A DNA stretch of 64,000 nt from Arthrobacter sp. M2012083 (GTDB taxonomy: Bacteria > Actinomycetota > Actinomycetes > Actinomycetales > Micrococcaceae). The notes below the pieces were generated by a model, which searched no databases, was not told the DNA's origin, and worked only from the letters and a program-made list of their open reading frames with translations. The first letter of the stretch is position 1, and every line of letters begins with the position of its first letter. Below are positions 1 through 64,000 of the stretch, piece after piece. The translations under genes were made by a program, and so were the position numbers. The stretch covers positions 1-64,000 of the forward strand of contig NZ_AKKK01000011.1 in NCBI RefSeq assembly GCF_000281065.1, read 5' to 3'.

Positions 1-429
1 GTCCGGACCCTCGAAGCGATCGGCCACCGCGAAGCGTTCGGCCTGAACTGGGACCCGTCCCACTTCATGTGGCAGGGCATCGATCCCGTGTCCTTCATCT
101 GGGACTTCAAGGACCGGATCTACCACGTGGACTGCAAGGACACCAAGCTCCGCCCCACCGGCCGGAACACCGTGATGGGCTCCCACCTGCCCTGGGGCGA
201 CCCGCGCCGCGGCTGGGACTTCGTCTCCGCCGGACGCGGCGACGTGCCCTGGGAATCATCCTTCCGCGCCCTCACCGCCATCGGCTACAACGGACCCATC
301 TCCGTGGAATGGGAAGACGCCGGCATGGACCGCCTCCACGGCGCCCCCGAAGCCCTCGCAGCACTCAAGAAGTTCGATTTCCCGGCGTCGCAGACCTCCT
401 TCGACGCCGCCTTCAGCAGCAAGGACTGA
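1..429 (+). CDS. Sugar phosphate isomerase/epimerase, 3' part
   Basis: The frame is open from the first base and ends at TGA 427-429, so only about the last 142 residues are present. The fragment keeps the C-terminal half of a xylose-isomerase-like TIM barrel: NWDPSHFMWQ, then HVDCKDTK and a late SVEWEDAGMD, the acidic/His positions that bind the divalent metal in this family. Four bases separate it from the Gfo/Idh/MocA gene downstream, a common pairing in sugar or inositol-type catabolic operons. The real substrate cannot be read from this piece. A similar isomerase plus dehydrogenase pair occurs at 60396-62305. Confidence 0.85.
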   Translation, partial: VRTLEAIGHREAFGLNWDPSHFMWQGIDPVSFIWDFKDRIYHVDCKDTKLRPTGRNTVMGSHLPWGDPRRGWDFVSAGRGDVPWESSFRALTAIGYNGPISVEWEDAGMDRLHGAPEALAALKKFDFPASQTSFDAAFSSKD

Positions 430-433
430 GCAC

Positions 434-1468
434 ATGACCCTCAGCAATGGCACCTCCGACGGAACGATCCGCTGGGGCATCCTCGGCACAGGATTTATTG
501 CCGGGCTCCAAACGCAGGACCTGAAAGAGAATGGCTTCACCGTGCAGGCCGTGGGTTCGCGTTCGGCAGAGTCCAGCAGGTCCTTCGCCGAAAAGTTCGG
601 GATAGCCACCGCCCACGGCAGCTATGAGGACTTGGTGGCGGACCCGCTGGTTGACGTGGTCTACATCGCGACGCCGCATCCGTTCCATCATGCCAACGCG
701 CTCTTGGCCCTCAACGCCGGAAAGCATGTGCTGGTGGAGAAGGCCTTCACGATGAACGCCGGCCAAGCTCAGGAGATCGTGGACCTGGCCGAAGCCAAAG
801 GCCTTGTGGCCCTGGAAGCCATGTGGACGCGCTTCCTCCCACACATGGTCCGGATCCGCGAACTCATCCAGGACGGCACCATCGGCGAGGTCCGGAAGGT
901 GGTGGCCAGCCATAATCAGAGCCTTCCCAAGGATCCTGCCCACCGGCTCAACGATCCTGCGCTCGGTGGCGGAGCGCTGCTGGACCTGGGCATCTACCCG
1001 GTCTCCTTTGCTTTCGACATTCTGGGCGCGCCTGCGTCGATCAAGGCCAGCGCCTCCACGTCTGCTACCGGCGTGGACCGACAAACGGCCGCCATCTTCG
1101 AATACCCCAACGGGGCCCATGCGATGGTTGATTGCGAACTTGACGCAGCAAGCGCCAACCGGGCCATGGTGATCGGGACCGAAGGGTGGATCGACATCGA
1201 ACACACCTGGTACAACCCGGTTCCGTTCACGGTTCATGCCGTGGATGGCACTGTTGTGGAGCGCTACGAGCAGCCCGTGAACAGCAGGGGCATGCAGTAC
1301 CAGGCGGCCGAGGTGGAACGCCTGATCCGCGCTGGCGAGACCGCAGGCACCATCCTTCCGCCGGGTGAGACCGTGGCCATCATGGCCGCCATGGACGAGA
1401 TCCGCCGCCAGATCGGCCTCAGCTACGAAGCCGACGCCGTTGTTTCAGAGGAAGATGCAACGAAATGA
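434..1468 (+). CDS. Gfo/Idh/MocA family oxidoreductase
   Basis: A 344-residue NAD(P)-dependent dehydrogenase of the glucose-fructose oxidoreductase/inositol dehydrogenase family, probably cytoplasmic. The Rossmann segment lies at the N-terminus (WGILGTGFIAG). The family EKA/EKP-type motif follows as LVEKAFTMN, and the C-terminal alpha/beta substrate domain carries GGGALLDLGIYP with the conserved Asp-x-Gly-x-Tyr pattern. Length is normal. It follows the isomerase by four bases and overlaps the next gene by ATGA (1465-1468), so the three are probably co-translated. Substrate unknown; a sugar or polyol is likely. Confidence 0.88.
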   Translation: MTLSNGTSDGTIRWGILGTGFIAGLQTQDLKENGFTVQAVGSRSAESSRSFAEKFGIATAHGSYEDLVADPLVDVVYIATPHPFHHANALLALNAGKHVLVEKAFTMNAGQAQEIVDLAEAKGLVALEAMWTRFLPHMVRIRELIQDGTIGEVRKVVASHNQSLPKDPAHRLNDPALGGGALLDLGIYPVSFAFDILGAPASIKASASTSATGVDRQTAAIFEYPNGAHAMVDCELDAASANRAMVIGTEGWIDIEHTWYNPVPFTVHAVDGTVVERYEQPVNSRGMQYQAAEVERLIRAGETAGTILPPGETVAIMAAMDEIRRQIGLSYEADAVVSEEDATK

Positions 1469-1935
1469 CTGAATCTGCCCGCCTTGCCGAACTCCGCCAG
1501 CAGGAAGAAGAGCTGGTCTTCGCAAGCTTCGATAACCACGACGCCTGGCGGCTCGGTTCTCTCATCGCCAACCACGCCATTGCTTCCGGGTTCGGGGTGG
1601 CGATCGATATCCGGCGGCACAACATTGTCCTCTTCCGCTGCGTCTTGCCCGGTTCCACCGCCGACCAGGAAGAGTGGATCCGCCGCAAGTCTGCGGCCGT
1701 GCTGCGGTTTGAGCACAGCACGGCGTTGTTGGGTGAACAGTTTGCCGAACGCAACCCCCTTGGCGGCGGGTGGCTGGCTCCGGAGGACTACACTCTCGAC
1801 GGCGGATCGTTCCCCCTCCGCGTGCGGGGCGCCGGCGTGATCGGCGCTGTCACGGTTTCCGGACTGAGCTCAGATGAGGACCACCAGATGGTGGTTGATG
1901 GCATCCGGAGTTACCTGAAGACGGTGGGGGTCTAG
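1465..1935 (+). CDS. UPF0303/heme-degrading-domain (HbpS-like) protein
   Basis: A 156-residue protein that resembles the UPF0303 group of DUF336/HbpS-fold proteins, usually annotated heme-degrading domain-containing protein. The recognisable stretches are HNIVLFRCVLPG, the NPLGGGW loop and the final DDHQMVVDGI helix. No signal peptide or membrane segment is visible. The start is set by the ATGA overlap with the dehydrogenase, so it belongs to the same sugar operon. The name is misleading in this setting: members beside sugar dehydrogenases have no proven role in heme breakdown, and the function here is unknown. Confidence 0.75.
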   Translation: MTESARLAELRQQEEELVFASFDNHDAWRLGSLIANHAIASGFGVAIDIRRHNIVLFRCVLPGSTADQEEWIRRKSAAVLRFEHSTALLGEQFAERNPLGGGWLAPEDYTLDGGSFPLRVRGAGVIGAVTVSGLSSDEDHQMVVDGIRSYLKTVGV

Positions 1936-2016
1936 GACCCGCCCAAGTCACCAGCGCCCCGGCGATGGTCTTCATGGGTAAGAGGCGTCCGAGACATAGA
2001 GTGAATCTATTTTGCC

Positions 2017-2033
2017 TAACGGAACGTCCGTTA
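2017..2033. promoter_or_regulatory. Orphan TetR-type palindrome
   Basis: TAACGGA-ACG-TCCGTTA is a perfect 7-bp inverted repeat with a 3-bp centre, typical in form of TetR-family operators. It sits in the 287-bp gap between two convergent genes (ends at 1935 and 2223), where no promoter is expected. No tetR gene is adjacent. It may be a remnant of a deleted gene or a weak hairpin. I see nothing else in 1936-2222. Confidence 0.35.
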
Positions 2034-2222
2034 TCGGCCATCGAGAGGGACGAGTAGAAGTAGGTGACAGACAGTCCGCATTCGGTTTGGCTTCGGAGAC
2101 CTGCGTGCCTCGCACCGTTGGCAGCGTAGCCCTTGCGTTGGTGACCTCCGTGGGGTTCTTGCATTCGCTGAAGGTTTTCGCGCCGCTATGGAAATGGTTC
2201 AGTCCGGGAAGAAGTCAAGCTG

Positions 2223-3401
2223 TCAGCCTGCCGCGGGCCGGGTCGCCAGCACAAGGGCAGCTCCGGTCAATGCAACGGCGATGACGATGAGGACCGCGGT
2301 TGGCAGGCCCGATCCTCTGGCTGGGGTGGCGAGAATTGGGCCCAGGCTTCCACCGATGAACATGAATGCGCCGTACCAGGCAGCTGCTCCGGCCGTTGCT
2401 CCGGGCGGGGAAGCCTCCACGATCCGTGCCACAAGTGCTGGTGCCGTTAGCGCGATGGCAGCGGCGAAGAGGACAACGCCGGTGCCGAGGACGGCAGGAT
2501 TCGGTTCTGCGAGAAGAATGGCGGCCCCACCGAGTGCGGCGAGAACGAAGCCACTAGTAGCGCGGCCCCAGCTCGAGACCCGGTGCAGAAGCCCTGACAC
2601 GGCCGTCATAAGGACCAGAGCGGAAATGCTGGCAAGACGGAGGCCCTGCAGTCCGCCGGGGAAGTTCGCGATGGCCGTCGAGGTGCTTAGTTGCAGGGCG
2701 GTGAAGAGCGCTACGTAACAGCCAAGGACCGCAGCCGTAGCAGCGTAGAGGCCCAGCAGGGGCCAGTGCTTCAGAACTCGGGGCAGGACGAAGAACGCTT
2801 GGGCAAGGGACACGGCCGTGGGTTTGTCTCGGCGTAAAAGGAATGTAAGTGAGACTGCACAGGTAAACAGCGCCACGCCGCTGCCAGCGAAAACCCCTCG
2901 CCACCCCCATGCCACGGCGGCGAGGCCGGCGAGCAACGGCATGACGAGTGCCGATGCCAGAAAGGCCGTGGTCAGAGCCGTTGTTGCAAAGGTGCGCTGG
3001 CGGCGGGGGAATTGCTGGGATACATACACGAGGGCACAGGGTGCGAACGCGGCACTTAGGAAGCCTTGCCCAGCGCGCACAGTCAACGCCACCTCGAGTG
3101 AGGTTGGGAGGGCAGTGACCATGAAGGCTGCGACGGAAGCGCCCCCCAATCCAATGACCAAGACGCGACTGACTCCGAAGCGGGTCGCGAGCGGCCCTGT
3201 CAGAAGGAACCCCACAGCGTAGGCAACGCCAAACACTGTTGTCAGCGTAGTCGCAGCTGCCGGCGTCACCCGCAGTTCCTCTCCGATCTGGTTCAGCATG
3301 CCCAAGACGACGTAGGCCTGGCCCACAGCGAGGACCCCCGTCATGGTGAAGAAGGCTACGGTTAGGCCGGTGCGGGCGCGGGAAAGTTCAGATGTTGACA
3401 C
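2223..3401 (-). CDS. MFS transporter
   Basis: A 392-residue major facilitator with about 12 hydrophobic segments and the motif-A-like loop GPLATRFGVSRV between helices 2 and 3; inner-membrane location. It resembles the AraJ/drug-efflux branch more than sugar symporters, but the substrate is unknown. I chose the GTG at 3401 because GGAAAGGAT lies just upstream and the protein then begins normally (STSELSRARTG). The frame stays open to 3560, but that extension is basic and unlike a transporter N-terminus. It is transcribed alone, convergent with the sugar operon. Confidence 0.85.
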   Translation of the reverse strand: MSTSELSRARTGLTVAFFTMTGVLAVGQAYVVLGMLNQIGEELRVTPAAATTLTTVFGVAYAVGFLLTGPLATRFGVSRVLVIGLGGASVAAFMVTALPTSLEVALTVRAGQGFLSAAFAPCALVYVSQQFPRRQRTFATTALTTAFLASALVMPLLAGLAAVAWGWRGVFAGSGVALFTCAVSLTFLLRRDKPTAVSLAQAFFVLPRVLKHWPLLGLYAATAAVLGCYVALFTALQLSTSTAIANFPGGLQGLRLASISALVLMTAVSGLLHRVSSWGRATSGFVLAALGGAAILLAEPNPAVLGTGVVLFAAAIALTAPALVARIVEASPPGATAGAAAWYGAFMFIGGSLGPILATPARGSGLPTAVLIVIAVALTGAALVLATRPAAG

Positions 3402-3705
3402 GATGGTAGATCCTTTCCAAGGACGGGTCAGGCTTGCCCAACCGCTCTTTCCCAGCCGCCCCAGACGAAACAGGTCGCAGTGCACCCTGTACGGAGCGGT
3501 CTGGTTGGTGCCGAGGCGAACCGGGGCCCCGGCCTCTGCCTGAAACGGTGCCGCTTTCACGAGACAGCTAATCGATGGAATTGAGCAGGCGGAAATCGGT
3601 TTGCCCTGCTCCGGTTGTGCGGTCCGCGTCTTTCAATACGCTCGTCAGGATTAACTGCAAACAGCACGCTGCAAGACGTTGTGGGCGTTCATCGACGAGC
3701 CTGTT
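3402..3705. other. Intergenic gap upstream of MFS gene
   Basis: Leader and promoter region of the leftward MFS gene, bounded on the right by the decayed CoA-lyase gene. I see a Shine-Dalgarno at the MFS start but no clear hexamers, operator or further gene. Confidence 0.4.
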
Positions 3706-4579
3706 CTATCGTCCCCGGCGGATTCCATTCGGCGGGGTTTTGGGTGTTACAGGACGGTTGATCATTTCACCGACTGTCTGGTTGGCAGCCTGTGAGCCGG
3801 GACTGCTGATGTCCCTACACCAACCCTTCAGCACCGGAGGCGAATGCTTCTGCCACGACTGGTACTTGGACAGGATGGATGCAGAGCATACCGCCGAAGC
3901 CAAAGTGACGTGACAGGGTTGCCTCCGAGCTCATCTTTCCGATGTCGGCGATGCTGACGGATGGAGAATCCAAAGGCGCGGCGATCCCGGCTGTTTTTGA
4001 CGCCACCACCAGAACATTCCGAGCGTAATCAAGAAAGCGATAGTCGCTCGTGCTTGTGTCAATATCCAGGGCGTAGTCGATGGCTCCGAAAGCAAGCCGG
4101 GTGACGCCAGGAATCTTTGCCAAGGCATGGGCGTCCATGAGGCCAGCCGCAGATTCAACACCCAAAACGACGGCCAACCGAAGTTTCCTGCAGCGGCGCA
4201 CCAGATCTCGCAGCCCCTCGCTGTCTTCGGCTTTCGGCACCACCAGTCCGAGTAAGCCACCAGGCCAAGCCGGGGTTGCCCGCAACAGGCTTTCGACTTC
4301 GCGCTCATAGGACGCTGAACCTAGCGGGTTGACGCGCACCAATACGTTAACCTCAGGCTTGAGGCCTGCGATCTTCTTTTGAATCTCAGACAGAGCAGCA
4401 GCTTTGGAGGCTGGGGCTACGGATTCTTCCAGATCGAAAATGACGACGTCAGCACCCGAAGTGGCGGCTTTTCCGAACCGTTCTGACCGATCGCCGGGAA
4501 CAAAAAGGGCGGTGACTGCGGTCGCGACCTCACACGCGCTTGAGTCGCTCAGGCGCAGCCTCTCCGATTGGCGGATCAT
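3706..4579 (-). pseudogene. CoA-ester lyase (CitE/Ccl-like), frameshifted copy
   Basis: A degenerate paralogue of the intact lyase at 10200-11075. From ATG 4579 it runs 254 codons with the family segments TALFVPGDRSERF, VIFDLEESVAP, LVRVNPLGSASYE, GVESAAGLMDA and LAFGAIDYALDID. It then stops at 3815, about 37 residues short. The missing tail continues in another frame near 3748-3774, where VGEMINRPV matches DGEMIDRPV of the intact copy. One frameshift therefore explains the short product. The frame upstream of 4579 (to 4741) is not a real N-terminus, because that DNA encodes the MaoC remnant in another frame. Some activity of the 254-residue product cannot be excluded. Confidence 0.72.
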
Positions 4580-4691
4580 TCGCCGACCACTGGAGGTGGG
4601 AAACTTAAATTTGGTCTGGATGCATCCGCTGATTGCACGAAACGCTGTCGGTAGACCAGGAACGTCGGACGAAAAGATGCACTGATCAATG
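4576..4691 (-). pseudogene. MaoC dehydratase remnant (C-terminus only)
   Basis: Read leftward, the DNA encodes FRPTFLVYRQRFVQSADASR and then a stop. This aligns with the C-terminus YRRTFMVYRQGFLPSVESAR of the intact MaoC protein at 11072-11629. The stop overlaps the lyase ATG by the same ATGA arrangement as in the intact module. The N-terminal ~140 codons, including the hot-dog fold catalytic part, are gone. What is left joins almost directly to the promoter element at 4719, which indicates a large internal deletion. Confidence 0.7.
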
Positions 4692-4718
4692 TATTCACCC
4701 CTTCGTGAAATGATGACC

Positions 4719-4829
4719 CAATATATTTGTGTTTTATCCACTCTAAGGGCAGTTAGGAAGCGAATTCAAGGGCTTTTCGGCTCCATCAGCCCCGCGACAA
4801 GAATCCAGATCGTAACTCCAATATATTTT
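4719..4829. promoter_or_regulatory. Relict divergent promoter with paired AATATATT elements
   Basis: AATATATT occurs at 4720-4727 and 4820-4827, 100 bp apart, between the MaoC remnant and the acyl-CoA dehydrogenase remnant. The intact module has the same octamer at 11669-11676 and 11768-11775, 99 bp apart, between the same two genes. The arrangement survives although the flanking genes have decayed. They are candidate -10 elements overlapped by a regulator site. Confidence 0.5.
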
Positions 4830-4867
4830 GTTGCAACCCATGTCAAGGCTTGGGAGGGCACCTACAC

Positions 4868-5430
4868 CTGCCATGCGGCCCGGATTGAGCAGCTTAGAGG
4901 AGGCCCTAGGGCTGCGTGTGCGCTGTTGTGGATGAGTATTAGCGGGAGGCGGTCCGTAATCCCGGTGCCCGCATGAGCTTGTTGACAGGCTGACCAAAGA
5001 AGGTCTCGTCGTCGCATTGATTTCGCCCGAGCGCGCCGGTCTCGGCATGGGACACGCCGCGGCCGGCGTTAACCATGGAGGAGATCAACGAGGTCAGTAG
5101 CTACTCAGCGGCGTGCACGCGCGGATGTACACCATCGGCGCCCTCCTTTGCCACGGCCACGCCCCAGAAGAACACCTACTTACCGGCGATTGCCAAACAA
5201 TCCCAGGTTTCAAGAATTTTCGATGACCGAGGACACTGCCGGTTCGGATGCCACCAGCAGCGAAACCGCGGCTGTTAGAGAGGGCATCGACTACGCCATT
5301 GCCGGACACAAAGAGTTCAATCAGCCGACTACACGCATCGGGCCTCGCGCCTGCCTGGCCCGCACATCGACCAAATACGAGGCAGGAGGCGGGATGCGCG
5401 AACCGACGCTGTTCCTCGTGGACGGGCCCC
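4868..5430 (+). pseudogene. Acyl-CoA dehydrogenase, degenerate 5' half
   Basis: Relict of the gene intact at 11815-12984. The start codon position holds CTG (4868), about 39 bp past the AATATATT element, as in the intact copy. The series then reads IEQLRGGPR, DEY-stop-RE (Trp to TAG), DRLTKEGLVVALISPE, MEEIN, MYTIGALLCHGHA, NTYLPAIA, TEDTAGSDATS and LFLVDG, spread over several frames. At least two frameshifts, one nonsense codon and loss of everything after about residue 200 make a product impossible. Short open frames in this stretch should not be annotated as genes. Confidence 0.75.
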
Positions 5431-5536
5431 AGTGTCGCCATCTCCCGTCAATGTGGGAACGGGCTAGGCCACGGTCTGCTAACCCAGAACCTGGAGGACT
5501 CCCCCGCGTTGCCGATCTCCCTTATCGGCGGTTGGA

Positions 5537-5845
5537 TCACAGGGCTTGGCCCTTGGGCGCGACGACCGCGTCCAAAAGTCCCGGGAAGCGTTTGTCTATG
5601 TCGGCCTTGCGGAGGGTCATTGTAATCACCCTGCCCTCCCGGGTTTGTTGCAGAAGCCCGCTTTCGCGAAGAACGCGCCAGTGATGGCTCGCTGTCGACT
5701 GGGGCATGTGCGGCAGAGCTGTCGTGCAATTGAGGTGTTCGCCTTGATTGAGTCGTCTTACGACTTCCAGGCGGATGGGGTTGCCGAGGGCGCTAAGGAC
5801 GTCGGTGAGGGCGAAGTCTTCGGGGTCCGGGTGGATAAGCTGCAC
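5537..5845 (-). CDS. ArsR-family (winged HTH) transcriptional regulator
   Basis: A 102-residue repressor-type protein. The segments LSALGNPIRLEVVRRL, MPQSTASHHWRVLRESGLLQQ (recognition helix) and EGRVITMTLRKADI (wing) are those of the ArsR/HTH_20 family. No metal-binding Cys cluster is present, so metal sensing is unlikely. I chose GTG 5845, which puts the start just inside the gap shared with the divergent DUF1330 gene; the frame is open further upstream but would run through that gene. The usual arrangement suggests it represses its neighbour and itself. Its 3' end faces the acyl-CoA dehydrogenase pseudogene. Confidence 0.82.
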   Translation of the reverse strand: MQLIHPDPEDFALTDVLSALGNPIRLEVVRRLNQGEHLNCTTALPHMPQSTASHHWRVLRESGLLQQTREGRVITMTLRKADIDKRFPGLLDAVVAPKGQAL

Positions 5846-5890
5846 ACTTCGAGTATAGTCGATGAGTACGATAGTTCGATTTTTTTCGAA
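5846..5890. promoter_or_regulatory. ArsR/DUF1330 divergent promoter with tandem repeat
   Basis: The 45-bp gap contains two imperfect direct copies, GAGTATAGTCGAT followed by GAGTACGATAGTTCGAT (5851-5880). Repeats this close to both starts are the expected place for the ArsR-type regulator to bind. There is no room for two independent promoters. Confidence 0.4.
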
Positions 5891-6205
5891 ATGAGGAGGG
5901 TGTGCCCTATCGCCGCCTATATCAGCATTGATATGACCCCGACCGATCCTGCCGCAATTGCACTCTACGAGCAGAATGTGGGTCCGATACTGGCCCAGTA
6001 CGGTGGAGAACTCATCGCTCGAGACGAGAAGCCGATTTATGCCGAGGGCGATCGGAAGCCGAGCCTGGCCGTGATCATTCGTTTCGACAACAAAGAGGCC
6101 TTCCGACGGTTTTACGATTCCGCCGAATACACGCCTTGGCGTGAATTCCGGATGGCTCATGCGCAAGAGAGCGCCGTCGTCATTGAAGGTATCGACGCAG
6201 CCTGA
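5891..6205 (+). CDS. DUF1330 domain-containing protein
   Basis: A 104-residue cytoplasmic protein with the ferredoxin-like alpha/beta fold typical of DUF1330: AAYISIDMTPTDPAAIALYEQNVGPILAQ, then GGELIARDEKP and the C-terminal FRRFYDSAEYTPWREFR. Function is unknown; members often sit beside ArsR/MarR regulators, as here. The start is uncertain: ATG 5891 is followed at once by AGGAGG, so translation may begin a few codons later, for example GTG 5900. It converges on the amidohydrolase and ends before a shared terminator. Confidence 0.8.
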   Translation: MRRVCPIAAYISIDMTPTDPAAIALYEQNVGPILAQYGGELIARDEKPIYAEGDRKPSLAVIIRFDNKEAFRRFYDSAEYTPWREFRMAHAQESAVVIEGIDAA

Positions 6206-6285
6206 GCCTAGAGGGCCGGATTTCGTTCTATGAGGCATGACCGCTGTGGATGGTTCTCGAACCGATCTGGATACGTGGCAGCAAG

Positions 6286-6326
6286 GAGGGGCAGGCTACT
6301 TCGCTTTGAAAAGTAGCCTGCCCCTC
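6286..6326. terminator. Bidirectional hairpin terminator
   Basis: A perfect 16-bp stem (GAGGGGCAGGCTACTT and its complement) with a 9-base loop lies between the convergent DUF1330 and amidohydrolase genes. Confidence 0.8.
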
Positions 6327-6337
6327 GCTCGGCACGC

Positions 6338-7732
6338 TTAGTTAGCCTGAAGGATACGGTCCCGTGACTCGAGAATTTCAGTCCTCAGACTCGGCATGTT
6401 GACGCCCACGAGTTCACGGTTCCATTTGAGTGCTTCGCCGGCAACGAAAACAGCTTCGATGTTGCGAGGATCAGCACCAAGCACAATTGTGCCGACCGCG
6501 TCATTGAGGGGCAGGTTATTGACGTCCTCGGCGGCGATGATGAGCAGGTCAGCCTGCTTGCCGGGGGTCAGCGACCCAGTGACATCGCCGAGCCCGTTGC
6601 TCCGCGCCCCTTGGACCGTTGCGAAATCGAGGACATCGCGTGCTGTGATGCGATGCGGCTCGGCAGTCGTGCCGTAGGCCGCGTTGACGGCGAGCATCCG
6701 TTGGACGGAGAGGAGCGTGCGCATCTGGGTAAACATGTCACTGGCCAGGGCGACTTCGACGTCGATGCTGAGGGCGGGACGGATGCCTGCGCCCAGGGCC
6801 TCGTTGACGGCGGGTATTGCGGATTCGAGGCCGATTTGGGCGTCGGAGGAGGGCGCCAGCGACACCGTTGTACCGGCGGCTCCCATGGCGTCCCAGGCCT
6901 CGTCAGTTAGTCCGGTGCAGTGGATGAGGGTCATGCGGTCATTCAGGATGCCGGACGTTTTCCAGTCAAGGATCGCTCGTGAGGAGGCCTGACCGAACAC
7001 TGCGTCGACGCTTACCCATAAGTCCAGCTCCCGTGCGGTGTTTGCCAGACTCTGTCCGTAGGCTATTTCTGGCCCTGCGATTTCGTCGGTGGCGAGTGCG
7101 GCCAATCGCAGGGTCAGCAGTTGGTCCGGTGAGTTGAAATAGCGTTCCTTGATCCTTTTCAGGTCACTAGGCCACTGATGGTTCCAGTTGCCGAAGTGTG
7201 GGCCCATTGAGGCATGGACTCCGCGGATGCGGGTGTCCGCAAGGGCTTGAATGGCTGCGTCCGAATGTTCGGCCGTTCGGGAGTTGTGGGAGAAGTCCAG
7301 CATGCAGGTGATGCCGCTGTCGAGCGCGGTGAGGGCGGCCAATTTTGTCCCGGCGTACATGTCTGCGGGCTGGTAGAGCGGTGCAATATCGTTGAGCGTG
7401 CTCATGACGTATTCTCCGAGGTCGTTGACATCAGGCATGATGCGCCGGAGCTGCGTCTCCCAGGCATGGCGGTGTGAGTCGACAAAGCCTGGGGACACAA
7501 TCGCGCCTGCGGTGTCGATGACTATGGCGCTGTCTGCCGCGCCCAGGGAACGCAGATCGGGACCTACGTCAATGATTCTTGAGCCTTCGATGAGCACGTC
7601 GCCGCGTTGGAGGTCGCCGATGCTCCGGTCCATGCTTACAACGGCTCCGCCTGTGAGTAGCACTCGGCGGAGCGGGTCACCAGAGGTGGCAGCGAGGATT
7701 TCTCCAAGCGCGGCGCGCGGGGTTGTGGTCAT
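6338..7732 (-). CDS. Amidohydrolase family protein (ATZ/TRZ-type deaminase/hydrolase)
   Basis: A 464-residue cytoplasmic metal-dependent hydrolase. The family metal motif HxH is in PGFVDSHRHAWET (His87, His89); later candidate ligands are GVHASMGPHFG, LIHCTGL and ALSIDVEVALASD. The flanking beta-sandwich segments (LLTGGAVVSMD at the start, TPGKQADLLII near the end) are typical. The ATZ/TRZ branch deaminates or dechlorinates heterocycles such as guanine, cytosine or s-triazines. The substrate here is not decided by sequence. ATG 7732 has a strong AAGGAGAAG; the longer open frame to 7903 is unlikely. The FCD regulator upstream may control it. Confidence 0.85.
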   Translation of the reverse strand: MTTTPRAALGEILAATSGDPLRRVLLTGGAVVSMDRSIGDLQRGDVLIEGSRIIDVGPDLRSLGAADSAIVIDTAGAIVSPGFVDSHRHAWETQLRRIMPDVNDLGEYVMSTLNDIAPLYQPADMYAGTKLAALTALDSGITCMLDFSHNSRTAEHSDAAIQALADTRIRGVHASMGPHFGNWNHQWPSDLKRIKERYFNSPDQLLTLRLAALATDEIAGPEIAYGQSLANTARELDLWVSVDAVFGQASSRAILDWKTSGILNDRMTLIHCTGLTDEAWDAMGAAGTTVSLAPSSDAQIGLESAIPAVNEALGAGIRPALSIDVEVALASDMFTQMRTLLSVQRMLAVNAAYGTTAEPHRITARDVLDFATVQGARSNGLGDVTGSLTPGKQADLLIIAAEDVNNLPLNDAVGTIVLGADPRNIEAVFVAGEALKWNRELVGVNMPSLRTEILESRDRILQAN

Positions 7733-8271
7733 GGTGCTTCTCCTTCTTGAACGGGTTTTGCAGATGTCCTGCCGACGTTGAGGGTCGCTTCTTTGTATTC
7801 GCCAGATTCGTCGGGGCCAGATAGGTTGTTGACGCTGACGGACTCTCTGGTTCTTCGACTGTAGAAGGAAGTAAACCGAACGGCGTGGGTGCAGCACACC
7901 CACGCCGGTCGCGGCAAAAACTGATCCTCAGGTAAGACGCCAACCGCGCATGCAGAATTGGAAGCCCAGGATCCTTGCGGATCCACGGACAGGCGGCACC
8001 TTGCGCATCCGGTATCCACGGCATAAGCGCCGAACCGGCAGGGGCCGGGGGGCACGGGGGCACGGCAATCGTGCCCTACCGTCGCCGCAGGCAGCTGGTC
8101 CTCGGCACTTTATCCGTTGCTGCCTGAAGCACCTCTGCCGATGCCTGAGCCATTACGGGCCTCGGATTGAGGGCTTCATGGGGTTCCGACCGTTGGGCGG
8201 GAAAGACTGCGTGGATTGGACGCACCTCGTGGCTCGAGTGGCCTCCCCCTCGACCGGAGTTCATGCTCAGG
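7733..8271. other. 539-bp gap with a GC-rich hairpin
   Basis: No convincing gene on either strand; the open frames here lack homology-like features and good ribosome sites. It contains an 11-bp perfect hairpin at 7881-7907 (CGGCGTGGGTG, loop CAGCA). The hairpin would lie about 150 bases into the leader of the amidohydrolase mRNA if the promoter is beyond it. There is no T-run on either side, so it is not a textbook terminator. Confidence 0.4.
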
Positions 8272-8970
8272 TCAGGCGGATGTCAGATCGTCGACCGGGG
8301 CGGCTTTGGAGACGCGTTCATCAAAATGTGTGGCCAGGAGTTCTCCGGCATGAACAATATGGGAGACCATCGCCGCTCTCGTTTTTTCGGAGTCGCCAGT
8401 TCGTATGCCGTTCAGTAGTTCTTCATGGTCATCGACAGTGGCCTGCGGCCACCCTGGGATGGTCGAGTAGAACTGGCGGGGGACGTACCGGGTGATGAGG
8501 CTCAGCGCCCAGATGATCTTCCTGGATCCGGCCATCTTGTTGATGTGCCTGTGGAAGGCATGGTTCTTCTCCTCCAGCAGTGCATGGTCATTGCGGCGGG
8601 CGGCTGCAATGAGCTCATGGTGAAGGGCTTCGAGTTCAGCGAGATCGGCGGAGGCTGGGCTGGCCGCTGCCCGGGCCGCCAACTCCCCTGCGATGAGGGC
8701 CTGCACACGAAAGAGGTCTCGGATGTCCTGCCCGGTCAGGGGTGCTACCTGGAAGCCACGACGTGGCACCAACTCCAGGAAGCCCTCCACGCGCAGTGCT
8801 TGAAGGGCTTCTCGGGCAGGCGTTGTCGAGATGCTGAGCGCTTGCCCTACAGTTTCGGGGCGCACAGTGGAGCCGGGCGTCAACTTCCCGGACATAATCA
8901 GGCCGCGGACGTGGGCCGCAGCCTCATCACTGAGTTGCCGACGGCCGCGGTCGTCGCTGGTGGTGCCCAT
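8272..8970 (-). CDS. GntR/FadR-type regulator with FCD domain
   Basis: A 232-residue regulator. The N-terminal winged helix includes LTPGSTVRPETVGQALSISTTPAREALQALRVEGFLEL and RRGFQV. The C-terminal all-helical FCD ligand domain has the typical His/Asp metal positions in the HHELIAAARRND and FHRHIN stretches. FCD regulators usually sense carboxylic acids and repress adjacent catabolic genes. It lies between the amidohydrolase and the CoA-transferase module, all on the same strand, and is the best candidate to bind the divergent promoter at 11667-11777. Effector unknown. Confidence 0.87.
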   Translation of the reverse strand: MGTTSDDRGRRQLSDEAAAHVRGLIMSGKLTPGSTVRPETVGQALSISTTPAREALQALRVEGFLELVPRRGFQVAPLTGQDIRDLFRVQALIAGELAARAAASPASADLAELEALHHELIAAARRNDHALLEEKNHAFHRHINKMAGSRKIIWALSLITRYVPRQFYSTIPGWPQATVDDHEELLNGIRTGDSEKTRAAMVSHIVHAGELLATHFDERVSKAAPVDDLTSA

Positions 8971-9045
8971 ACGTCCTTTTCTCCTGACCTTCCCGCTAAG
9001 AATATGGCATTTCCTTTGGTGGATGGTACTCGGCTGGGCGGTAGA

Positions 9046-10203
9046 TCAGTGGTTGCCCACCGGGGCGGGCAGCCCCAGTTCCGCGAGAATGCTTTCGGTA
9101 TGCTCGCCAAGTGCAGGTACCGGTCCCATGCTGTAATCCATCTCCTTGAAGGTTACGGGAGGGATAAGTGTACGCAGAGGCCCTTCTGGGGAATCCACAT
9201 CGCGCCATCGCTTCCTGGCCAGAAGCTGAGGATGATCGGAGAATCCATGCATGTCACGAAGCTCCGCGTTGGCAATGGATGCTGCATCGAGACGTTCAAC
9301 GACGACTTTGGTCTTCAGCGACGCCAGAATGAGGTCGATCTCGTCATGAAGGGCTGCTCGATTCTCAACGCGCGCCGCATTCCCAGCGAACTGCGGAGCC
9401 TTTCCAAGATCGGCATTCTGCAGGACATCACGGCAGAACGCCTCCCATTCGCGTTCGTTCTGAATGCCGAAGAATACTGTTCCGTCCGAAGTCTCAAAGG
9501 GTCCGTAAGGAGCGATGCTCGCGTGATGCGCCCCGCTCCGTGAGGGAGGTGCGCCACCGTATTCGGCGAAGAAATATGGTTGGCTCATCCATTCGCCCAT
9601 TGCCTCCAACATGGAGATCTCCAGGACATCTCCGCGGTCCGTTGAGGCTCTGTGGAGCAGCGCCGTCAGAATCCCGGAGTAGGCATACATTCCTGCGCAG
9701 ATATCAGCGATGGAGATACCGACCTTGGCAGGAGCCTGTTCAGTTCCGGTAACACTCATGAGCCCGGACTCGCACTGCACGAGCATGTCATAGGCCTTTT
9801 TGTTCTCGTATGGTCCGCCGCGTCCATAGCCTGAAATCGAGACATGAATGAGCCTCGGGTTGAGTGCAAGGGCATCAGCTGGGCCCATTCCGAGCCGTTC
9901 CACGGCTCCCGGGGCGAGGTTCTGCACGAGGACGTCGGCCTGGGAAACCAGAGTCTGCAGGATCCCCTGGCCATGGTCGGACTTGAGGTCCACGACAATA
10001 CTTTCCTTGCCGCGGTTAAGCCATACGAAATAACTGGCCATGCCGTGAACTTTTTTATCGTATCCGCGGGCGAAATCTCCGGTGTCCCGTTCGACCTTGA
10101 TCACACGGGCCCCTAGATCCGCCAGCTGACGGGTCGCAAACGGCGCAGCCACAGCCTGCTCCAGTGATAGTACGGTTATTCCCTCCAAAGGAAGCCGGCT
10201 CAT
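9046..10203 (-). CDS. CaiB/BaiF CoA-transferase (candidate itaconate CoA-transferase)
   Basis: A 385-residue family III CoA-transferase, which moves CoA between carboxylic acids through an aspartyl intermediate. The likely catalytic Asp is D167 in GISIADICAGMYAYSG. Other family marks are VLSLEQAVAAPFATRQLADLGARVIKVER, NLAPGAVERLGMG and ISGYGRGGPY. Its start overlaps the lyase stop by ATGA, so it is the last gene of a MaoC-lyase-transferase operon. That set matches ich-ccl-ict of Pseudomonas itaconate degradation; a mesaconate- or methylsuccinate-type acid is an alternative substrate. Substrate is inferred from context only. Confidence 0.85.
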   Translation of the reverse strand: MSRLPLEGITVLSLEQAVAAPFATRQLADLGARVIKVERDTGDFARGYDKKVHGMASYFVWLNRGKESIVVDLKSDHGQGILQTLVSQADVLVQNLAPGAVERLGMGPADALALNPRLIHVSISGYGRGGPYENKKAYDMLVQCESGLMSVTGTEQAPAKVGISIADICAGMYAYSGILTALLHRASTDRGDVLEISMLEAMGEWMSQPYFFAEYGGAPPSRSGAHHASIAPYGPFETSDGTVFFGIQNEREWEAFCRDVLQNADLGKAPQFAGNAARVENRAALHDEIDLILASLKTKVVVERLDAASIANAELRDMHGFSDHPQLLARKRWRDVDSPEGPLRTLIPPVTFKEMDYSMGPVPALGEHTESILAELGLPAPVGNH

Positions 10204-11075
10204 GTTCTGTCCTTTTCAACGCGTGCCATTATCAAGCGGGCACGTTCAATCACCGGTCGATCAATCATCTCTCCATCCACTTGGATAGCCCCATCGGCCG
10301 AGGAAACGATTGTTTGTGCCCAGCGCACGGCCTCAGCGTCCGGCAAGAAAGCGGCCGACACCACCGGCACTTGCGCGGGATGGATACATAGCTTTCCACC
10401 AAATCCGAAACCATACGAAAGCCTGGCCGCGGCTTCCACTTGCCCAATGTCCTTGATGGTGGTTGCTGGAGAATCCAATGGCGCCGCGATGCCCGCCGCC
10501 CGGGATGCAAGCACAAGGACGCTGCGGGCATAGTCAAGGAACCTGTCCTCGCGGCCGGCATGAATGTCGAGTGCATAGTCGATGGCGCCGAAAGCGAGGC
10601 GTGTGACACCGGGCACCTTGGCCAAGGCTGGAGCATCCAACACCCCTGCGGCAGACTCGATAAGAGGGACGAAGGCGAGCCCCAGCGAGGCACACCGCTG
10701 GGAAAGCTCCCTGAGCTCGGGGCTGTCTGCTGCTTTCGGGACCATCAAGCCGAGCAGACCGCGGCAGGACAAATTCGCCAACTCGTAAAGCTGCGCGATT
10801 TCCTCCTCGTATGACGCTGAACCAACTGCATTGACGCGTACGAGAGCCCTCCACTGCCTGTTTTGGATACGCAATGCTGCTACGGTCGCTGCGAGAGCGT
10901 CTGCTTTTGCAGGCGGCGCTACAGCATCTTCCAAGTCAATGATGACGATGTCCGCACCGGCTAGAGCTGCCTTCTCGAAGCGCTCGGGCCGGTCGCCGGG
11001 AACGAATAAAGCCGTGGCGGCGGAGGCGACCTTCTGGATCGAGGATCCCCTTGGCAGGGTTTGCAAACCTGTCAT
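10200..11075 (-). CDS. CoA-ester lyase, HpcH/HpaI family (candidate citramalyl-CoA lyase)
   Basis: A 291-residue TIM-barrel lyase of the citrate lyase beta/CitE-like family. It shows FVPGDRPERFEKAA, the acidic pair in VIIDLEDAVAP (about residues 45-54), RVNAVGSASYEEE, PLIESAAGVLDA (metal Glu) and LAFGAIDYALDI. Members cleave (S)-citramalyl-CoA, malyl-CoA or similar 3-hydroxyacyl-CoAs to acetyl-CoA and an oxoacid. ATGA overlaps at both ends tie it to MaoC and CaiB. A decayed copy of this gene sits at 3706-4579. The citramalyl-CoA role follows from the itaconate-like neighbours and is not shown directly. Confidence 0.85.
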   Translation of the reverse strand: MTGLQTLPRGSSIQKVASAATALFVPGDRPERFEKAALAGADIVIIDLEDAVAPPAKADALAATVAALRIQNRQWRALVRVNAVGSASYEEEIAQLYELANLSCRGLLGLMVPKAADSPELRELSQRCASLGLAFVPLIESAAGVLDAPALAKVPGVTRLAFGAIDYALDIHAGREDRFLDYARSVLVLASRAAGIAAPLDSPATTIKDIGQVEAAARLSYGFGFGGKLCIHPAQVPVVSAAFLPDAEAVRWAQTIVSSADGAIQVDGEMIDRPVIERARLIMARVEKDRT

Positions 11076-11629
11076 TTGGGCTCCACCACCGGCAATGAGG
11101 CCTCGTCCGGCCGCGCAGATTCGACAGATGGCAGAAAACCTTGCCGATAAACCATGAAGGTCCGGCGGTAGCTGATGACGACTGCCCCGTTCTGGTTGTA
11201 ACCCTCAGTGGCCACGCTGACCAAGCCCAACTGGGGGCGGGACCTCGATTCACGAAGTGCAAGAACTTTAGACCGGGAGTAGATAGTGTCGCCCTCATAT
11301 ACCGGGTTTGGCATCCTGACCTCGTCCCACCCCATGTTCGCGAAGACGTTCATGGATAGATCCATGGTGGACTGACCCGTCACCAGGGCCAGAGTGAACG
11401 CTGAATTGACCAAGGGCCGTGCAAACTCTGTTTTCGACGCGAAGTTCACGTCCACGTGGGTCTTCGACACGTTCTGGGTCGTCAACGTGAACCACTGGTT
11501 GTCCGTCTGGGTCACCGTCTTTCCGAACGGGTGGTAGTAGATGTCCCCGACGGCAAAGTCTTCAAATAGCCTCCCCGTCCAGCCGGGCACTTCTCGGCCG
11601 ACCGAGGTGTTGGCAACAGTTTCCGTCAT
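11072..11629 (-). CDS. MaoC-family dehydratase (candidate itaconyl-CoA hydratase)
   Basis: A 185-residue hot-dog-fold hydratase. GRLFEDFAVGDIYYHPFGKTVTQTDNQWFTLTTQN and NPVYEGDTIYSRSKVL are typical of MaoC proteins; the hydratase residues should lie in the DNQWFTLTTQNVSKTHVD stretch. ATG 11629 is preceded by AGGAGG at proper spacing, so the 12 extra codons upstream are left out. It is the first gene of the leftward operon, divergent from the acyl-CoA dehydrogenase. In the itaconate route the equivalent enzyme adds water to itaconyl-CoA to give citramalyl-CoA, which suits the lyase that follows. Only a C-terminal remnant survives in the decayed copy. Confidence 0.85.
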   Translation of the reverse strand: MTETVANTSVGREVPGWTGRLFEDFAVGDIYYHPFGKTVTQTDNQWFTLTTQNVSKTHVDVNFASKTEFARPLVNSAFTLALVTGQSTMDLSMNVFANMGWDEVRMPNPVYEGDTIYSRSKVLALRESRSRPQLGLVSVATEGYNQNGAVVISYRRTFMVYRQGFLPSVESARPDEASLPVVEPK

Positions 11630-11666
11630 GGATATATCCTCCTGAGTATTATTAGTCGCTTCCAAG

Positions 11667-11777
11667 ATAATATATTGACGATCGACATCAGGCTACCCCT
11701 GTTATCTCTCTACCCTCAAAGATTTCTGGGTAAGTTGAGTTACTTGCCTCACGGATGAGTAACCCGCAATATATTAT
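11667..11777. promoter_or_regulatory. Divergent promoter with mirror-image ATAATATATTG/CAATATATTAT elements
   Basis: ATAATATATTG (11667-11677) and its exact reverse complement CAATATATTAT (11767-11777) each end 38 bases from the start codon of their gene (MaoC 11629, dehydrogenase 11815). Each can serve as a -10 region. Between them, GTTACT and AGTAAC form an inverted repeat (11739-11763) that could be an operator, for example for the GntR/FCD protein. The same paired octamer is kept in the decayed module. Confidence 0.6.
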
Positions 11778-11814
11778 GTAGCAGCCACTTCAGCTAACAC
11801 TACGAGGAGCAAAG

Positions 11815-12984
11815 ATGCCATCCGTTACAAGCAAAGAGATTCAGCAGCTACGGCAGAAGACCCGTGAGTTGTGCGCGAAGTTCCCCGACGAGTACTGGCG
11901 CGAAACGGATTTGAACCGCCGCTATCCGCAGGAGTTCGTGGACATCCTGACAAAGGAAGGACTGTTGGCCGCCCTGATACCTACGGAGTACGGAGGCTTG
12001 GGCTTGGGCCTTACCGAAGCCAGCGTGATCATGGAGGAAATCAACCGATCCGGCGGTCATTCCGCCGCCTGCCACGCACAGATGTATACGATGGGGGCTT
12101 TGCTCCGACACGGAAACGATGCTCAGAAGAACGCGTATCTTCCCGCCATCGCAACCGGTGATCTGCGGCTACAGGCCTTCTCCATTACGGAAGACGCTGC
12201 CGGTTCAGACACCACCAGTATCCAGACGGCTGCAGTGGAACACGGCGATGAGTACCTCATCACCGGCCACAAGAGCTGGACAAGCCGCATCGATGAATCC
12301 GATCTTGCCTTCGTTCTCGCCAGGACATCCGAGAAGGCCCCTGAGGATAGGACTCATGGCCTCACACTGTTCCTCGTGGACCTGCGACAGGTGCGAGCAG
12401 AGCAGCCGGAGACACTGAAGGTCGTCAAAGTCCGGACCATGTTCAACTACGCCACCAACCAGGTCTTCTACCAAGGCATGCGAGTTCCAAAAACTGCGGT
12501 CATCGGAAAGGTAGGCCAAGGCTTCCGTTACGTCCTCGACGGGTGGAACGCCGAGCGCATCCTGCTGGCATCTGAAGCGATAGGCGATGGCTATTGGTTC
12601 ACCTCCCGCGCCGTGGAGTACGCAAACAGCCGCCGCGTGTTTGGCCGCCAGATCGGAACCAACCAAGGCGTCCAGTTCCCCATCACGGACGCCTATATGA
12701 AGATTCGGGCTGCAGACTTGATGCGATATGAGGCGGCCCGACTCTTTGATGCGGGTGAGCCATGCGGCGCCGAAGCCAATATGGCCAAGCACCTCGCTTC
12801 AGAGGCCAGTTGGGCCGCAGGCAACGCATGCCTGGACACCCACGGCGGCTACGGGTTTGTCGACGAATACGACGTGGAACGTAAGTTCCGCGAAACCCGT
12901 ATGTTTCAAGTGGCGCCGGTCAACAACAACATGATCAAGGCGTTTGTGGCCACTAAGGTACTGGGGCTCCCGCGCTCATACTGA
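11815..12984 (+). CDS. Acyl-CoA dehydrogenase
   Basis: A 389-residue FAD flavoprotein that introduces an alpha-beta double bond into an acyl-CoA. Seen in order: the N-terminal helical domain, the QAFSITEDAAGSDTTS flavin/substrate loop, the middle beta domain (FLVDLRQV), and the C-terminal helical domain with RRVFGRQIGTNQGVQFPI and DTHGGYGFVDEYDVERKFRE. It has a good AGGAG site. Next to CoA-transferase, MaoC and CitE-like genes it may oxidise a branched dicarboxylyl-CoA such as methylsuccinyl-CoA. The Pseudomonas itaconate cluster also carries such a gene. Substrate unproven. Confidence 0.88.
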   Translation: MPSVTSKEIQQLRQKTRELCAKFPDEYWRETDLNRRYPQEFVDILTKEGLLAALIPTEYGGLGLGLTEASVIMEEINRSGGHSAACHAQMYTMGALLRHGNDAQKNAYLPAIATGDLRLQAFSITEDAAGSDTTSIQTAAVEHGDEYLITGHKSWTSRIDESDLAFVLARTSEKAPEDRTHGLTLFLVDLRQVRAEQPETLKVVKVRTMFNYATNQVFYQGMRVPKTAVIGKVGQGFRYVLDGWNAERILLASEAIGDGYWFTSRAVEYANSRRVFGRQIGTNQGVQFPITDAYMKIRAADLMRYEAARLFDAGEPCGAEANMAKHLASEASWAAGNACLDTHGGYGFVDEYDVERKFRETRMFQVAPVNNNMIKAFVATKVLGLPRSY

Positions 12985-13115
12985 GCAAATCTCGGGCCTC
13001 AACAGCTTTAGGGGCTCGACCAAAAGGGGGGTGGGCCACGGGCGCCGACCAACGGTAGGCGCGCCGCCAAACTGTCACGACGAGCAAACCGAAGACTTGG
13101 AGAAGGGATAACAGG

Positions 13116-13328
13116 ATGGCCCTCCATCCCCATGGCTGCTGGCAGCCCGTAGTTGGCGAATGGGTCCAGATTAAACGCTTCGGTCGCGTCATCGACGAAG
13201 GCCGTGTTGAGGCTGTAACCAGCGACGACCAGATGCTCTGGCTTGCTGCCCTGGGTGTGAACTCACGGAGGCTGATCATTCGCGAGCAGGGAATGGACTT
13301 GTGGCTTGACTACAAATGGGACAGCTGA
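13116..13328 (+). CDS. Small hypothetical protein
   Basis: A 70-residue protein, not recognised. It has an SH3-like look: a GEWVQIKRFGRVIDEGRVEAV stretch of short beta-strands, then MLWLAALGVNSRRLIIREQGMDLWLDYKW. Two features favour a real gene: an AGAAGGG ribosome site before ATG 13116, and an end just ahead of a GC-rich inverted repeat (GCGGCCGCA near 13342, TGCGGCCGC near 13376) between it and the opposing gene. No signal peptide or membrane segment. No function can be assigned. Confidence 0.55.
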   Translation: MALHPHGCWQPVVGEWVQIKRFGRVIDEGRVEAVTSDDQMLWLAALGVNSRRLIIREQGMDLWLDYKWDS

Positions 13329-13412
13329 GCACACCTTCCTTGCGGCCGCAGCACCGATCACCTGCTGGTTTTCGGGTGCGGCCGCTCGGGCTGCCAGGCT
13401 CGGAGCACAGAT

Positions 13413-13676
13413 CTAGTTCAGTTCCCGGTAGAGGATCAAGTGTTCGTGATAGAGAACACCATCTCGCACGTCCCCTGTGGCGGTGAAGCCGGTGTCGTCA
13501 ACGTAATCAATGTGATTACCCGTGACCCGATACGACCCGGTATACGCGCTCCTTCTGTTTCCGCGGGCCTCGTCGTAGCGGCCATTGGGCAGCAGTTCCT
13601 GGCGAATGTAGCCGTCCGCAGTGACCCACATGCCCGTAAAGCTAGTAACTTCCGAGTCTGTTGCTCTGTCTTTCAT
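13413..13676 (-). CDS. Atu4866-family small protein
   Basis: An 87-residue protein with a lipocalin-like set of beta-strands: FTGMWVTADGYIRQELLPNGRYDEARG, YTGSYRVTGNHIDYVDDTGFTATGD and a final LYHEHLILYREL. This pattern is that of the Atu4866 family, often found beside oxidoreductases and XRE regulators. ATG 13676 follows GGAAGGA; the frame stays open to 14069 but overlaps the divergent regulator. Cytoplasmic, function unknown. It shares a 144-bp gap with the XRE gene at 13821 and is probably its target. Confidence 0.72.
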   Translation of the reverse strand: MKDRATDSEVTSFTGMWVTADGYIRQELLPNGRYDEARGNRRSAYTGSYRVTGNHIDYVDDTGFTATGDVRDGVLYHEHLILYRELN

Positions 13677-13820
13677 CTGAGTCCTTCCAAAGGAGATGTC
13701 GCCCGGTATGACGACTTCTTCCACTCTAGGAATAGTCGGCGCGCAGTACGTGGGTGCCTCCCGCCCTTGCGGGTGGGCATACTTATTGTGTGAACGGACA
13801 GAGCATAGAAGGCATCCGGC

Positions 13821-14780
13821 ATGACTGCAGATAACCTGGCAAGCTTTTTGCGAGCTCGACGCAACGCGGCCGCTGCCGACATCTACCCTTGGGCTGATCT
13901 GACGCCCCGGCGGGTTCCCGGGCTGCGGAGGGAGGAGGTAGCTGAGCTCGCAGGACTCAGCACCGATTACTATGTTCGGCTCGAGCAGGGTCGCGAAAAG
14001 CATCCTTCCGAGCAAGTTGTTGCTGCCCTGTCGGCCGCCCTGAGACTCTCCAAATACGAGGACGACCATCTCCGTCTACTTGCAGGGTTCTCGGTCCAGC
14101 CTGTACAGGCCGAAAGCCCCGTTGACCCGTCGTTGATCCACATGCTGAATTCATGGGTCGGTTCGCCGGCGTTCATCCTTGATCCGCTACTCAATTTCAG
14201 AGCGCTCAACCCGGTGGCCCGTATCTTGTTCAGCGCCTTTGACGATCTGGACAATTTGACGCGCAGTACGTTTTTGGATCCCGCCGCCAGACGGTTCTTT
14301 GTGGACTGGGCGCGGGCGGCGGAATCCTGCGTCGCCTCCCTTCGTGCCACTATGCACCTGCACCACTCATCGCACGAGCGCGACGAACTGGTTCAGGTAC
14401 TGCGGCAGAACAAAGACTTCGAAACACTGTGGCAGCGGTTCGACATCCAACCCAAGACACAGGAGACCAAGCTCATCTTCCATGAATCTGTTGGCGAACT
14501 GGAGCTCAACTTCCAGGCATTTCACGTCATGAGTTCACCAGGCCAACAGTTGGTTGTTTATCAGGCAGCTCCTGGCAGCCGTAGTGAGGACCAGCTTCGA
14601 ACCCTCGTGGCTATGGACGCCGGCAACTCAGGAAGGGCTGCTGGGCGGGCGCAGGAGCTTAGGACGCAGGAGGCTACCCGAGGCAACTACCCCAGCCCCG
14701 CCGTGATTCCCCAGCCAGCAGTTAGCGAACTAAGCAACCGGATGGATTCTTCGCTCACGGACCCGGGGCGTGGTACGTAG
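13821..14780 (+). CDS. XRE-family regulator with MmyB-like ligand domain
   Basis: A 319-residue regulator. The N-terminal HTH is clear: RRVPGLRREEVAELAGLSTDYYVRLEQGRE, then SEQVVAALSAALRL. The remainder is the PAS-like MmyB ligand-binding domain (FILDPLLNFRALNPVARILF, ELVQVLRQNKDFETLWQRFD). Such proteins usually control an adjacent reductase or SDR gene. Its 3' end overlaps the 3' end of the truncated paralogue at 14687-15247 by 94 bp on opposite strands. The last 40 residues are low-complexity and may be an extension created by that junction. Ligand unknown, possibly a fatty acid or flavin-like molecule as proposed for MmyB. Confidence 0.85.
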   Translation: MTADNLASFLRARRNAAAADIYPWADLTPRRVPGLRREEVAELAGLSTDYYVRLEQGREKHPSEQVVAALSAALRLSKYEDDHLRLLAGFSVQPVQAESPVDPSLIHMLNSWVGSPAFILDPLLNFRALNPVARILFSAFDDLDNLTRSTFLDPAARRFFVDWARAAESCVASLRATMHLHHSSHERDELVQVLRQNKDFETLWQRFDIQPKTQETKLIFHESVGELELNFQAFHVMSSPGQQLVVYQAAPGSRSEDQLRTLVAMDAGNSGRAAGRAQELRTQEATRGNYPSPAVIPQPAVSELSNRMDSSLTDPGRGT

Positions 14781-15247
14781 GCGACCACCGTGTAGCTGGG
14801 ATCCGCCGCGCTCGTCATCTGAACCTCTTCAACCACGATTTCGCCCATTTCATGATGGCGGAAGACCCGCATTGGCGTATCACCAGGACCCCACTGCCGC
14901 GCAAGCCACAAACGCCGGAAGGGCAAGCTCTGCATAAGCAGGGAATCGAGGAGTAGGCTCAACCGGGTTTTGGCTTCTCCCCTTACCAGAACTGATCGCA
15001 TCCGTCCCAACGTGTTCTGGGCATTTGCCCGCCACAACTGATCGTTAAGCTGCGCAGACGCGTCGAGGAAGACCATGCGGGGCAAGTTGTCGCGGATCAC
15101 GTATTCCGAGAACAGTTCACGCCCCAAAGCGTTCGAAGCGACAATGTCACCGATTTCATCTATCAAAATAGCAGGGGTGTATGTCAGCTTTCCCAAGAGC
15201 TGACTTAGGACCAGATCCAGCCGGCTGTCCCCGGGCTTCTTAGGCAT
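14687..15247 (-). pseudogene. MmyB-like regulator lacking its HTH domain
   Basis: The 186-residue frame contains the ligand domain of an XRE/MmyB regulator: LGKLTYTPAILIDEIGDIVASNALGRELFSEY, FLDASAQLNDQLWRANAQNTLG, and the late MGEIVVEEVQMTSAADPSYTVVAYVPRPGS. The expected ~85-residue HTH module is absent, and upstream DNA in any frame does not supply it. It lies divergent to the SDR gene, where an intact regulator would be expected. Most likely a truncated gene. A DNA-binding-free accessory protein is a less likely alternative. Confidence 0.65.
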
Positions 15248-15571
15248 GGGTAAGGCCCGGAACGCGCGTTTGAGCTGTTGAAACCCGGGTTGCTGTCCTC
15301 TTCATGGTCTCGACGACCCTTTCCACCACTGGCGTAAACACTTTTCATCCGCGGCGATCCTACAAATTTTGGGGTGCACCCGCGAGGGTGTGCGGCACCC
15401 ACCTGCAGGAGCCAATCTGCTACGAATCAACACCTCCGCACCAACAAAAATGGGTGGGTGGCTTGCACCCTGTTTGTTCATCGCCAGTTGCCGAATAGTG
15501 GATGACGGAAGCACAAAGCTTCCAGATTCTCACCGGGTGATCCCGGTTCTCTCAATTCATAGGAGCATTTC
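15248..15571. other. Divergent gap before SDR gene
   Basis: 324 bp between the truncated regulator and the SDR gene. It contains two G/C-rich segments with GGTGCACCC (near 15373) and GCTTGCACCC (near 15462). These may be relics of operators for the lost HTH domain, but no clean palindrome spans them. AGGAGCATTTC is the SDR ribosome site. No gene seen. Confidence 0.35.
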
Positions 15572-16348
15572 GTGAGCAAGCTTATTGAAGGAACACCGCT
15601 GTCGGGTCGTGTGGCAGTCGTCACTGGAGCGTCCAGTGGTATTGGCGCCGCGGCCGCGCAGCGGTTGGCGGAACTAGGAGCGAAGGTGGCCTTGGTCGCG
15701 CGACGCAAAGATCGTCTTGATGCCCTGGCCGACCAGATCAACACAGCAGGCGGGACGGCGCTTGCCGTAGCCGTGGATGTCACCGACCGCGAGGCTGTCC
15801 TGGCAGGTGCAGAAAGGATTGCCCTGGAACTTGGCGCAGTCGACTTGGTGTTCGCAAACGCGGGCGTGCAGCTGATCTCAGAAATCGGTGACCTGAAGGT
15901 TGACGACTGGGATGCCCAGATCGACCTGAACATCAAGGGAGTCATGAACACGATTCAAGCCTTCGTCGGCTCCCTCGAAGAGGCCGGCCAGGCAGGCCGT
16001 ACCGCGGACCTCATCACCACCTCTTCCATCGCGGCAACGCGGGTGCTGGAAAAGTTCCAGGTCTACTCGGGCACCAAAGCGTACGTCAGCCACATCACCC
16101 GGCTTCTGCGGACCGAACTTGGCCGCAAGAATGTCCGCGTCTCGACTGTCGAGCCCGGGATGGTAGACACGGAACTCCCGGACCATGTCACCGACCCTGA
16201 CGCCAGCAAGCTGATGGCTGATCTCATCAACCAGATCGACGTCCTGCAGTCAGCTGACGTCGCTGAGACAGTCGCGTTCGTAGCGGCACTGCCCAAGCAC
16301 GTGAACCTGACGGAGCTTACAATCCTCCCGACGGCACAAGCGATCTGA
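15572..16348 (+). CDS. SDR family NAD(P)-dependent oxidoreductase
   Basis: A 258-residue classical short-chain dehydrogenase. It has the cofactor motif TGASSGIG, the NAG motif in VFANAGVQ, and the catalytic Ser-Tyr-Lys set (TTSSIAATR, YSGTKAYVSH). GTG 15572 is chosen for its AGGAG spacing. It resembles the YdfG/serine-3-dehydrogenase-like group of NADP oxidoreductases with broad hydroxyacid or alcohol substrates. It lies divergent to an MmyB-like regulator remnant, a frequent pairing in actinobacteria. Substrate unknown. Confidence 0.9.
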   Translation: MSKLIEGTPLSGRVAVVTGASSGIGAAAAQRLAELGAKVALVARRKDRLDALADQINTAGGTALAVAVDVTDREAVLAGAERIALELGAVDLVFANAGVQLISEIGDLKVDDWDAQIDLNIKGVMNTIQAFVGSLEEAGQAGRTADLITTSSIAATRVLEKFQVYSGTKAYVSHITRLLRTELGRKNVRVSTVEPGMVDTELPDHVTDPDASKLMADLINQIDVLQSADVAETVAFVAALPKHVNLTELTILPTAQAI

Positions 16349-16354
16349 AACCTG

Positions 16355-16385
16355 GTGGGGGCCGGAGAGTCCGGCCCCCACTTTT
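16355..16385 (+). terminator. Rho-independent terminator of SDR gene
   Basis: An 11-bp G/C stem (GTGGGGGCCGG), loop AGAGT, followed by TTTT, directly after the SDR stop. Confidence 0.85.
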
Positions 16386-16428
16386 CTACCGAATTCGTGG
16401 TCACCACTGACAGGACGGAGAGTTTGAT

Positions 16429-17007
16429 ATGCGGTACCTACCCAGAACAGATGACTATGAAGAGTACCCTCTGGACCATGCTCATAGGCTCATAGAACCG
16501 GGCCCCACTGTTCTGATCTCCACTCAGCACTCCGGAACTGCGAACCTCATGACCAACGGTTTCAATATGCCCATCAGGCATTCTCCTGCGCTGCTCGGAA
16601 TCGTCCTGGGTCCTTGGGATCACAGCTATGAAGCGCTGCGGGCCACACGAGAATGCGTGGTTGCGATACCGTCAGTTTCATTGGCAGAAGCCGTCGTGGA
16701 TGCAGGCAATACCTCGGGATATGACACTGACAAATGGGCTGATCTGGGGTTCACCCCCATGGAACCTGCTGTGGTCTCGGCTCCGCTCATTCGCGAATGC
16801 TTCGCGAATCTGGAATGCGTTGTTGCCGATGACAGGCTCGTCGAGGACTACAACCTTTGGCTACTCGAGCCTGTGCGGATCTGGCATGCTCCTTCGTTGG
16901 AGGAATCAGGGGAGTTCCACCACCGAGGCAATGGCACATTTTCCACGAACGCCCGAACGGTGGACCTTCGCCACCGAATGACCAAGTGGCCAGGCCTCGC
17001 TGACTAA
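16429..17007 (+). CDS. Flavin reductase-like (FMN-binding split barrel) protein
   Basis: A 192-residue protein of the flavin-reductase-like FMN-binding split-barrel family: GPTVLISTQHSGTANLMTNGFNMPI, LLGIVLGPWDHSYEALRATRECVVAIPSVSLAEAVVDAG and LECVVADDRLVEDYNLWLLEPV. It may supply reduced flavin or act as a flavin-dependent reductase. It has its own GACGGAGAG ribosome site and sits between two terminators, so it is probably transcribed alone or by read-through from the SDR gene. A role with the LLM oxidoreductase at 30353 is possible but unsupported. Confidence 0.85.
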   Translation: MRYLPRTDDYEEYPLDHAHRLIEPGPTVLISTQHSGTANLMTNGFNMPIRHSPALLGIVLGPWDHSYEALRATRECVVAIPSVSLAEAVVDAGNTSGYDTDKWADLGFTPMEPAVVSAPLIRECFANLECVVADDRLVEDYNLWLLEPVRIWHAPSLEESGEFHHRGNGTFSTNARTVDLRHRMTKWPGLAD

Positions 17008-17031
17008 AACAACTGGGCACTCAAACACACG

Positions 17032-17076
17032 CCAACGGCAGTCAAGGCACAAATCCAGTGCCCTGACTGCCGTTGG
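17032..17076. terminator. Hairpin terminator after flavin reductase
   Basis: A 19-bp stem with one mismatch (CCAACGGCAGTCAAGGCAC) and a 7-base loop. It lies between the convergent flavin reductase and MmgE/PrpD genes and can serve both strands. Confidence 0.8.
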
Positions 17077-17182
17077 TTAAGCAAGCAGAGAACGGACCAA
17101 AGCACCGGATCCGGCCCCGGCACGCGACACCACCGGAAGAGCCACTGTCCCAGCAAATGGAAGCGTAAACCAGCAAAGTCCC

Positions 17183-18571
17183 TTAGCGACTGCCTATTGC
17201 TGCGGAAACGACATCGGTGACATCAACGGCAGAGTCCAGTTGGTCGATGCATTGGAGCAGAAGATCCAGTTCCTGCTGTGACAAGTCAGTTTCCGAGCGC
17301 ATCCGCTGCGCATTCGCGGCTACGTGGGGCAGTGACCACGACAGCAGGGAATCCGAGTCATCAATCGCATCGTCCAGAACAGAACCCTCATACAGGCGCA
17401 CTGTCGCGGATGCTGTTTTTCCAGGGCGGCCTTCTTCGGCAACCAAGTGCATCCTCCCCATCAAGTCAGCGACCTTCTGATCTTCGAAATTCGACAGGGA
17501 TTGCAGCTTGATGTCTCCGTGGACTAAACCAGTAGCGAATGCAAACCTGGCGTTCATGAGTGTCTGGGCAGTTGTATGGAATGGTCCGTCAGCAGCCATC
17601 CCCGGGTACTCGGCCTCCCGCTTGTTCATGCGGAGAGTAATCGACTCAACCGTTTCAGCGCGCAGGCCCTGGGACCGCAACTTCAGTGCCAGCAGCGCAG
17701 GGGCTTGGTTGAAGGCACACACCGGAAATGGTTTGAACGTAACCCCAAGAATGTTCCACGTGTCTCCAAGACCGAGCGCAAGGGTGTCGAGGTCTCCTCT
17801 GGCAAAACATTCCAGGAACCCGGCCGGTGCTTCGAAGGCTGTGTCGGACCCTGCGGCACCCTTGGCGGCCAAGCTGGCTGCGAGGTAGCCGTTCATGGCA
17901 GCTTTTGCAGGCTGAAAACGCCACTCGTCCGTGCCGGCACCGAATGATTCGGATGTGCCTCCGGAACCGGCCGCTGCAATGGACAACGCGGACGCCATCT
18001 GATCGCCGTTCAGACCCAGTATCCTTCCGACAGCTGCAGCGGCCGCTACAGGACCGAAAACTGCGGTAGCCCGGAAGGGCGGCGTCGTACGCTCTGTTAT
18101 CTGGGAAGAAAGCGCCGTTCCGACCTCGTAGCCTGCCAAGACGGCATTCATGAACGTTACTCCGTCGCACTTTGTCGACTCAGCGGCGGCCAGGGCAGCC
18201 GGCAAAACAGTCAATCCCGGATGAAAAGTGCCATGTGTGTCCTCCTGTGCCCTGGCGTGGAACAGCGCACCGTTGATGAACGCCGCCACCGGTGCTGGAT
18301 GGTACTTCCCGCTGACCAGTGAACGCGACCAGCGGGCCCGCGGTTCACTTTCCCCGGTTCCCCATGCATCCTCCGCCACCCTTCCAAACGGTGACGTCAG
18401 TCCGGCAGCCCCTACGACAGTGGCATGGATGATGCATCCGCGGACCCGTTCCCCCACGGAAACGGGCGCGTCACCGATACGTACACTGCAGGCAAAGCTT
18501 GCAAGCCGTTCAACGATGGTTGCCGTGATGGTCGGGGCCTCTTGCTGAAGCGACGTTGCTTCCTGCCACAT
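17183..18571 (-). CDS. MmgE/PrpD family protein
   Basis: A 462-residue member of the 2-methylcitrate dehydratase-like family; members dehydrate or isomerise C5-C7 tricarboxylic and related acids. It shows VRGCIIHATVVGAAGLTSPFG, FHARAQEDTHGTFHPGLTVLPAALAAAE (the conserved HPG segment) and AGTDEWRFQPAKAAMNGYLAASLAAKG. ATG 18571 follows GAGGAG; eight further codons upstream are excluded. It is divergent from the MHS transporter operon across a 398-bp region with GTCCGTAC sites. A MmgE/PrpD gene also accompanies ict-ich-ccl in Pseudomonas, which links it weakly to the module at 9-13 kb. Confidence 0.85.
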   Translation of the reverse strand: MWQEATSLQQEAPTITATIVERLASFACSVRIGDAPVSVGERVRGCIIHATVVGAAGLTSPFGRVAEDAWGTGESEPRARWSRSLVSGKYHPAPVAAFINGALFHARAQEDTHGTFHPGLTVLPAALAAAESTKCDGVTFMNAVLAGYEVGTALSSQITERTTPPFRATAVFGPVAAAAAVGRILGLNGDQMASALSIAAAGSGGTSESFGAGTDEWRFQPAKAAMNGYLAASLAAKGAAGSDTAFEAPAGFLECFARGDLDTLALGLGDTWNILGVTFKPFPVCAFNQAPALLALKLRSQGLRAETVESITLRMNKREAEYPGMAADGPFHTTAQTLMNARFAFATGLVHGDIKLQSLSNFEDQKVADLMGRMHLVAEEGRPGKTASATVRLYEGSVLDDAIDDSDSLLSWSLPHVAANAQRMRSETDLSQQELDLLLQCIDQLDSAVDVTDVVSAAIGSR

Positions 18572-18655
18572 CTCAGAACTCCTCGGTTTGTGCATCTACT
18601 GCCACAGGGTGCAGGCACAGAGCCTGCAGCCCCTCAGCAAAGATGCCGTTAAATC

Positions 18656-18871
18656 GTCCGTACCATTGCTACAGTAGGCGCCGCCCAAAGTGTCGTCAAT
18701 AACTCAGCTCCAACAACTGCGGACTGCACTTATGCGTCTCGCCTGTCCCCAAATGGCCCGATAAAGATCCGCCCGGCGCGTGATGCCCGATCAACTCCTC
18801 AGCCTCTTGACGGCATCGAAAGATAGGGATAGATTCGTCCGTACCTTTTGTTATGCAGGTCACGTCCGGAC
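18656..18871. promoter_or_regulatory. Candidate HutC/GntR operators (GTCCGKAC) in divergent region
   Basis: GTCCGTAC occurs at 18656-18663 and 18837-18844, and GTCCGGAC at 18864-18871. All fit the GT-N4-AC form of GntR/HutC-family sites. The third copy is part of CGTCCGGACATA, which recurs exactly at 25963-25974 before the GntR/UTRA gene. The first two share TCGTCCGTACC. The region controls MmgE/PrpD leftward and the transporter operon rightward. GTCCGGAC also occurs inside coding sequence, for example at 1-8, so one copy alone means little. Confidence 0.5.
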
Positions 18872-18969
18872 ATAACATCACCCAGCCATCACGACTGGCT
18901 GCATTCCCGCTCTTGATGGGCGCCTCGACTCCCCCACGGGCGTACCACCAGTTCTCAAAGGAGAGAATC

Positions 18970-20355
18970 ATGAACGCAGAAACAACACCTCAAACGCAGG
19001 TTCCACCGGAACCTGCGAGCAGTTCATCAGCTTCGAATGAAGCACTCAATCCGCAGGTGTCGAAGCGCGTCGCCGTTGCCGCAGGGATTGGTCATTTTCT
19101 TGAATGGTTCGACTTCGCCGTTTACGGCTTTCTCGCCGTCACGATCGGGCAGCTGTTCTTCCCCTCCGACAACCCCACCGTGTCCCTGCTTTCATCGCTC
19201 TCGGTCTTTGGTGTGGCCTTCCTGTTCCGGCCCATGGGCGGTCTCATTATCGGCGCCTGGGGAGACAGGCTGGGGCGGAAGTCCGCGCTGTCACTGGCCA
19301 TCATCCTGATGGGCATCTGCACCCTCGGGATCGGTCTGCTGCCAACGTATGAAACCATCGGGATTGCCGCACCGATTCTGCTCGTCGTTCTCCGTTGCGC
19401 CCAAGGATTCTCGGCCGGCGGGGAATACGCCGGAGCAGCGACCTTCCTGATCGAATATGCTCCAAACGGGCGCCGGGGTCTGTGGAGCAGCGTGGTCTCG
19501 GCCGGCGCAGCCATCGGAGTCATGGGCGGCGGCGTGGTCACCTTGCTCCTGGCGAGCAGCCTCAGCAGTGAAGAAATGGCTGCGTGGGGGTGGCGGGTTC
19601 CGTTCATCGTGGCAGGCCCGCTTGCGGTACTCGGACTTTACCTACGCCTCAGGCTTGAAGACACGCCTGTGTTCCTGGAACTACAGCGCGCCCATGATGT
19701 CGATCACGCACCCCTTCGCTCGGCCAGCAAGAAGAGCCGCTCGGGTATCTTGCTGGTATTTACCTGCACCGCTGTCACCGGTCTGGGCTTTTACTACCTC
19801 GCGACTTTCGTCATTACCTTCCTGACCGTCAAGGTCGCAATGCCCCGGACCGCGGCCCTTGAACTGGCGATTCTGGGGCTCCTCGTCTACTCGGCCATGT
19901 GTCCCGTCGCAGGGATGCTGGGAGACAAGATTGGCCGAAGGAAGACCATGCTGATCGGCACTGTCGGTATCGCCGTCGTCACCATCCCATGCTTCATGAT
20001 CCTCGGCACGGGAAATTGGTGGCTGGGGCTGCTGGCTTTGGTAGTTTTCGCCGCCTTCGAAGCCCTCGTCAACGTCATGCTTGGCGTTCTCATGGTCGAA
20101 CTGTTCCCGGCCAGGCTGCGCGTAAGCGGCAGCTCCATCGGCTTCAACGTCGCACAGGCCCTGATAGGCGGCCCCGGACCGTTCATAGCTACAGCGATCG
20201 CATCAGCCTTTGCTTTTTCTGCCGCCCCCGCGTTCTACCTGGCCTTCATAGCGGTCATCTGCTTCTTCGTGCTGTTGCGCTATCTACCCGAAACGCGGGG
20301 CGTCTCATTGTCCTCCAACGGGACCCTGGCGGAACGTTCCCAAAACGCTGAGTAG
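18970..20355 (+). CDS. MFS transporter, MHS (metabolite:H+ symporter) family
   Basis: A 461-residue, 12-helix inner-membrane proton symporter. The MHS signature is evident: GIGHFLEWFDFAVYGFLA in helix 1, LFRPMGGLIIGAWGDRLGRKSAL after helix 2, and RCAQGFSAGGEYAGAATFLIEYAP in helix 4. MHS members import organic acids such as alpha-ketoglutarate, citrate, shikimate or dicarboxylates. ATG 18970 has AAGGAGAGAATC; the 39 codons upstream are excluded. It is first in the run leading to aldehyde dehydrogenase, CoA-transferase and thiolase, so it should import their substrate, probably a carboxylate. Confidence 0.9.
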   Translation: MNAETTPQTQVPPEPASSSSASNEALNPQVSKRVAVAAGIGHFLEWFDFAVYGFLAVTIGQLFFPSDNPTVSLLSSLSVFGVAFLFRPMGGLIIGAWGDRLGRKSALSLAIILMGICTLGIGLLPTYETIGIAAPILLVVLRCAQGFSAGGEYAGAATFLIEYAPNGRRGLWSSVVSAGAAIGVMGGGVVTLLLASSLSSEEMAAWGWRVPFIVAGPLAVLGLYLRLRLEDTPVFLELQRAHDVDHAPLRSASKKSRSGILLVFTCTAVTGLGFYYLATFVITFLTVKVAMPRTAALELAILGLLVYSAMCPVAGMLGDKIGRRKTMLIGTVGIAVVTIPCFMILGTGNWWLGLLALVVFAAFEALVNVMLGVLMVELFPARLRVSGSSIGFNVAQALIGGPGPFIATAIASAFAFSAAPAFYLAFIAVICFFVLLRYLPETRGVSLSSNGTLAERSQNAE

Positions 20356-20445
20356 TCCTGCCCCGAGGCAGTGAACCACATCCCACATGCGCACGCCGAA
20401 GTGCGTGGCAAGCGCATAGTCAACCAGAGAAAGAGACAAGAAACT

Positions 20446-21966
20446 ATGAGTTCGAACCAGGTGCTGGATTCCGCCCCAGATATGGCGACCCAGCTCGAAC
20501 ACCGAAGCATGTATATCGGCGGCGAGTGGGTCGAGGCGGAATCCGGCGAGACCTTTGAATCGATCAACCCCTATACCGGCAAAGCATGGGCAACAGTGCC
20601 GCTGGCAGGGCCCGCCGATGTACGCAAGGCCGTGGACGCGGCCCAGGCAGCACTGGAAGGACCCTGGGGGACGATGTCGGCCGCCCAGCGCGGTGGGCTC
20701 ATTCGCCGCCTGGCCGGGCTGATCGAAGCTGCAGCAGAATCCCTGGCTGTCATCGAAACCAGGGACAACGGCAAAGTTATTCGCGAAACGCGGAGCCAGA
20801 TGGCAGGCTTACCTGCCACCTATGAATATTTCGCGGGGGCAGCCGATAAGATTTCCGGACAAACCATCCCGGCTCCGCAAACCAACTTCTTCACCTACAC
20901 CCGCCGGGAACCGATCGGCGTCGTCGGGGCAATCCTGCCTTGGAACAGCCCCCTCTTTCTGCTGGCGAGCAAGCTTGCACCCGCACTCGCTGCCGGATGC
21001 ACCTTCATCGCTAAGCCTGCTGAACAAACACCCAACTCAACCCTTGAGTTTGCGCGGCTCGTCCACGAAGCAGGGTTCCCCGCAGGCGTGTTCAACGTAC
21101 TGACCGGAGCGGGCAAAACCGGAGCTGCGCTGACAGCCGACCCAGGGGTACACAAGATTACGTTCACGGGGTCGACCGCCACTGGGATCTCGGTCATGAA
21201 GAGCGCAGCGGAACACATCGCCGAAGTCACTTTGGAACTCGGCGGAAAGTCACCCAACATCATTTTCCCCGATGCTGACATCGACGCCGCCGTCAACGGC
21301 GCCATGGCCGGCATTTTCGCTGCCACCGGCCAAACCTGCATCGCCGGAAGCCGCCTCTTTGTACATACCTCTATTCACGATGACGTCGTCAAGCGTCTTG
21401 CCGCCCGGGCACCTCAAATCAAGATGGGTGATCCACTCGAAATGGCCACGGAGATGGGTCCCATCGCGTTCTCGGAACAACTGGAAAAGGTTCAGTACTA
21501 CGTCGACCTCGGTGTCGCAGAAGGCGCGACCGTCACGACTGGTGGACAGCGTCCAACCAGCGACGGACTAACCGATGGTTATTTCTTCCAGCCAACAATC
21601 CTTACCGGCGTCAACAACACGATGCGAGTGGCCCGGGAAGAGATCTTTGGTCCAGTCCTGGCCGTAATCCCCTTCGAAACCGAAGAGGAAGCGGTCCGTC
21701 TGGGCAATGACACCTCCTACGGGCTGGCAGCCGCCGTTTGGACCAAAGACGTCCAGCGCGCGCATCGGATTGCCCACCAGCTGAAGGCCGGGACGGTCTG
21801 GGTGAACTCGTACCGCGTCTTGGCGAACAACGTCCCCTACGGCGGCTTCGGCCAGAGCGGAATCGGCCGCGAAAACGGACTCGAAGGCATCGACGCGTAC
21901 CTGCAGACCAAGTCCGTGTGGGTAGAACTCACGGGCGAAAGCCGCGACCCGTTCAAACTCGGCTAG
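20446..21966 (+). CDS. Aldehyde dehydrogenase family protein
   Basis: A 506-residue NAD(P)-dependent aldehyde dehydrogenase. Catalytic residues are Glu264 in VTLELGGKSP and Cys298 in ATGQTCIAGSR. The cofactor segments are ILPWNSPL and FTGSTATG, and the C-terminal EIFGPVLAVIPF and PYGGFGQSGIGRE are present. Length is normal. The chosen ATG has only a weak AAGAGA site; Met13 (MATQLEH) is an alternative. It would oxidise the aldehyde made by the alcohol dehydrogenase next to it to an acid for CoA activation. Specific aldehyde unknown. Confidence 0.9.
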   Translation: MSSNQVLDSAPDMATQLEHRSMYIGGEWVEAESGETFESINPYTGKAWATVPLAGPADVRKAVDAAQAALEGPWGTMSAAQRGGLIRRLAGLIEAAAESLAVIETRDNGKVIRETRSQMAGLPATYEYFAGAADKISGQTIPAPQTNFFTYTRREPIGVVGAILPWNSPLFLLASKLAPALAAGCTFIAKPAEQTPNSTLEFARLVHEAGFPAGVFNVLTGAGKTGAALTADPGVHKITFTGSTATGISVMKSAAEHIAEVTLELGGKSPNIIFPDADIDAAVNGAMAGIFAATGQTCIAGSRLFVHTSIHDDVVKRLAARAPQIKMGDPLEMATEMGPIAFSEQLEKVQYYVDLGVAEGATVTTGGQRPTSDGLTDGYFFQPTILTGVNNTMRVAREEIFGPVLAVIPFETEEEAVRLGNDTSYGLAAAVWTKDVQRAHRIAHQLKAGTVWVNSYRVLANNVPYGGFGQSGIGRENGLEGIDAYLQTKSVWVELTGESRDPFKLG

Positions 21967-21982
21967 GACATTAGGAAGAATC

Positions 21983-23140
21983 ATGACAAACAGCATTCTC
22001 GACATCCCAAAAACAAGCCGCGCGGCCGTCCTGACACAGCACGGCAAAGATCTCGAAATCCGGGATGTCCCCATCCCCCGCGATCTCGAGCACGGCGCCC
22101 TGCTGGTCAGGATCGAAGCAGCTACCATCTGCGGCTCAGATCTGCATCTGTGGGACGGATCCCTCGCCGGCAGCCAAGGGGTCGATCTCCCGGTCATCCC
22201 AGGCCATGAAATGGTAGGACGCATCGTGGCCTTCGGGCCCGGTGCCGACACGGATACTTTCGGGGCACCCCTGGAGCTGGGGGACCGCATCTGCTTCACC
22301 CACGCCTCGTGCAACAACTGCGACCACTGCCGTCTGGACAACCAGCCCACGCTGTGCACCAACCGGCAGTACTACATGTTCACAAATTGCGAACGCCCGC
22401 CGTACCTGGTCGGCGGTTTTTCGGAATACTGCTACGTCTTCCCGAACTCGGGCCGGGTCCGTGTCCCCGATGAAGTACCAACCGCGTGGGCATCAGCAGC
22501 CAGCTGCGCGTTGCGTACCGTAGTTCATTCTTTTGAGCGCATCGGGAAGATGAACCCATGGGAGAACGTAGTCATCCAGGGCGCGGGACCGCTCGGGCTC
22601 TTCGCCACAGCCTTGGCCGATTATCTGGGCGCAGGGCGGATCATCACCATAGGCGCCCCGGAAAGCCGCCTGTCCATCGCCAAGCAATACGGAGCAACCG
22701 ACACCATTTCAATCGCTGACGCACCGAACCCGGAAGACCGCATCAACGCCGTAAGGGAGCTGCTTGGCGGGCGGGGAGCCGAAGTCGTTTTCGAGTTTTC
22801 CGGTGCACGGACAGCCTTCACCGAGGGCTTGGGGATGATCAAAGAAGGTGGCAGGTACATGGTTACCGGCCAAATCGACGGTCCCGGAAAGGAAGTTCCT
22901 GTCCGTCCTGGCTTCATCACACGCCAACAGTTGACCATCATGGGTACCTGGTCCGGACACATCGCCGAATACCGCAAGGCACTGGAGTTCATGAAGAACT
23001 CCAAGGGCAAATACGACTTCGGGGCTCTGGTTCCCACCTATTACGGACTGGACCAGGTCAACGACGCCATGTCACGGATGCGCTCACAGGAGGACATCAA
23101 GCCCCTCATCGTCCCCCACGGCACAGAGGCGCTGGCATGA
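21983..23140 (+). CDS. Zinc-dependent alcohol dehydrogenase (MDR family)
   Basis: A 385-residue medium-chain dehydrogenase. Catalytic zinc ligands are expected at Cys50 (ATICGSDLHLW) and His75-Glu76 (IPGHEMVGR). The structural zinc lobe has Cys110, 113, 116 and 125. The nucleotide site is VIQGAGPLGLFA. It has a better match to sorbitol/threonine-type MDRs than to class I ethanol dehydrogenase, but the substrate is not determined. It sits 16 bp after the aldehyde dehydrogenase and overlaps the CoA-transferase by ATGA, so it is within one operon. Confidence 0.9.
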   Translation: MTNSILDIPKTSRAAVLTQHGKDLEIRDVPIPRDLEHGALLVRIEAATICGSDLHLWDGSLAGSQGVDLPVIPGHEMVGRIVAFGPGADTDTFGAPLELGDRICFTHASCNNCDHCRLDNQPTLCTNRQYYMFTNCERPPYLVGGFSEYCYVFPNSGRVRVPDEVPTAWASAASCALRTVVHSFERIGKMNPWENVVIQGAGPLGLFATALADYLGAGRIITIGAPESRLSIAKQYGATDTISIADAPNPEDRINAVRELLGGRGAEVVFEFSGARTAFTEGLGMIKEGGRYMVTGQIDGPGKEVPVRPGFITRQQLTIMGTWSGHIAEYRKALEFMKNSKGKYDFGALVPTYYGLDQVNDAMSRMRSQEDIKPLIVPHGTEALA

Positions 23141-24363
23141 GACCGCTTGAAGGCCTCCGGGTCCTGGAACTCGGACAATATATCGCAGCTCCCTACTGCG
23201 CCATGCTGCTGGCGGACCTCGGCGCAGAGGTCATCAAGATCGAGAAGCCCGTCACAGGAGACCCTCGCCGTGCATACGACCCCTACATTGAAGCTGAAGG
23301 AGGGGGGCTCAGCGGCGGCTTCCTGAGCTACAACCGGAACAAAAAATCCGTGACACTCGACTTGTCGGAACCCGACGACCGGGCGGCATACGTGCGCCTG
23401 GTCCGAACTGCAGACATCATCATCGAAAACCTGCGACCGGGCGCTGTGGACAAGCTCGGGATCGGCTATGACACGCTTCGCGAGGAAAACCCGCGGCTGG
23501 TCTACGCCGCAATCAGCGGGTACGGGCGCCTTAAGAGCCGCCGAGGAGACTACGCCGACCGCCCGGCGTTCGATACCGCCATTCAAGCGATGGGTGGGAT
23601 GATGTCCGTGACAGGTGAACCCTCCGGACCCCCGCTGCCGACCGTCACCGGTTTCGCCGACATCTACACAGCCGTTTACGCCTCTGTAGGTATCCTCGCT
23701 GCAATTCAAGGGCGACACCGTACCGGCTCCGGCGCCTTCGTCGACCAGAGCATGTACGACACCGTTGCTTCGCTCTTGGAACGTGAGCTAATGCTCTGGG
23801 ACTTCACCAAGGAACCACGAAAGCGGGGCGTGGACAAATACGCCCCGTTAGGCTCACTGCAGGCCAAAGACGGCTTTATCGCCTTGATCCTGCCAACAGA
23901 AGAAATGTGGCGCCGGCTCTGTACTGCCCTGGATCGACCGGACCTCCTCAGTCATCCACTACTCCAAAGCGTTACGCAGCGGGCCGAGAACTTCGCCACC
24001 CTCATCCGCCCGGAAGCCGAAAAATGGACTGCAGTGCGTACGCGCCGTGAAATTGTCGAAGCCTTCGCAGCCGTCGGCCTTCCGGCGGGGGAAATCCAGA
24101 CAATCGACGAGCTCTATGACTGCCAACATCTGGCCGCCAGGAACATGTTCATCAGCATTGATGACCAGTTCGCCGGAAAACACCGAATGATCCGGACGCC
24201 AATCCTCATGGATGCATACGACGAACCCCGTCCTGACTCGGCACCAAAACTGGGCGGTAGCAACGCTGAGCTCCTTGAGGGTCAAGACAGCGAGGGATAC
24301 CCCAAGATCGAAACGCCTCCCCTGAGCGCAGCCCTCCTAGGAGCAAGCAATGACACAAATTGA
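23137..24363 (+). CDS. CaiB/BaiF CoA-transferase, second copy
   Basis: A 408-residue family III CoA-transferase. Seen: VLELGQYIAAPYCAMLLADLGAEVIKIEKP, the likely nucleophile Asp175 in GFADIYTAVYASVG, NLRPGAVDKLGIGY and AISGYG. It is only distantly like the copy at 9046. It overlaps the MDR gene by four bases and the DUF35 gene by 14 bases. With ALDH upstream and thiolase downstream, it probably activates the acid formed by ALDH to its CoA ester for cleavage. Confidence 0.88.
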   Translation: MRPLEGLRVLELGQYIAAPYCAMLLADLGAEVIKIEKPVTGDPRRAYDPYIEAEGGGLSGGFLSYNRNKKSVTLDLSEPDDRAAYVRLVRTADIIIENLRPGAVDKLGIGYDTLREENPRLVYAAISGYGRLKSRRGDYADRPAFDTAIQAMGGMMSVTGEPSGPPLPTVTGFADIYTAVYASVGILAAIQGRHRTGSGAFVDQSMYDTVASLLERELMLWDFTKEPRKRGVDKYAPLGSLQAKDGFIALILPTEEMWRRLCTALDRPDLLSHPLLQSVTQRAENFATLIRPEAEKWTAVRTRREIVEAFAAVGLPAGEIQTIDELYDCQHLAARNMFISIDDQFAGKHRMIRTPILMDAYDEPRPDSAPKLGGSNAELLEGQDSEGYPKIETPPLSAALLGASNDTN

Positions 24364-24745
24364 AAAGACCCCTTTGCGCGACGACGTCATAAGTCTGGAA
24401 GACGGGCTGCTGGGTATCGTCTGCACCGCCTGCCGGCGGCACTCCTTCCCACAGAGACTTCTCTGCCTACACTGCGGTTCGGACCAGGTGGAAAACGTAA
24501 GCCTGCCCGAGCAAGGCCGCGTCTGCAGTTGGACGGTTGTCCGTCAGGCACCCGAACATCTAAAAACCCCATACACGCTGGTCACGGTGGACTTCGAAGA
24601 TGGCAACAGAGTACTTGGGGCCGCTGAAGGCAACGTCAGAATCGGGTCTCCCGTGACCGTTGAGCTATACCCAAAAACCGTGGACGAATCAGGAAATTCC
24701 CAATGGTGGTACCGCTTCCGGGAAGTAGAGGAATTCAATGAGTGA
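24350..24745 (+). CDS. Zn-ribbon/OB-fold (DUF35) protein
   Basis: A 131-residue protein with an N-terminal rubredoxin-like zinc ribbon (CTACRRHSFPQRLLCLHCGS, four Cys) and a C-terminal OB-fold (GRVCSWTVVRQAPEHLKTPYTLVTVDFEDG). Such DUF35 proteins are partners of SCP2-type thiolases and HMG-CoA-synthase-like enzymes and are thought to bring the CoA substrate. It overlaps the CoA-transferase by 14 bp and the thiolase by 8 bp, which supports a complex with the thiolase product. It has no catalytic residues of its own that I can identify. Confidence 0.88.
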   Translation: MTQIEKTPLRDDVISLEDGLLGIVCTACRRHSFPQRLLCLHCGSDQVENVSLPEQGRVCSWTVVRQAPEHLKTPYTLVTVDFEDGNRVLGAAEGNVRIGSPVTVELYPKTVDESGNSQWWYRFREVEEFNE

Positions 24746-25883
24746 GACATTCATCGCCGGGGCAGGAATGGTCCGCTTCGGTAAATATCCGGCGGACATA
24801 ACCCTGGAAAACCTGGCCGTGCGAGCCGCCCGCGAAGCGATAGCCGATTCATCCGCCGCGCCTGCGGATATCGAAGCGGTTTACATGGGCCACGTCTTTG
24901 GCGGCCCTGTGGCTGGGCAGCGCGTAGCCGTCCAGCTAGGTCTCGGCGGGCTCCCGGTATCCAACCATGAGAATTACTGTGCCAGCGGAGCAACAGCAAT
25001 CCGTGAGGCCTGGATCGCCATAAAAGCCGGACTCTACGACATTGTCCTCGTCATCGGAGCCGAGAAAATGACTGACCGCGTCGCCGGAGGGGTCATGCCA
25101 GACCCCGCCGATCTCGATGCGATCAACGGCCTGGTCATGGCGGCAAACCATGGAATGAGCGCACGTCGGTACATGCACGACCACGGTGCCACCAGGGAGC
25201 AGATTGCCGCCGTAGCCGTAAAGAACCACGCGCACTCTGTGCACAACCCTTACGCTCAGTATCAGCGGCCAATAAGCCTCAATGAAGTGCTTGACGCCAG
25301 GATCATCGCGGAACCGCTGGGTCTTTTGGACTGTAGCCCAATCAGCGACGGAGCCGCCGCCGTCATTCTCTGCAGTAAAGCTGGCCTCGCAAAACTCAAG
25401 ATCGGTTCAGCTCCGCGTATAGCGGGGTGCGCCCTGGTCAGCGGCAAGGTCGTATCCTCGACATCCGGGCTCAACGATGAAGACGTCTCCCGCCGGGCGG
25501 CCGAACAGGCGTGGAACATTTCAGGCTACGGACCTAAGGATATCGATCTGGTTGAAATGCACGACTGCTTCACCATCGCAGAGATCGTAAGGCTGGAAGG
25601 CCTGGGACTCATCCCGGTGGGTGAAGGCGGAGTCTGGACGGAGAACGGCAACACCTCGCTTGGTGGAAAGCTGCCTGTCAACACCAGTGGGGGTCTGCTA
25701 AGCCGGGGGCACCCGGTGGGCGCCACCGGCGTAGCTCAGATATGCGAACTTACGTGGCAGCTGACTGATCGCGCCGGCGCGCGACAAGTCGAGGAAGCCC
25801 GCCTTGGCCTGGCCTACTGCAAAGGCGGGACAGTCAGCGGCACAGATGGAGGTTCGGTCACGGTACTCATGGTTGAAAGATAA
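24738..25883 (+). CDS. Thiolase family protein (SCP2-type acetyl-CoA acetyltransferase)
   Basis: A 381-residue thiolase of the SCP2/SCP-x group, which typically works with a DUF35 partner. The acyl-accepting Cys81 lies in NHENYCASGATAI. EMHDCFTIAEI and SRGHPVGATGVAQI supply the His and Gly loops of the active site. It would split a 3-ketoacyl-CoA to acetyl- or propionyl-CoA plus a shorter acyl-CoA, or run in reverse. No 3-hydroxyacyl-CoA dehydrogenase is in the operon, so the ketone must arise otherwise, perhaps from the MDR enzyme. A perfect terminator follows. Confidence 0.9.
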   Translation: MSETFIAGAGMVRFGKYPADITLENLAVRAAREAIADSSAAPADIEAVYMGHVFGGPVAGQRVAVQLGLGGLPVSNHENYCASGATAIREAWIAIKAGLYDIVLVIGAEKMTDRVAGGVMPDPADLDAINGLVMAANHGMSARRYMHDHGATREQIAAVAVKNHAHSVHNPYAQYQRPISLNEVLDARIIAEPLGLLDCSPISDGAAAVILCSKAGLAKLKIGSAPRIAGCALVSGKVVSSTSGLNDEDVSRRAAEQAWNISGYGPKDIDLVEMHDCFTIAEIVRLEGLGLIPVGEGGVWTENGNTSLGGKLPVNTSGGLLSRGHPVGATGVAQICELTWQLTDRAGARQVEEARLGLAYCKGGTVSGTDGGSVTVLMVER

Positions 25884-25890
25884 ACAGGCA

Positions 25891-25930
25891 GCCCTCTGGT
25901 TCCCCAGCTCTTACGAGGGAACCAGAGGGC
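25891..25930 (+). terminator. Hairpin terminator of the thiolase operon
   Basis: A 14-bp perfect stem (GCCCTCTGGTTCCC) with a 12-base loop starts eight bases after the thiolase stop. Confidence 0.82.
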
Positions 25931-25963
25931 CATTGAGTCAATCGTTCAGTGGACCGGAAATTC

Positions 25964-25971
25964 GTCCGGAC
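25964..25971. promoter_or_regulatory. GTCCGGAC site upstream of GntR/UTRA gene
   Basis: The palindromic GT-N4-AC site lies 53 bp before the regulator start, in the longer CGTCCGGACATA shared with 18863-18874. This is consistent with autoregulation and common control of the 18-26 kb genes. Confidence 0.45.
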
Positions 25972-26023
25972 ATATGTGCTAGGTTGGTCCCAGCGTGACA
26001 GTACACGGGCCTGAGGAGGTGGA

Positions 26024-26785
26024 ATGCGGTTAGAAGCGGATACGCAACGCGTTGTTCCGGCTTACCGTCTTCTTGCAGCCCGGATACGGGCCGACATCGT
26101 TGCAGGCGTGTATTCGGAAGGCCGGAAACTGCCTACCGAAAGTGAACTGCAGGCTGCCCACAAGGTAAGCCGGCACACAGTCCGGGAAGCCTTGCAGATC
26201 TTGCTGACCGAGGGCTTGATATACCGGGTTCAGGGAAGCGGCACATACGTCAATGGTCGCCAAGATCCACAGGGTCGTTATGTCCGGTCCATTGGCTCTT
26301 TGGACGAAATCATCGTCTGGCCCGACACGACGACGGAAGTTCTCGAACCCTTTTCAGTGGTGGTGGAGCCATCCATAGCTGCGCGCATGGGCCTCACGTA
26401 CATCGAAGTCAGCCGGGCCACAGTTCGCCGGTCCTATAACGGGGTTCCTTTCGTGCTCACCCGACACTATGTCGACCCTACCCTCGGCGCGAAGCTCGCA
26501 GCATTGGGAGACGAGTCCCCAGGTGAAGGCACGGTGATTGGAACCGCCGAACACTTCTTGGACAAGCCTATTGCCGGAGCCCGTCAGGAAATTACTGCCA
26601 TGAACGCACCGGAGCACGAAGCGGAGCTGATCGGCTGCGAAGCAGGGGATGCCATCCTGCTCATTGAACGTCTCTACTACGATGCGGACGGAAAGTTCAT
26701 CGAATTCACGTCCTCGCATTTCAACCCGCGCCGCTACGCCTATCGAATGGAACTACGCAGAAGCTCCAGCAGCCCCCGACGTTAG
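26024..26785 (+). CDS. GntR/HutC-family regulator with UTRA domain
   Basis: A 253-residue regulator. The winged helix covers about residues 10-80 (GRKLPTESELQAAHKVSRHTVREALQILLTEGLIYRVQGSGTYV). The UTRA ligand domain follows, with SIAARMGLTYIEVSRATVRRSYNGVPFVLTRHYVDP and IEFTSSHFNPRRYAYRMEL. GAGGAGGTGGA precedes ATG 26024. UTRA regulators bind small acids, amino acids or sugars. GT-N4-AC sites before this gene and in the 18.6-18.9 kb divergent region make it the likely controller of the whole catabolic island. Confidence 0.9.
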   Translation: MRLEADTQRVVPAYRLLAARIRADIVAGVYSEGRKLPTESELQAAHKVSRHTVREALQILLTEGLIYRVQGSGTYVNGRQDPQGRYVRSIGSLDEIIVWPDTTTEVLEPFSVVVEPSIAARMGLTYIEVSRATVRRSYNGVPFVLTRHYVDPTLGAKLAALGDESPGEGTVIGTAEHFLDKPIAGARQEITAMNAPEHEAELIGCEAGDAILLIERLYYDADGKFIEFTSSHFNPRRYAYRMELRRSSSSPRR

Positions 26786-26896
26786 GGGCACCTCCCTGTG
26801 CTCTATTCCGCGTGAGTTGGACTGCCGAGAAGAAACAGGGAGGGCGGGGACCTGTCACGCCGACGCTCCACTCGACCTTTCCCACAAGGAGCTTGT

Positions 26897-27391
26897 ATGT
26901 TCGCCCAGCACCCCAACATTCACAACTACCAGGCCGACTCTTCCCGGTATGAACGTGGAATGCAGGCCTTGAAGACGTTGAGTCCCGCCACGGGACCCAA
27001 GGTTGTGACGTCACTGGCAGGCGTAGCCCCCGCCCTAGCCGAGCACATGGTTGCTTTTGGTTACGGCGACGTATACGCCGGCACCGCCCTCTCGCCGTCT
27101 CAAAGGCAACTTGTCACGCTGGGCATCCTCACGGCGCTGGGCGGATGTGAGGCTCAACTGGACTTCCATCTCAACGCCTCTCTGAATGTGGGCCTCTCCC
27201 CCGCTGAAATCATTGAAGCCCTGACCCAATCCGCCGTCTACTGCGGCTTTCCTCGAGCCCTGAACGCAGTATTCGTCGCCAAGAGAGTTTTCACTGAAAG
27301 AGGCCTGCTCCCAGCCAACAGCAGCAACGGGTTTAAGGCCGAGGAACCCACGCAGGAGCCAGAGCCAGGCAAAGATGGCGGACCAAAATAG
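26897..27391 (+). CDS. Carboxymuconolactone decarboxylase family protein
   Basis: A 164-residue all-helical CMD/AhpD-like protein. The core is LSPSQRQLVTLGILTALGGCEAQLDFHLNASLNVGLSPAEIIEALTQSAVYCGFPRALNAV, laid out like gamma-carboxymuconolactone decarboxylase rather than the AhpD CxxC peroxidase, since only a single Cys lies near the helix. It could be a decarboxylase or an antioxidant protein. It follows the GntR gene by about 110 bp and probably belongs to the same island. The last 25 residues are charged and low-complexity. Confidence 0.85.
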   Translation: MFAQHPNIHNYQADSSRYERGMQALKTLSPATGPKVVTSLAGVAPALAEHMVAFGYGDVYAGTALSPSQRQLVTLGILTALGGCEAQLDFHLNASLNVGLSPAEIIEALTQSAVYCGFPRALNAVFVAKRVFTERGLLPANSSNGFKAEEPTQEPEPGKDGGPK

Positions 27392-27641
27392 CTCCGCACG
27401 TCACCCTGCCCGGTTGGCCCATTACACGAGGACTGTAAGCACCGGCCCAATCGGGTCTGCAGCTGTCTCCGTCCGGGGGGTAACCCAAACCAGTTGACTC
27501 TAAGTGCCAGCTAGCCTCCACATTCTGACGTTCACTGGCATGGCCCTAGAGACCGGCGTACCTTGATACCAGACCTACGGGGACGCCTTGTAACAACTTG
27601 TAGCCCTACGCTCACTGGTAGTCGTTATGGAGGGATCAGGG

Positions 27642-29798
27642 ATGGCTGGATGGAACAATGACACAGCCGCCGGGCCCGTGGGCGCTGGGTCTGTGACCCT
27701 GGTGGAGGGAACGTCGTTCTGCATTTCCTCGCCCAATGGCGACATCCGTGAAGGAACTCCTCAGGGAATCTTCCTTCACGACACCCGAATGGTGTCCAGC
27801 TGGAGCCTCACCATTGACGGCCAATCACTGGAGGCCCTGGCTTCCGAAATGCAGGAGCCGTATAGGGCGCTCTTTGTCGGACGGGTCAACCGAGCCGACG
27901 GATACGCGGACAGCCCCTTGATTGTGGAACGACTACGAGAAGTAGACGCTGGAGTAACAGAACGACTCACGGTGTGGAACTACTCCCTCAAGCCAGCAAC
28001 TTGCGAGGTTTCGTTAAGCGTTGCCTGCGATTTTGCCGATCTCTTCGAGGTGAAGGAGGCCCGGACTCCTCGAACCTGGGAGGAGACCCGTCAACCTGAA
28101 CAAGAAGCGCTGATTATCCGAGCTACATGGCGGGACGCGCGGAAGGGTGTGGTCATCCAGGCCCCGGACGCGACGATCGACCATGAAGGCATGTCATTTC
28201 GAATTCACATCGCACCCCAAGCCTCTTGGACCACGGCCGTCAGGATCGTTCAGCTCCTTGGCACGGCCTCGCCCGATCCTGTTGCGAACCCCACAGACAA
28301 CCGCGAGCCTTCGCCAAGCGACCGCCGCCGACAGGAATGGGTAGCGAAGATTCCCCTCCTACAGATAGGCAACCGCTCCATAGAACGAACCATCCGACAC
28401 AGTTACGACGACCTTGGAGCTCTCCGCATAGAGGACCCCAATCATCAAAACCGTGTTGTAGTGGCGGCCGGCGCACCATGGTTCATGACACTGTTCGGCA
28501 GAGATTCACTCTGGGCCTCCCTGATGGCGCTCCCTGTAGATCCCTCTTTAGCTTTGGGGACGTTGCAAACCTTGGCTGACCGGCAAGGCCACCAAGTGGA
28601 TCCGATAACTGAAGAAGAACCTGGCAAGATTCTCCACGAAATTAGACTGGACATCTCGAGCGGGCTTTCCCTCGGCGGCAAATCCACTTACTACGGAAGC
28701 GTCGATGCCACACCGCTTTTTGTCATGCTTTTGGGTTCAGTCAGTCGCTGGGGATTCGCTTCAGAAACAATCTCCGCCCTCCTGCCACATGCCGACCGCG
28801 CACTGGAATGGATACGCCGATACGGAGATAGGGACGGGGACGGGTTCGTCGAGTATGAACGGCTGACCGACCAAGGACTGATCAATCAGGGCTGGAAAGA
28901 CTCCTGGGATGGGGTCAACTTTGCCGACGGGACGCTGGCTGAACCGCCGATCGCCCTCTGCGAAGTCCAAGCCTACGTCTACACCGCATACCTTGCACGT
29001 GCTTGGATGGCCTACGACGCTGGTGACGTGAAGTTAGGAGATGACCTCGCCGCCCGTGCGGCTGAACTCAAGAAGCGTTTCAACGAAAAATTTTGGATAC
29101 CCGAGCGGGGTTACTACGCCATCGCCCTTGACGGCAAGAAGCGACAGGTGGACGCTTGCGCATCCAACATGGGCCAATGTCTATGGCTTGGCCTCGTGGA
29201 CGAAGACAAAGCACCGCTTGTCGTGGAGCGGCTAATGTCTAAAGAAATGTTCAGCGGCTGGGGGATCCGGACTCTCGCAAGCAATATGGGCGCCTATAAC
29301 CCCGCAAGCTACCACAATGGCTCGGTTTGGCCCCACGATAACGCCATCATCGTCGCGGGGTTGGTGCGCTACGGATTTGTAGCCGAAGCCCAACGAGTCG
29401 CCATTGCCCTGCTCGACGCTGCCGAAAATTGGGACGGGCGACTTCCGGAGCTTTTTTGTGGGTTCGACCGGACGCGTTTCAAGGAACCAATCCCCTACCC
29501 CACCGCCTGCTCACCGCAGGCCTGGGCGGCCACTGCGCCAATCCTGCTCATTACAAGCCTGATGCAGTACGACACCCACGTTTCTCAGGGTGGCCTCTGG
29601 ATGGATCCCGTGCTCCCCGAATCCTTTGGAGATCTTCACGTCAGTAATGCACCAATGAGTAACGGCCGACTCACTATCGACATTGTGAACGGAAGGCCAT
29701 CCATTCAAGGGCTACCCAAGGGGATGACGTTCCACCGCGGCCACCGCCCTTGGCTAACTGAACTGGTGCAGCAAGCTAAGCGAACCTCAACCGCTTAA
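27642..29798 (+). CDS. Glycogen-debranching-like protein (amylo-alpha-1,6-glucosidase family)
   Basis: A 718-residue two-domain protein. An N-terminal GDE-N beta-domain (TLVEGTSFCISSPNGDI to about residue 220) precedes an (alpha/alpha)6 catalytic domain (APWFMTLFGRDSLW, DRDGDGFVEYERL, NQGWKDSWDGVNFADG, CSPQAWAATAP). Acidic residues of these motifs are probable catalysts. Members act on alpha-glucans or glucosides, but the actinobacterial group is uncharacterised. ATG 27642 follows GGAGGGATCAGGG. It is a paralogue of the protein at 50022-52157 (opposite strand); similar motifs are shared throughout. It appears monocistronic. Confidence 0.85.
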   Translation: MAGWNNDTAAGPVGAGSVTLVEGTSFCISSPNGDIREGTPQGIFLHDTRMVSSWSLTIDGQSLEALASEMQEPYRALFVGRVNRADGYADSPLIVERLREVDAGVTERLTVWNYSLKPATCEVSLSVACDFADLFEVKEARTPRTWEETRQPEQEALIIRATWRDARKGVVIQAPDATIDHEGMSFRIHIAPQASWTTAVRIVQLLGTASPDPVANPTDNREPSPSDRRRQEWVAKIPLLQIGNRSIERTIRHSYDDLGALRIEDPNHQNRVVVAAGAPWFMTLFGRDSLWASLMALPVDPSLALGTLQTLADRQGHQVDPITEEEPGKILHEIRLDISSGLSLGGKSTYYGSVDATPLFVMLLGSVSRWGFASETISALLPHADRALEWIRRYGDRDGDGFVEYERLTDQGLINQGWKDSWDGVNFADGTLAEPPIALCEVQAYVYTAYLARAWMAYDAGDVKLGDDLAARAAELKKRFNEKFWIPERGYYAIALDGKKRQVDACASNMGQCLWLGLVDEDKAPLVVERLMSKEMFSGWGIRTLASNMGAYNPASYHNGSVWPHDNAIIVAGLVRYGFVAEAQRVAIALLDAAENWDGRLPELFCGFDRTRFKEPIPYPTACSPQAWAATAPILLITSLMQYDTHVSQGGLWMDPVLPESFGDLHVSNAPMSNGRLTIDIVNGRPSIQGLPKGMTFHRGHRPWLTELVQQAKRTSTA

Positions 29799-30352
29799 GA
29801 CACAGGTCGGCCCCTTAGCATCCTGGCTGATCAGACTGAACCTCACTCCGATAAGGCCTCAAGCCCCCGGGCTTCAAGTCGGCGATGGTGCAGATCGGGT
29901 ATTAGGTCAGGCCGGGCTGACACGCACACACCCTAAATGCGTCCTGACTCCTTCGTCTCAGCAACGCCTCAGATCAGGTGTTCTTGCGAATCTCGAAGCG
30001 ACGCATTTTGTTGGGATTCCATAGTCCTTCGACCCGACGGTCTCTCACCCGAAAGGCTGATTCCTCCACGGCCCATCACGCTGTCCTTTGTTGCGATCGC
30101 TCAGTGTGGTAGTTGAAGAAGTCCGCCATGTTCTATACGACATACGAGGGCTTAGCGGCGTTTGGCATTTGTTGGGCCAATCCGGCTTTACCGTTTTGGA
30201 CAGAAGCAAGCGCTAAGTAATTTTGCACGGGACTTTGCCTTTACGCACCCTGGCGCCTCCACCCCCATCACAAAAGGTAACCTCCCGCCGTCGTGGTCGG
30301 TACCGGCCCTTATTCTGGGCAGTAGCCGCCCCGCCAAACGCGAAGGAATGCC
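29799..30352. other. 554-bp region without recognised gene
   Basis: I found no coding frame with a good start and ribosome site, no tRNA cloverleaf and no strong terminator. Several stretches are less G/C-rich than the neighbours. It holds the promoter of the LLM gene, but no convincing -35/-10 pair can be assigned by eye. Confidence 0.4.
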
Positions 30353-31384
30353 ATGCCCAGCCCCGAACGCCCCCTCCGCAAGCTTGGATTTCTGACTATT
30401 GGCCTCTTCGACCCAGCCGACCCTGCGGCTGGCCACCGGTCGACATTGGAGATCATCGAACTCGGCGAGCAGTTGGGATTCGACAGCGCCTGGTTACGCC
30501 ACCGTCACTTGCAGTTCGGCATCTCCTCCCCTGTCGCGGTGATGGCTGCCGCAAGCCAGCGCACGTCCAGGATTGAGCTCGGCACCGCCGTGACTCCGCT
30601 GGGTTGGGAAAACCCCCTGCGGCTGGCAGAGGACCTGGCCACGGTGGATCTGCTCGCCGGGGGACGGATCAATCCCGGCCTGAGCGTGGGTGAACCGATG
30701 CATTACGACACCGTGAAGCACCATCTATACGCCGATTCCTGGGACGTCGAAGACTTCAGCTATGACCGCGTAGACCGGTTCGCCCGCCTGGTCGCGGGCG
30801 AAAAAGTGAGGGACTTCTCCGGCAAGCAAGGCGTTGTGGAGGAATTCTCCAACCGGGTGGAGCCGCACTCCCCGGGACTGCGCAGCCGTCTTTGGTACGG
30901 GGCAGGCAGTATGAAGTCTGCCGTTTGGGCCGGTGAAAACGGCTTCAACCTGTTGTCCAGCAGTGTGATTTTTCCCGACAAGGATCAAGAACCGGACTTT
31001 GCAAAGGTCCAGCAATCGCAGATTCGGGCGTACCGCGACGCCGCCCACGCGTCCGGAAACACGGCCCGGGCTTCGCAAGGCTTAGTGGTCATCCCCACTG
31101 ATTCCGCTTCCAGCGCCCAGCGCGAGAAGTACCAGCGGTACGTCGATGAACGGACTCCCCGCACGAGGGCTCCGCAGGGGCCGAAGGGCATGCTGTTCGC
31201 CCGGGATCTGATCGGCACCAGCGATGAAATTGCCCGGCAACTTTACGCCCATGCGGGTTTCCAGGAAGTGGACGAGGTGGCGTTCGCACTGCCCTTCAGC
31301 TTCGACCACGAGGACTACGTGCAGATCCTCACCGACATTGCGACAAAATTGGGCCCAGCCTTGGGGTGGAAACCGGTCGCATAG
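30353..31384 (+). CDS. LLM class flavin-dependent oxidoreductase
   Basis: A 343-residue luciferase-like TIM-barrel monooxygenase using reduced FMN or F420: FLTIGLFDPADPAAGHRSTLEIIELGEQLGFDSAWLRHRH, RIELGTAVTPLGWENPLRLAEDLATVDLLAGGRINPGLSVG, and LIGTSDEIARQLYAHAGFQEVDEVAFALPF near the end. AAGGAATGCC precedes the start. It is likely a cytoplasmic enzyme oxidising small organic or sulfur compounds. It is convergent with the response regulator, 19 bp away, and not in an obvious operon. Confidence 0.88.
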   Translation: MPSPERPLRKLGFLTIGLFDPADPAAGHRSTLEIIELGEQLGFDSAWLRHRHLQFGISSPVAVMAAASQRTSRIELGTAVTPLGWENPLRLAEDLATVDLLAGGRINPGLSVGEPMHYDTVKHHLYADSWDVEDFSYDRVDRFARLVAGEKVRDFSGKQGVVEEFSNRVEPHSPGLRSRLWYGAGSMKSAVWAGENGFNLLSSSVIFPDKDQEPDFAKVQQSQIRAYRDAAHASGNTARASQGLVVIPTDSASSAQREKYQRYVDERTPRTRAPQGPKGMLFARDLIGTSDEIARQLYAHAGFQEVDEVAFALPFSFDHEDYVQILTDIATKLGPALGWKPVA

Positions 31385-31403
31385 AGCGTAGCGCCGCCGA
31401 GGC

Positions 31404-32072
31404 TCACCGCCCCTTCAGCAGGTATCGCCGTTCAGGGCGTCCGACGCCGTACTTCAGTCTGACCTCCAGCGCCCCCTCGTCGTGGAGGTACTCCAGGTAA
31501 CGCCGGGCACTCACCCGGGAGGTCCCGAGTTGCTCGGCAAGCTCGGCGGCAGAGAGGTCACCCGGCGCTGTTTTCAGCGCTGATTCAACAAGTTCGAGCG
31601 TCTCCACGCTGCAACCTTTGGGCAGCGTCCGCTCGGAAACGCCCAGTCCGAAGACGCGGTTCACGTCGGACTGCTCGGCCTCCACCTTGGAGGCGTCCAG
31701 GCCCTGGTAGGCACTGAGGTAGTGCTCCAAACGTTCCTGCAGATCAGCCTGGGAGAACGGCTTGATCAGGTAGTGCACAATCCCGCCGCGCAGCGCCTTC
31801 CGGACGGTTTCCACCTCGCGGGCAGCACTGATCACCAGTACATCGAGGTCCGGTGCAACATCGCGCAGCTGGTGCATGAGTTCCAGTCCGTTGATGTCCG
31901 GGAGATGGATGTCCAGCAACACAAGGTCGGGCTGGAGCCTTTCCGTTTCCACCAGGGCCTGAGCACCCGTATGCGCCACGCCCACCACCCCGAAGCCCGG
32001 TGTCCTTTGGATGAACCCGGCGTGGACCTTGGCCACCATGAAGTCATCGTCAACAATCAGTACTTGGATCAT
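31404..32072 (-). CDS. Response regulator, CitB/DctR type
   Basis: A 222-residue response regulator. The receiver domain covers about 1-120, with acidic pocket VDDD, phospho-acceptor Asp in VLLDIHLPD, and LIKPFSQ with its Lys. The C-terminal HTH (LSAAELAEQLGTSRVSARRYLEYL) is of the CitB/DpiA/MalR type. It overlaps the kinase stop by four bases (ATGA). The pair should activate the tricarboxylate transporter on the other side, in response to an external di- or tricarboxylate. Confidence 0.92.
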   Translation of the reverse strand: MIQVLIVDDDFMVAKVHAGFIQRTPGFGVVGVAHTGAQALVETERLQPDLVLLDIHLPDINGLELMHQLRDVAPDLDVLVISAAREVETVRKALRGGIVHYLIKPFSQADLQERLEHYLSAYQGLDASKVEAEQSDVNRVFGLGVSERTLPKGCSVETLELVESALKTAPGDLSAAELAEQLGTSRVSARRYLEYLHDEGALEVRLKYGVGRPERRYLLKGR

Positions 32073-33673
32073 GGCTGGGAGGCCCCTTTCGTGAATCGAG
32101 CGGTGAAGACGGCTCCGTCGTCGTTGGCCACCGTCAGGTCACCTCCGGAGCGCCGGCAGATCACCCGTGACAACGCCAGCCCAAAGCCCCGCGCATCGCC
32201 CGGTCCAGGCTCTTTCGTGGAGAAGCCTTGCCGGAAAATCTCCTCCGCGGAACCGGAAGGAACGCCGGGACCGTTGTCCCGGACGGTGACTGTGACGTTC
32301 TCACCCGAGTTAACCACCAACACTTGGACCGAGGCCCCGGGAAGTCCGGTGACGGCGTCGAACGCGTTATCCACCAGGTTCCCCACCACGGTGGTGAGGT
32401 CGCGTGACAGTTCCTCGTTGACGCGCGGCAGTGCGGACTTCGGGTCCAGCTTCAGCTCCACTCCGCGCTCCGTTGCCAGGCTGTCCTTCGCGATCAGCAG
32501 GGCTGCGAGCGCGGGGTCCTCGATACGGCTGGTGACGTCGTCGTTGAGCCGTGTCCGGTCTACGGTGGCGCCATTGACGAATTGCACCACGGAATCGTAT
32601 TCGCCTATCTGGATCAGGCCGGAGATGACGTGGAGTTGGTTGGCGAACTCGTGGGCCTGGGCCCTCAAAGTGTCAGTCACGGTCTTGGTGGCGCCGAGTT
32701 CACTCTCCAGGGAGGACAGCTCGGTCCGGTCCCTCAACGTGGTGACGGAACCGATGTCGCGTCCATGGGAACGCAGGGCAACGCGGTTCATGACCACCAG
32801 CCGCTCCCCCACGAGGACCAATTGATCCGCGTCTGACTGTTCGCGGGTGAGGACTATCTTCAGCGCAGGGTCGACGTGGAGGGAGCGCAACTTCTTTCCC
32901 ACACAATCCGGTGGCAGGCCCAGGAGCTGCCTGGCGCTTTCATTGGCCACCGTGATGCGCTCATGGGGATCCAAAGCGACCACGCCTTCCTTGAGGCCCT
33001 GCAGCATCGCTTCACGGTTCTCCACGAGACCGGTGATCTCCCTCGGTTCCATGCCAAGGGTTTGCCGCTTGACGCGGCGGGACAACAGGAGGGATCCGGC
33101 GACGCCCAGGACGCTGGCGACACCCAGATAGGTGAGCAGGTTGGGAACGGCGTCGCCTAGTCGCTCAATGGTGGATGGGTAGTTCCTGCTGATGGATGCA
33201 ACGCCAATGACTTTTCCGGAATCGTCCAGGACTGGGACGTGGGCGGACAGCACGGCACCGCTGCTGCCTGGCAGCACACCTGTCCAGGCGCGCCCTTCCA
33301 TCACTTGGCTCTCACCCAGCGGCAGGGGTTGGCCCAACAGGCTGGGATCCGATGAAGCAACCACGGTGCCGTCAAGTTTGGCGAGTGCCACATGTGATGA
33401 TCCCGAAACGGTGCGCACGGATTCGGCCACGGCCGGGAGGGCTGAACCGACGCGCGGTTCGGCCTCCGGCAGCAACGCGCGGACAGTAGGGTTGCTGCCC
33501 AAGGCTTCTGCAGCCAGCAGCGCACGGCGTCCTTCAGTCCGCTCGAAGGTGGCGGCGGATTGGGCCAAGGAAATGGCAACAACGGCAACAAGAACTGCGA
33601 GGACGATCAGTAACTGCAGCACAAGGTACTGCCCTGCCAAGGACATGCCTCTTCGTCGAGTCAGTCGAGTCAC
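32069..33673 (-). CDS. Sensor histidine kinase, CitA/DcuS type
   Basis: A 534-residue membrane kinase. TM1 (about 12-38) and TM2 (about 180-200) enclose a periplasmic-side CACHE/PAS sensor with VSGSSHVALAKLDGTVVASSDPS. A cytoplasmic PAS (LKEGVVALDPHERITVANESARQLLG) follows, then the phosphoacceptor His in AQAHEFANQLHVISGLIQ (SpoOB type), and the ATPase motifs NLVDNAFDAV, DNGPGVP and GFGLALS. GTG 33673 has AAAGGAA at good spacing. The architecture is that of citrate and C4-dicarboxylate sensors. Its 248-bp divergent gap with the transporter operon shows no operator I can name. Confidence 0.92.
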   Translation of the reverse strand: MTRLTRRRGMSLAGQYLVLQLLIVLAVLVAVVAISLAQSAATFERTEGRRALLAAEALGSNPTVRALLPEAEPRVGSALPAVAESVRTVSGSSHVALAKLDGTVVASSDPSLLGQPLPLGESQVMEGRAWTGVLPGSSGAVLSAHVPVLDDSGKVIGVASISRNYPSTIERLGDAVPNLLTYLGVASVLGVAGSLLLSRRVKRQTLGMEPREITGLVENREAMLQGLKEGVVALDPHERITVANESARQLLGLPPDCVGKKLRSLHVDPALKIVLTREQSDADQLVLVGERLVVMNRVALRSHGRDIGSVTTLRDRTELSSLESELGATKTVTDTLRAQAHEFANQLHVISGLIQIGEYDSVVQFVNGATVDRTRLNDDVTSRIEDPALAALLIAKDSLATERGVELKLDPKSALPRVNEELSRDLTTVVGNLVDNAFDAVTGLPGASVQVLVVNSGENVTVTVRDNGPGVPSGSAEEIFRQGFSTKEPGPGDARGFGLALSRVICRRSGGDLTVANDDGAVFTARFTKGASQP

Positions 33674-33921
33674 TGCTGGGTTCCTTTGGTGGTGCCGGTG
33701 ATCGGAGGGGCGGACAACAGCTTCCCCCGTGGCGTATCGGAACTATACCCCAGCGGCACGAAAGACCAGCTCAGCCCGCGGAAACCCATGAACGCAATGA
33801 ACTTAAAGATCACTGCGAACACAAGAGTGATCCCTGTCACCTACGCGCCTAGCATCAAATCAACGGGGCACAACGCTGATCGCCCTACCACCGAATTTTC
33901 GATGATGAGAAGAGGAACACC

Positions 33922-34926
33922 ATGCGCCAGATCCGCGCATTGCGAGTCGCCGCCGTCGCTGCCGGCATCGCCCTGATGGCCACCGGCTGCGGTGCCACAG
34001 GTAAGTCCACCGGTTCTGACAGCACCGGTGCAGCAGGACCTATCACCGGACTCCAGATCATGGTTCCCAACACTCCCGGAGGTGGCTACGACACCACCGC
34101 CCGGGCTGCCGCCAAGGTACTGGACGACGAGAAGATCTCCACCAACACCGAGGTGTTCAACCTTGCCGGCGCCGGCGGCACGGTGGGCCTTGCCCGCATC
34201 GTCAATGAAAAGGGCAACGGCGACCTCACCATGCTCATGGGCCTGGGCGTTGTTGGAGCCAGCTACACCAACAAGTCCGAGTCGAAGCTGACGGAGACCA
34301 CCCCGCTGGCGAAACTCATCGAGGAACCCGGCGCCATCATGGTCAGCAAGGACTCCCCTTACAAGACCATCGATGACCTGGTGACGGCGTGGAAGGCCAA
34401 CCCCGGCTCCATCGCAGTTGGCGGCGGTTCCTCGCCCGGCGGTCCGGACCACCTCCTGCCCATGCAGTTGGCCGGCGCGGTTGGCATCGACGCCACCAAG
34501 GTCAACTTCGTCTCTTACGACGGCGGTGGCGACCTTCTGCCCGCCATCCTCGGTAACAAGCTGGGCTTCGCCGCTTCCGGCGCCGGCGAGTACCTGCAGC
34601 AGATCAAGTCCGGTGAGATCCGGGTCCTGGCCACCAGTGGCGAGAACCGCTTGGAAGGTGTGGACGCTCCCACGCTGAAGGAATCCAACATTGACCTCGT
34701 CTTCACCAACTGGCGCGGCATTGTGGCCCCTCCGGGCATCAGCGAGGACGACAAGAAGTCCCTGATTGGCGCCCTTGAGAAGATGCATGCTTCCGCAGGC
34801 TGGAAGGAAGCGCTCAAGACCCACAGCTGGACCGATGCCTTCGTTACCGGCGACGAATTCCAGACGTTCCTGACAGACCAGGACAAGAGGGTGGCGGACG
34901 TCCTGACCAAGCTCGGGTTGGCGTGA
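33922..34926 (+). CDS. tctC: Tripartite tricarboxylate transporter substrate-binding protein
   Basis: A 334-residue TctC/Bug-family lipoprotein. The signal peptide ends in a lipobox (ALMATGC, Cys23), which anchors it outside the membrane. The binding fold shows MVPNTPGGGYDTTARAAAKVL, NLAGAGGTVGLARI and NWRGIVAPPGISEDDKKSL. It captures di- or tricarboxylates for the TctAB permease encoded next. AAGAGGAACACC precedes the ATG. The start of TctB overlaps its stop by GTGA. The exact acid, for example citrate or tricarballylate, is not clear. Confidence 0.92.
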   Translation: MRQIRALRVAAVAAGIALMATGCGATGKSTGSDSTGAAGPITGLQIMVPNTPGGGYDTTARAAAKVLDDEKISTNTEVFNLAGAGGTVGLARIVNEKGNGDLTMLMGLGVVGASYTNKSESKLTETTPLAKLIEEPGAIMVSKDSPYKTIDDLVTAWKANPGSIAVGGGSSPGGPDHLLPMQLAGAVGIDATKVNFVSYDGGGDLLPAILGNKLGFAASGAGEYLQQIKSGEIRVLATSGENRLEGVDAPTLKESNIDLVFTNWRGIVAPPGISEDDKKSLIGALEKMHASAGWKEALKTHSWTDAFVTGDEFQTFLTDQDKRVADVLTKLGLA

Positions 34927-35426
34927 GCTCCTTAGCCTCAGGCCTGAAAGGCCGCGCCGAGCTGGGGGTAGCCCTCCTGCTCGGCGTGGTCGGCGTCCTG
35001 GTCTTCCTGGACGCAAACGGCCTGGTCACCCCGTACTCGCAGTCGGACCCGGTAGGCCCCAAGACCGTCCCGTTCATTGTGTCCGGTTTGCTGATCGTCT
35101 GCGCTGTTTTGCTCGCCATCAACGTCCTCCGCGGCGGCAAGGGTGAGGCCGAGGGCGGCGAAGACGTTGACCTGGCACATCCCGCCGATTGGAAGACTGT
35201 CCTTCCGCTGGCCGGAGCTTTCATCCTGAACATCCTGCTCATCGACTGGGCCGGCTGGGTCATTTCCGGAACGGTCCTCTTCTGGGGCAGCGTGCTGGCG
35301 CTCGGCAGTCGTCGCTACATTCGTGACGGGCTTATTTCCGTCGCACTGTCCTTGCTGACCTTCTACGGCTTCTACCTCGGCCTGGGCATCGCATTGCCGG
35401 CCGGGCTCCTGGAAGGAATCCTCTAA
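34923..35426 (+). CDS. tctB: Tripartite tricarboxylate transporter TctB family protein
   Basis: A 167-residue small membrane subunit with four hydrophobic segments (about 15-33, 52-68, 95-118 and 125-155). The GTG start overlaps the tctC stop (GTGA), and its TAA overlaps the tctA ATG by one base. Size, helix count and position are all as expected for TctB. Sequence conservation in this subunit is always low, so its place in the operon is the main evidence. It is needed with TctA for uptake. Confidence 0.9.
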
Positions 35427-37033
35427 TGGACGTCTGGTCCTCCCTGATGGACGGTTTCGCGACCGCCCTCACCCCCATGAACCTCTTGTTCGCCGTGATC
35501 GGCGTACTCCTGGGCACCGCCGTCGGCGTCCTTCCCGGGCTGGGCCCGGCGATGACTGTGGCGTTGCTGCTTCCTGTCACCGCCGCCTTGGAGCCCACCA
35601 GCGCCTTCATCATGTTCGCCGGCATCTACTACGGCGGCATGTTCGGCGGTTCCACCACATCCATCCTCCTCAATACACCCGGTGAATCGTCGTCGGTGGT
35701 GACTGCCATCGAAGGCAACAAGATGGCCAAAGCCGGTAGGGCCGCACAGGCGCTGGCCACCGCGGCCATCGGTTCGTTCATCGCCGGAACCATCGGCACG
35801 GCACTACTGGCGGTCTTCGCCCCCATCGTGGTGCAGTTCGCCGTGAGCCTGGGTGCTCCCAGCTACTTTGCCATCATGGTCCTCGCGCTGCTGGCGGTGA
35901 CCGCCGTCCTTGGCTCGTCCAGGCTCCGCGGATTCGCGTCGCTGGCCCTTGGTTTGGCCATCGGGCTGGTGGGCATCGACTCCGTAACCGGCCAACGCCG
36001 TTTGACCTTCGGCCAGCCCCTCCTGGTGGACGGTTTGGACATCGTGGTGGTCGCCGTCGCGATCTTCGCCGTGGGTGAAGCCCTCTGGGTTGCGGCCCAC
36101 CTGCGTCGCACGCCTCTTCATGTCATCCCGGTGGGTCGTCCCTGGATGGGCAAGAAGGACTGGGGCCGTTCCTGGAAGCCTTGGCTTCGCGGCACCGCCT
36201 TTGGCTTCCCGTTCGGTGCCCTGCCCGCCGGTGGCGCGGAAATCCCCACCTTCCTCTCTTACGTCACCGAGAAACGGCTCACCAAGCACCCGGAAGAGTT
36301 CGGCAAGGGCGCCATCGAAGGCGTCGCCGGACCCGAAGCGGCCAACAATGCTGCCGCCGCCGGTACCATGACACCGCTGCTCGCACTCGGCCTCCCCACC
36401 AACGCGACAGCCGCCGTCATGCTTGCAGCCTTCACGTCCTATGGCATCCAACCCGGCCCGCAGCTGTTCTCCAGCGAAGGACCGCTGGTGTGGGCACTCA
36501 TTGCGAGCCTCTTCATCGGCAACTTCCTGCTCCTGCTCATCAACCTGCCCTTGGCCCCGGTCTGGGCAAAGCTGCTGCAGCTCCCCCGCCCCTACCTCTA
36601 CGCGGGCATCCTGTTCTTCGCTACCCTGGGTGCCTACTCGGTCAACCTGCAGGCCTTCGATCTTGTGATCCTGCTGGTGCTCGGTGCCCTCGGATTCATG
36701 ATGCGGCGATTTGGACTTCCGGTCCTGCCGCTGATCCTCGGCGTCATCCTGGGCCCGCGCATTGAGGGCCAGCTCCGCAAGACGCTGCAGCTGAGCGCCG
36801 GCGATCCCGCTGGCCTGTTCAGCGAGCCCATCGCGATCGTGGTCTACATCATCGTGGCGCTCATCCTGGTGTGGCCGTTCATCTTCAAGCTCATCCGGCG
36901 CAACCGTCCTGTGGCGGCCACAGCGGTTCCGGGTAACTCCGGCGCCACGGTCCCGAGGGAAGCCGGCGGCGTCAGCCACGGCAGCCACCGCGCCGACGGA
37001 ACAGCAGACGGCGACGGCGGAAGCGACGGCTAG
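35426..37033 (+). CDS. tctA: Tripartite tricarboxylate transporter permease TctA
   Basis: A 535-residue permease with about 12 membrane helices. The duplicated TctA signatures are seen: [94 protein letters not shown]. The two halves are an inverted repeat of one fold. The 35-residue hydrophilic C-terminal tail rich in Gly, Asp and Ala is extra. Uptake is driven by the sodium or proton gradient. Confidence 0.93.
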
Positions 37034-37090
37034 CCTGGCGCCTGGCGATGCCAGCCGCCTCCCCAACAACCAAGCCAACAAGGAGAAACC

Positions 37091-37483
37091 ATGACAATCG
37101 TGGTGGGATACGTCCCCACACCAGAAGGCGAAGCGGCGTTGACGCAGGCCATCGCCGAGGCCAAGAAGAGCAATGACACCCTCCTGGTCATCAACTCCTC
37201 CAAGGGCGACGCCTTGGTGGACAACCGGTACGCCCAGGAGCCGGACATCCAGAGCATCGAGGAGCGGCTCGCTGACCAAGGCATCCAGCACATCATCAAG
37301 CAACCGGTCCGCGGCCATGACGCGGCTGCCGAAGTCCTGGACGCAGCGGACGAGAATGATGCCGATCTGATTGTCATCGGCCTTCGCCGCCGCAGCCCGG
37401 TAGGCAAGCTCATCATGGGCAGCGTCTCCCAGCGGATCCTGCTGGAGGCGGACTGCCCGGTCCTGGCGGTGAAAGCGGACTAA
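37091..37483 (+). CDS. Universal stress protein family
   Basis: A 130-residue UspA-fold protein. It starts TIVVGYVPTPEGEAALTQAIAEAKK and ends with VLDAADENDADLIVIGLRRRSPVGKLIMGSVSQRILLEADCPVLAVK, containing the ATP-binding G-2x-G-9x-G(S/T) motif. AGGAGAAACC precedes ATG. It lies 57 bp after tctA and shares its terminator, so it is likely the fourth gene of the operon; small Usp proteins often accompany TTT and TRAP transporters, possibly as regulators. Cytoplasmic. Confidence 0.9.
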   Translation: MTIVVGYVPTPEGEAALTQAIAEAKKSNDTLLVINSSKGDALVDNRYAQEPDIQSIEERLADQGIQHIIKQPVRGHDAAAEVLDAADENDADLIVIGLRRRSPVGKLIMGSVSQRILLEADCPVLAVKAD

Positions 37484-37494
37484 GTAAGGCATTA

Positions 37495-37544
37495 AACGCA
37501 CGACGACGGCTGGTCACCTGGGTGACCAGCCGTCGTCGTGCGTT
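37495..37544. terminator. Strong bidirectional hairpin terminator
   Basis: A 24-bp perfect stem with almost no loop (AACGCACGACGACGGCTGG onward) lies between the convergent Usp and GH32 genes. Confidence 0.88.
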
Positions 37545-37552
37545 CGGCCGGT

Positions 37553-40144
37553 TTAGCCGCCCCACATCGCTGGGTTGAGCGGCGTCACGGTCATGCTTTC
37601 AAGACGTGCAGTGCCTCCTTCGGAAAAAACCGAGATTGCGTTGGCGCCGGCGGTTGGAAAGACCTGGTCGGTAATGGTTGTCAGACCGTCCTGTGCAAAA
37701 ACCTCCACAGATGCCCGGTCCACATACACCCGCAGGTGGATCCTGCCATTGATCAACTCCACCTTCGCGTCCTCGACTGAACTGAAGGCGGGATGGAAGC
37801 CTTCGTTGCCGGAGTTGGTCCGGTCGATGGCGAGCCGCTGAGTGCCCGTCGCGTAACCGATCCTTGTTGATTCGTTGGCGTTTCCGAGCACTTTCAGGCC
37901 GAACGCGGACGCGCTACCCGGGGAGAACTCAGCATCGATCTGCACCACGTCGCCTGCGATCGGAAGAGTGGTGGTTCCCGGTTGGAGGTCCTGCGCGGGC
38001 GCCGTGTAGGACGCGGCCGTGTTCTTCAGCGCGTCCGCCTGTGACACCACCTCCTGCCGCAGCCTTGGTCCGGCAGGAGTCTGTGTGAGAGCCACCTCAC
38101 GCGGCAGGGCCATGCTTCCGCGCCAGGTTGAAGTGGGCGTGTTTTGGCCGTAATCCCAGTTGTTCATCCAGCCCAGCATGATGCGCTTACCAGCGGGGGC
38201 GCTATTGAAGGAAACCGCCGCGTAGTAGTCCCGGCCCCAGTCCAGCCAATCGTGTTGCTCCACATGGGATACGTCCGAGGAAACAAATTCGTCCGCCAGG
38301 ATGTGCCCCCATCCGCCCCTGTTGTTGTCCACGATCCTGATGGTGGCCTGGCTGCCCTTATAGGCGCTGACGTCCCAAGCGTTCCATTTCAAGTGCTCGG
38401 AATCGGCGCCGGTGGCGGTCCGGACCGTCTGACCGTTGACCACCAGGTTCACTGTGGTTTCGACGCTGCGGACCTTGGCCGGCTCGGAACCAAGGACCAT
38501 GTTGTCCAGCGTCAGATGACCCCAAGGGCCGGTCGCGTTGTCCACAATTCTGATGCGGGCACTTTGGCCGTGCCAAGGGGAAACATCCCAGTTTTGCCAG
38601 TTCAGGTCCCCCGAACCAGCGCCGTTCGCAGTGCGGACTGGCATCCCGCCCACCAGCAGCTCGACCTGCAGTTGTCCATCGGTGCGGCTGCCGCCGCCGA
38701 GGAGGAAAGCGATATTGGTGTTGGTCAGGTAGAACTCAGGGGACGTGATAGTGCCGACGTTGTTGTCTTGGTACGGCCCGCCTTCGAAGGTGTTGATCCT
38801 TTTCCCGATGGCGAATTCACCGCCCGACGTCGATGGGTTCAGCGCCGCTTGGAAGTTGCCTGTGAGTTGCCAGCCGGCTTGAGTGAGCGTTCCGGAGTAG
38901 TCGAAACCGTCAAACAGCAGGTATCCCGGAGGGGCTTGGTTTCCCGATTGTTTCCCGTATTCCTGAGGATGGTTTCCGCCCCCGACCAGGAAGTTAAGGT
39001 AGTCCTTGTCCAGCGTGAAGGGGGCGGATTCCATAGTGCCAACCGGGGCGTCTCCGCCGTGGAATCCGTTCACCAGCCCGGCGCCAATGTGACCGGTGAC
39101 TTGCTGTTGCCCCGGAAGGGCCCCTGTGGCCGGCGCACTTGCCCAAGGACCTGAACTGGTGGATGGATCGTTCTGGATGTTCCAGCCGGTGAAGCTGCCG
39201 CCGTTGAAACCGGCCAGGACGTCGCCGGGTGGAAGCTGGCTGGCAGAATCGATGTTTTCGGCGGTGAATGTTGTCCCGTTGAAGTCCCCAACGAAATATT
39301 GTCCGCCGCTGCCGCCGCCAACCGCACCGGGATTGATGTTCACGGCCAGCACCCACTTGACGTTGTTGGGGTCCCCATCAACGGGTAAGGGGAACAAATC
39401 AGGACACTCCCACTGCCCGCCAACGGCGTTTGCCGGCCCGAAATCCGACAGGTAATTCCAGTCCTTCAGGTTGGTGCTCTGATACAAAAGGACCCGGCGC
39501 TCATCGGCTTCCACCGCGGCCATCACCCAATAGTCTGCTCCGGACGCATTGTCGTACCAGAAGACCTTGGGGTCACGGAAGCTGGAGGTGTTCCGGTTGA
39601 GGACGGGATTGCTGCCGTATTTGGTCCAGCTTTGCCCGTCGTCGAGGCTATAGGCCAGCGATTGCGCCTGTTTGCCTGCCAGACTTGGATGGGCGCCCGT
39701 GTAGTTGCTCGTGTACACAGCTACCATTGGGGGGTTCTGCAAGGTCCCAAACCCGCTGCTGTTCCGGGTGTCCACCACCACGGATCCGGAGAAGATCTCC
39801 TCGATGACGTTATTGTTTCCGTCGCGGCCGCGCGGGATGGCGAGGGGATGCTCTTCCCAGTGGATCAGGTCTGTTGATGAGGCATGACCCCAGCTCATGT
39901 TCCCCCACCCCGTTCCCTCAGGGTTGTACTGGTAATACATGTGGTACTTGCCGTTGTGGTAGACGAGCCCGTTGGGATCGTTCATCCAGTTGGCCTCAGG
40001 TGTGTAGTGCAGATAGGGCCGATACTGCTGCGTGGACGGTTCCGGATCGGTGGCGCGCGCAGCATTCGTGGCGATGGTGAACGAAGCAGCGGTGAGGGCC
40101 ACCACCGTCCCAAGTGACAGCAAAGCTTTGGTGCGTCTGGTCAT
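37553..40144 (-). CDS. Secreted GH32 fructan hydrolase (levanase/exo-inulinase type) with inserted modules
   Basis: An 863-residue exported beta-fructosidase. A Sec signal peptide covers about residues 1-31. The GH32 triad is complete: nucleophile Asp56 (WMNDPNG), Asp191 (SFRDPKVF) and acid/base Glu246 (WECPDLFPLP). A block of roughly 320 residues (about 300-625) interrupts the five-bladed propeller between blades that are adjacent in the other GH32 here. It includes two related repeats (LNWQNWDVSPW..IRIVDN and LKWNAWDVSAY..IRIVDN), probably beta-sandwich carbohydrate-binding modules. The normal C-terminal beta-sandwich follows (ASVEVFAQDGLT). ATG 40144 follows GAAAGG. It is co-transcribed with the GH91 gene upstream. 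Confidence 0.9.
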   Translation of the reverse strand: MTRRTKALLSLGTVVALTAASFTIATNAARATDPEPSTQQYRPYLHYTPEANWMNDPNGLVYHNGKYHMYYQYNPEGTGWGNMSWGHASSTDLIHWEEHPLAIPRGRDGNNNVIEEIFSGSVVVDTRNSSGFGTLQNPPMVAVYTSNYTGAHPSLAGKQAQSLAYSLDDGQSWTKYGSNPVLNRNTSSFRDPKVFWYDNASGADYWVMAAVEADERRVLLYQSTNLKDWNYLSDFGPANAVGGQWECPDLFPLPVDGDPNNVKWVLAVNINPGAVGGGSGGQYFVGDFNGTTFTAENIDSASQLPPGDVLAGFNGGSFTGWNIQNDPSTSSGPWASAPATGALPGQQQVTGHIGAGLVNGFHGGDAPVGTMESAPFTLDKDYLNFLVGGGNHPQEYGKQSGNQAPPGYLLFDGFDYSGTLTQAGWQLTGNFQAALNPSTSGGEFAIGKRINTFEGGPYQDNNVGTITSPEFYLTNTNIAFLLGGGSRTDGQLQVELLVGGMPVRTANGAGSGDLNWQNWDVSPWHGQSARIRIVDNATGPWGHLTLDNMVLGSEPAKVRSVETTVNLVVNGQTVRTATGADSEHLKWNAWDVSAYKGSQATIRIVDNNRGGWGHILADEFVSSDVSHVEQHDWLDWGRDYYAAVSFNSAPAGKRIMLGWMNNWDYGQNTPTSTWRGSMALPREVALTQTPAGPRLRQEVVSQADALKNTAASYTAPAQDLQPGTTTLPIAGDVVQIDAEFSPGSASAFGLKVLGNANESTRIGYATGTQRLAIDRTNSGNEGFHPAFSSVEDAKVELINGRIHLRVYVDRASVEVFAQDGLTTITDQVFPTAGANAISVFSEGGTARLESMTVTPLNPAMWGG

Positions 40145-40183
40145 CTTTGACAGACCTTTCAAGAGTGCTTGCCTAGGGGGTTG

Positions 40184-41389
40184 TTACGGAGTCGCCCTGA
40201 AGGAGTGGCTGCTCTGGAAGGGTTGGAACTGAGCTTGGGTTCCGCTGTCCAGGACTTTGGTTCCGGTAGTGGACGAGTCAAGGGTGACGGTGTGCACCGC
40301 GATTGCTGACACCGTGTTGTTGGTGGCGATGAAGTTGTTGTTCCCAGATGCCACCAGGATGATGGTGGGCGTCTGTCCCGGTGGTTTTACGGACCCGGAC
40401 GGGACGTCGTAGCTGAAATGGTTGCCTGTCACGGTGTTGTTGCTGCCGGCAAGGTGAACCAGGCCGAAGAGATCATCCAGTCCGTTGTTGTACGGCTTAA
40501 GGGGGTCGAATGGTTCCATCTGACGGAGAAAGTGATTGGCCCCCACCAGGTTCTCGGTGCAACTCCCCTCAAAATTCACCATCCCGGGGTAGAACGCATG
40601 GAATCGGTTGGACGTGATGGACGATCGGGCGCAGTCCTTGAAGTGCACACTGCTCTTGCCTCGAGGGAACACGTTGTTGCCTGTCACCAGGAGGCCCCAA
40701 TGCCCCTCCGCGAAGATGGAGAACCCAACGAAGCCCGCGCCGATGAGGTTGTCCGTGACTTTCGAAGCCTGGCCTGAGCCCGTGAGTTCAATGCAAGAGC
40801 CACATTCAGCGAGGAAATTGCCGCTGACGCTGAGGGCATCCGTGTCCCGCACCACCAGGCCGTGCTCCAGGTACACCATGCCCATCCCTTCAACCCTGCA
40901 GGAATCGTTGGCAGAATCGAAGCGGATGCCTGTCTTGCCGTTGGTGTAATCGTTCTCGTTGGCCCCGAAAGAGACTCCGTCCAGGCAGAAGTTCTGGAAC
41001 ACCACGGAACTAAGCCGTGGATCGCCCGTCCGGTAAACACGGAAGGCGTCGCTGTTCCCATCAGTGTTTTCCACCCGGATTCGGCTGCCACCAGGATTAA
41101 TTTCGTGCCAGGTGGACGTGTTGCCGGCGTTGTAACGGATACTCAGCGAGGTAAAACCGTGCCCGGAACCGCGGATAGTCAGATAACTGATGTCCACGTT
41201 CACACGGGTTTTGAGCGAGTAGTCTCCCGGCGGAATGTAGATCACGGCGCCCGGCTTGGATGCCTGATTGGTCTGCTGGCTCTTGATGTCAGCGATGATG
41301 CTGTTCATGATGAGCCCGATGTCGTTGTATGGGGTTGCGCTTGGGTTCCCTGGAACGCTCCAGGTGGTGACGTCGTAGACAGTGGTCAA
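40184..41389 (-). CDS. Inulin fructotransferase, GH91 (DFA-forming), without its signal peptide
   Basis: A 401-residue right-handed beta-helix enzyme. It resembles DFA III-forming inulin fructotransferase: TVYDVTTW near the N-terminus, GAVIYIPPGDYSLKTRVNVDISYLTIRGSGHGF, NFLAECGSCIELTGSGQASKVTDNLIGAGF, LLVTGNNVFPRG and the final VLDSGTQAQ. IFTases cut inulin from its end and release a cyclic difructose anhydride (I or III; not distinguishable here). The start is TTG 41389 with GAGGAG eight bases upstream, and lacks a leader. A Tat leader typical for this enzyme is encoded just upstream but is separated by a stop and a frame change. Export is therefore uncertain. Confidence 0.88.
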   Translation of the reverse strand: MTTVYDVTTWSVPGNPSATPYNDIGLIMNSIIADIKSQQTNQASKPGAVIYIPPGDYSLKTRVNVDISYLTIRGSGHGFTSLSIRYNAGNTSTWHEINPGGSRIRVENTDGNSDAFRVYRTGDPRLSSVVFQNFCLDGVSFGANENDYTNGKTGIRFDSANDSCRVEGMGMVYLEHGLVVRDTDALSVSGNFLAECGSCIELTGSGQASKVTDNLIGAGFVGFSIFAEGHWGLLVTGNNVFPRGKSSVHFKDCARSSITSNRFHAFYPGMVNFEGSCTENLVGANHFLRQMEPFDPLKPYNNGLDDLFGLVHLAGSNNTVTGNHFSYDVPSGSVKPPGQTPTIILVASGNNNFIATNNTVSAIAVHTVTLDSSTTGTKVLDSGTQAQFQPFQSSHSFRATP

Positions 41390-41448
41390 AGCTGGTTCTC
41401 CTCATCGTTGGGGTACTGCTTGAACGGTGTGTTGCACCGCTGATCGGC

Positions 41449-41628
41449 CTAAAGGACTCCAATAATTGCCCTGTGGCCGGACGTGGCCGGCAACGGACCA
41501 GGGGTTTGCTGCGCAGCGCGCGCCTGCGCCGCCTCGGGCTTGGAAGAGAGTGCGATGACGGCCGCGACCGCTGCCGCCGGGAACATCCGGAGGATGCTCC
41601 TTCGGCTGATGGTGGATGGTTGTTTCAC
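41449..41628 (-). CDS. Short ORF: detached Tat signal peptide of the GH91 enzyme
   Basis: A 59-residue frame from GTG 41628 with AAAGGAG close upstream. It has a twin-arginine motif (SRRSILRMFPAAAV), a hydrophobic core (AAVIAL) and an A-x-A-like end (AAQARA), followed by QQTPGPLPAT, the Pro/Ala linker style seen before the mature part of secreted inulin fructotransferases. It stops at 41449, 59 bp before the TTG start of the enzyme, which is in another frame. Either the leader has been split off by mutation, or it is translated as a separate peptide. A sequencing error would need at least two changes, a stop and a frame shift. Confidence 0.55.
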   Translation of the reverse strand: MKQPSTISRRSILRMFPAAAVAAVIALSSKPEAAQARAAQQTPGPLPATSGHRAIIGVL

Positions 41629-41777
41629 AGTTCTCCTTTGAAGTGGGCTTCGAGCCTGTCTGTGACCGGTTGCTGCGGGAAAGCTTGCAGAGCCGCTCCC
41701 CTTGCCGCCTGGTTCACCCGCAAGGAATGGAGCGAAGGGCAGGAAAAGGTTCGGGTTGTGATTGCACGCTGCCAAAA

Positions 41778-41839
41778 TTGCCAAAACGATTTATCGCGAG
41801 CTGGGAGAAACACTAAGCGGTGGTGAAGAAGGGTGTCAA
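41778..41839 (-). promoter_or_regulatory. Leftward promoter and LacI-type operator for GH91-GH32
   Basis: Reading leftward, TTGACA (41839-41834) and TTAGTG (41816-41811) are spaced by 17 bp. Downstream lies TTGCCAAAACGAT (41778-41790), a half-plus match to the operator of the opposite arm. Confidence 0.6.
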
Positions 41840-41890
41840 CGACAAAATCCTGGCGGATTTTTTGGCAACGGCGGCCGGCCAAAGTGACGC

Positions 41891-41946
41891 TTGACACTTC
41901 TCAAGAGACGGTCCTACAGTGTTGCCAAGTCGTTTTGGCAAAACGA
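41891..41946 (+). promoter_or_regulatory. Rightward promoter and LacI-type operator of the ABC/GH91 operon
   Basis: TTGACA (41891-41896), 18 bp, TACAGT (41915-41920), then the palindrome TCGTTTT-GGC-AAAACGA (41930-41946) just past the -10, where a repressor would block transcription. The LacI-family gene at 46716 in the same operon is the likely repressor. Confidence 0.7.
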
Positions 41947-42001
41947 TTCTTCACCCCAAACAGTCTTGCCATCCCGTTCGAGAGAAAGTGAGTCGACAGC
42001 G

Positions 42002-43279
42002 ATGTCCACTCGAAACACCATCTCCAGGCTCGTCACCCTTGGCGGCGTCTGCACCGCCGTCGCACTCGCGGCTACCGGATGCGGCGCAGGGGGCCCGGCA
42101 CCAACGTCGGGTAGCGCCGCAGGCACCGTCAACGTCCTGGTGGAAGCCGGCGGTCATGCCGAACTCACCGGCGTTGCCGAACAGTGCAAGAAGGACACCG
42201 GAATCGACGTCAACTTTGTGGAACTGCCTTACGACGGCATGTTCAACCGGCTCTCCAGCGAATTCTCTTCCGGCAACGTTTCCTTCGACGTCGCCGCACT
42301 CGACTCCGTGTGGCTTCCGAGCTTCAAGGATGCGGTCCAGCCCATCGACGAAATCTTCACTGACGAGGCCAAGAAGGACATCTTCCCCGCGCTGGTCAAG
42401 GAAGCAAACGTGGACGGCCACTTCATCGGCCTGCCGGCGTGGACCAATGCCGAGATCATCCTCTACCGCCAGGACCTCTTCGAAGACGCCAAAAACAAGG
42501 CCGACTTCCAGTCAAAGTACGGCTATGAACTCGCCGCACCCACCACGTGGAAGCAGTACCAGGACATTTCGGAGTTCTTCACCAAGGACGGAATGTACGG
42601 CACGGATGTCAAGGGCGCCGTGGAAACTGAATGGCTTGCCCACGTCCTGCAGGCCGGCTCCCCCATGGTCCTCGACGGCGACAACGTAGTAATCGATAAC
42701 GCAGCCCATAAAGAAGCACTCGACTTCTACGTAAGCCTGACAAAGTCGGCGCCTCCGGGTGCTGCACAAGTTGACTGGGCCGCAGCCCAGAACTTGTTCA
42801 ACCAGGGCAAGACCGCCATGACCCGCTTCTGGGCGCACGCTTACCGTCAGATCCCCAAGGATTCACCGGTGGCAGGCAAAGTGGGAGCCGCAGCAATGAT
42901 TGGCGGCAGCGCCGGCGTCGCAGGTGTTCCGGGACCTTGGTACCTGTCCGTCCCGAAGGCCACCAAGAACGCAGACTCCGCAAAGAAGTTCATCAAGTGC
43001 GCCTACGACCATAACGGCCTGGGCATTGAATCCAGCCTCGGCCTGGCTTCCCGCATCTCCGCTTTCGAGAAGTACCAGGACCAGCCCGGATACGAGAGCT
43101 TCAAGCCACTGATCGAAACCCTCAACGGCAAAGCCACCGCCACCCGCCCGGCAACTGCCAAGTGGCAGCAGATCGTAGACACCGTGCTGGTCCCGCTCCT
43201 GCAGAAGGCGGTAGCTGGCGGCGACTCCGCGACCCTCCTGGCCGACGCCAAGAAGCAGATCCAGGACCTCCTCAAGTAA
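42002..43279 (+). CDS. ABC transporter sugar-binding lipoprotein
   Basis: A 425-residue extracellular solute-binding protein of family 1. The signal ends in a lipobox (LAATGC, Cys27). The fold shows VNVLVEAGGHAELTGVAEQCKKDTGIDVNFVELPYDGMFNRLSSEF and LPAWTNAEIILYRQDLFEDA. ATG 42002 is chosen over the 37-codon upstream extension because that would read through the promoter and operator. As first gene of the operon with a GH91 and GH32 enzyme, it probably binds difructose anhydride or fructo-oligosaccharides. No ATPase is encoded here, so a shared MsmK-type ATPase is expected elsewhere. Confidence 0.9.
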   Translation: MSTRNTISRLVTLGGVCTAVALAATGCGAGGPAPTSGSAAGTVNVLVEAGGHAELTGVAEQCKKDTGIDVNFVELPYDGMFNRLSSEFSSGNVSFDVAALDSVWLPSFKDAVQPIDEIFTDEAKKDIFPALVKEANVDGHFIGLPAWTNAEIILYRQDLFEDAKNKADFQSKYGYELAAPTTWKQYQDISEFFTKDGMYGTDVKGAVETEWLAHVLQAGSPMVLDGDNVVIDNAAHKEALDFYVSLTKSAPPGAAQVDWAAAQNLFNQGKTAMTRFWAHAYRQIPKDSPVAGKVGAAAMIGGSAGVAGVPGPWYLSVPKATKNADSAKKFIKCAYDHNGLGIESSLGLASRISAFEKYQDQPGYESFKPLIETLNGKATATRPATAKWQQIVDTVLVPLLQKAVAGGDSATLLADAKKQIQDLLK

Positions 43280-43351
43280 AGACTCCGCGGCCGGCACCCG
43301 GAACCACAAACTCCGTGCCGGCCGCGGCCCCAACCAGCAGAAGAGAAAATC

Positions 43352-44239
43352 GTGCGCATCTCCGATCGCCGCTTCGCCCTATACCTCATGACCCCGGCGG
43401 CGTTGTTCCTGGCCGTCTTCGTGGCCTACCCGCTGTTCCGCCTCATTGCAGACAGCTTCTTCAAGATCTCGCCCATCGCCGGCGGCCCGCGTGACTTCGT
43501 GGGATTCCAGAACTACGTCACCGCATTCGCCTCCGAAGCCTTCATGGGGGCAGGGTGGCGAACCCTCGCCTACACCTTGGTGGTAGTCACCCTCGAGTTC
43601 GCCCTCGGCCTGGGAATGGCGCTCCTGTTCACCACGCTCGGGCGCAGCTCGCAGGTTTGGCGGACCGTCTTCCTGTATCCGCTGATGATCGCCCCGATTG
43701 TTGCCGGCTTGCTGTGGAAGTTCCTGATGATCGACAACTTCGGCCTCATCGGAACCCTCCTGCACCAGGCGGGTATCCTCTCCAACCCCAACCAGATCGG
43801 GTGGTTGTCAGATCCCAACATTGTGCTGTTCTCGGTGGCTATCCCGGACATCTGGCTCACCACCTCCTTCATGTGCCTCGTACTGTTCGCCGGCCTGCAG
43901 AACATCCCCGGCGACCTCATTGAAGCTGCACGTTTGGACGGCGCCAAGGCACCCGCGCTCCTGTTCCAGATCATCCTTCCGCTCCTCCGTCCGGTGATCG
44001 CAGTGGCGTTGGTTGTCCGAGGAATCGACGCCGCCCGCGCCTTCGACACCATCCTGATTCAAACCAACGGCGGCCCCCAGTCCGCATCCGAAACCATGAG
44101 CCTGCTGATCTACCGCACCATGATCCGCTTCGGCGATCCCGGCTTGGCCAGCGCCATGGGCACTATCTACCTGCTGGCGATGCTCGCCGTCGCATTCTTC
44201 GCGGTGGCCACCATCTGGCGGCCAGGAAAGGACAACTGA
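43352..44239 (+). CDS. Sugar ABC transporter permease (MalF/UgpA type)
   Basis: A 295-residue permease with six membrane helices; begins ALYLMTPAALFLAVFVAYPLFRLIADSF and carries the ATPase-contact loop EAARLDGAKAPALLFQIILPLLRP (the EAA motif). GTG 43352 is close behind AGAAGAGAAAA. The next permease ATG overlaps its TGA by one base. Inner membrane; forms the channel with the MalG-type subunit. Confidence 0.92.
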   Translation: MRISDRRFALYLMTPAALFLAVFVAYPLFRLIADSFFKISPIAGGPRDFVGFQNYVTAFASEAFMGAGWRTLAYTLVVVTLEFALGLGMALLFTTLGRSSQVWRTVFLYPLMIAPIVAGLLWKFLMIDNFGLIGTLLHQAGILSNPNQIGWLSDPNIVLFSVAIPDIWLTTSFMCLVLFAGLQNIPGDLIEAARLDGAKAPALLFQIILPLLRPVIAVALVVRGIDAARAFDTILIQTNGGPQSASETMSLLIYRTMIRFGDPGLASAMGTIYLLAMLAVAFFAVATIWRPGKDN

Positions 44240-45204
44240 TGAGCTCCCGGACCGCGATTTCACGGAACCGAGCCGCAACCGAGGGTGACGTGACCAGCCA
44301 AACCGTACAGCCGACGTCGAAAGTCACCGCATCGCAGGGACCGCGTAAGCGCCGCGGCGTCAACCGCGAAGGGCTGGAAGCCGGACGCCGAAGCACCCGG
44401 ACCATCCTGTGGATCCTGTTGGCGGTGGCCATGGTGCTGTACGGCTTCCCGTTCCTGTACCTGCTGTTCACCTCGTTCAAGACGCCGATCGATACCATCG
44501 CCGTTCCCCCCACCATTCTCCCCACGGAATGGACGCTGGAGAACTACGCCAACGCGCTGGGGCGGAGCGGAGTGCTGGCCTCGTTCATCAACAGCGTGCA
44601 GACAGCCATCATCAGCACATTGTTGTCTTTGGTTCTGGCTATCCCGGCCGCCTACGGCATCACGCGCTACAAGACTCCCAGCGGCCGTGTGTTCATCATG
44701 GCAGCACTGGTGACGCGCATGGTCCCGCCCGTGGCCATCGGCATCCCGCTGGCATCAATGATGTCCTCCGTAGGGCTCGCGGACACGCCCATCGCTTTGT
44801 CCATCGCCCACACCACCATCTCGTTGCCACTGTCCATCTGGCTCATGTCCAGCTTCTTTGAGGCTGTGCCCCGCGACTTGGAAGAAGCGGCAACGGTTGA
44901 TGGCTGCAGCAGGCTCGGAGCGCTCTGGCGGGTGGTCATCCCCGTGGTCTCCGGAGGCATCGCAGTCACCGCGATCTTCGCCTTCCTGGCCTCGTGGAAC
45001 GAATTCCTGTTCGCCCTCCTCATGACCGCCATCCGTTCGCAAACAACCCCGGTGGTTATCGCGAACTTCCAGACCCAGTTCGGACTGGACTGGGGATCCA
45101 TGACCGCACTCGCAGCCGTCTACTCGATCCCCGTCATCCTCCTGACCCTTCTCCTGCAGCGCAAGATCGTCGCAGGCATGACGCTCGGCGCTGTTAAGGG
45201 CTAA
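44239..45204 (+). CDS. Sugar ABC transporter permease (MalG/UgpE type)
   Basis: A 321-residue permease: about 50 hydrophilic residues, then six membrane segments starting at ILWILLAVAMVLYGFPFLYLLFTSFK. The EAA loop is EEAATVDGCSRLGALWRVVIPVVSGG. The long N-terminus is longer than usual for MalG proteins, so a later start (such as GTG near codon 18) is possible, although the one-base overlap with the previous stop supports ATG 44239. Partner of the permease before it. Confidence 0.91.
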   Translation: MSSRTAISRNRAATEGDVTSQTVQPTSKVTASQGPRKRRGVNREGLEAGRRSTRTILWILLAVAMVLYGFPFLYLLFTSFKTPIDTIAVPPTILPTEWTLENYANALGRSGVLASFINSVQTAIISTLLSLVLAIPAAYGITRYKTPSGRVFIMAALVTRMVPPVAIGIPLASMMSSVGLADTPIALSIAHTTISLPLSIWLMSSFFEAVPRDLEEAATVDGCSRLGALWRVVIPVVSGGIAVTAIFAFLASWNEFLFALLMTAIRSQTTPVVIANFQTQFGLDWGSMTALAAVYSIPVILLTLLLQRKIVAGMTLGAVKG

Positions 45205-45248
45205 GAGCAGGTCAAGGCCAAGGAATTTTCAAGCTAAGAGAGGACCCC

Positions 45249-46646
45249 ATGTCCAACAGCAACTACTACGACGTCACCACGTGGCCAATCGGCAACCCGT
45301 CCGAGGACGTTGGTGAAGTCATCAACAGCATCATCGCGGACATCAAGAGCCGGCAGACGGTCGCGGATGAGAACGACGGCGGCAAGCCGGGAGCGGTGAT
45401 CTACCTTCCGCCCGGGGACTATCACCTCCGCACGCAGGTGGTCATCGATGTCAGCTTCCTCAAGATCCAGGGCTCGGGACACGGCTTTACGTCCTCGAGC
45501 ATCCGGTTCAACGTTCCTGAGGAAGAATGGCCGGACCTCCATGAGTTGTGGCCAGGCGGAAGCCGCGTCATCGTCGACATTCCGCTCCGCGACGACTTAC
45601 TCAGGGACGACGAATCCCAGGGCGCCGCCTTCTACATTGAACGTAGCGGGAGCCCCCGGATCAGCTCAGTGGAATTCGCCAATTTCTGCATCGATGGGTT
45701 GCACTTCACCCCGGACGGGTCAGGGCTGCCCGCGGAAAACAGCTACGTCAACGGCAAGACCGGCATCTATGTGGCCAGCGCCAATGACTCCTTCCGGGTT
45801 AACGGGATGGGATTCGTCTACCTGGAGAATGCGCTCACCATCTACAAGGCGGACGCCCTTTCCCTCCACGACAATTTCATTGCCGAATGCGGAAGCTGCA
45901 TCGAACTCCGCGGCTGGGGCCAGGCGTCCAAGATCACGGACAACTTGATTGGGGCCGGATTCAAGGGTCACTCGATCTACGCCCAGAACCATGGCGGGCT
46001 CCTGGTCACCGCGAACAACATCTTTCCCCGCGGTGCCAGCAGCATCCATTTCGACGGCGTCACGCGTTCAAGCGTGTCCAACAACCGCCTGCACTCGTTC
46101 TACCCCGGGATGGTGGTTCTTGCAGAGAACAGTTCCGAGAACCTCGTGGCCACCAACCACTTCCTTAGGGACCACGAGCCTTGGACTCCCTTCCTGGGAG
46201 TCGATAACGGTCGGAATGACCTTTACGGGCTGCTGAGCATCAGTGGCAGCAACAACTCGGTGATCGGCAACCACTTCTCCGAAATAGTGGACGCAGAGAG
46301 CATTCGGCCATCGGGGGCCACAGCCGTAATCATCCACTTGGCGGAGGGGGCAGGCAACTTCGTCTCCAACAATCACGTGGTGGCCATGGACGTTCGCGCT
46401 GCGTCGAGTGACTCTTGCTTCTCGGCCCAAGTGGACGCGTTGTTGACCACCGGGGCTTCAGGGGGCCTTGAGGTGACGGCGGTCCTGGTTGATTCCGCCT
46501 CGGTTCGGAATACCATCCTTGATTCCGGAAATGACGCCCAGGTTATCGCAGACAGGGGCGCCAACGCTGTGAGGTCCACGCCGACCATTGGTTTTGACGC
46601 CGCAGGGACCGCCCAAACAAGCCAGCCAGCGGGTATTCCTCGATAG
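45249..46646 (+). CDS. GH91 beta-helix enzyme, cytoplasmic; candidate DFA hydrolase
   Basis: A 465-residue paralogue of the enzyme at 40184, with the same chain of motifs (YYDVTTW, GAVIYLPPGDYHLRTQVVIDVSFLKIQGSGHGF, NFIAECGSCIELRGWGQASKITDNLIGAGF, NIFPRGASS). Differences include an added acidic loop (PLRDDLLRDDE) and a longer C-terminus. There is no signal peptide. GH91 contains both inulin fructotransferases and difructose anhydride hydrolases; the latter are intracellular and bear an extra loop over the active site. Its place between ABC permeases and GH32 therefore favours DFA hydrolysis to inulobiose. A second fructotransferase is the alternative. Confidence 0.85.
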   Translation: MSNSNYYDVTTWPIGNPSEDVGEVINSIIADIKSRQTVADENDGGKPGAVIYLPPGDYHLRTQVVIDVSFLKIQGSGHGFTSSSIRFNVPEEEWPDLHELWPGGSRVIVDIPLRDDLLRDDESQGAAFYIERSGSPRISSVEFANFCIDGLHFTPDGSGLPAENSYVNGKTGIYVASANDSFRVNGMGFVYLENALTIYKADALSLHDNFIAECGSCIELRGWGQASKITDNLIGAGFKGHSIYAQNHGGLLVTANNIFPRGASSIHFDGVTRSSVSNNRLHSFYPGMVVLAENSSENLVATNHFLRDHEPWTPFLGVDNGRNDLYGLLSISGSNNSVIGNHFSEIVDAESIRPSGATAVIIHLAEGAGNFVSNNHVVAMDVRAASSDSCFSAQVDALLTTGASGGLEVTAVLVDSASVRNTILDSGNDAQVIADRGANAVRSTPTIGFDAAGTAQTSQPAGIPR

Positions 46647-46715
46647 CCTACTGGGACGGCCAGGCCGAACGTAGGATCAGCAACAACATCAACACCATGA
46701 GGACGTGGGAAAGCA

Positions 46716-47804
46716 ATGACCAAAAGATCTGTAGGTATCAAAGACGTGGCCGCCGCGGCCGGTGTCTCTGTCACCACCGTCTCCCATGTCCTTAATGACG
46801 TTGCTTACGCCCGCGTAGGTACCGAAACGAGGGAACGGGTCCACGAAGCGGCCCAGCGTCTGGGTTACGGACCCAATCGGCTGGCCCAGGCCCTTCGCAC
46901 CCAACGTTCGGGCATGATCGGTTTCATCAGCGAAGAGATTGCCACCACTCCGCACGCAGGCAGGATCATCCTCGGGGCAGAGGAAACGGCGCGGGCCCGT
47001 GGGTACAACATTATGATCATCAACTCCACCAGCACCGGTTCCCAGGACTCGCGTGAAAGCGACGTCGCTGACCTGCTGGATCGGCAGGTGGACGGCATCC
47101 TGTATGCCACCATGTACCACCGGAAGCTGTCCGTTCCCAAGAACCTGGCGGGGGTTCCGGCAGTCCTCGTGGACTCCGAGGACATCAACCACTCGGTTTC
47201 CTCAGTCATCCCCGATGAAGCCGGCGGCGCACGGCTCGCGGTGCAAACCCTCATCGACGCCGGGCACAAGCGGATCGGCATGATCAACAACACCGACGAC
47301 GTCCCGGCAACGCACTCCCGGCTGAAGGCTTTCAAGGACACGTTGGCCGATGCCGGACTGACGTTTCATGAAGAGCTGGTCCACTCGGAACTTTCCGAAG
47401 TGCCGGGCGGCTACCAAGCGGCGCTGCGTGTCCTGGAGTCCCCCAACCGGCCCACAGCCATCTTCTGCTACAACGACCGGATGGCCATGGGTGCCTATAG
47501 GGCGGCCGGGAAACTTGGACTGCGGATACCCGAAGACCTCTCAATCGTGGGTTTCGATAACCAGCAGCTCATTGCCGAAAATCTCTACCCCTCGCTGACC
47601 ACGGTCGCCCTTCCGCACTATGAAATGGGCGCATGGGCAACAAAGAACCTGATCGACGCCATCGAGGGAAAAACAGACCTGCAGCTTTTGACTGCCCACC
47701 CCACCGTTCTTCCCTGCCCTTTGGTCCTGCGTCATTCCGTGGCCTCCGCACCATCCGGTGCTGGCGACAGCAGCGCAGAAGTGACCGCCCGCACCAACAC
47801 CTGA
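46716..47804 (+). CDS. LacI-family repressor of the inulin locus
   Basis: A 362-residue repressor. HTH and hinge lie at about 4-60 (VGIKDVAAAAGVSVTTVSHVLND), then the periplasmic-binding-like effector domain (GMIGFISEEIATTPHAGRIILGAEETARARGYNIMI, FCYNDRMAMGAYRAAGKLGLRIPEDLSIVGFDNQQL). It is encoded within the operon, between GH91 and GH32. Operators TCGTTTTGGCAAAACGA and TTGCCAAAACGAT at the divergent promoter are its probable sites; the inducer is likely DFA, inulobiose or fructose. Confidence 0.92.
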   Translation: MTKRSVGIKDVAAAAGVSVTTVSHVLNDVAYARVGTETRERVHEAAQRLGYGPNRLAQALRTQRSGMIGFISEEIATTPHAGRIILGAEETARARGYNIMIINSTSTGSQDSRESDVADLLDRQVDGILYATMYHRKLSVPKNLAGVPAVLVDSEDINHSVSSVIPDEAGGARLAVQTLIDAGHKRIGMINNTDDVPATHSRLKAFKDTLADAGLTFHEELVHSELSEVPGGYQAALRVLESPNRPTAIFCYNDRMAMGAYRAAGKLGLRIPEDLSIVGFDNQQLIAENLYPSLTTVALPHYEMGAWATKNLIDAIEGKTDLQLLTAHPTVLPCPLVLRHSVASAPSGAGDSSAEVTARTNT

Positions 47805-47852
47805 CTCCATCTGCGTCCAGTCCCGGACGCCCCTGACCATAGAGGACCACCA

Positions 47853-49481
47853 ATGCACAGCCGCCCTGTCCCCTCCTGCCCTGAAACGGATGTCCTGGTA
47901 GCCGGTGAGGCTCTCGTCGATATCGTTGACACCGCAGCGGGGGCCGTCGAGTTCTCCGGTGGGACGACGCGGAGCCAACCCTCCAACATCGGCCGGCCGG
48001 TACTTCACTACACGGCCAACAGCACTTGGCTGAACGATCCCAATGGACTCGTGTTTTACCAGGGCGTTTACCATCTCTTCTACCAGAACAACCCTTTCGA
48101 CAACGTCTGGGGCAACATGTCCTGGGGCCATGCCACCTCCGAGGACCTGCTTCACTGGAACGAGCATCCCGTAGCCATCGCCTGTGATGGGCAAGAGGAC
48201 GTGTTTTCCGGAAGCATCGTGGTGGATGAGGGCAACACGAGCGGCTTTGGCACCCCGGAAAACCCGGCCTTGGTTGCCATCTACACCAGCGCTTTCAAGG
48301 AAGGTTCGGGCCTCGAAGGGATTCAGGCCCAGTCTCTCGCCTTCTCCACGGACGCGGGAATGACGTGGCAGAAGTACGCGGGCAACCCGGTCCTCAATCG
48401 GGGCTCGGCGCATTTCCGCGATCCCAAGGTGTTCCGTTACGACGGTGCGTCGTCTTCATTCTGGGTGATGGTGGCGGTGGAGGCACAGCACCAGAAAGTT
48501 GTCCTGTACCGCTCGGCCGACCTCAAGGAATGGGTGTACCTGAGCACGTTCGGGCCTGCCAATGCCACGGGCGGGGAGTGGGAATGTCCTGATCTCTTCC
48601 CTCTTCCCGTGGACGGAAACCCGGACCACGTCAAGTGGGTCCTGGTGGTCAACATCAACCCGGGTGCCGTCGCAGGGGGCTCGGGAGGACAGTACTTCGT
48701 GGGCCATTTCGATGGGGTTCAGTTCGCTGCGGACAGCGATTCGTTGGTTGAGGACGGAAATACCAACCTGAGGCACTGTCTATGGCTCGATTGGGGCCGC
48801 GACTATTACGCAGCAGTCTCCTTCAGCAATGTCCAGGACAACCGCCGCATCATGATCGGCTGGATGAATAACTGGGACTACGCCAATTCCCTGCCGACGT
48901 CCCCGTGGCGATCCAGCATGTCGCTGGCCCGCGAAGTGGAGCTGGCCACCATCGACGGCCTGCCCCGCCTGGTCCAGCGCCCCGTTCTGCCGGCCGACCT
49001 CGGGCCAACCATCCACACCATCGATAACCAGGAAATTCGCGATTCCACGGTGGAATTGCCGCACGCAGATCCTGCTTCAGTCCAGCGGGTCGACTCAGTG
49101 CAGGTGATTGACGCCGAGATCCTGCCCGGAACTGCCGGAACAACCACCCTGGGCCTTCTCGGCGCACCGGACGGAGATGCCGCAACGCTTATCAGCTTCG
49201 AGACGGCGACGAGCCAACTCACCCTGGATCGACGCAACTCCGGGAACACCACTTTCCACGAAAAGTTCGCATCGGCAGAGTCTGCCCCCGTGACCCTTGA
49301 GGATGGCGTGCTCAGGCTCCGTGTGATCGTCGACCACGGCTCGGTGGAGGTGTTCGCACAAGACGGCAAAGTTGTCTTGACCGATCTGGTGTTCCCCGCA
49401 TCCGGGAACCTGCGCACCGAGCTGAGCGTGGAGGGTGGCACGGCTACAGTACGTAAACTCACGGTCTCGGCCGTATCCTGA
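47853..49481 (+). CDS. Cytoplasmic GH32 beta-fructosidase with a PfkB-kinase N-terminal fragment
   Basis: A 542-residue protein without signal peptide. Residues about 12-37 (DVLVAGEALVDIVDTAAGAVEFSGG) read like the first strand and substrate loop of a PfkB-family fructokinase (GEALVD..GG). The chain then passes directly into GH32: nucleophile Asp62 (WLNDPNG), AHFRDPKVF, acid/base Glu in EWECPDLFPLP, and a C-terminal beta-sandwich with GSVEVFAQDGKVVLTD. The fragment is too short to be a kinase. ATG 47853 with GAGG seven bases upstream is the only good start, so the hybrid is probably made. It likely splits inulobiose or sucrose-like products inside the cell. Confidence 0.87.
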   Translation: MHSRPVPSCPETDVLVAGEALVDIVDTAAGAVEFSGGTTRSQPSNIGRPVLHYTANSTWLNDPNGLVFYQGVYHLFYQNNPFDNVWGNMSWGHATSEDLLHWNEHPVAIACDGQEDVFSGSIVVDEGNTSGFGTPENPALVAIYTSAFKEGSGLEGIQAQSLAFSTDAGMTWQKYAGNPVLNRGSAHFRDPKVFRYDGASSSFWVMVAVEAQHQKVVLYRSADLKEWVYLSTFGPANATGGEWECPDLFPLPVDGNPDHVKWVLVVNINPGAVAGGSGGQYFVGHFDGVQFAADSDSLVEDGNTNLRHCLWLDWGRDYYAAVSFSNVQDNRRIMIGWMNNWDYANSLPTSPWRSSMSLAREVELATIDGLPRLVQRPVLPADLGPTIHTIDNQEIRDSTVELPHADPASVQRVDSVQVIDAEILPGTAGTTTLGLLGAPDGDAATLISFETATSQLTLDRRNSGNTTFHEKFASAESAPVTLEDGVLRLRVIVDHGSVEVFAQDGKVVLTDLVFPASGNLRTELSVEGGTATVRKLTVSAVS

Positions 49482-49486
49482 CTCAC

Positions 49487-50017
49487 GTGACTGAAACCAT
49501 CCGCACCGCAACAACGCACGACGCCGGGAAGCTGGCAGAGCTTGCCGCCGTCACCTTCCCGCTGGCGTGCCCGCCCGGCTCCTCGCCGGCGAACATCCAG
49601 GCCCACCTTGAGAAGACACTGAGCGAGGCCAACTTCGAGGACTACCTCGCGGACGCGAACATCACCATCCTGGTGCTCGACGACGACGGGCAGCTCAACG
49701 GGTACACCATGCTGATCGCCAAGCCGGCCAGCGACCCGGACGTGGCCTCGGTGCTCTCGGCGCTCCCCTCCACGGAGCTAAGCAAGTGCTACGTCCACCC
49801 TGACCACCACGGCAAGGGTGCCGCGTCACAACTCATCCAGGCATCGCTGGGCGACGCAGCGGACAAGGGTGCGGCTGGAGTGTGGCTCGGGGTGAACAGC
49901 GAGAACGCGAAGGCCATCAGGTTTTACGAGAAGAGCGGCTTCCAGCGGGTGGGCACCAAGTCGTTCAAGCTGGGCGACACCGTGGAGCACGATTTCGTCA
50001 TGGAGCTCGAGCTCTAA
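49487..50017 (+). CDS. GNAT family N-acetyltransferase
   Basis: A 176-residue acetyltransferase. The acetyl-CoA segment is seen in LSKCYVHPDHHGKGAASQLIQASLGDAADKGAAGVWLGVNSENAKAIRFYEKSGFQRVG, with the Q/R-x-x-G-x-G/A motif modified to HHGKGAA. GTG 49487 lies six bases after the GH32 stop, so read-through from the inulin operon is likely. Substrate unknown (a small amine or protein). It converges on the debranching-like gene. Confidence 0.9.
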   Translation: MTETIRTATTHDAGKLAELAAVTFPLACPPGSSPANIQAHLEKTLSEANFEDYLADANITILVLDDDGQLNGYTMLIAKPASDPDVASVLSALPSTELSKCYVHPDHHGKGAASQLIQASLGDAADKGAAGVWLGVNSENAKAIRFYEKSGFQRVGTKSFKLGDTVEHDFVMELEL

Positions 50018-50021
50018 GAAA

Positions 50022-52157
50022 CTACCCGAACAAGTCCCCCGCCAACGGCGGCCGTGGGTCACTCCGCAACTCCAGTCCAGCCGGCAGCCCGGTCACGCTT
50101 CCGGACGAGCCAGAGGCTTCAATGGTGATCCGCGAGCGCCCCAGCAGCACGTTGTCAGCTTTGAAGGTGCCCAGGGAGTCCGGCAGGATGGGCGCCAGGT
50201 GCAGCACGTTCCGGGTGAAATCGGGATCGAACCGCAGCAGGATCCGGGCGAGTTGTACTGGTGCCGCAGCCGCCCATGCTTGCGGAGAACACGCCGTCGG
50301 ATAGGGAACCGGCTCCGCAAAATCTCCGCGGTCGAAGCCGCAAAAAAGTTCCGGAAGCTGACCGCCGAAGTGTTCGGCGGCGTCGAACAGTCCGCTCGCA
50401 ACCCGGCTGGCTTCCTTCACGAAGCCGTACCGCATGAGCCCTGTGGCGGCGAGTGCGGTGTCGTGGGGCCAGACGGAACCGTTGTGGTAGCTGACGGGGT
50501 TGTACGCGCCCATGTCGGATCCCAAAGTCCGGATGCCCCACCCGGTGAACATCTCCGGTGACATCAGCCTCTCCGCCACAAGTGGCGCTTTGTCCTCGTC
50601 CACAATGCCCATGCACAGGCAGTGCCCCATATTGGACGTGCAGGAATCCACGGGCTTCTTGTCCTTGTCCAACGCCAGCGCGTAATAGCCCTGATCCGGG
50701 AGCCAGAAGGCGTCGTTGAAGGCAGCTTTCAGCGCTGCGGCGCGGTCCGCGCAACGGCGCTCGACGGCGGTATCGCCCGCTGCCCGGGCCAGCAGCGACC
50801 GTCCCACGTAAGCGGAGTAAGCATAGGCCTGCACCTCGCAGAGGGCTATAGGCGTCTCCGCCATCCGGCCATCGGCGAAGTTGATGCCGTCCCAGGAGTC
50901 TTTCCAGCCTTGGTTCACGAGCCCGTGCTCGTTGGGCCTTTGGTACTCGATGAAGCCGTCTCCATCGCGGTCCCCGTAATGTTCCAGCCATTCGATGGCC
51001 CGGTCCGCGTGCGGCAGCAGGGACTCGATGATGTCCGAACCCAGGCCCCATCGACTGAGCTCGCCGAGCGTCGAGACGAACAAGGGTGTCGCGTCGGCTG
51101 TTCCGTAGTAGGCAGTTCCGCCCAGTGAGAGCCCGGCTGTGACGCCGAGCCTGACCTCATGAGGGATGCGCCCGGGTTCTTCCTCGGAATCCACGTCCAC
51201 TTTGCTGCCCTGGAGCGCGGCCAGGGTCTGCAGGGTTCCGGCCGCCAAGCGCGGGTCCACCATGAGGGACATGTAGGACGCAAGGAGGGAGTCGCGTCCG
51301 AACAGTGCCATGAACCAAGGCGCTCCGGCCGCCACCGCTACGCGGTCCGGATGCTCGGGATCGAAGATGCGCAGCGAGCCCAAATCGCGTTGGCTCCGCT
51401 CCAGGACCTCCTCCACATTGCGGTCCGTCACGGCGATCCGGGGTACGTGCTCTTCCCAGGCAACGTGGCGACGAACGCTTGGGGTGTGGTGCAGCGGCGT
51501 GGTTTCGGTGAAGGGATCGTTAGGCCCCTTTCCGTTGACCAACGGCAGGGCGATGATGCTGGTGGACCACTGGGTGCGTGCGGGGATGGTGATGTGGAAT
51601 CGTAAGCCGTCGTCGGACACCTTGGCTCCGGAGGCCCGGAAGGCCACTCCCCTGCGTTGACCGCTGGAGTGCGAGGATTCGATGTGCAGTTCTTTCTTGT
51701 GCGCTTTCCTCGTCGGTGCCCCGGCTTTGTTGGTCCGGCCGCCCTTGACGTCGAAGAGATCGGCCAGGTCGGCGTCGATCAGCAGTTCAATCTCGCAGGG
51801 CGCGTCCTGCCCCGAGTAGTTCCTGATGGTGATGTCGTCCCGCAGGCCTGCGCCGACGTGGCGTTGATGCTGGACTACCAAGGGGCTGTCGAACCTCCCA
51901 TCCGCTGAGCATGCCCTGCCCACGTACTCGGCCTGGAAGGCAGTGGGGTTCCGTGCCACCAGAGGCTCCCGCAGTGCGCCATTGATCCTCAGGATCCAGC
52001 GCGAAACGATCCGCGTGTCCTGATAGTAGGTGCCTTGGGAGCCGCCGCCGTGGATGTCGCCGGAGTGCGAGGAAATACAAAAGGATGAACCTTCGACGAC
52101 GGTCACGGCACCCAGTTCGGACGCCCCCGCTTCCGTGTCTTCGTTCCAAGCGGTCAT
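50022..52157 (-). CDS. Glycogen-debranching-like protein, second paralogue
   Basis: A 711-residue paralogue of the protein at 27642-29798. The N-terminal GDE-N domain is clear (VTVVEGSSFCISSHSGDIHGGGSQGTYYQDTRIVSRW). The (alpha/alpha)6 domain shows APWFMALFGRDSLLAS, YGDRDGDGFIEYQRP, NQGWKDSWDGINFADG and CSPQAWAAAAP. It starts at ATG 52157. It is transcribed with, and 50 bp after, the GT4 gene, which suggests joint action on an alpha-glucan or glucoside. Activity of this group has not been settled to my knowledge. Confidence 0.86.
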   Translation of the reverse strand: MTAWNEDTEAGASELGAVTVVEGSSFCISSHSGDIHGGGSQGTYYQDTRIVSRWILRINGALREPLVARNPTAFQAEYVGRACSADGRFDSPLVVQHQRHVGAGLRDDITIRNYSGQDAPCEIELLIDADLADLFDVKGGRTNKAGAPTRKAHKKELHIESSHSSGQRRGVAFRASGAKVSDDGLRFHITIPARTQWSTSIIALPLVNGKGPNDPFTETTPLHHTPSVRRHVAWEEHVPRIAVTDRNVEEVLERSQRDLGSLRIFDPEHPDRVAVAAGAPWFMALFGRDSLLASYMSLMVDPRLAAGTLQTLAALQGSKVDVDSEEEPGRIPHEVRLGVTAGLSLGGTAYYGTADATPLFVSTLGELSRWGLGSDIIESLLPHADRAIEWLEHYGDRDGDGFIEYQRPNEHGLVNQGWKDSWDGINFADGRMAETPIALCEVQAYAYSAYVGRSLLARAAGDTAVERRCADRAAALKAAFNDAFWLPDQGYYALALDKDKKPVDSCTSNMGHCLCMGIVDEDKAPLVAERLMSPEMFTGWGIRTLGSDMGAYNPVSYHNGSVWPHDTALAATGLMRYGFVKEASRVASGLFDAAEHFGGQLPELFCGFDRGDFAEPVPYPTACSPQAWAAAAPVQLARILLRFDPDFTRNVLHLAPILPDSLGTFKADNVLLGRSRITIEASGSSGSVTGLPAGLELRSDPRPPLAGDLFG

Positions 52158-52207
52158 GGCCGGACGGCCTCCTCGGGAGTCTTACTCTTGCTTGAGGGTG
52201 GGGAGCC

Positions 52208-53281
52208 CTAAAGGGTTCGACTCTGATTCTCTTGCAACAGGCCCCCGCCGGGAAGAGGTTTTGCTTGGAATTGTTCGATCACTTTGGCGTAGAGGTCCAC
52301 GTGATCCGCTGCCATCCGTTGGGCACTGAACGATTCTTCTACCGAGCGTCTGCACGCCTCGCGGCTCAGGTCCGGGATGCGGGCAACGGAGTCGGCCAGC
52401 TCCCGGGCAGACCCGACAAAACCGGTGGCCCCATGCCGGACGATTTCCGGGGCCGCCCCTATGGGCGTCGCCAGCACAGGAGTTCCCGTGGCAAGGGCCT
52501 CAATCATCACCAGCCCAAATGGTTCGTGCCATTGAATCGGGTTGAGCAGCGCCATCGCATCGCCCATCAACTCGTACTTCTCAGGATCGGACAGTTCGCC
52601 CAGGAACTCTTCGTTGGACCCCAAAGCAGGCTGCACCACATCGTGGAAGTAGCCCTGCTCATCCGGAGCGTGCATCTTTGCCGCGATCCTTAGTGGCACT
52701 CCTGCTTCCCGGGCGATGGCCACCGCTTCCATCAGCCCCTTGTCCGGGCACATACGGCCCACAAAACAGACGTATCCCCCGGCGCCGCGGCCGACGCTCA
52801 CTGCCGAGAGGTCAATGCCATGATGGATGACTGCGGAGATTTCAAGGTCCTCAACCCGGCTGCACTGATCGTGGGAGATGGCGATGATAGCGGTGTCCCG
52901 TGCCATGTCCCGGTAAAGCGGCGCGTAGCTGGGCGATAGAGGTCCGTGAATGGTGGTGACTACCGGAATGCCAGGTGGTCTGTGTGCATACAGCGGGCCG
53001 GCCAGCGTGTGGTCATGGATGATGTCCACGTCCCGCAGCTCCGCGTAGGCCTTGATGACATGCCCCAACTCGCTGAAGCTCTGCCCCAGGTCCTCCGGAA
53101 CGGCTGGGCCGAAGCCCGGGACTTGGGGCACAGGGCAAGTACTGTCCGCTGCCGTTGCCAGCAGGACTTCGTGGCCGGCGTCGGACAAGGCCCGCGCCAA
53201 CGCATCCACTACACGCTCTGTTCCGCCGTATTTTTCGGGCGGTACGGTAAACCAAGGTCCAACTATGAGTCCGATTCGCAC
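52208..53281 (-). CDS. Glycosyltransferase family 4 protein
   Basis: A 357-residue GT-B glycosyltransferase. N-terminal acceptor half: GLIVGPWFTVPPEKYGGTERVVDALARAL and DIIHDHTLAGPLYA. C-terminal donor half: YVCFVGRMCPDKGLMEAVAIA and the E-x7-E element in EPFGLVMIEALATGTPVLATPIGAAPEIV. I chose GTG 53281, where the protein begins VRIGLIV as expected; 79 further open codons upstream overlap the divergent DsbA gene and look non-coding. Donor and acceptor unknown. First gene of a pair with the debranching-like enzyme. Confidence 0.87.
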   Translation of the reverse strand: MRIGLIVGPWFTVPPEKYGGTERVVDALARALSDAGHEVLLATAADSTCPVPQVPGFGPAVPEDLGQSFSELGHVIKAYAELRDVDIIHDHTLAGPLYAHRPPGIPVVTTIHGPLSPSYAPLYRDMARDTAIIAISHDQCSRVEDLEISAVIHHGIDLSAVSVGRGAGGYVCFVGRMCPDKGLMEAVAIAREAGVPLRIAAKMHAPDEQGYFHDVVQPALGSNEEFLGELSDPEKYELMGDAMALLNPIQWHEPFGLVMIEALATGTPVLATPIGAAPEIVRHGATGFVGSARELADSVARIPDLSREACRRSVEESFSAQRMAADHVDLYAKVIEQFQAKPLPGGGLLQENQSRTL

Positions 53282-53439
53282 GAGATCTTCTCTGTGTTGA
53301 CCCCCAACCCAAAGGCTGTCTGCATAACCTGGTTCCAACATATTCTTGAGCGGCCACCCCGGCAACACCCTTGGGGAAGGTGAGGAAACTAACAGCACGC
53401 TCCCGGAATGTCGTGCCACGTCAGGGCGTTGCAGCCAAC

Positions 53440-54138
53440 ATGAAGATTGAGATCTGGTCAGACGTCGCGTGTCCATGGTGCTACATCGGCAAGCGCCGCT
53501 TTGAGACCGCCCTGGCACAGTTCCCGCACCGTGACTCCGTTGACGTGGAGTGGAAGAGCTACCAGCTGGATCCCTCGGTCCCGGAACACTACGACGGCAC
53601 CGAGTTGGACTACCTGAGCAAGCGCAAAGGCATGGCTCCGGAGCAGGTCAAGCAAATGTTCGCGCACGTCACGGAGACTGCCAAGGGCGAAGGACTGGAG
53701 TACCACTTCGACAAGGTTGTGGTGGCCAACAGCTTCACCGCCCACCGCCTCATCCATTTGGCCGCTGCCCACGGACGCCAGGACGCCGCCAAGGAACGCC
53801 TGCTCAGCGATCACTTCGAGCACGGTAAGGACATCGGCAACCATGAGTACCTCACGGAGCTCGGCGCAGCCCTCGAGCTGCCCGCCGACGAGGTTGCCGA
53901 GCTCTTCAGCTCCGACAAGTACGCGGACGAGGTAACCCAGGACATCAACGAAGCCCGAGCCATCGGCGTCACCGGTGTCCCGTTCTTCGTCATCGACCGC
54001 AAGTACGGCATCTCCGGTGCCCAGCCGGCTGATCTGTTCAGCCAGGCGTTGAACCAGGCGTGGCAGGAAGCCAATCCGCTGATCCCCGTGGGCGCATCCG
54101 ATGCCGAGGCCTGCGGCCCGGACGGCTGCAGCATTTAA
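53440..54138 (+). CDS. DsbA family oxidoreductase (FrnE-like)
   Basis: A 232-residue thioredoxin-fold protein. The CPWC active site is near the start (EIWSDVACPWCYIGKRR), a helical insertion follows, and the cis-Pro loop is TGVPFFVIDRKYGISGAQ. A second Cys pair (EACGPDGCSI) forms the C-terminus. No signal peptide is present, so it acts in the cytoplasm, like FrnE proteins in oxidative-stress defence. ATG 53440 has no strong ribosome site; the frame is open 23 codons further but begins unlike the family. Confidence 0.9.
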   Translation: MKIEIWSDVACPWCYIGKRRFETALAQFPHRDSVDVEWKSYQLDPSVPEHYDGTELDYLSKRKGMAPEQVKQMFAHVTETAKGEGLEYHFDKVVVANSFTAHRLIHLAAAHGRQDAAKERLLSDHFEHGKDIGNHEYLTELGAALELPADEVAELFSSDKYADEVTQDINEARAIGVTGVPFFVIDRKYGISGAQPADLFSQALNQAWQEANPLIPVGASDAEACGPDGCSI

Positions 54139-54150
54139 CCCAAGTAGGTA

Positions 54151-54192
54151 ACAGCAAACGTCGCAATGAGCGCTCATTGCGACGTTTGCTGT
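54151..54192. terminator. Bidirectional palindromic terminator
   Basis: A 21-bp perfect inverted repeat with no spacer (ACAGCAAACGTCGCAATGAGC) between the convergent DsbA-family and GH51 genes. Confidence 0.85.
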
Positions 54193-54211
54193 CACCCGGT
54201 TGGGTGCGTCG

Positions 54212-55750
54212 CTAGGCTTTCACCACATCAAGCTCGACGACGGCCCAGGACAGGGCGGGCAGTGTCAGGCGGAGTTCGGAACCGGTAGCCTTCACACCTT
54301 CCAGGGCCGTCAGGCCAACCCGGCCCGGCTGGTCCTGGGAATTGATGGTGAAGCGGTCGCCGTCCTCGGGAATTTCAAGAACTTCTGCGCGGAGCACCTG
54401 ACGGGCGTCGAAACCACGCAGGGCAACCTCGACGTCGGCGGCTTCTTCCAACCCGCGGTTCGCGAAGAAGAGTGCAACCCGGCCCGTTTCCTCATTCCAC
54501 GTAGCGCTGACATCCACCAGGTCCGTGTCCCCGAAGCGGTTATTCGAGTACTTGTCCGAGTCCACGGAGAGGCGCAGTATCTGGCCCTTGGCGAGCTCTG
54601 CCATCCGCGCGAACGGGTGGAAGATGGTCTGCTTCCACGCCGGTCCATTCTCTTCCGAGAGGATCGGTGCGATGACGTTGACCAGCTGGGCCTGGTTGGC
54701 GATCTTCACGCGGTCGCCGTGGCGCAACAGCGAGTTCAGCAGTGTTCCAACCACCACTGCGTCCGTCACGTTGTACTTGTCCTCGATGATGCGCGGGTGC
54801 TCCCGCCAACCGGCCTTGATCACGTTGTGCGGCTGGTCTTCGGTGTCCAGGCCTCGCTGGTACCAGACGTTCCACTCATCGAAGGACAGATTGATGTGCT
54901 TCTTGTGCTTGCCCTTGGCACGAACGGCATCCGCGGTGGCGATCACTGATTCGATGAAGTAATCAGTATCGACGGCGGAAGCCAGGAAGCTGCCCACGTC
55001 ACCTTCGTGCTCGTAGTAGTAGGCGTGGAGGGACACGTAATCCACTTCCTCGTACGTGTGTGTCAGGACGGTCTGCTCCCATGCTCCAAACGTCGGCATC
55101 CCGGAGTTGGAGCTGCCGCAGGCCACCAACTCAAGGGAGGGATCAACGAAGCGCATGGCCTTGGCGGCTTCCTGCGCCAGACGTCCATATTCGTCGGCAG
55201 TCTTGTGGCCGATCTGCCACGGCCCGTCCATCTCGTTGCCCAAACACCAGAGCTTGATGTTGAACGGCTCTTTATGCCCGTTCTTGGCGCGGAGGTCGGA
55301 CAGGTAGGTTCCTCCTGGGTGGTTGGCGTACTCCACGATCTCGCGTGCGGCGTCCACTCCCCTGGTGCCGAGATTGATGGCTTCCATGATTTCCGTGCCG
55401 GCCTGCTTGGACCAGTCCACGAACTCGTGCAGACCGAAGGCGTTGGTTTCCACGGTGTGCCAGGCTCCGTCCAGCCTCCGGGGCCTGTTTTCCCGCGGGC
55501 CAATGCCGTCTTCCCAGTTGTATCCGGAAACGAAGTTGCCACCGGGGTAGCGGATGACGGTGGCGCCGAGTTCTTTGACCAGCGTGAGGACGTCCTGGCG
55601 GAAGCCGTTCGCGTCCGCCTCGGGGTGCCCGGGCTCGTAGATGCCGGTGTAAACACACCGGCCCATGTGCTCCACGAAAGAGCCGAAAAGTCGTCGGGGT
55701 ACCTCGCCAATGGTGAAGTCGCGGTCGAGGGTGATGCGTGCGCGGGACAT
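54212..55750 (-). CDS. Alpha-L-arabinofuranosidase, GH51
   Basis: A 512-residue GH51 enzyme that releases L-arabinose from arabino-oligosaccharides. The (beta/alpha)8 domain has acid/base Glu173 (WCLGNEMDG) and nucleophile Glu292 (LSFDEWNVWYQRG), and FGSFVEHMGRCVYTGIYEP at the start. A C-terminal beta-sandwich ends the chain. No signal peptide, so it works on imported oligosaccharides. AAGGAGATAC precedes ATG 55750. It is the last gene of the LacI-ABC-GH51 group. Confidence 0.93.
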   Translation of the reverse strand: MSRARITLDRDFTIGEVPRRLFGSFVEHMGRCVYTGIYEPGHPEADANGFRQDVLTLVKELGATVIRYPGGNFVSGYNWEDGIGPRENRPRRLDGAWHTVETNAFGLHEFVDWSKQAGTEIMEAINLGTRGVDAAREIVEYANHPGGTYLSDLRAKNGHKEPFNIKLWCLGNEMDGPWQIGHKTADEYGRLAQEAAKAMRFVDPSLELVACGSSNSGMPTFGAWEQTVLTHTYEEVDYVSLHAYYYEHEGDVGSFLASAVDTDYFIESVIATADAVRAKGKHKKHINLSFDEWNVWYQRGLDTEDQPHNVIKAGWREHPRIIEDKYNVTDAVVVGTLLNSLLRHGDRVKIANQAQLVNVIAPILSEENGPAWKQTIFHPFARMAELAKGQILRLSVDSDKYSNNRFGDTDLVDVSATWNEETGRVALFFANRGLEEAADVEVALRGFDARQVLRAEVLEIPEDGDRFTINSQDQPGRVGLTALEGVKATGSELRLTLPALSWAVVELDVVKA

Positions 55751-55816
55751 GTATCTCCTTGGTTGTGTTCTAAATCTGTTGTGTTCTGAAACTGGTGGTT
55801 GGCGAAAGGGTGCCGG

Positions 55817-56713
55817 TTACGTTCCGGCCAGTCCCGTGGTCGCAACGCCCTTGATGATTTGGCGCTGGAAGAAGAGGAAAACGACGATCAATGGAAGTGC
55901 GGCGAGCAGCGCAGATGCCATGTTCTGCGCATACTGGACGCCGTAGGCGCTCTTGATGGTCTGCAGGCCCACGGGAAGGGTCAGCAAGGAGTCGTCATTG
56001 GTGGAAATGAAGGGCCAGAGGAAGTTGTTCCACGCCCCGATGAAGACAAAGATGGCGACGGCGGCCAGGATCGGCCGGGACAACGGCAGGATGATCTGCA
56101 TGAAGATTCGGAGACGACTGGCACCATCCATCACAGCCGCTTCTTCCAGCTCATGGGGGATTTGGTCGAAGAACTTCTTGAGGACGAACACCATGGCGGG
56201 ATGGATGACCTGGGGCAGGATGATGGCCCAGGAGGTGTCGATCATTTTCAATGCGAGCATTTGGTAGAACAGCGGAATCATCAGCACGGGTGGCGGGACG
56301 ATGATGGCGGCGATGATCACCGCCATCAGGACCTTCTTGCCTTTGAACTCGATCCTGGATAAGGCGTAAGCCATGAGGGCCGAGATCACCAGGGTGATGG
56401 CTGTGATGGCCGCCGAGGTGTAGAGGGAGTTCCACGTCCACAGCGGGATGTTGCCGGCCTGGAACACATTGATAAAGGCGTCAAAGGTAAAACCCGACGG
56501 CGGAAACCAGCTGATCTTGGAGGCTGAGGCATCTGCTTCGGACTTGAAGGCAGTAACTGTCGCCCAGGCGAAGGGAATCAGCCACAGAACGGCGATGAAC
56601 GCGGCGACGGCGACTGCCGCGATCTTGCCCACAGTCCACTTTTTGCGCGGCTGGCGTACGACTTGGCTGGAACCTGTGGCGGGGGTGGAACGGGTAAGGG
56701 TGGAAATGGCCAT
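55817..56713 (-). CDS. Sugar ABC transporter permease (MalG type)
   Basis: A 298-residue permease with a 28-residue cytoplasmic lead and six membrane helices (AAVAVAAFIAVLWLIPFAWATVTAFKSEADA first). The EAA loop is EEAAVMDGASRLRIFMQIILPLSRP. It starts two bases after the stop of the MalF-type gene. With that partner and the Tat lipoprotein it should import arabino-oligosaccharides, given the GH51 enzyme downstream. No ATPase gene is present. Confidence 0.92.
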   Translation of the reverse strand: MAISTLTRSTPATGSSQVVRQPRKKWTVGKIAAVAVAAFIAVLWLIPFAWATVTAFKSEADASASKISWFPPSGFTFDAFINVFQAGNIPLWTWNSLYTSAAITAITLVISALMAYALSRIEFKGKKVLMAVIIAAIIVPPPVLMIPLFYQMLALKMIDTSWAIILPQVIHPAMVFVLKKFFDQIPHELEEAAVMDGASRLRIFMQIILPLSRPILAAVAIFVFIGAWNNFLWPFISTNDDSLLTLPVGLQTIKSAYGVQYAQNMASALLAALPLIVVFLFFQRQIIKGVATTGLAGT

Positions 56714-56715
56714 GG

Positions 56716-57663
56716 CTATGCGCTCCTGCGACGTGTGATGACGAACTGCAGTACCGAAACCAGCACGATCAGCCCGAAGAAGATGTAGGAGATGGCTGCT
56801 GAATATCCCAGCCGATATCCGGTAAACCCGGTTTCGAAGATGTACTGGACCACTGGTCGGGTAGATCCGCCCGGCCCGCCCGCCGTCATCTGGTAGATCT
56901 GGTCAAACACCTTCAAGGAAGCAAGGATCTGGAGCAACACAATCATCACGGTGGTCGGTGTCAGCTGCGGCAAGGTAATGGAGAAGAACTGCCGCCAAGC
57001 GCCGGCACCGTCAAGGGACGCCGCCTCATAGTGCTGTGCAGGAATGTTCTGCATGGCTGCCAGATACAGCAGGAAGTTGAAGCCCACCGTCCACCAGAGT
57101 GTCGCGATCACGATCGACCACATGGCCACGTTGGGGTCGTTCAACCACCCGACTTTTGGTATTCCGAACTTTGACAGGAAATCGTTGATCAGGCCGAGTT
57201 GCGGGTTGTACATCCAGACGAAGAACAACGAAACAACCGTGGAAGCCAACAGGAATGGCGCAAAGTAGGAGAGCCGCCATAGCCACTGGGCCGGAAGGCC
57301 GATGTTCAGGAGCGCCGCCATCACCAACGCAACCAGCACCAGCGGGACAGTACTGATGACCGTGAAATACAGGGTGTTTCCCAGTGAACGCCACATGCCC
57401 GAATCGGCAAAGGCTTCCGCATAGTTGGAAAAACCGATGAGACTGTCGTTGGCGCCTGTCAGGGATTTGCCCGTGAGACTCATGTAGAAGCCATACAGGA
57501 TGGGCCAAATGAGGAAGACGAGGAAGAATACCAGGAAGGGGGCTGCAAACGCCCAGCCGTTCAGGTTATCCCTTCTTCTTCTGAGGGATGAACCGGCTTT
57601 GACGCCAGGACTGAAGGTTGTCCGCGGTTGGCTGGCCTGCCGGGACGCTGTAGAGGAACTCAT
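56716..57663 (-). CDS. Sugar ABC transporter permease (MalF type)
   Basis: A 315-residue permease with six membrane helices (WAFAAPFLVFFLVFLIWPILYGFYMSL first). The EAA loop is YEAASLDGAGAWRQFFSITLPQLTP. AGGAGTCC precedes ATG 57663. It lies 36 bp after the binding-protein gene and is followed directly by the MalG-type partner. Confidence 0.92.
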   Translation of the reverse strand: MSSSTASRQASQPRTTFSPGVKAGSSLRRRRDNLNGWAFAAPFLVFFLVFLIWPILYGFYMSLTGKSLTGANDSLIGFSNYAEAFADSGMWRSLGNTLYFTVISTVPLVLVALVMAALLNIGLPAQWLWRLSYFAPFLLASTVVSLFFVWMYNPQLGLINDFLSKFGIPKVGWLNDPNVAMWSIVIATLWWTVGFNFLLYLAAMQNIPAQHYEAASLDGAGAWRQFFSITLPQLTPTTVMIVLLQILASLKVFDQIYQMTAGGPGGSTRPVVQYIFETGFTGYRLGYSAAISYIFFGLIVLVSVLQFVITRRRSA

Positions 57664-57699
57664 GAAGGACTCCTATGTCGCTCGGTGCTCTGGTGCCGG

Positions 57700-59034
57700 T
57701 CAGACCGGGTTGGGTCGGGATAGAAGATCGTTGGTGCGGGCCACAAAGCCATCCCAACCTGTGACTGCCTTATCGCGTCCCAGAAGCACGTTCTGGATGT
57801 GCTCGGCAAAGTAGGTCTGCCAGTCCGAGCCGGAGCCGCTGAACCAGGCCTCGGGATCATAGGCGATGATGTCCGCGGCGTTGGCGTAATGGACCTGCGG
57901 CGTGAGCTCGCGGTAAGCCGGCGATTGAATGACGGGTTGGAAGGCGGGGATGTGGCCTGCCTCGGCCCACAACAGCGAGCCCTTCAAGACGTCGCTAACA
58001 AACTTGTACGCATCCTTCCGTTGCTCTTCATCAACGGCGAGCTGTCGTGGAAGGACAAAGGAATGGGAATCGGCATAGGAAGCGGGCGTTCCGTAGAGAG
58101 TGGGGATGGTGACGGCGTCAACCGGCAAGTTGGCTTTCTTCATGGTGGGCAGTTCCCAGCCGCCGCTGAAGAGCATTCCCGAATCACCCCGGACAAACTC
58201 TGCGATGCCGGTATTGATATCACCGCTCTTGGCCGCGATGGTGTCGTCGAAGAGTGACGCCATGAACTCCAAGGACTCGATGGCGGCATCGCGGTCAGCC
58301 TCCATGGGCTTGCCGGGGGTCAGCACAATCTCCGCCCCGTGCTGCTTGTAGAGCGTGTAGAACAGCCGCCACATCTGCGACCCCAGATTCAGGTAGCCGA
58401 AAGACAATCCGTGGGCCTTGGTGATCTTTTGCATCTCCAGTGCCATGGCCTTGAACTCTTCAGGGGAGCTCACCTCCTGCAACCGGCCGTTGCTTTCCAA
58501 AAGCCCGGCCTTGCCGGCTACATCAGTGTTGTAGAACATGATGAACGGGTGCGAGTCCAAGGCCAGGGAGAAGACCTTCCCACCCTGCTGTCCCTTTTCC
58601 CAGATGCGCGGGGCGAAGTTCTCCGGGGTGATGCCGTTCTCCGCCAGCAATCCCAGGTCCCACGGCTCAATGAGGCCGCCCGGGGCATATCCGGGGACCC
58701 TGCTGGCGTGCATGATGGCAACCTCTGGTGGCCGTCCGCCTGCAGATGCCATGGCGAGTTTGGTGTAGTAGGGCGGTCCCCACGCCAGCACGGTGGGATG
58801 GACCTTGAAACCCGCGTTGGCTTGATTGGCGTTCGCGATCATGGCCTGCATCTTGGTGCCGTCACCTCCGGAGAGGAGATGCCAAAAGTTGATGGTCTGC
58901 CTTGATGCGGCTCCGGCGGGTCCGCCACAACCGGTGAGGCCCGCGGTCAGAAGGCCGCCGCCAAGTAGCGCTGATCCTGTCAATAGCTGTCTCCGGGACA
59001 AACTTTTCCCGGTCAAAGATTCAAACTGCTTCAC
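57700..59034 (-). CDS. ABC transporter substrate-binding lipoprotein with Tat signal
   Basis: A 444-residue family 1 solute-binding protein. The leader has a twin-arginine motif (LSRRQLLTG, Arg14-15) and a lipobox (GLTGC, Cys36), so it is probably exported folded and lipid-anchored. The mature part shows INFWHLLSGGDGTKMQAMIANANQ and LFSGGWELPTMKKANLPVDAV. GTG 59034 has AAGGAG. It heads the operon with two permeases and GH51, which suggests arabino-oligosaccharide binding. Upstream lie two LacI-type palindromes. Confidence 0.91.
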   Translation of the reverse strand: MKQFESLTGKSLSRRQLLTGSALLGGGLLTAGLTGCGGPAGAASRQTINFWHLLSGGDGTKMQAMIANANQANAGFKVHPTVLAWGPPYYTKLAMASAGGRPPEVAIMHASRVPGYAPGGLIEPWDLGLLAENGITPENFAPRIWEKGQQGGKVFSLALDSHPFIMFYNTDVAGKAGLLESNGRLQEVSSPEEFKAMALEMQKITKAHGLSFGYLNLGSQMWRLFYTLYKQHGAEIVLTPGKPMEADRDAAIESLEFMASLFDDTIAAKSGDINTGIAEFVRGDSGMLFSGGWELPTMKKANLPVDAVTIPTLYGTPASYADSHSFVLPRQLAVDEEQRKDAYKFVSDVLKGSLLWAEAGHIPAFQPVIQSPAYRELTPQVHYANAADIIAYDPEAWFSGSGSDWQTYFAEHIQNVLLGRDKAVTGWDGFVARTNDLLSRPNPV

Positions 59035-59147
59035 CCGTCACTCCTTTGGATGGGTCCGCTGAAAGGTCACTGCTTCACTGCAAAGTCCGGTTCCGGTGCA
59101 TCTCCACGCTCGGGTAAAGGTTGGCCCTGGGGTGACGCGAGTCTCAC

Positions 59148-59198
59148 ATTACATCGTTGTAATAGGGAGGGCAAGAGAAATTGTTAGCGCACACAATT
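59148..59198 (-). promoter_or_regulatory. Promoter with two LacI-family operators for ABC-GH51 operon
   Basis: Two palindromes lie before the binding-protein gene. ATTACA-TCGT-TGTAAT (59148-59163) overlaps the leftward -10 (TAATGT) and spacer of a promoter whose -35 is TTGCCC, 17 bp away. AATTGTTAGCGCACACAATT (59179-59198) lies upstream of the -35 and differs at only two positions from the symmetrical lac operator AATTGTGAGCGCTCACAATT. Confidence 0.65.
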
Positions 59199-59236
59199 TA
59201 GGTGCAAGCTCAGGATCCAGTCCTCCGGTGCTGTGT

Positions 59237-60238
59237 TCAGGCTCTGCTGCTGTCCCGCTCCACGATGGTGTACTCAATTTCAACCAACCGTTGCCCATGG
59301 GCCCTGTCGGACATGCGCTCGGTCAACAGGCGCATGGCCTCCGTGGCAATTGCACGCTTATCGAAGGAAACAGTGGTTAGCGAAGGTACCGCAAACCGTC
59401 CGTCGATCACGTCGTCGAAACCGGCCACTGCGATGTCATCCGGAACGTGCACGCCCCTCTTCCACAAGGTATTCAGGGCGCCGATAGCCATGGAGTCGGT
59501 GAAACAGAACAGCGCCTCAGGTAAGGGGTTGGCGTCCAGATACTCTGCCAGCGATACGGCGGCAGAAGCGGGCGTCCAACTGTCGCAGGAAATCAGCAAC
59601 GACTCATCCTGGGCAATTCCCAGCATCTGGAGTGCGGCCTTATAGCCGTCCGCGCGTTGGATCGCCGTGGCGGATTGCCTTCCGCGATTGACACCCAGAA
59701 CTGCGATGCGCCGACGACCGGGCCTGGCCAAAGCGAGGGTCATGTCCCGCGCCGCCGCGAAGCTGTCCACAAAGACGCGGTCGGCCAGCCGCTGCGTGAC
59801 TTCGCCCAGGAGAACCACCGGAGGCAGCGCGACGCCCACCTGCACGGCACTCTCCTTGAGCACCACGGGATTGAGAATCAGTCCGTCGATCAGGTTGGCC
59901 CGCGCCCGTGTCATCAACTCATGCTCACGGTGCGGGTCGGAGCCGGTTTCCTCGATCTGCACGCTGAAGCCTTGCTCATGGGCAACTTCCACAATGCTTT
60001 GGGCAATCTCCGCAGAGAAGGGAGTCGCCAGATCCGGTAGCGCCAGTCCAATAACACCCGAACGGCCGTTGCGCAGTCCGCGCGCCGAGAGGTTGGGGAC
60101 ATAATCCAGCTCCGCCATGGCCTGCTCAACCCTGAGCCGCGTGGGGCCGCTCACCGGTACGATCCCATTCATAACGTTCGATACCGTTTTAGGTGAGACC
60201 CCTGCACGGCGCGCTACGTCCTTGACCGTTGCGCGCAA
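59237..60238 (-). CDS. LacI-family transcriptional regulator
   Basis: A repressor of about 333 residues. The HTH begins at once (LRATVKDVARRAGVSPKTVSNVMNG), then the ligand domain (GVIGLALPDLATPFSAEIAQSIVEVAHEQGFSVQI, EALFCFTDSMAIGALNTLWKRGVHVPDDIAVAGFDD). I prefer TTG 60238 behind AGGGGG because it gives the normal short LacI N-terminus; the frame is open to TTG 60346. It lies directly upstream of, and on the same strand as, the ABC-GH51 genes, and probably binds the two palindromes at 59148-59198. Confidence 0.9.
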   Translation of the reverse strand: MRATVKDVARRAGVSPKTVSNVMNGIVPVSGPTRLRVEQAMAELDYVPNLSARGLRNGRSGVIGLALPDLATPFSAEIAQSIVEVAHEQGFSVQIEETGSDPHREHELMTRARANLIDGLILNPVVLKESAVQVGVALPPVVLLGEVTQRLADRVFVDSFAAARDMTLALARPGRRRIAVLGVNRGRQSATAIQRADGYKAALQMLGIAQDESLLISCDSWTPASAAVSLAEYLDANPLPEALFCFTDSMAIGALNTLWKRGVHVPDDIAVAGFDDVIDGRFAVPSLTTVSFDKRAIATEAMRLLTERMSDRAHGQRLVEIEYTIVERDSSRA

Positions 60239-60395
60239 GACGCCCCCTAGCTGCTGTTGACCCGGCGCTGCCGGTTGACCGGGTTTCCTTGATGCTACGC
60301 GAGTTTTCGTCCTTGGACGCAGCCCACCCGTGCCCCCTGCGGTCAACGCAAAAGCTCATGGCACCAGCCCGGGAAAGCATGCCTACCGCTCGTGG

Positions 60396-61187
60396 CTAGC
60401 TGTCAAAGGCCGCACGAAAAGCAGCCAGCGCGGCGTCCCCTGCTTCCAGGCCGGCTCCTCCGGCGGCCTGCGCTTCGAGACCGACCACCCCCTGGTATCC
60501 GGCCGCCTTAAGCGCAGTCGCGATACCTCGGTAGTTGATTTCCCCTGTACCGGGTTCGCACCGGCCGGGGACGTCGGCCACTTGTATTTCCCCTATCCAA
60601 GGCAACGCGGTACGGATAAGTTCGATCAGGTTGCCCTCGCCAATTTGGGCGTGATAGAGGTCCAGCATCATCCTGACGTTGGGGTGGCTTACCGCGGACA
60701 CCAGCGCCAAGGTGTCCTTTGCACGTGCCACAGGGATGCCGGAGTGGTCCAGCACAGTGTTCAAGTTCTCCAACGCGAAGACCACTCCGTACTTCTCGCC
60801 CAATGCCGCCAGGCGTTCGAGCGTGCGCCGACCGGTCAGCCACATGTCGCCGGTGGATCGGTAAACGGGGCGGACGGCGCGGCCGCCTTCCCCGAGCTCT
60901 GCAGGGTGGACCACCATACGCTCGATTCCAAGTTCAAGCGCGACAGGAATCAGTTTCTCCGCCGACGCCAGTACCTCATCGGCACTGCCGGGATCGGTAA
61001 GGCTACCGCCGAAATAGCCGCTCATCGACGAGAACCGGGCTCCTGTTGCTGCCAGGGCCGCGATGTCCCGATTTCGGGTGTCCCACAACTCCACCTCGAA
61101 GCCTTGCTCATGGATCCTCTTCACGCGCTCCATCAAGGGCAATTCGCCGTAGAGCATTTCAGCGCAGGCAGCCAAGCGGAAGCTCAT
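60396..61187 (-). CDS. Sugar phosphate isomerase/epimerase (hydroxypyruvate isomerase-like)
   Basis: A 263-residue xylose-isomerase-like TIM barrel. Expected metal ligands are in FALENLNTVLDHSG, VRMMLDLYHAQIGEG and EIQVADVPGRCEPG, with the final VVGLEAQA. It begins FRLAACAEMLYGELPLMERVKRIHEQGFEVELWD, close to Hyi-type isomerases. ATG overlaps the stop of the dehydrogenase by four bases, so the two are co-translated. The reaction is unknown; such pairs process oxidised sugars or inositol derivatives. Confidence 0.87.
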   Translation of the reverse strand: MSFRLAACAEMLYGELPLMERVKRIHEQGFEVELWDTRNRDIAALAATGARFSSMSGYFGGSLTDPGSADEVLASAEKLIPVALELGIERMVVHPAELGEGGRAVRPVYRSTGDMWLTGRRTLERLAALGEKYGVVFALENLNTVLDHSGIPVARAKDTLALVSAVSHPNVRMMLDLYHAQIGEGNLIELIRTALPWIGEIQVADVPGRCEPGTGEINYRGIATALKAAGYQGVVGLEAQAAGGAGLEAGDAALAAFRAAFDS

Positions 61188-62305
61188 GCTTCATCACCTA
61201 CGGTGTGCAATGCGGGTTCGGCTGGGCGCAGTGCGGCAATACTTGCCACATCAATCGGCAGCCCGGATTGAACTGAACGGGAGGCGGCAAGGGCCACGGC
61301 CAAGGCGTTCCGCGCGTCGGTTCCACCGGCGGCTTGGGCGGCGGGGGCCTGGGTACCGTCACGGTCGGCCATCACGGAGTCCACAAAGTGGGCGAGTTCA
61401 GCCGTATAGGCATCGTGAAAGAGGTCCACGTTCAGGCGGACGGTGGACGCATTGATGCCGGCGGCGGTATAGCTCATGGCCGTACTGGCCTGCGGGCCTC
61501 CCGCCGTCACCATTCCGGCAGAGCCAAAAACTTCTCCCCGCACGTCGTAGCCGTAGAGCGCGTTGAAATTGGCCTCAGCAACAGCGATAGCTCCGTTGCT
61601 GTAGGTCACAGTGACCACAGCGGTATCCAACAGCCCACCGTCTTTTGCTTCAGGAGCCACCAGCGCGTCAGCCACAGCATGAACACGAACGGGGACAGCC
61701 CCGGGGTTCAGCCAGTTCAAGGTGTCGAAGTCGTGAATGAGGGTCTCCACAAAGATGGTGCCCGGCGGAATCCGCTCCGGATTGGCAATCCCGTCCGCAG
61801 TGCCGGGATCGCGGGTCAGGGACCGCAGCAACTGCGGGGTTCCTATGGCACCGTCATCAATGAGCCTGCGGGCGGCGGCAAAGTCGCTTGAGTAGCGGCG
61901 GTTGAAGCCGAACTGGACGATCACGCCCGCGGCCCCTGCTGCGTCCAGTGCCTCATCAAGTTCTTCCACGGTGCGGCCGCCCGGTTTCTCGCAGAAAGCG
62001 TGCTTACCCGCCCGCGCAGCCGCGGCGACCAGCCCGGCATGAAAGCGCGCAGGCGCGGCGATAAGAACAGCATCCACATCAGGATCATTCACCACATCTG
62101 CCGGGTCACTGCTGATCTTGGCAACGCCGAGGCGGCCGGCAAGTGCCTCGACCGCTGGAAGGGCAGGATCGGCGATCGCCTCAAGCCGGGCATTGGGGAT
62201 ACGGTGCGCAACGGACTCAGCGTGGAAACTTCCGATCCACCCCGCTCCGATCAGTCCGATACGAACCGGCCGGTCTTCGGTGACCGGGCGCTGAAGGTAA
62301 CCCAT
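61184..62305 (-). CDS. Gfo/Idh/MocA family oxidoreductase, second copy
   Basis: A 373-residue NAD(P)-dependent sugar or inositol dehydrogenase. The cofactor site is RIGLIGAGWIGSFHAE, the active-site Lys is in HAFCEKPGGRT, and the substrate-side His/Asp pair is in ETLIHDFDTLNWL. It reads like inositol 2-dehydrogenase relatives. ATG 62305 follows CAGGAG; 15 upstream codons are excluded. First gene of a leftward pair with the isomerase, divergent from a LacI gene with two operators in the 111-bp gap. Confidence 0.9.
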   Translation of the reverse strand: MGYLQRPVTEDRPVRIGLIGAGWIGSFHAESVAHRIPNARLEAIADPALPAVEALAGRLGVAKISSDPADVVNDPDVDAVLIAAPARFHAGLVAAAARAGKHAFCEKPGGRTVEELDEALDAAGAAGVIVQFGFNRRYSSDFAAARRLIDDGAIGTPQLLRSLTRDPGTADGIANPERIPPGTIFVETLIHDFDTLNWLNPGAVPVRVHAVADALVAPEAKDGGLLDTAVVTVTYSNGAIAVAEANFNALYGYDVRGEVFGSAGMVTAGGPQASTAMSYTAAGINASTVRLNVDLFHDAYTAELAHFVDSVMADRDGTQAPAAQAAGGTDARNALAVALAASRSVQSGLPIDVASIAALRPAEPALHTVGDEA

Positions 62306-62329
62306 GGCAGCTCCTGAGATAGTTCTTCT

Positions 62330-62390
62330 TCTAGATCGTTCTAGTCGCACTATCCTGACATGTCGTTCGGGCTGCGTCTAGATCGTTCTA
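62330..62390. promoter_or_regulatory. Duplicated LacI operator between dehydrogenase and LacI gene
   Basis: TCTAGATCGTTCTA occurs twice, at 62330-62343 and 62377-62390. Its core TAGA-T-CG-T-TCTA has the central CG and symmetric arms of LacI-family sites. The 47-bp centre distance, between 4 and 5 helical turns, could allow looping. It should serve both divergent promoters. Confidence 0.7.
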
Positions 62391-62416
62391 TAGACTGTTT
62401 GGACCCAGGAGGAAAT

Positions 62417-63424
62417 ATGACGGAATTGCAGCGCCGCCCCACCTTGATGGACGTAGCCGAGGCCGCCGGCGTCTCCCGCGCCTTGGTTTCCATCGTTATG
62501 CGGGGTGCACCGGGCGCCGCGGAATCAACGCGGCAAAGAGTTTTGGAGGCCGCCCGCCAACTCGGATATAGGGCAGACTCCCGGGCAAGGCTACTGCGGA
62601 GCAGCAGGACCAAGCTCCTGGGTCTCATCTTTTCCACCTCACACCCCTTTCACGCGGAAATAGTGGATGCGGCGTACGCTGAAGCCTCCGCCAGGGGCTA
62701 TGAAATAGCCCTGAGCGCGGTAGCGAACGGCAGGCCCGAGGCCCGCGCCATAGAAACCTTGTTGGATGTCGGCGCCGAGGCATTGATCATCATTGCCCCC
62801 ACCCTCAGCGTGGATGACCTCGCACTGCACGCCCGCCAGGTGCCGGTGGTGAGCCTCCTTCGCGACAACGTGGGAGACCTCGTGGATTCAGTCAGCAGTG
62901 ACGATGACGCAGGCATCGCGATAGCCGTTGACCACCTGGTGGGTCTCGGTCATCGCCGGATCGTCCACGTCGACGGCGGCGCTGCCGTCTCGTCGGACAG
63001 GCGCCGGGAGACCTACCGCTCGGAAATGATCCGGCACGGGCTCCAAGCTGTGGTTGTTCCTGGTGGTCCTGGAGAAGAGGACGGCATGGGAGCAGGGCGG
63101 ATTCTTCAGGCGAATCTGCCCACGGCTGTTATCGCCTTCAACGACAGGTCGGCCCTCGGCATCATGGAAAGCTTCAGGGCCGCCGGAATCAGCATTCCCG
63201 CAGATGTATCGGTACTCGGCTATGACGACAGCCACTTCGCCAAGCTCAGCTTCGTCCAATTATCCTCCGTCAGCCAGGACGCTCCGCTCCTTGCCGCCGC
63301 CGCCGTTGGCCGTGCCGTGGACCGAATCGAAGGGGAAAAGCTGCCGGGCAGCGTGGTCCGAACGCCGCATTTGGTCCTCCGCAAAACCACAGCCCGGGCA
63401 CCTGCAGAAACTCGCACCTCTTAG
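62417..63424 (+). CDS. LacI-family transcriptional regulator
   Basis: A 335-residue repressor. HTH: RPTLMDVAEAAGVSRALVSIVMRG. Ligand domain: LLGLIFSTSHPFHAEIVDAAYAEASARGYEIAL, VIAFNDRSALGIMESFRAAGISIPADVSVLGYDD. AGGAGGAAAT sits before ATG 62417. It faces the isomerase/dehydrogenase pair over two copies of TCTAGATCGTTCTA and is almost certainly their repressor. The effector is probably the sugar or polyol substrate of that pair. Confidence 0.92.
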   Translation: MTELQRRPTLMDVAEAAGVSRALVSIVMRGAPGAAESTRQRVLEAARQLGYRADSRARLLRSSRTKLLGLIFSTSHPFHAEIVDAAYAEASARGYEIALSAVANGRPEARAIETLLDVGAEALIIIAPTLSVDDLALHARQVPVVSLLRDNVGDLVDSVSSDDDAGIAIAVDHLVGLGHRRIVHVDGGAAVSSDRRRETYRSEMIRHGLQAVVVPGGPGEEDGMGAGRILQANLPTAVIAFNDRSALGIMESFRAAGISIPADVSVLGYDDSHFAKLSFVQLSSVSQDAPLLAAAAVGRAVDRIEGEKLPGSVVRTPHLVLRKTTARAPAETRTS

Positions 63425-63449
63425 TGACAGATCACTGTAAAGTGTCTAT

Positions 63450-64000
63450 ATGCCAAGGATCACGGCCGCCACGAATGCTGCCCAACGCGCCGAGACCCAA
63501 CGTCGGATTTTGACCGCTTTTGGAGAGCTCCTCTTCACCCATGGCCTCCCGGGACTCACCATGACGGATGTCGCCCGGCACGCCGGCGTGGGACGTACCG
63601 CGGTCTACAACTATTACGCGGATATGGAGCAACTGCTCATCGCGTACGCCTTGGACGAGACAGAGCGTTTCATCGTGGACCTCCGCGATTCATTGGCTGC
63701 CCTGGAAAACCCCGTTGACAGGCTTGCCCTCTATGTCCGGGCCCAGGTGGAGGATCTCAGCCGCCGCCACTTGCCGCCAGGACCGGCCATGGCCGCCGTC
63801 CTCTCCCCAGGTTCCTTCGCCAAGCTCGCCGACCATGTGGGCGACCTGAACGTCCTGCTTCAGGACATCCTCCAGGACGGCGTGGAGCAGGGCTACCTTC
63901 CGGACACCGACGTCGCCCAGTTGGCGCGGCTCATTCACGGAACGCTTTCCGCCAGCGCCGCACGACGCAACCGAACGCCCGACGGCGAGACTCCCCCGCC
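63450..64000 (+). CDS. TetR/AcrR-family regulator, 5' part
   Basis: Open from ATG 63450 to the window end (about 183 residues seen). The HTH is AETQRRILTAFGELLFTHGLPGLTMTDVARHAGVGRTAVYNYYADMEQLL. The C-terminal ligand helices are under way (LLQDILQDGVEQGYLPDTDVAQLARLIHGTL). The 25-bp gap after the LacI gene contains AGTGA-CAGA-TCACT and CACT-GTAA-AGTG, overlapping short palindromes fitting for autoregulation. Targets lie outside the window or cannot be named. Confidence 0.9.
   Translation, partial: MPRITAATNAAQRAETQRRILTAFGELLFTHGLPGLTMTDVARHAGVGRTAVYNYYADMEQLLIAYALDETERFIVDLRDSLAALENPVDRLALYVRAQVEDLSRRHLPPGPAMAAVLSPGSFAKLADHVGDLNVLLQDILQDGVEQGYLPDTDVAQLARLIHGTLSASAARRNRTPDGETPP

Follow-up and report, generated by a model that had tools for sequence, protein, structure and literature searches.

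A decayed second copy of a divergent acyl-CoA dehydrogenase/MaoC–CitE unit in Arthrobacter sp. M2012083 that keeps its paired promoter boxes

The 64,000-nucleotide stretch of the Arthrobacter sp. M2012083 genome analyzed here, called the window below, carries at 3706–5438 the remnants of three genes: a citrate-lyase-like CoA lyase (CitE), the tail of a MaoC hydratase and an acyl-CoA dehydrogenase (ACAD). These remnants, which we call the twin, are colinear with the intact genes of its neighbour at 10200–12984, about 6 kb away (Table 1). When the proteins of the intact module were run by tblastn against the 64-kb window, CitE residues 11–250 matched 4543–3821 on the reverse strand (60% identity, E 8e-82), MaoC residues 159–194 matched 4695–4588 on the same strand (42% over 36 residues, E 2e-4) and ACAD residues 36–194 matched 4963–5438 on the forward strand in frames 1 and 3 (44% and 48%, E 2e-22). 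A third ACAD piece was found in frame 2, so that ACAD pieces occur in all three frames. The local score of the MaoC tail was 74, compared with a maximum of 46 among 1000 shuffles of the tail, and the weak CitE lid remnant gave E values of 1.0 in the window and 0.04 in the region.

Table 1. Features of the twin, of the intact module and of their promoters (window positions).
Feature	Position	Strand	Remarks
MFS transporter beside the twin	2223..3407	-	
Weak twin CitE lid remnant	3706..3822	-	other frame; aligned 3822–3748; 48% over 25 aa
Twin CitE (HpcH/HpaI aldolase) frame	3815..4579	-	254 codons with an intact barrel; the C-terminal lid lies in another frame
MaoC tail	4576..4695	-	39 codons plus stop; overlaps CitE at ATGA
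AATATATT box, MaoC side, twin promoter	4720..4727		
AATATATT box, ACAD side, twin promoter	4820..4827		
ACAD remnant	4868..5438	+	truncated at about residue 194; good alignment only from about 4930
GntR (FCD) regulator of the intact module	8272..8970	-	
Family III CoA-transferase	9046..10203	-	no counterpart in the twin
Intact CitE	10200..11075	-	
Intact MaoC hydratase	11072..11629	-	probable ATG start; ORF reaches 11665 from TTG
AATATATT box, MaoC side, intact promoter	11669..11676		
AATATATT box, ACAD side, intact promoter	11768..11775		
Intact ACAD	11815..12984	+	

Alignment with the intact copy at the DNA level gave two colinear blocks, with 433 of 692 and 267 of 424 nucleotides identical (63% each), and the gene order and strands of the twin are those of 10200–12984. 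A preliminary description of this DNA had listed the three remnants in this order and on these strands, with a MaoC gene reduced to its last ≈38 codons and a surviving ATGA junction between MaoC and CitE, and the present analysis agrees on each point: the MaoC stop lies at 4578–4576 and the CitE ATG at 4579–4577. Its statement that this is not a recent tandem copy is likewise in line with the high divergence. The twin is thus a real, degraded and highly divergent colinear relative of the divergent ACAD/MaoC–CitE unit.

The lesions ascribed to the twin could also be located. By reading of the sequence, CTG occupies the ACAD start position (4868–4870) and a tryptophan codon has become TAG (4940–4942). 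The CitE frame ends near 3820, with the weak lid remnant in another frame; the preliminary description had placed a frameshift near 3815. Frameshifts in ACAD were represented by seven indels that are not a multiple of three relative to the gene of genome G158, and by 7–10 relative to six comparators (G numbers designate genomes and L numbers loci). The ACAD remnant stops at about residue 194 of 389, its second half being gone.

The supposition that the twin genes had decayed evenly did not hold, CitE being less decayed than ACAD. Decay was measured at nucleotide columns, restricted to codon positions 1 and 2, that are invariant in the other 19 common rows. Changes were found at 14 of 184 such sites in the twin CitE and at 46 of 251 (18%) in the twin ACAD (Fisher p 0.001); in the same test, the working neighbour had changed at 11 of 195 sites in CitE and 6 of 256 in ACAD. 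Among invariant residues, 9 of 75 were lost in the twin CitE (66 kept) and 36 of 115 in the twin ACAD (p 0.003), while the control rows lost at most four in CitE and three in ACAD in the same test. The differences between the twin CitE and its neighbour were concentrated at third positions (0.32/0.26/0.67 for codon positions 1/2/3). For the twin ACAD and G158, the corresponding values were 0.21/0.20/0.42, compared with 0.04/0.01/0.38 for the functional pair G158–G045, indicating that roughly 20% random change had been added. In the CitE barrel, signs of decay are only mild, a grading based on the closeness of the neighbour's 11 of 195 to the twin's 14 of 184; ACAD shows a strong loss of constraint.

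The assembly is a draft of 67 contigs, which could favor a sequencing or assembly artefact in a genuine intact second module. We regard this as highly improbable, given the many independent lesions, the 18% change at otherwise invariant ACAD sites, the large MaoC deletion and the truncation of ACAD. Even less credible is the notion that the resemblance amounts to common family motifs with no genuine colinear twin, which is refuted by the tblastn E-values, the colinear DNA alignment, the shared ATGA junction and a shared pair of rare promoter boxes.

The preliminary description had further presented the twin as a whole module with the same spacing as the intact one, and here the data disagree. 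The CoA-transferase and GntR genes both come after CitE in the intact copy, but nothing corresponding to them was found next to the twin: the best tblastn match for a CoA-transferase remnant in 3400–6300 had an E of 0.22 and that for a GntR remnant near the twin an E of 1.8, neither above chance. The CitE ATG and the ACAD start are about 290 bp apart in the twin and 740 bp apart in the intact copy, corresponding to a loss of about 150 MaoC codons. Together, the missing remnants and the shortened spacing identify the twin as the remnant of a partial, divergent ACAD/MaoC–CitE unit without the rest of the module. The lack of a CoA-transferase may be original rather than a loss, because a close CoA-transferase next to CitE is missing in at least 7 of the 20 modules fetched (G141, G149, G168, G191, G051, G147 and G060); in G090 and G064, there is only a 53% relative some kilobases off.

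In malyl-CoA lyases, according to PMC3832036, the C-terminal lid closes the active site of the neighbouring subunit and supplies a presumed catalytic Asp. The Asp of the lid motif GxM[IV]D, which presumably corresponds to this residue, is present in all 19 other CitE rows; in the shifted frame of the twin, the motif reads GEMIN, with Asn in place of Asp. Since the frame stops before the lid and the motif Asp is replaced, the twin CitE is probably dead. A working truncated lyase whose partners alone had died would account for the 254-codon open frame with its ATG start, for a complete Pfam PF03328 (HpcH/HpaI) match on par with that of the intact CitE (106 and 105 bits, respectively), for the bias of the divergence to third positions and for a number of invariant-site changes near that of the working neighbour. 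We nevertheless consider it very unlikely, given the out-of-frame lid with its missing Asp, the role of the lid in malyl-CoA lyases and the nine invariant residues lost; the open frame itself is weak evidence, as 35% of runs retain it when neutral change of 10% is simulated. K228M in the twin CitE was considered as a diagnostic change and dropped, because Leu occupies this position in a solved acyl-CoA lyase (9nzb).

The relationships of the twin genes were examined in trees. For ACAD, DNA was compared over 505–514 shared columns in 21 rows. The twin ACAD was nearest to G158 (72%), followed by G036, G045 and G169, and lowest to its own neighbour (63%). It grouped with these four genes with support of 98/93 (96/91 on transversions only), and one of the four was nearest to it in 98% of column bootstraps; forcing the twin and neighbour ACAD together was not rejected (AU p 0.08 and 0.26). 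In contrast, two CitE protein trees placed the twin with its neighbour (support 91/88 and 91/87), each of the two genes on a long branch, and forcing the twin CitE with G158, G036, G169 and G171 was not rejected either (p 0.14). The neighbour was nearest to the twin CitE in 69% of bootstraps and G141 in 25%; the MaoC tail scored highest with the neighbour (74, next 69). G045, which has no MaoC or CitE at its module, was used in the ACAD tree only, the broken CitE of G030 was left out of the CitE tree, and G032, G125, G094, G187 and G237 were absent from both trees; for G090 and G064, the CitE rows represent relocated copies. The outgroups in one CitE tree were 5 of 79 loci from a genome contig scan with the twin CitE, which returned relatives of at most 41%. 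The ACAD half and the CitE/MaoC half thus give different, individually soft signals: a sister relationship of each twin gene to that of the neighbour is opposed by ACAD and weakly favored by CitE and the MaoC tail. Recombination close to the promoter between these halves, in one copy or the other, might conceivably account for the two signals.

Copy numbers were compared among 206 genomes of the genus. Two CitE matches at E ≤ 1e-45 were found only in the window's own genome, the broken second CitE of G090 falling below this limit. ACAD at E ≤ 1e-120 was present in 25 other genomes, as one copy in 24 of them; the two copies in G094 are paralogues with 52–53% identity. No relative with two intact modules was seen among the 206, nor was a close donor, the best other matches being 60% for CitE protein and 72% for ACAD DNA. 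A plasmid origin was considered and rejected: in a tblastn search of 72,556 plasmid records, the best of the 1686 with an ACAD match was 60.5% identical. Flanking repeats were rejected as well, since 1900–13400 yielded only one inverted pair (26 nt, 77%) and one direct pair (27 nt, 81%), the latter being the homology between the ACAD copies.

On balance, we favor, with some reservation, separate acquisition over local duplication: the second copy, now inactivated, would be a xenologue derived from a different lineage of the genus. The distance between the two copies is roughly that between orthologues from different species, and the twin ACAD groups with genes of other species; both observations argue for a separate arrival. 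The main competing explanation, which we consider rather unlikely but worth retaining, is that the ACAD–MaoC–CitE unit of the neighbour was duplicated long ago in an ancestor, in tandem or as a segment, and that one copy then decayed; the ACAD signal would then be long-branch noise or the result of a later recombination of the intact ACAD. The joining of twin and neighbour in the CitE tree, the position of the neighbour as nearest relative for CitE and the MaoC tail, the adjacency of the copies and the spacing of their promoter boxes (100 bp in the twin and 99 bp in the neighbour, compared with 108–110 in G158, G169, G036 and G045) would all fit such a duplication. It is countered by the twin ACAD being farthest from the neighbour among the 21 rows, by the absence of two close copies in all 25 other ACAD-bearing genomes (the two in G094 are distant) and by third-position differences of 0.63–0.67, which are near saturation. 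The preliminary description had left the choice between an old duplication and a parallel acquisition of a complete cassette followed by loss; the loss stands, the completeness does not, and the data lean to acquisition.

If the twin was indeed acquired separately, a second ACAD/MaoC–CitE copy would have arrived together with its two-box control region and been redundant beside one full module. MaoC would then have lost about 150 codons, and ACAD its second half while gathering frameshifts; CitE may have been protected for longer, its lid presumably being the last part lost.

The genomic setting was surveyed in 12 fetched loci around a conserved UPF0303 gene (window 1465–1935). In three of the 12 (L182, at 33 bp, L193 and L184), no more than 0.8 kb separates UPF0303 from the luciferase-like gene that the window has at 30353, and in L187, L188 and L192 no more than about 0.8 kb separates it from the response-regulator gene that the window has at 31404; the other six loci have 2–8 kb of other genes in between or are without these neighbours. 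Because the flanking genes are close neighbours in some relatives, about 28 kb of the window (≈1936–30350), including both copies, is likely to be an inserted or much enlarged stretch, a putative catabolic island. Nearly the same gene order, from GntR at 8272 to a debranching-enzyme gene at 27627, is found in G126. The MFS gene beside the twin has its sole other match in the genus at E ≤ 1e-60 (206 genomes) in G126 (42%), where it lies some 2 kb away from the ACAD module.

Both divergent promoters contain a pair of AATATATT boxes. These are the only four exact sites in the window, which also holds four sites one base off; 60 first-order random sequences of the same make-up had a mean of 0.02 sites. 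The whole 4.63-Mb genome has five. The fifth (L195, G000:C9:57046) is unpaired and lies just 3′ of an IclR-like open frame and near a transketolase-like one, both labels coming from sequence reading alone. An exact pair with a gap of 83–112 bp occurs in 18 of the 206 genomes, and in 17 of these, including the window's own, it is beside the ACAD start; in the remaining one, G007, no ACAD match reached E ≤ 1e-120 and no GntR match reached E ≤ 1e-40. In most modules of the genus, the spacing is 96–110 bp. In L162 (G045, 5458–8739), ACAD diverges directly from CaiB–GntR with no MaoC or CitE in between, and the box pair is kept.

The occurrence of the pair followed that of the GntR regulator in the 25 other genomes with ACAD at E ≤ 1e-120. 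A GntR relative of at least 64% is present in 18 of them, 16 of which have the exact pair; the two exceptions are G194, with one exact box, and G030, with a pair at 86 bp. In the other seven, GntR matches were 44–45% in three and none at E ≤ 1e-40 in four, and the pair is absent from all seven. This distribution, a correlation rather than proof since the counts come from related and hence non-independent genomes, marks the AATATATT pair as the probable two-box operator of GntR 8272–8970. A sigma-70 promoter scan found none in either control region, and no paper joining AATATATT with GntR was found in the open-access literature. All 16 bases of the twin boxes are unchanged, for which the chance would be 0.04 at the ACAD rate of change and 0.28 at the CitE rate. 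The boxes might conceivably bind the GntR of the intact module, so that the remnant would persist as a regulatory sponge, a decoy tuning induction; we give this little credence.

The composition of the modules resembles the itaconate/methylsuccinate degradation cluster (ich, mcd, mmgE, ict, ccl) of Cupriavidus and Pseudomonas (PMC12290011): both have a family III CoA-transferase, an ACAD, a MaoC, a CitE-type lyase and a nearby MmgE/PrpD gene, here at 17183–18595, 4.2 kb beyond the intact ACAD. The arrangement here differs in its divergent layout with a GntR regulator and in the twin's lack of an adjoining CoA-transferase. The NCBIfam equivalog cut-offs were not reached either for RipB_Ich (intact MaoC 177 of 340 bits) or for RipC_Ccl (intact CitE 148 and twin CitE 105 of 375 bits). 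As MaoC and CitE are well below these curated cut-offs, membership is not claimed. Literature searches found no paper for itaconate, Arthrobacter and CoA-transferase, and nothing on topic for methylsuccinate and Arthrobacter. Closer parallels are the ACAD/MaoC–CitE(–CaiB) modules of the genus (G158, G036, G126 and others), which have the same genes in a divergent layout and mostly share the paired AATATATT boxes and a GntR relative. Each has one intact ACAD copy, whereas the twin is a second, broken one. The G090 module (L157, 1387–10299) is similar in that its CitE is broken, matching over about 50 residues before it breaks, with an intact relative about 7 kb away; however, only CitE is doubled there, ACAD and MaoC being open frames, and G090 is an independent case of lyase turnover.

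As a case of gene loss, the twin is an ordinary decayed extra copy; what is new is that it keeps both AATATATT boxes of its divergent promoter. Its value lies in this preserved pair together with the graded decay. It offers a snapshot of the dismantling of a redundant catabolic unit inside an apparent genomic island, in which ACAD and MaoC seem to have gone before the lyase. Should the decoy idea prove true, a dead operon would be serving as a regulatory sponge for the GntR of the intact module. The control region kept by a dead copy directs attention to a probable two-box operator; the GntR protein that it would serve is an uncharacterised regulator, in this genus, of a pathway for CoA-dependent degradation. 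The same region may also hint at the way in which the intact genes are induced.
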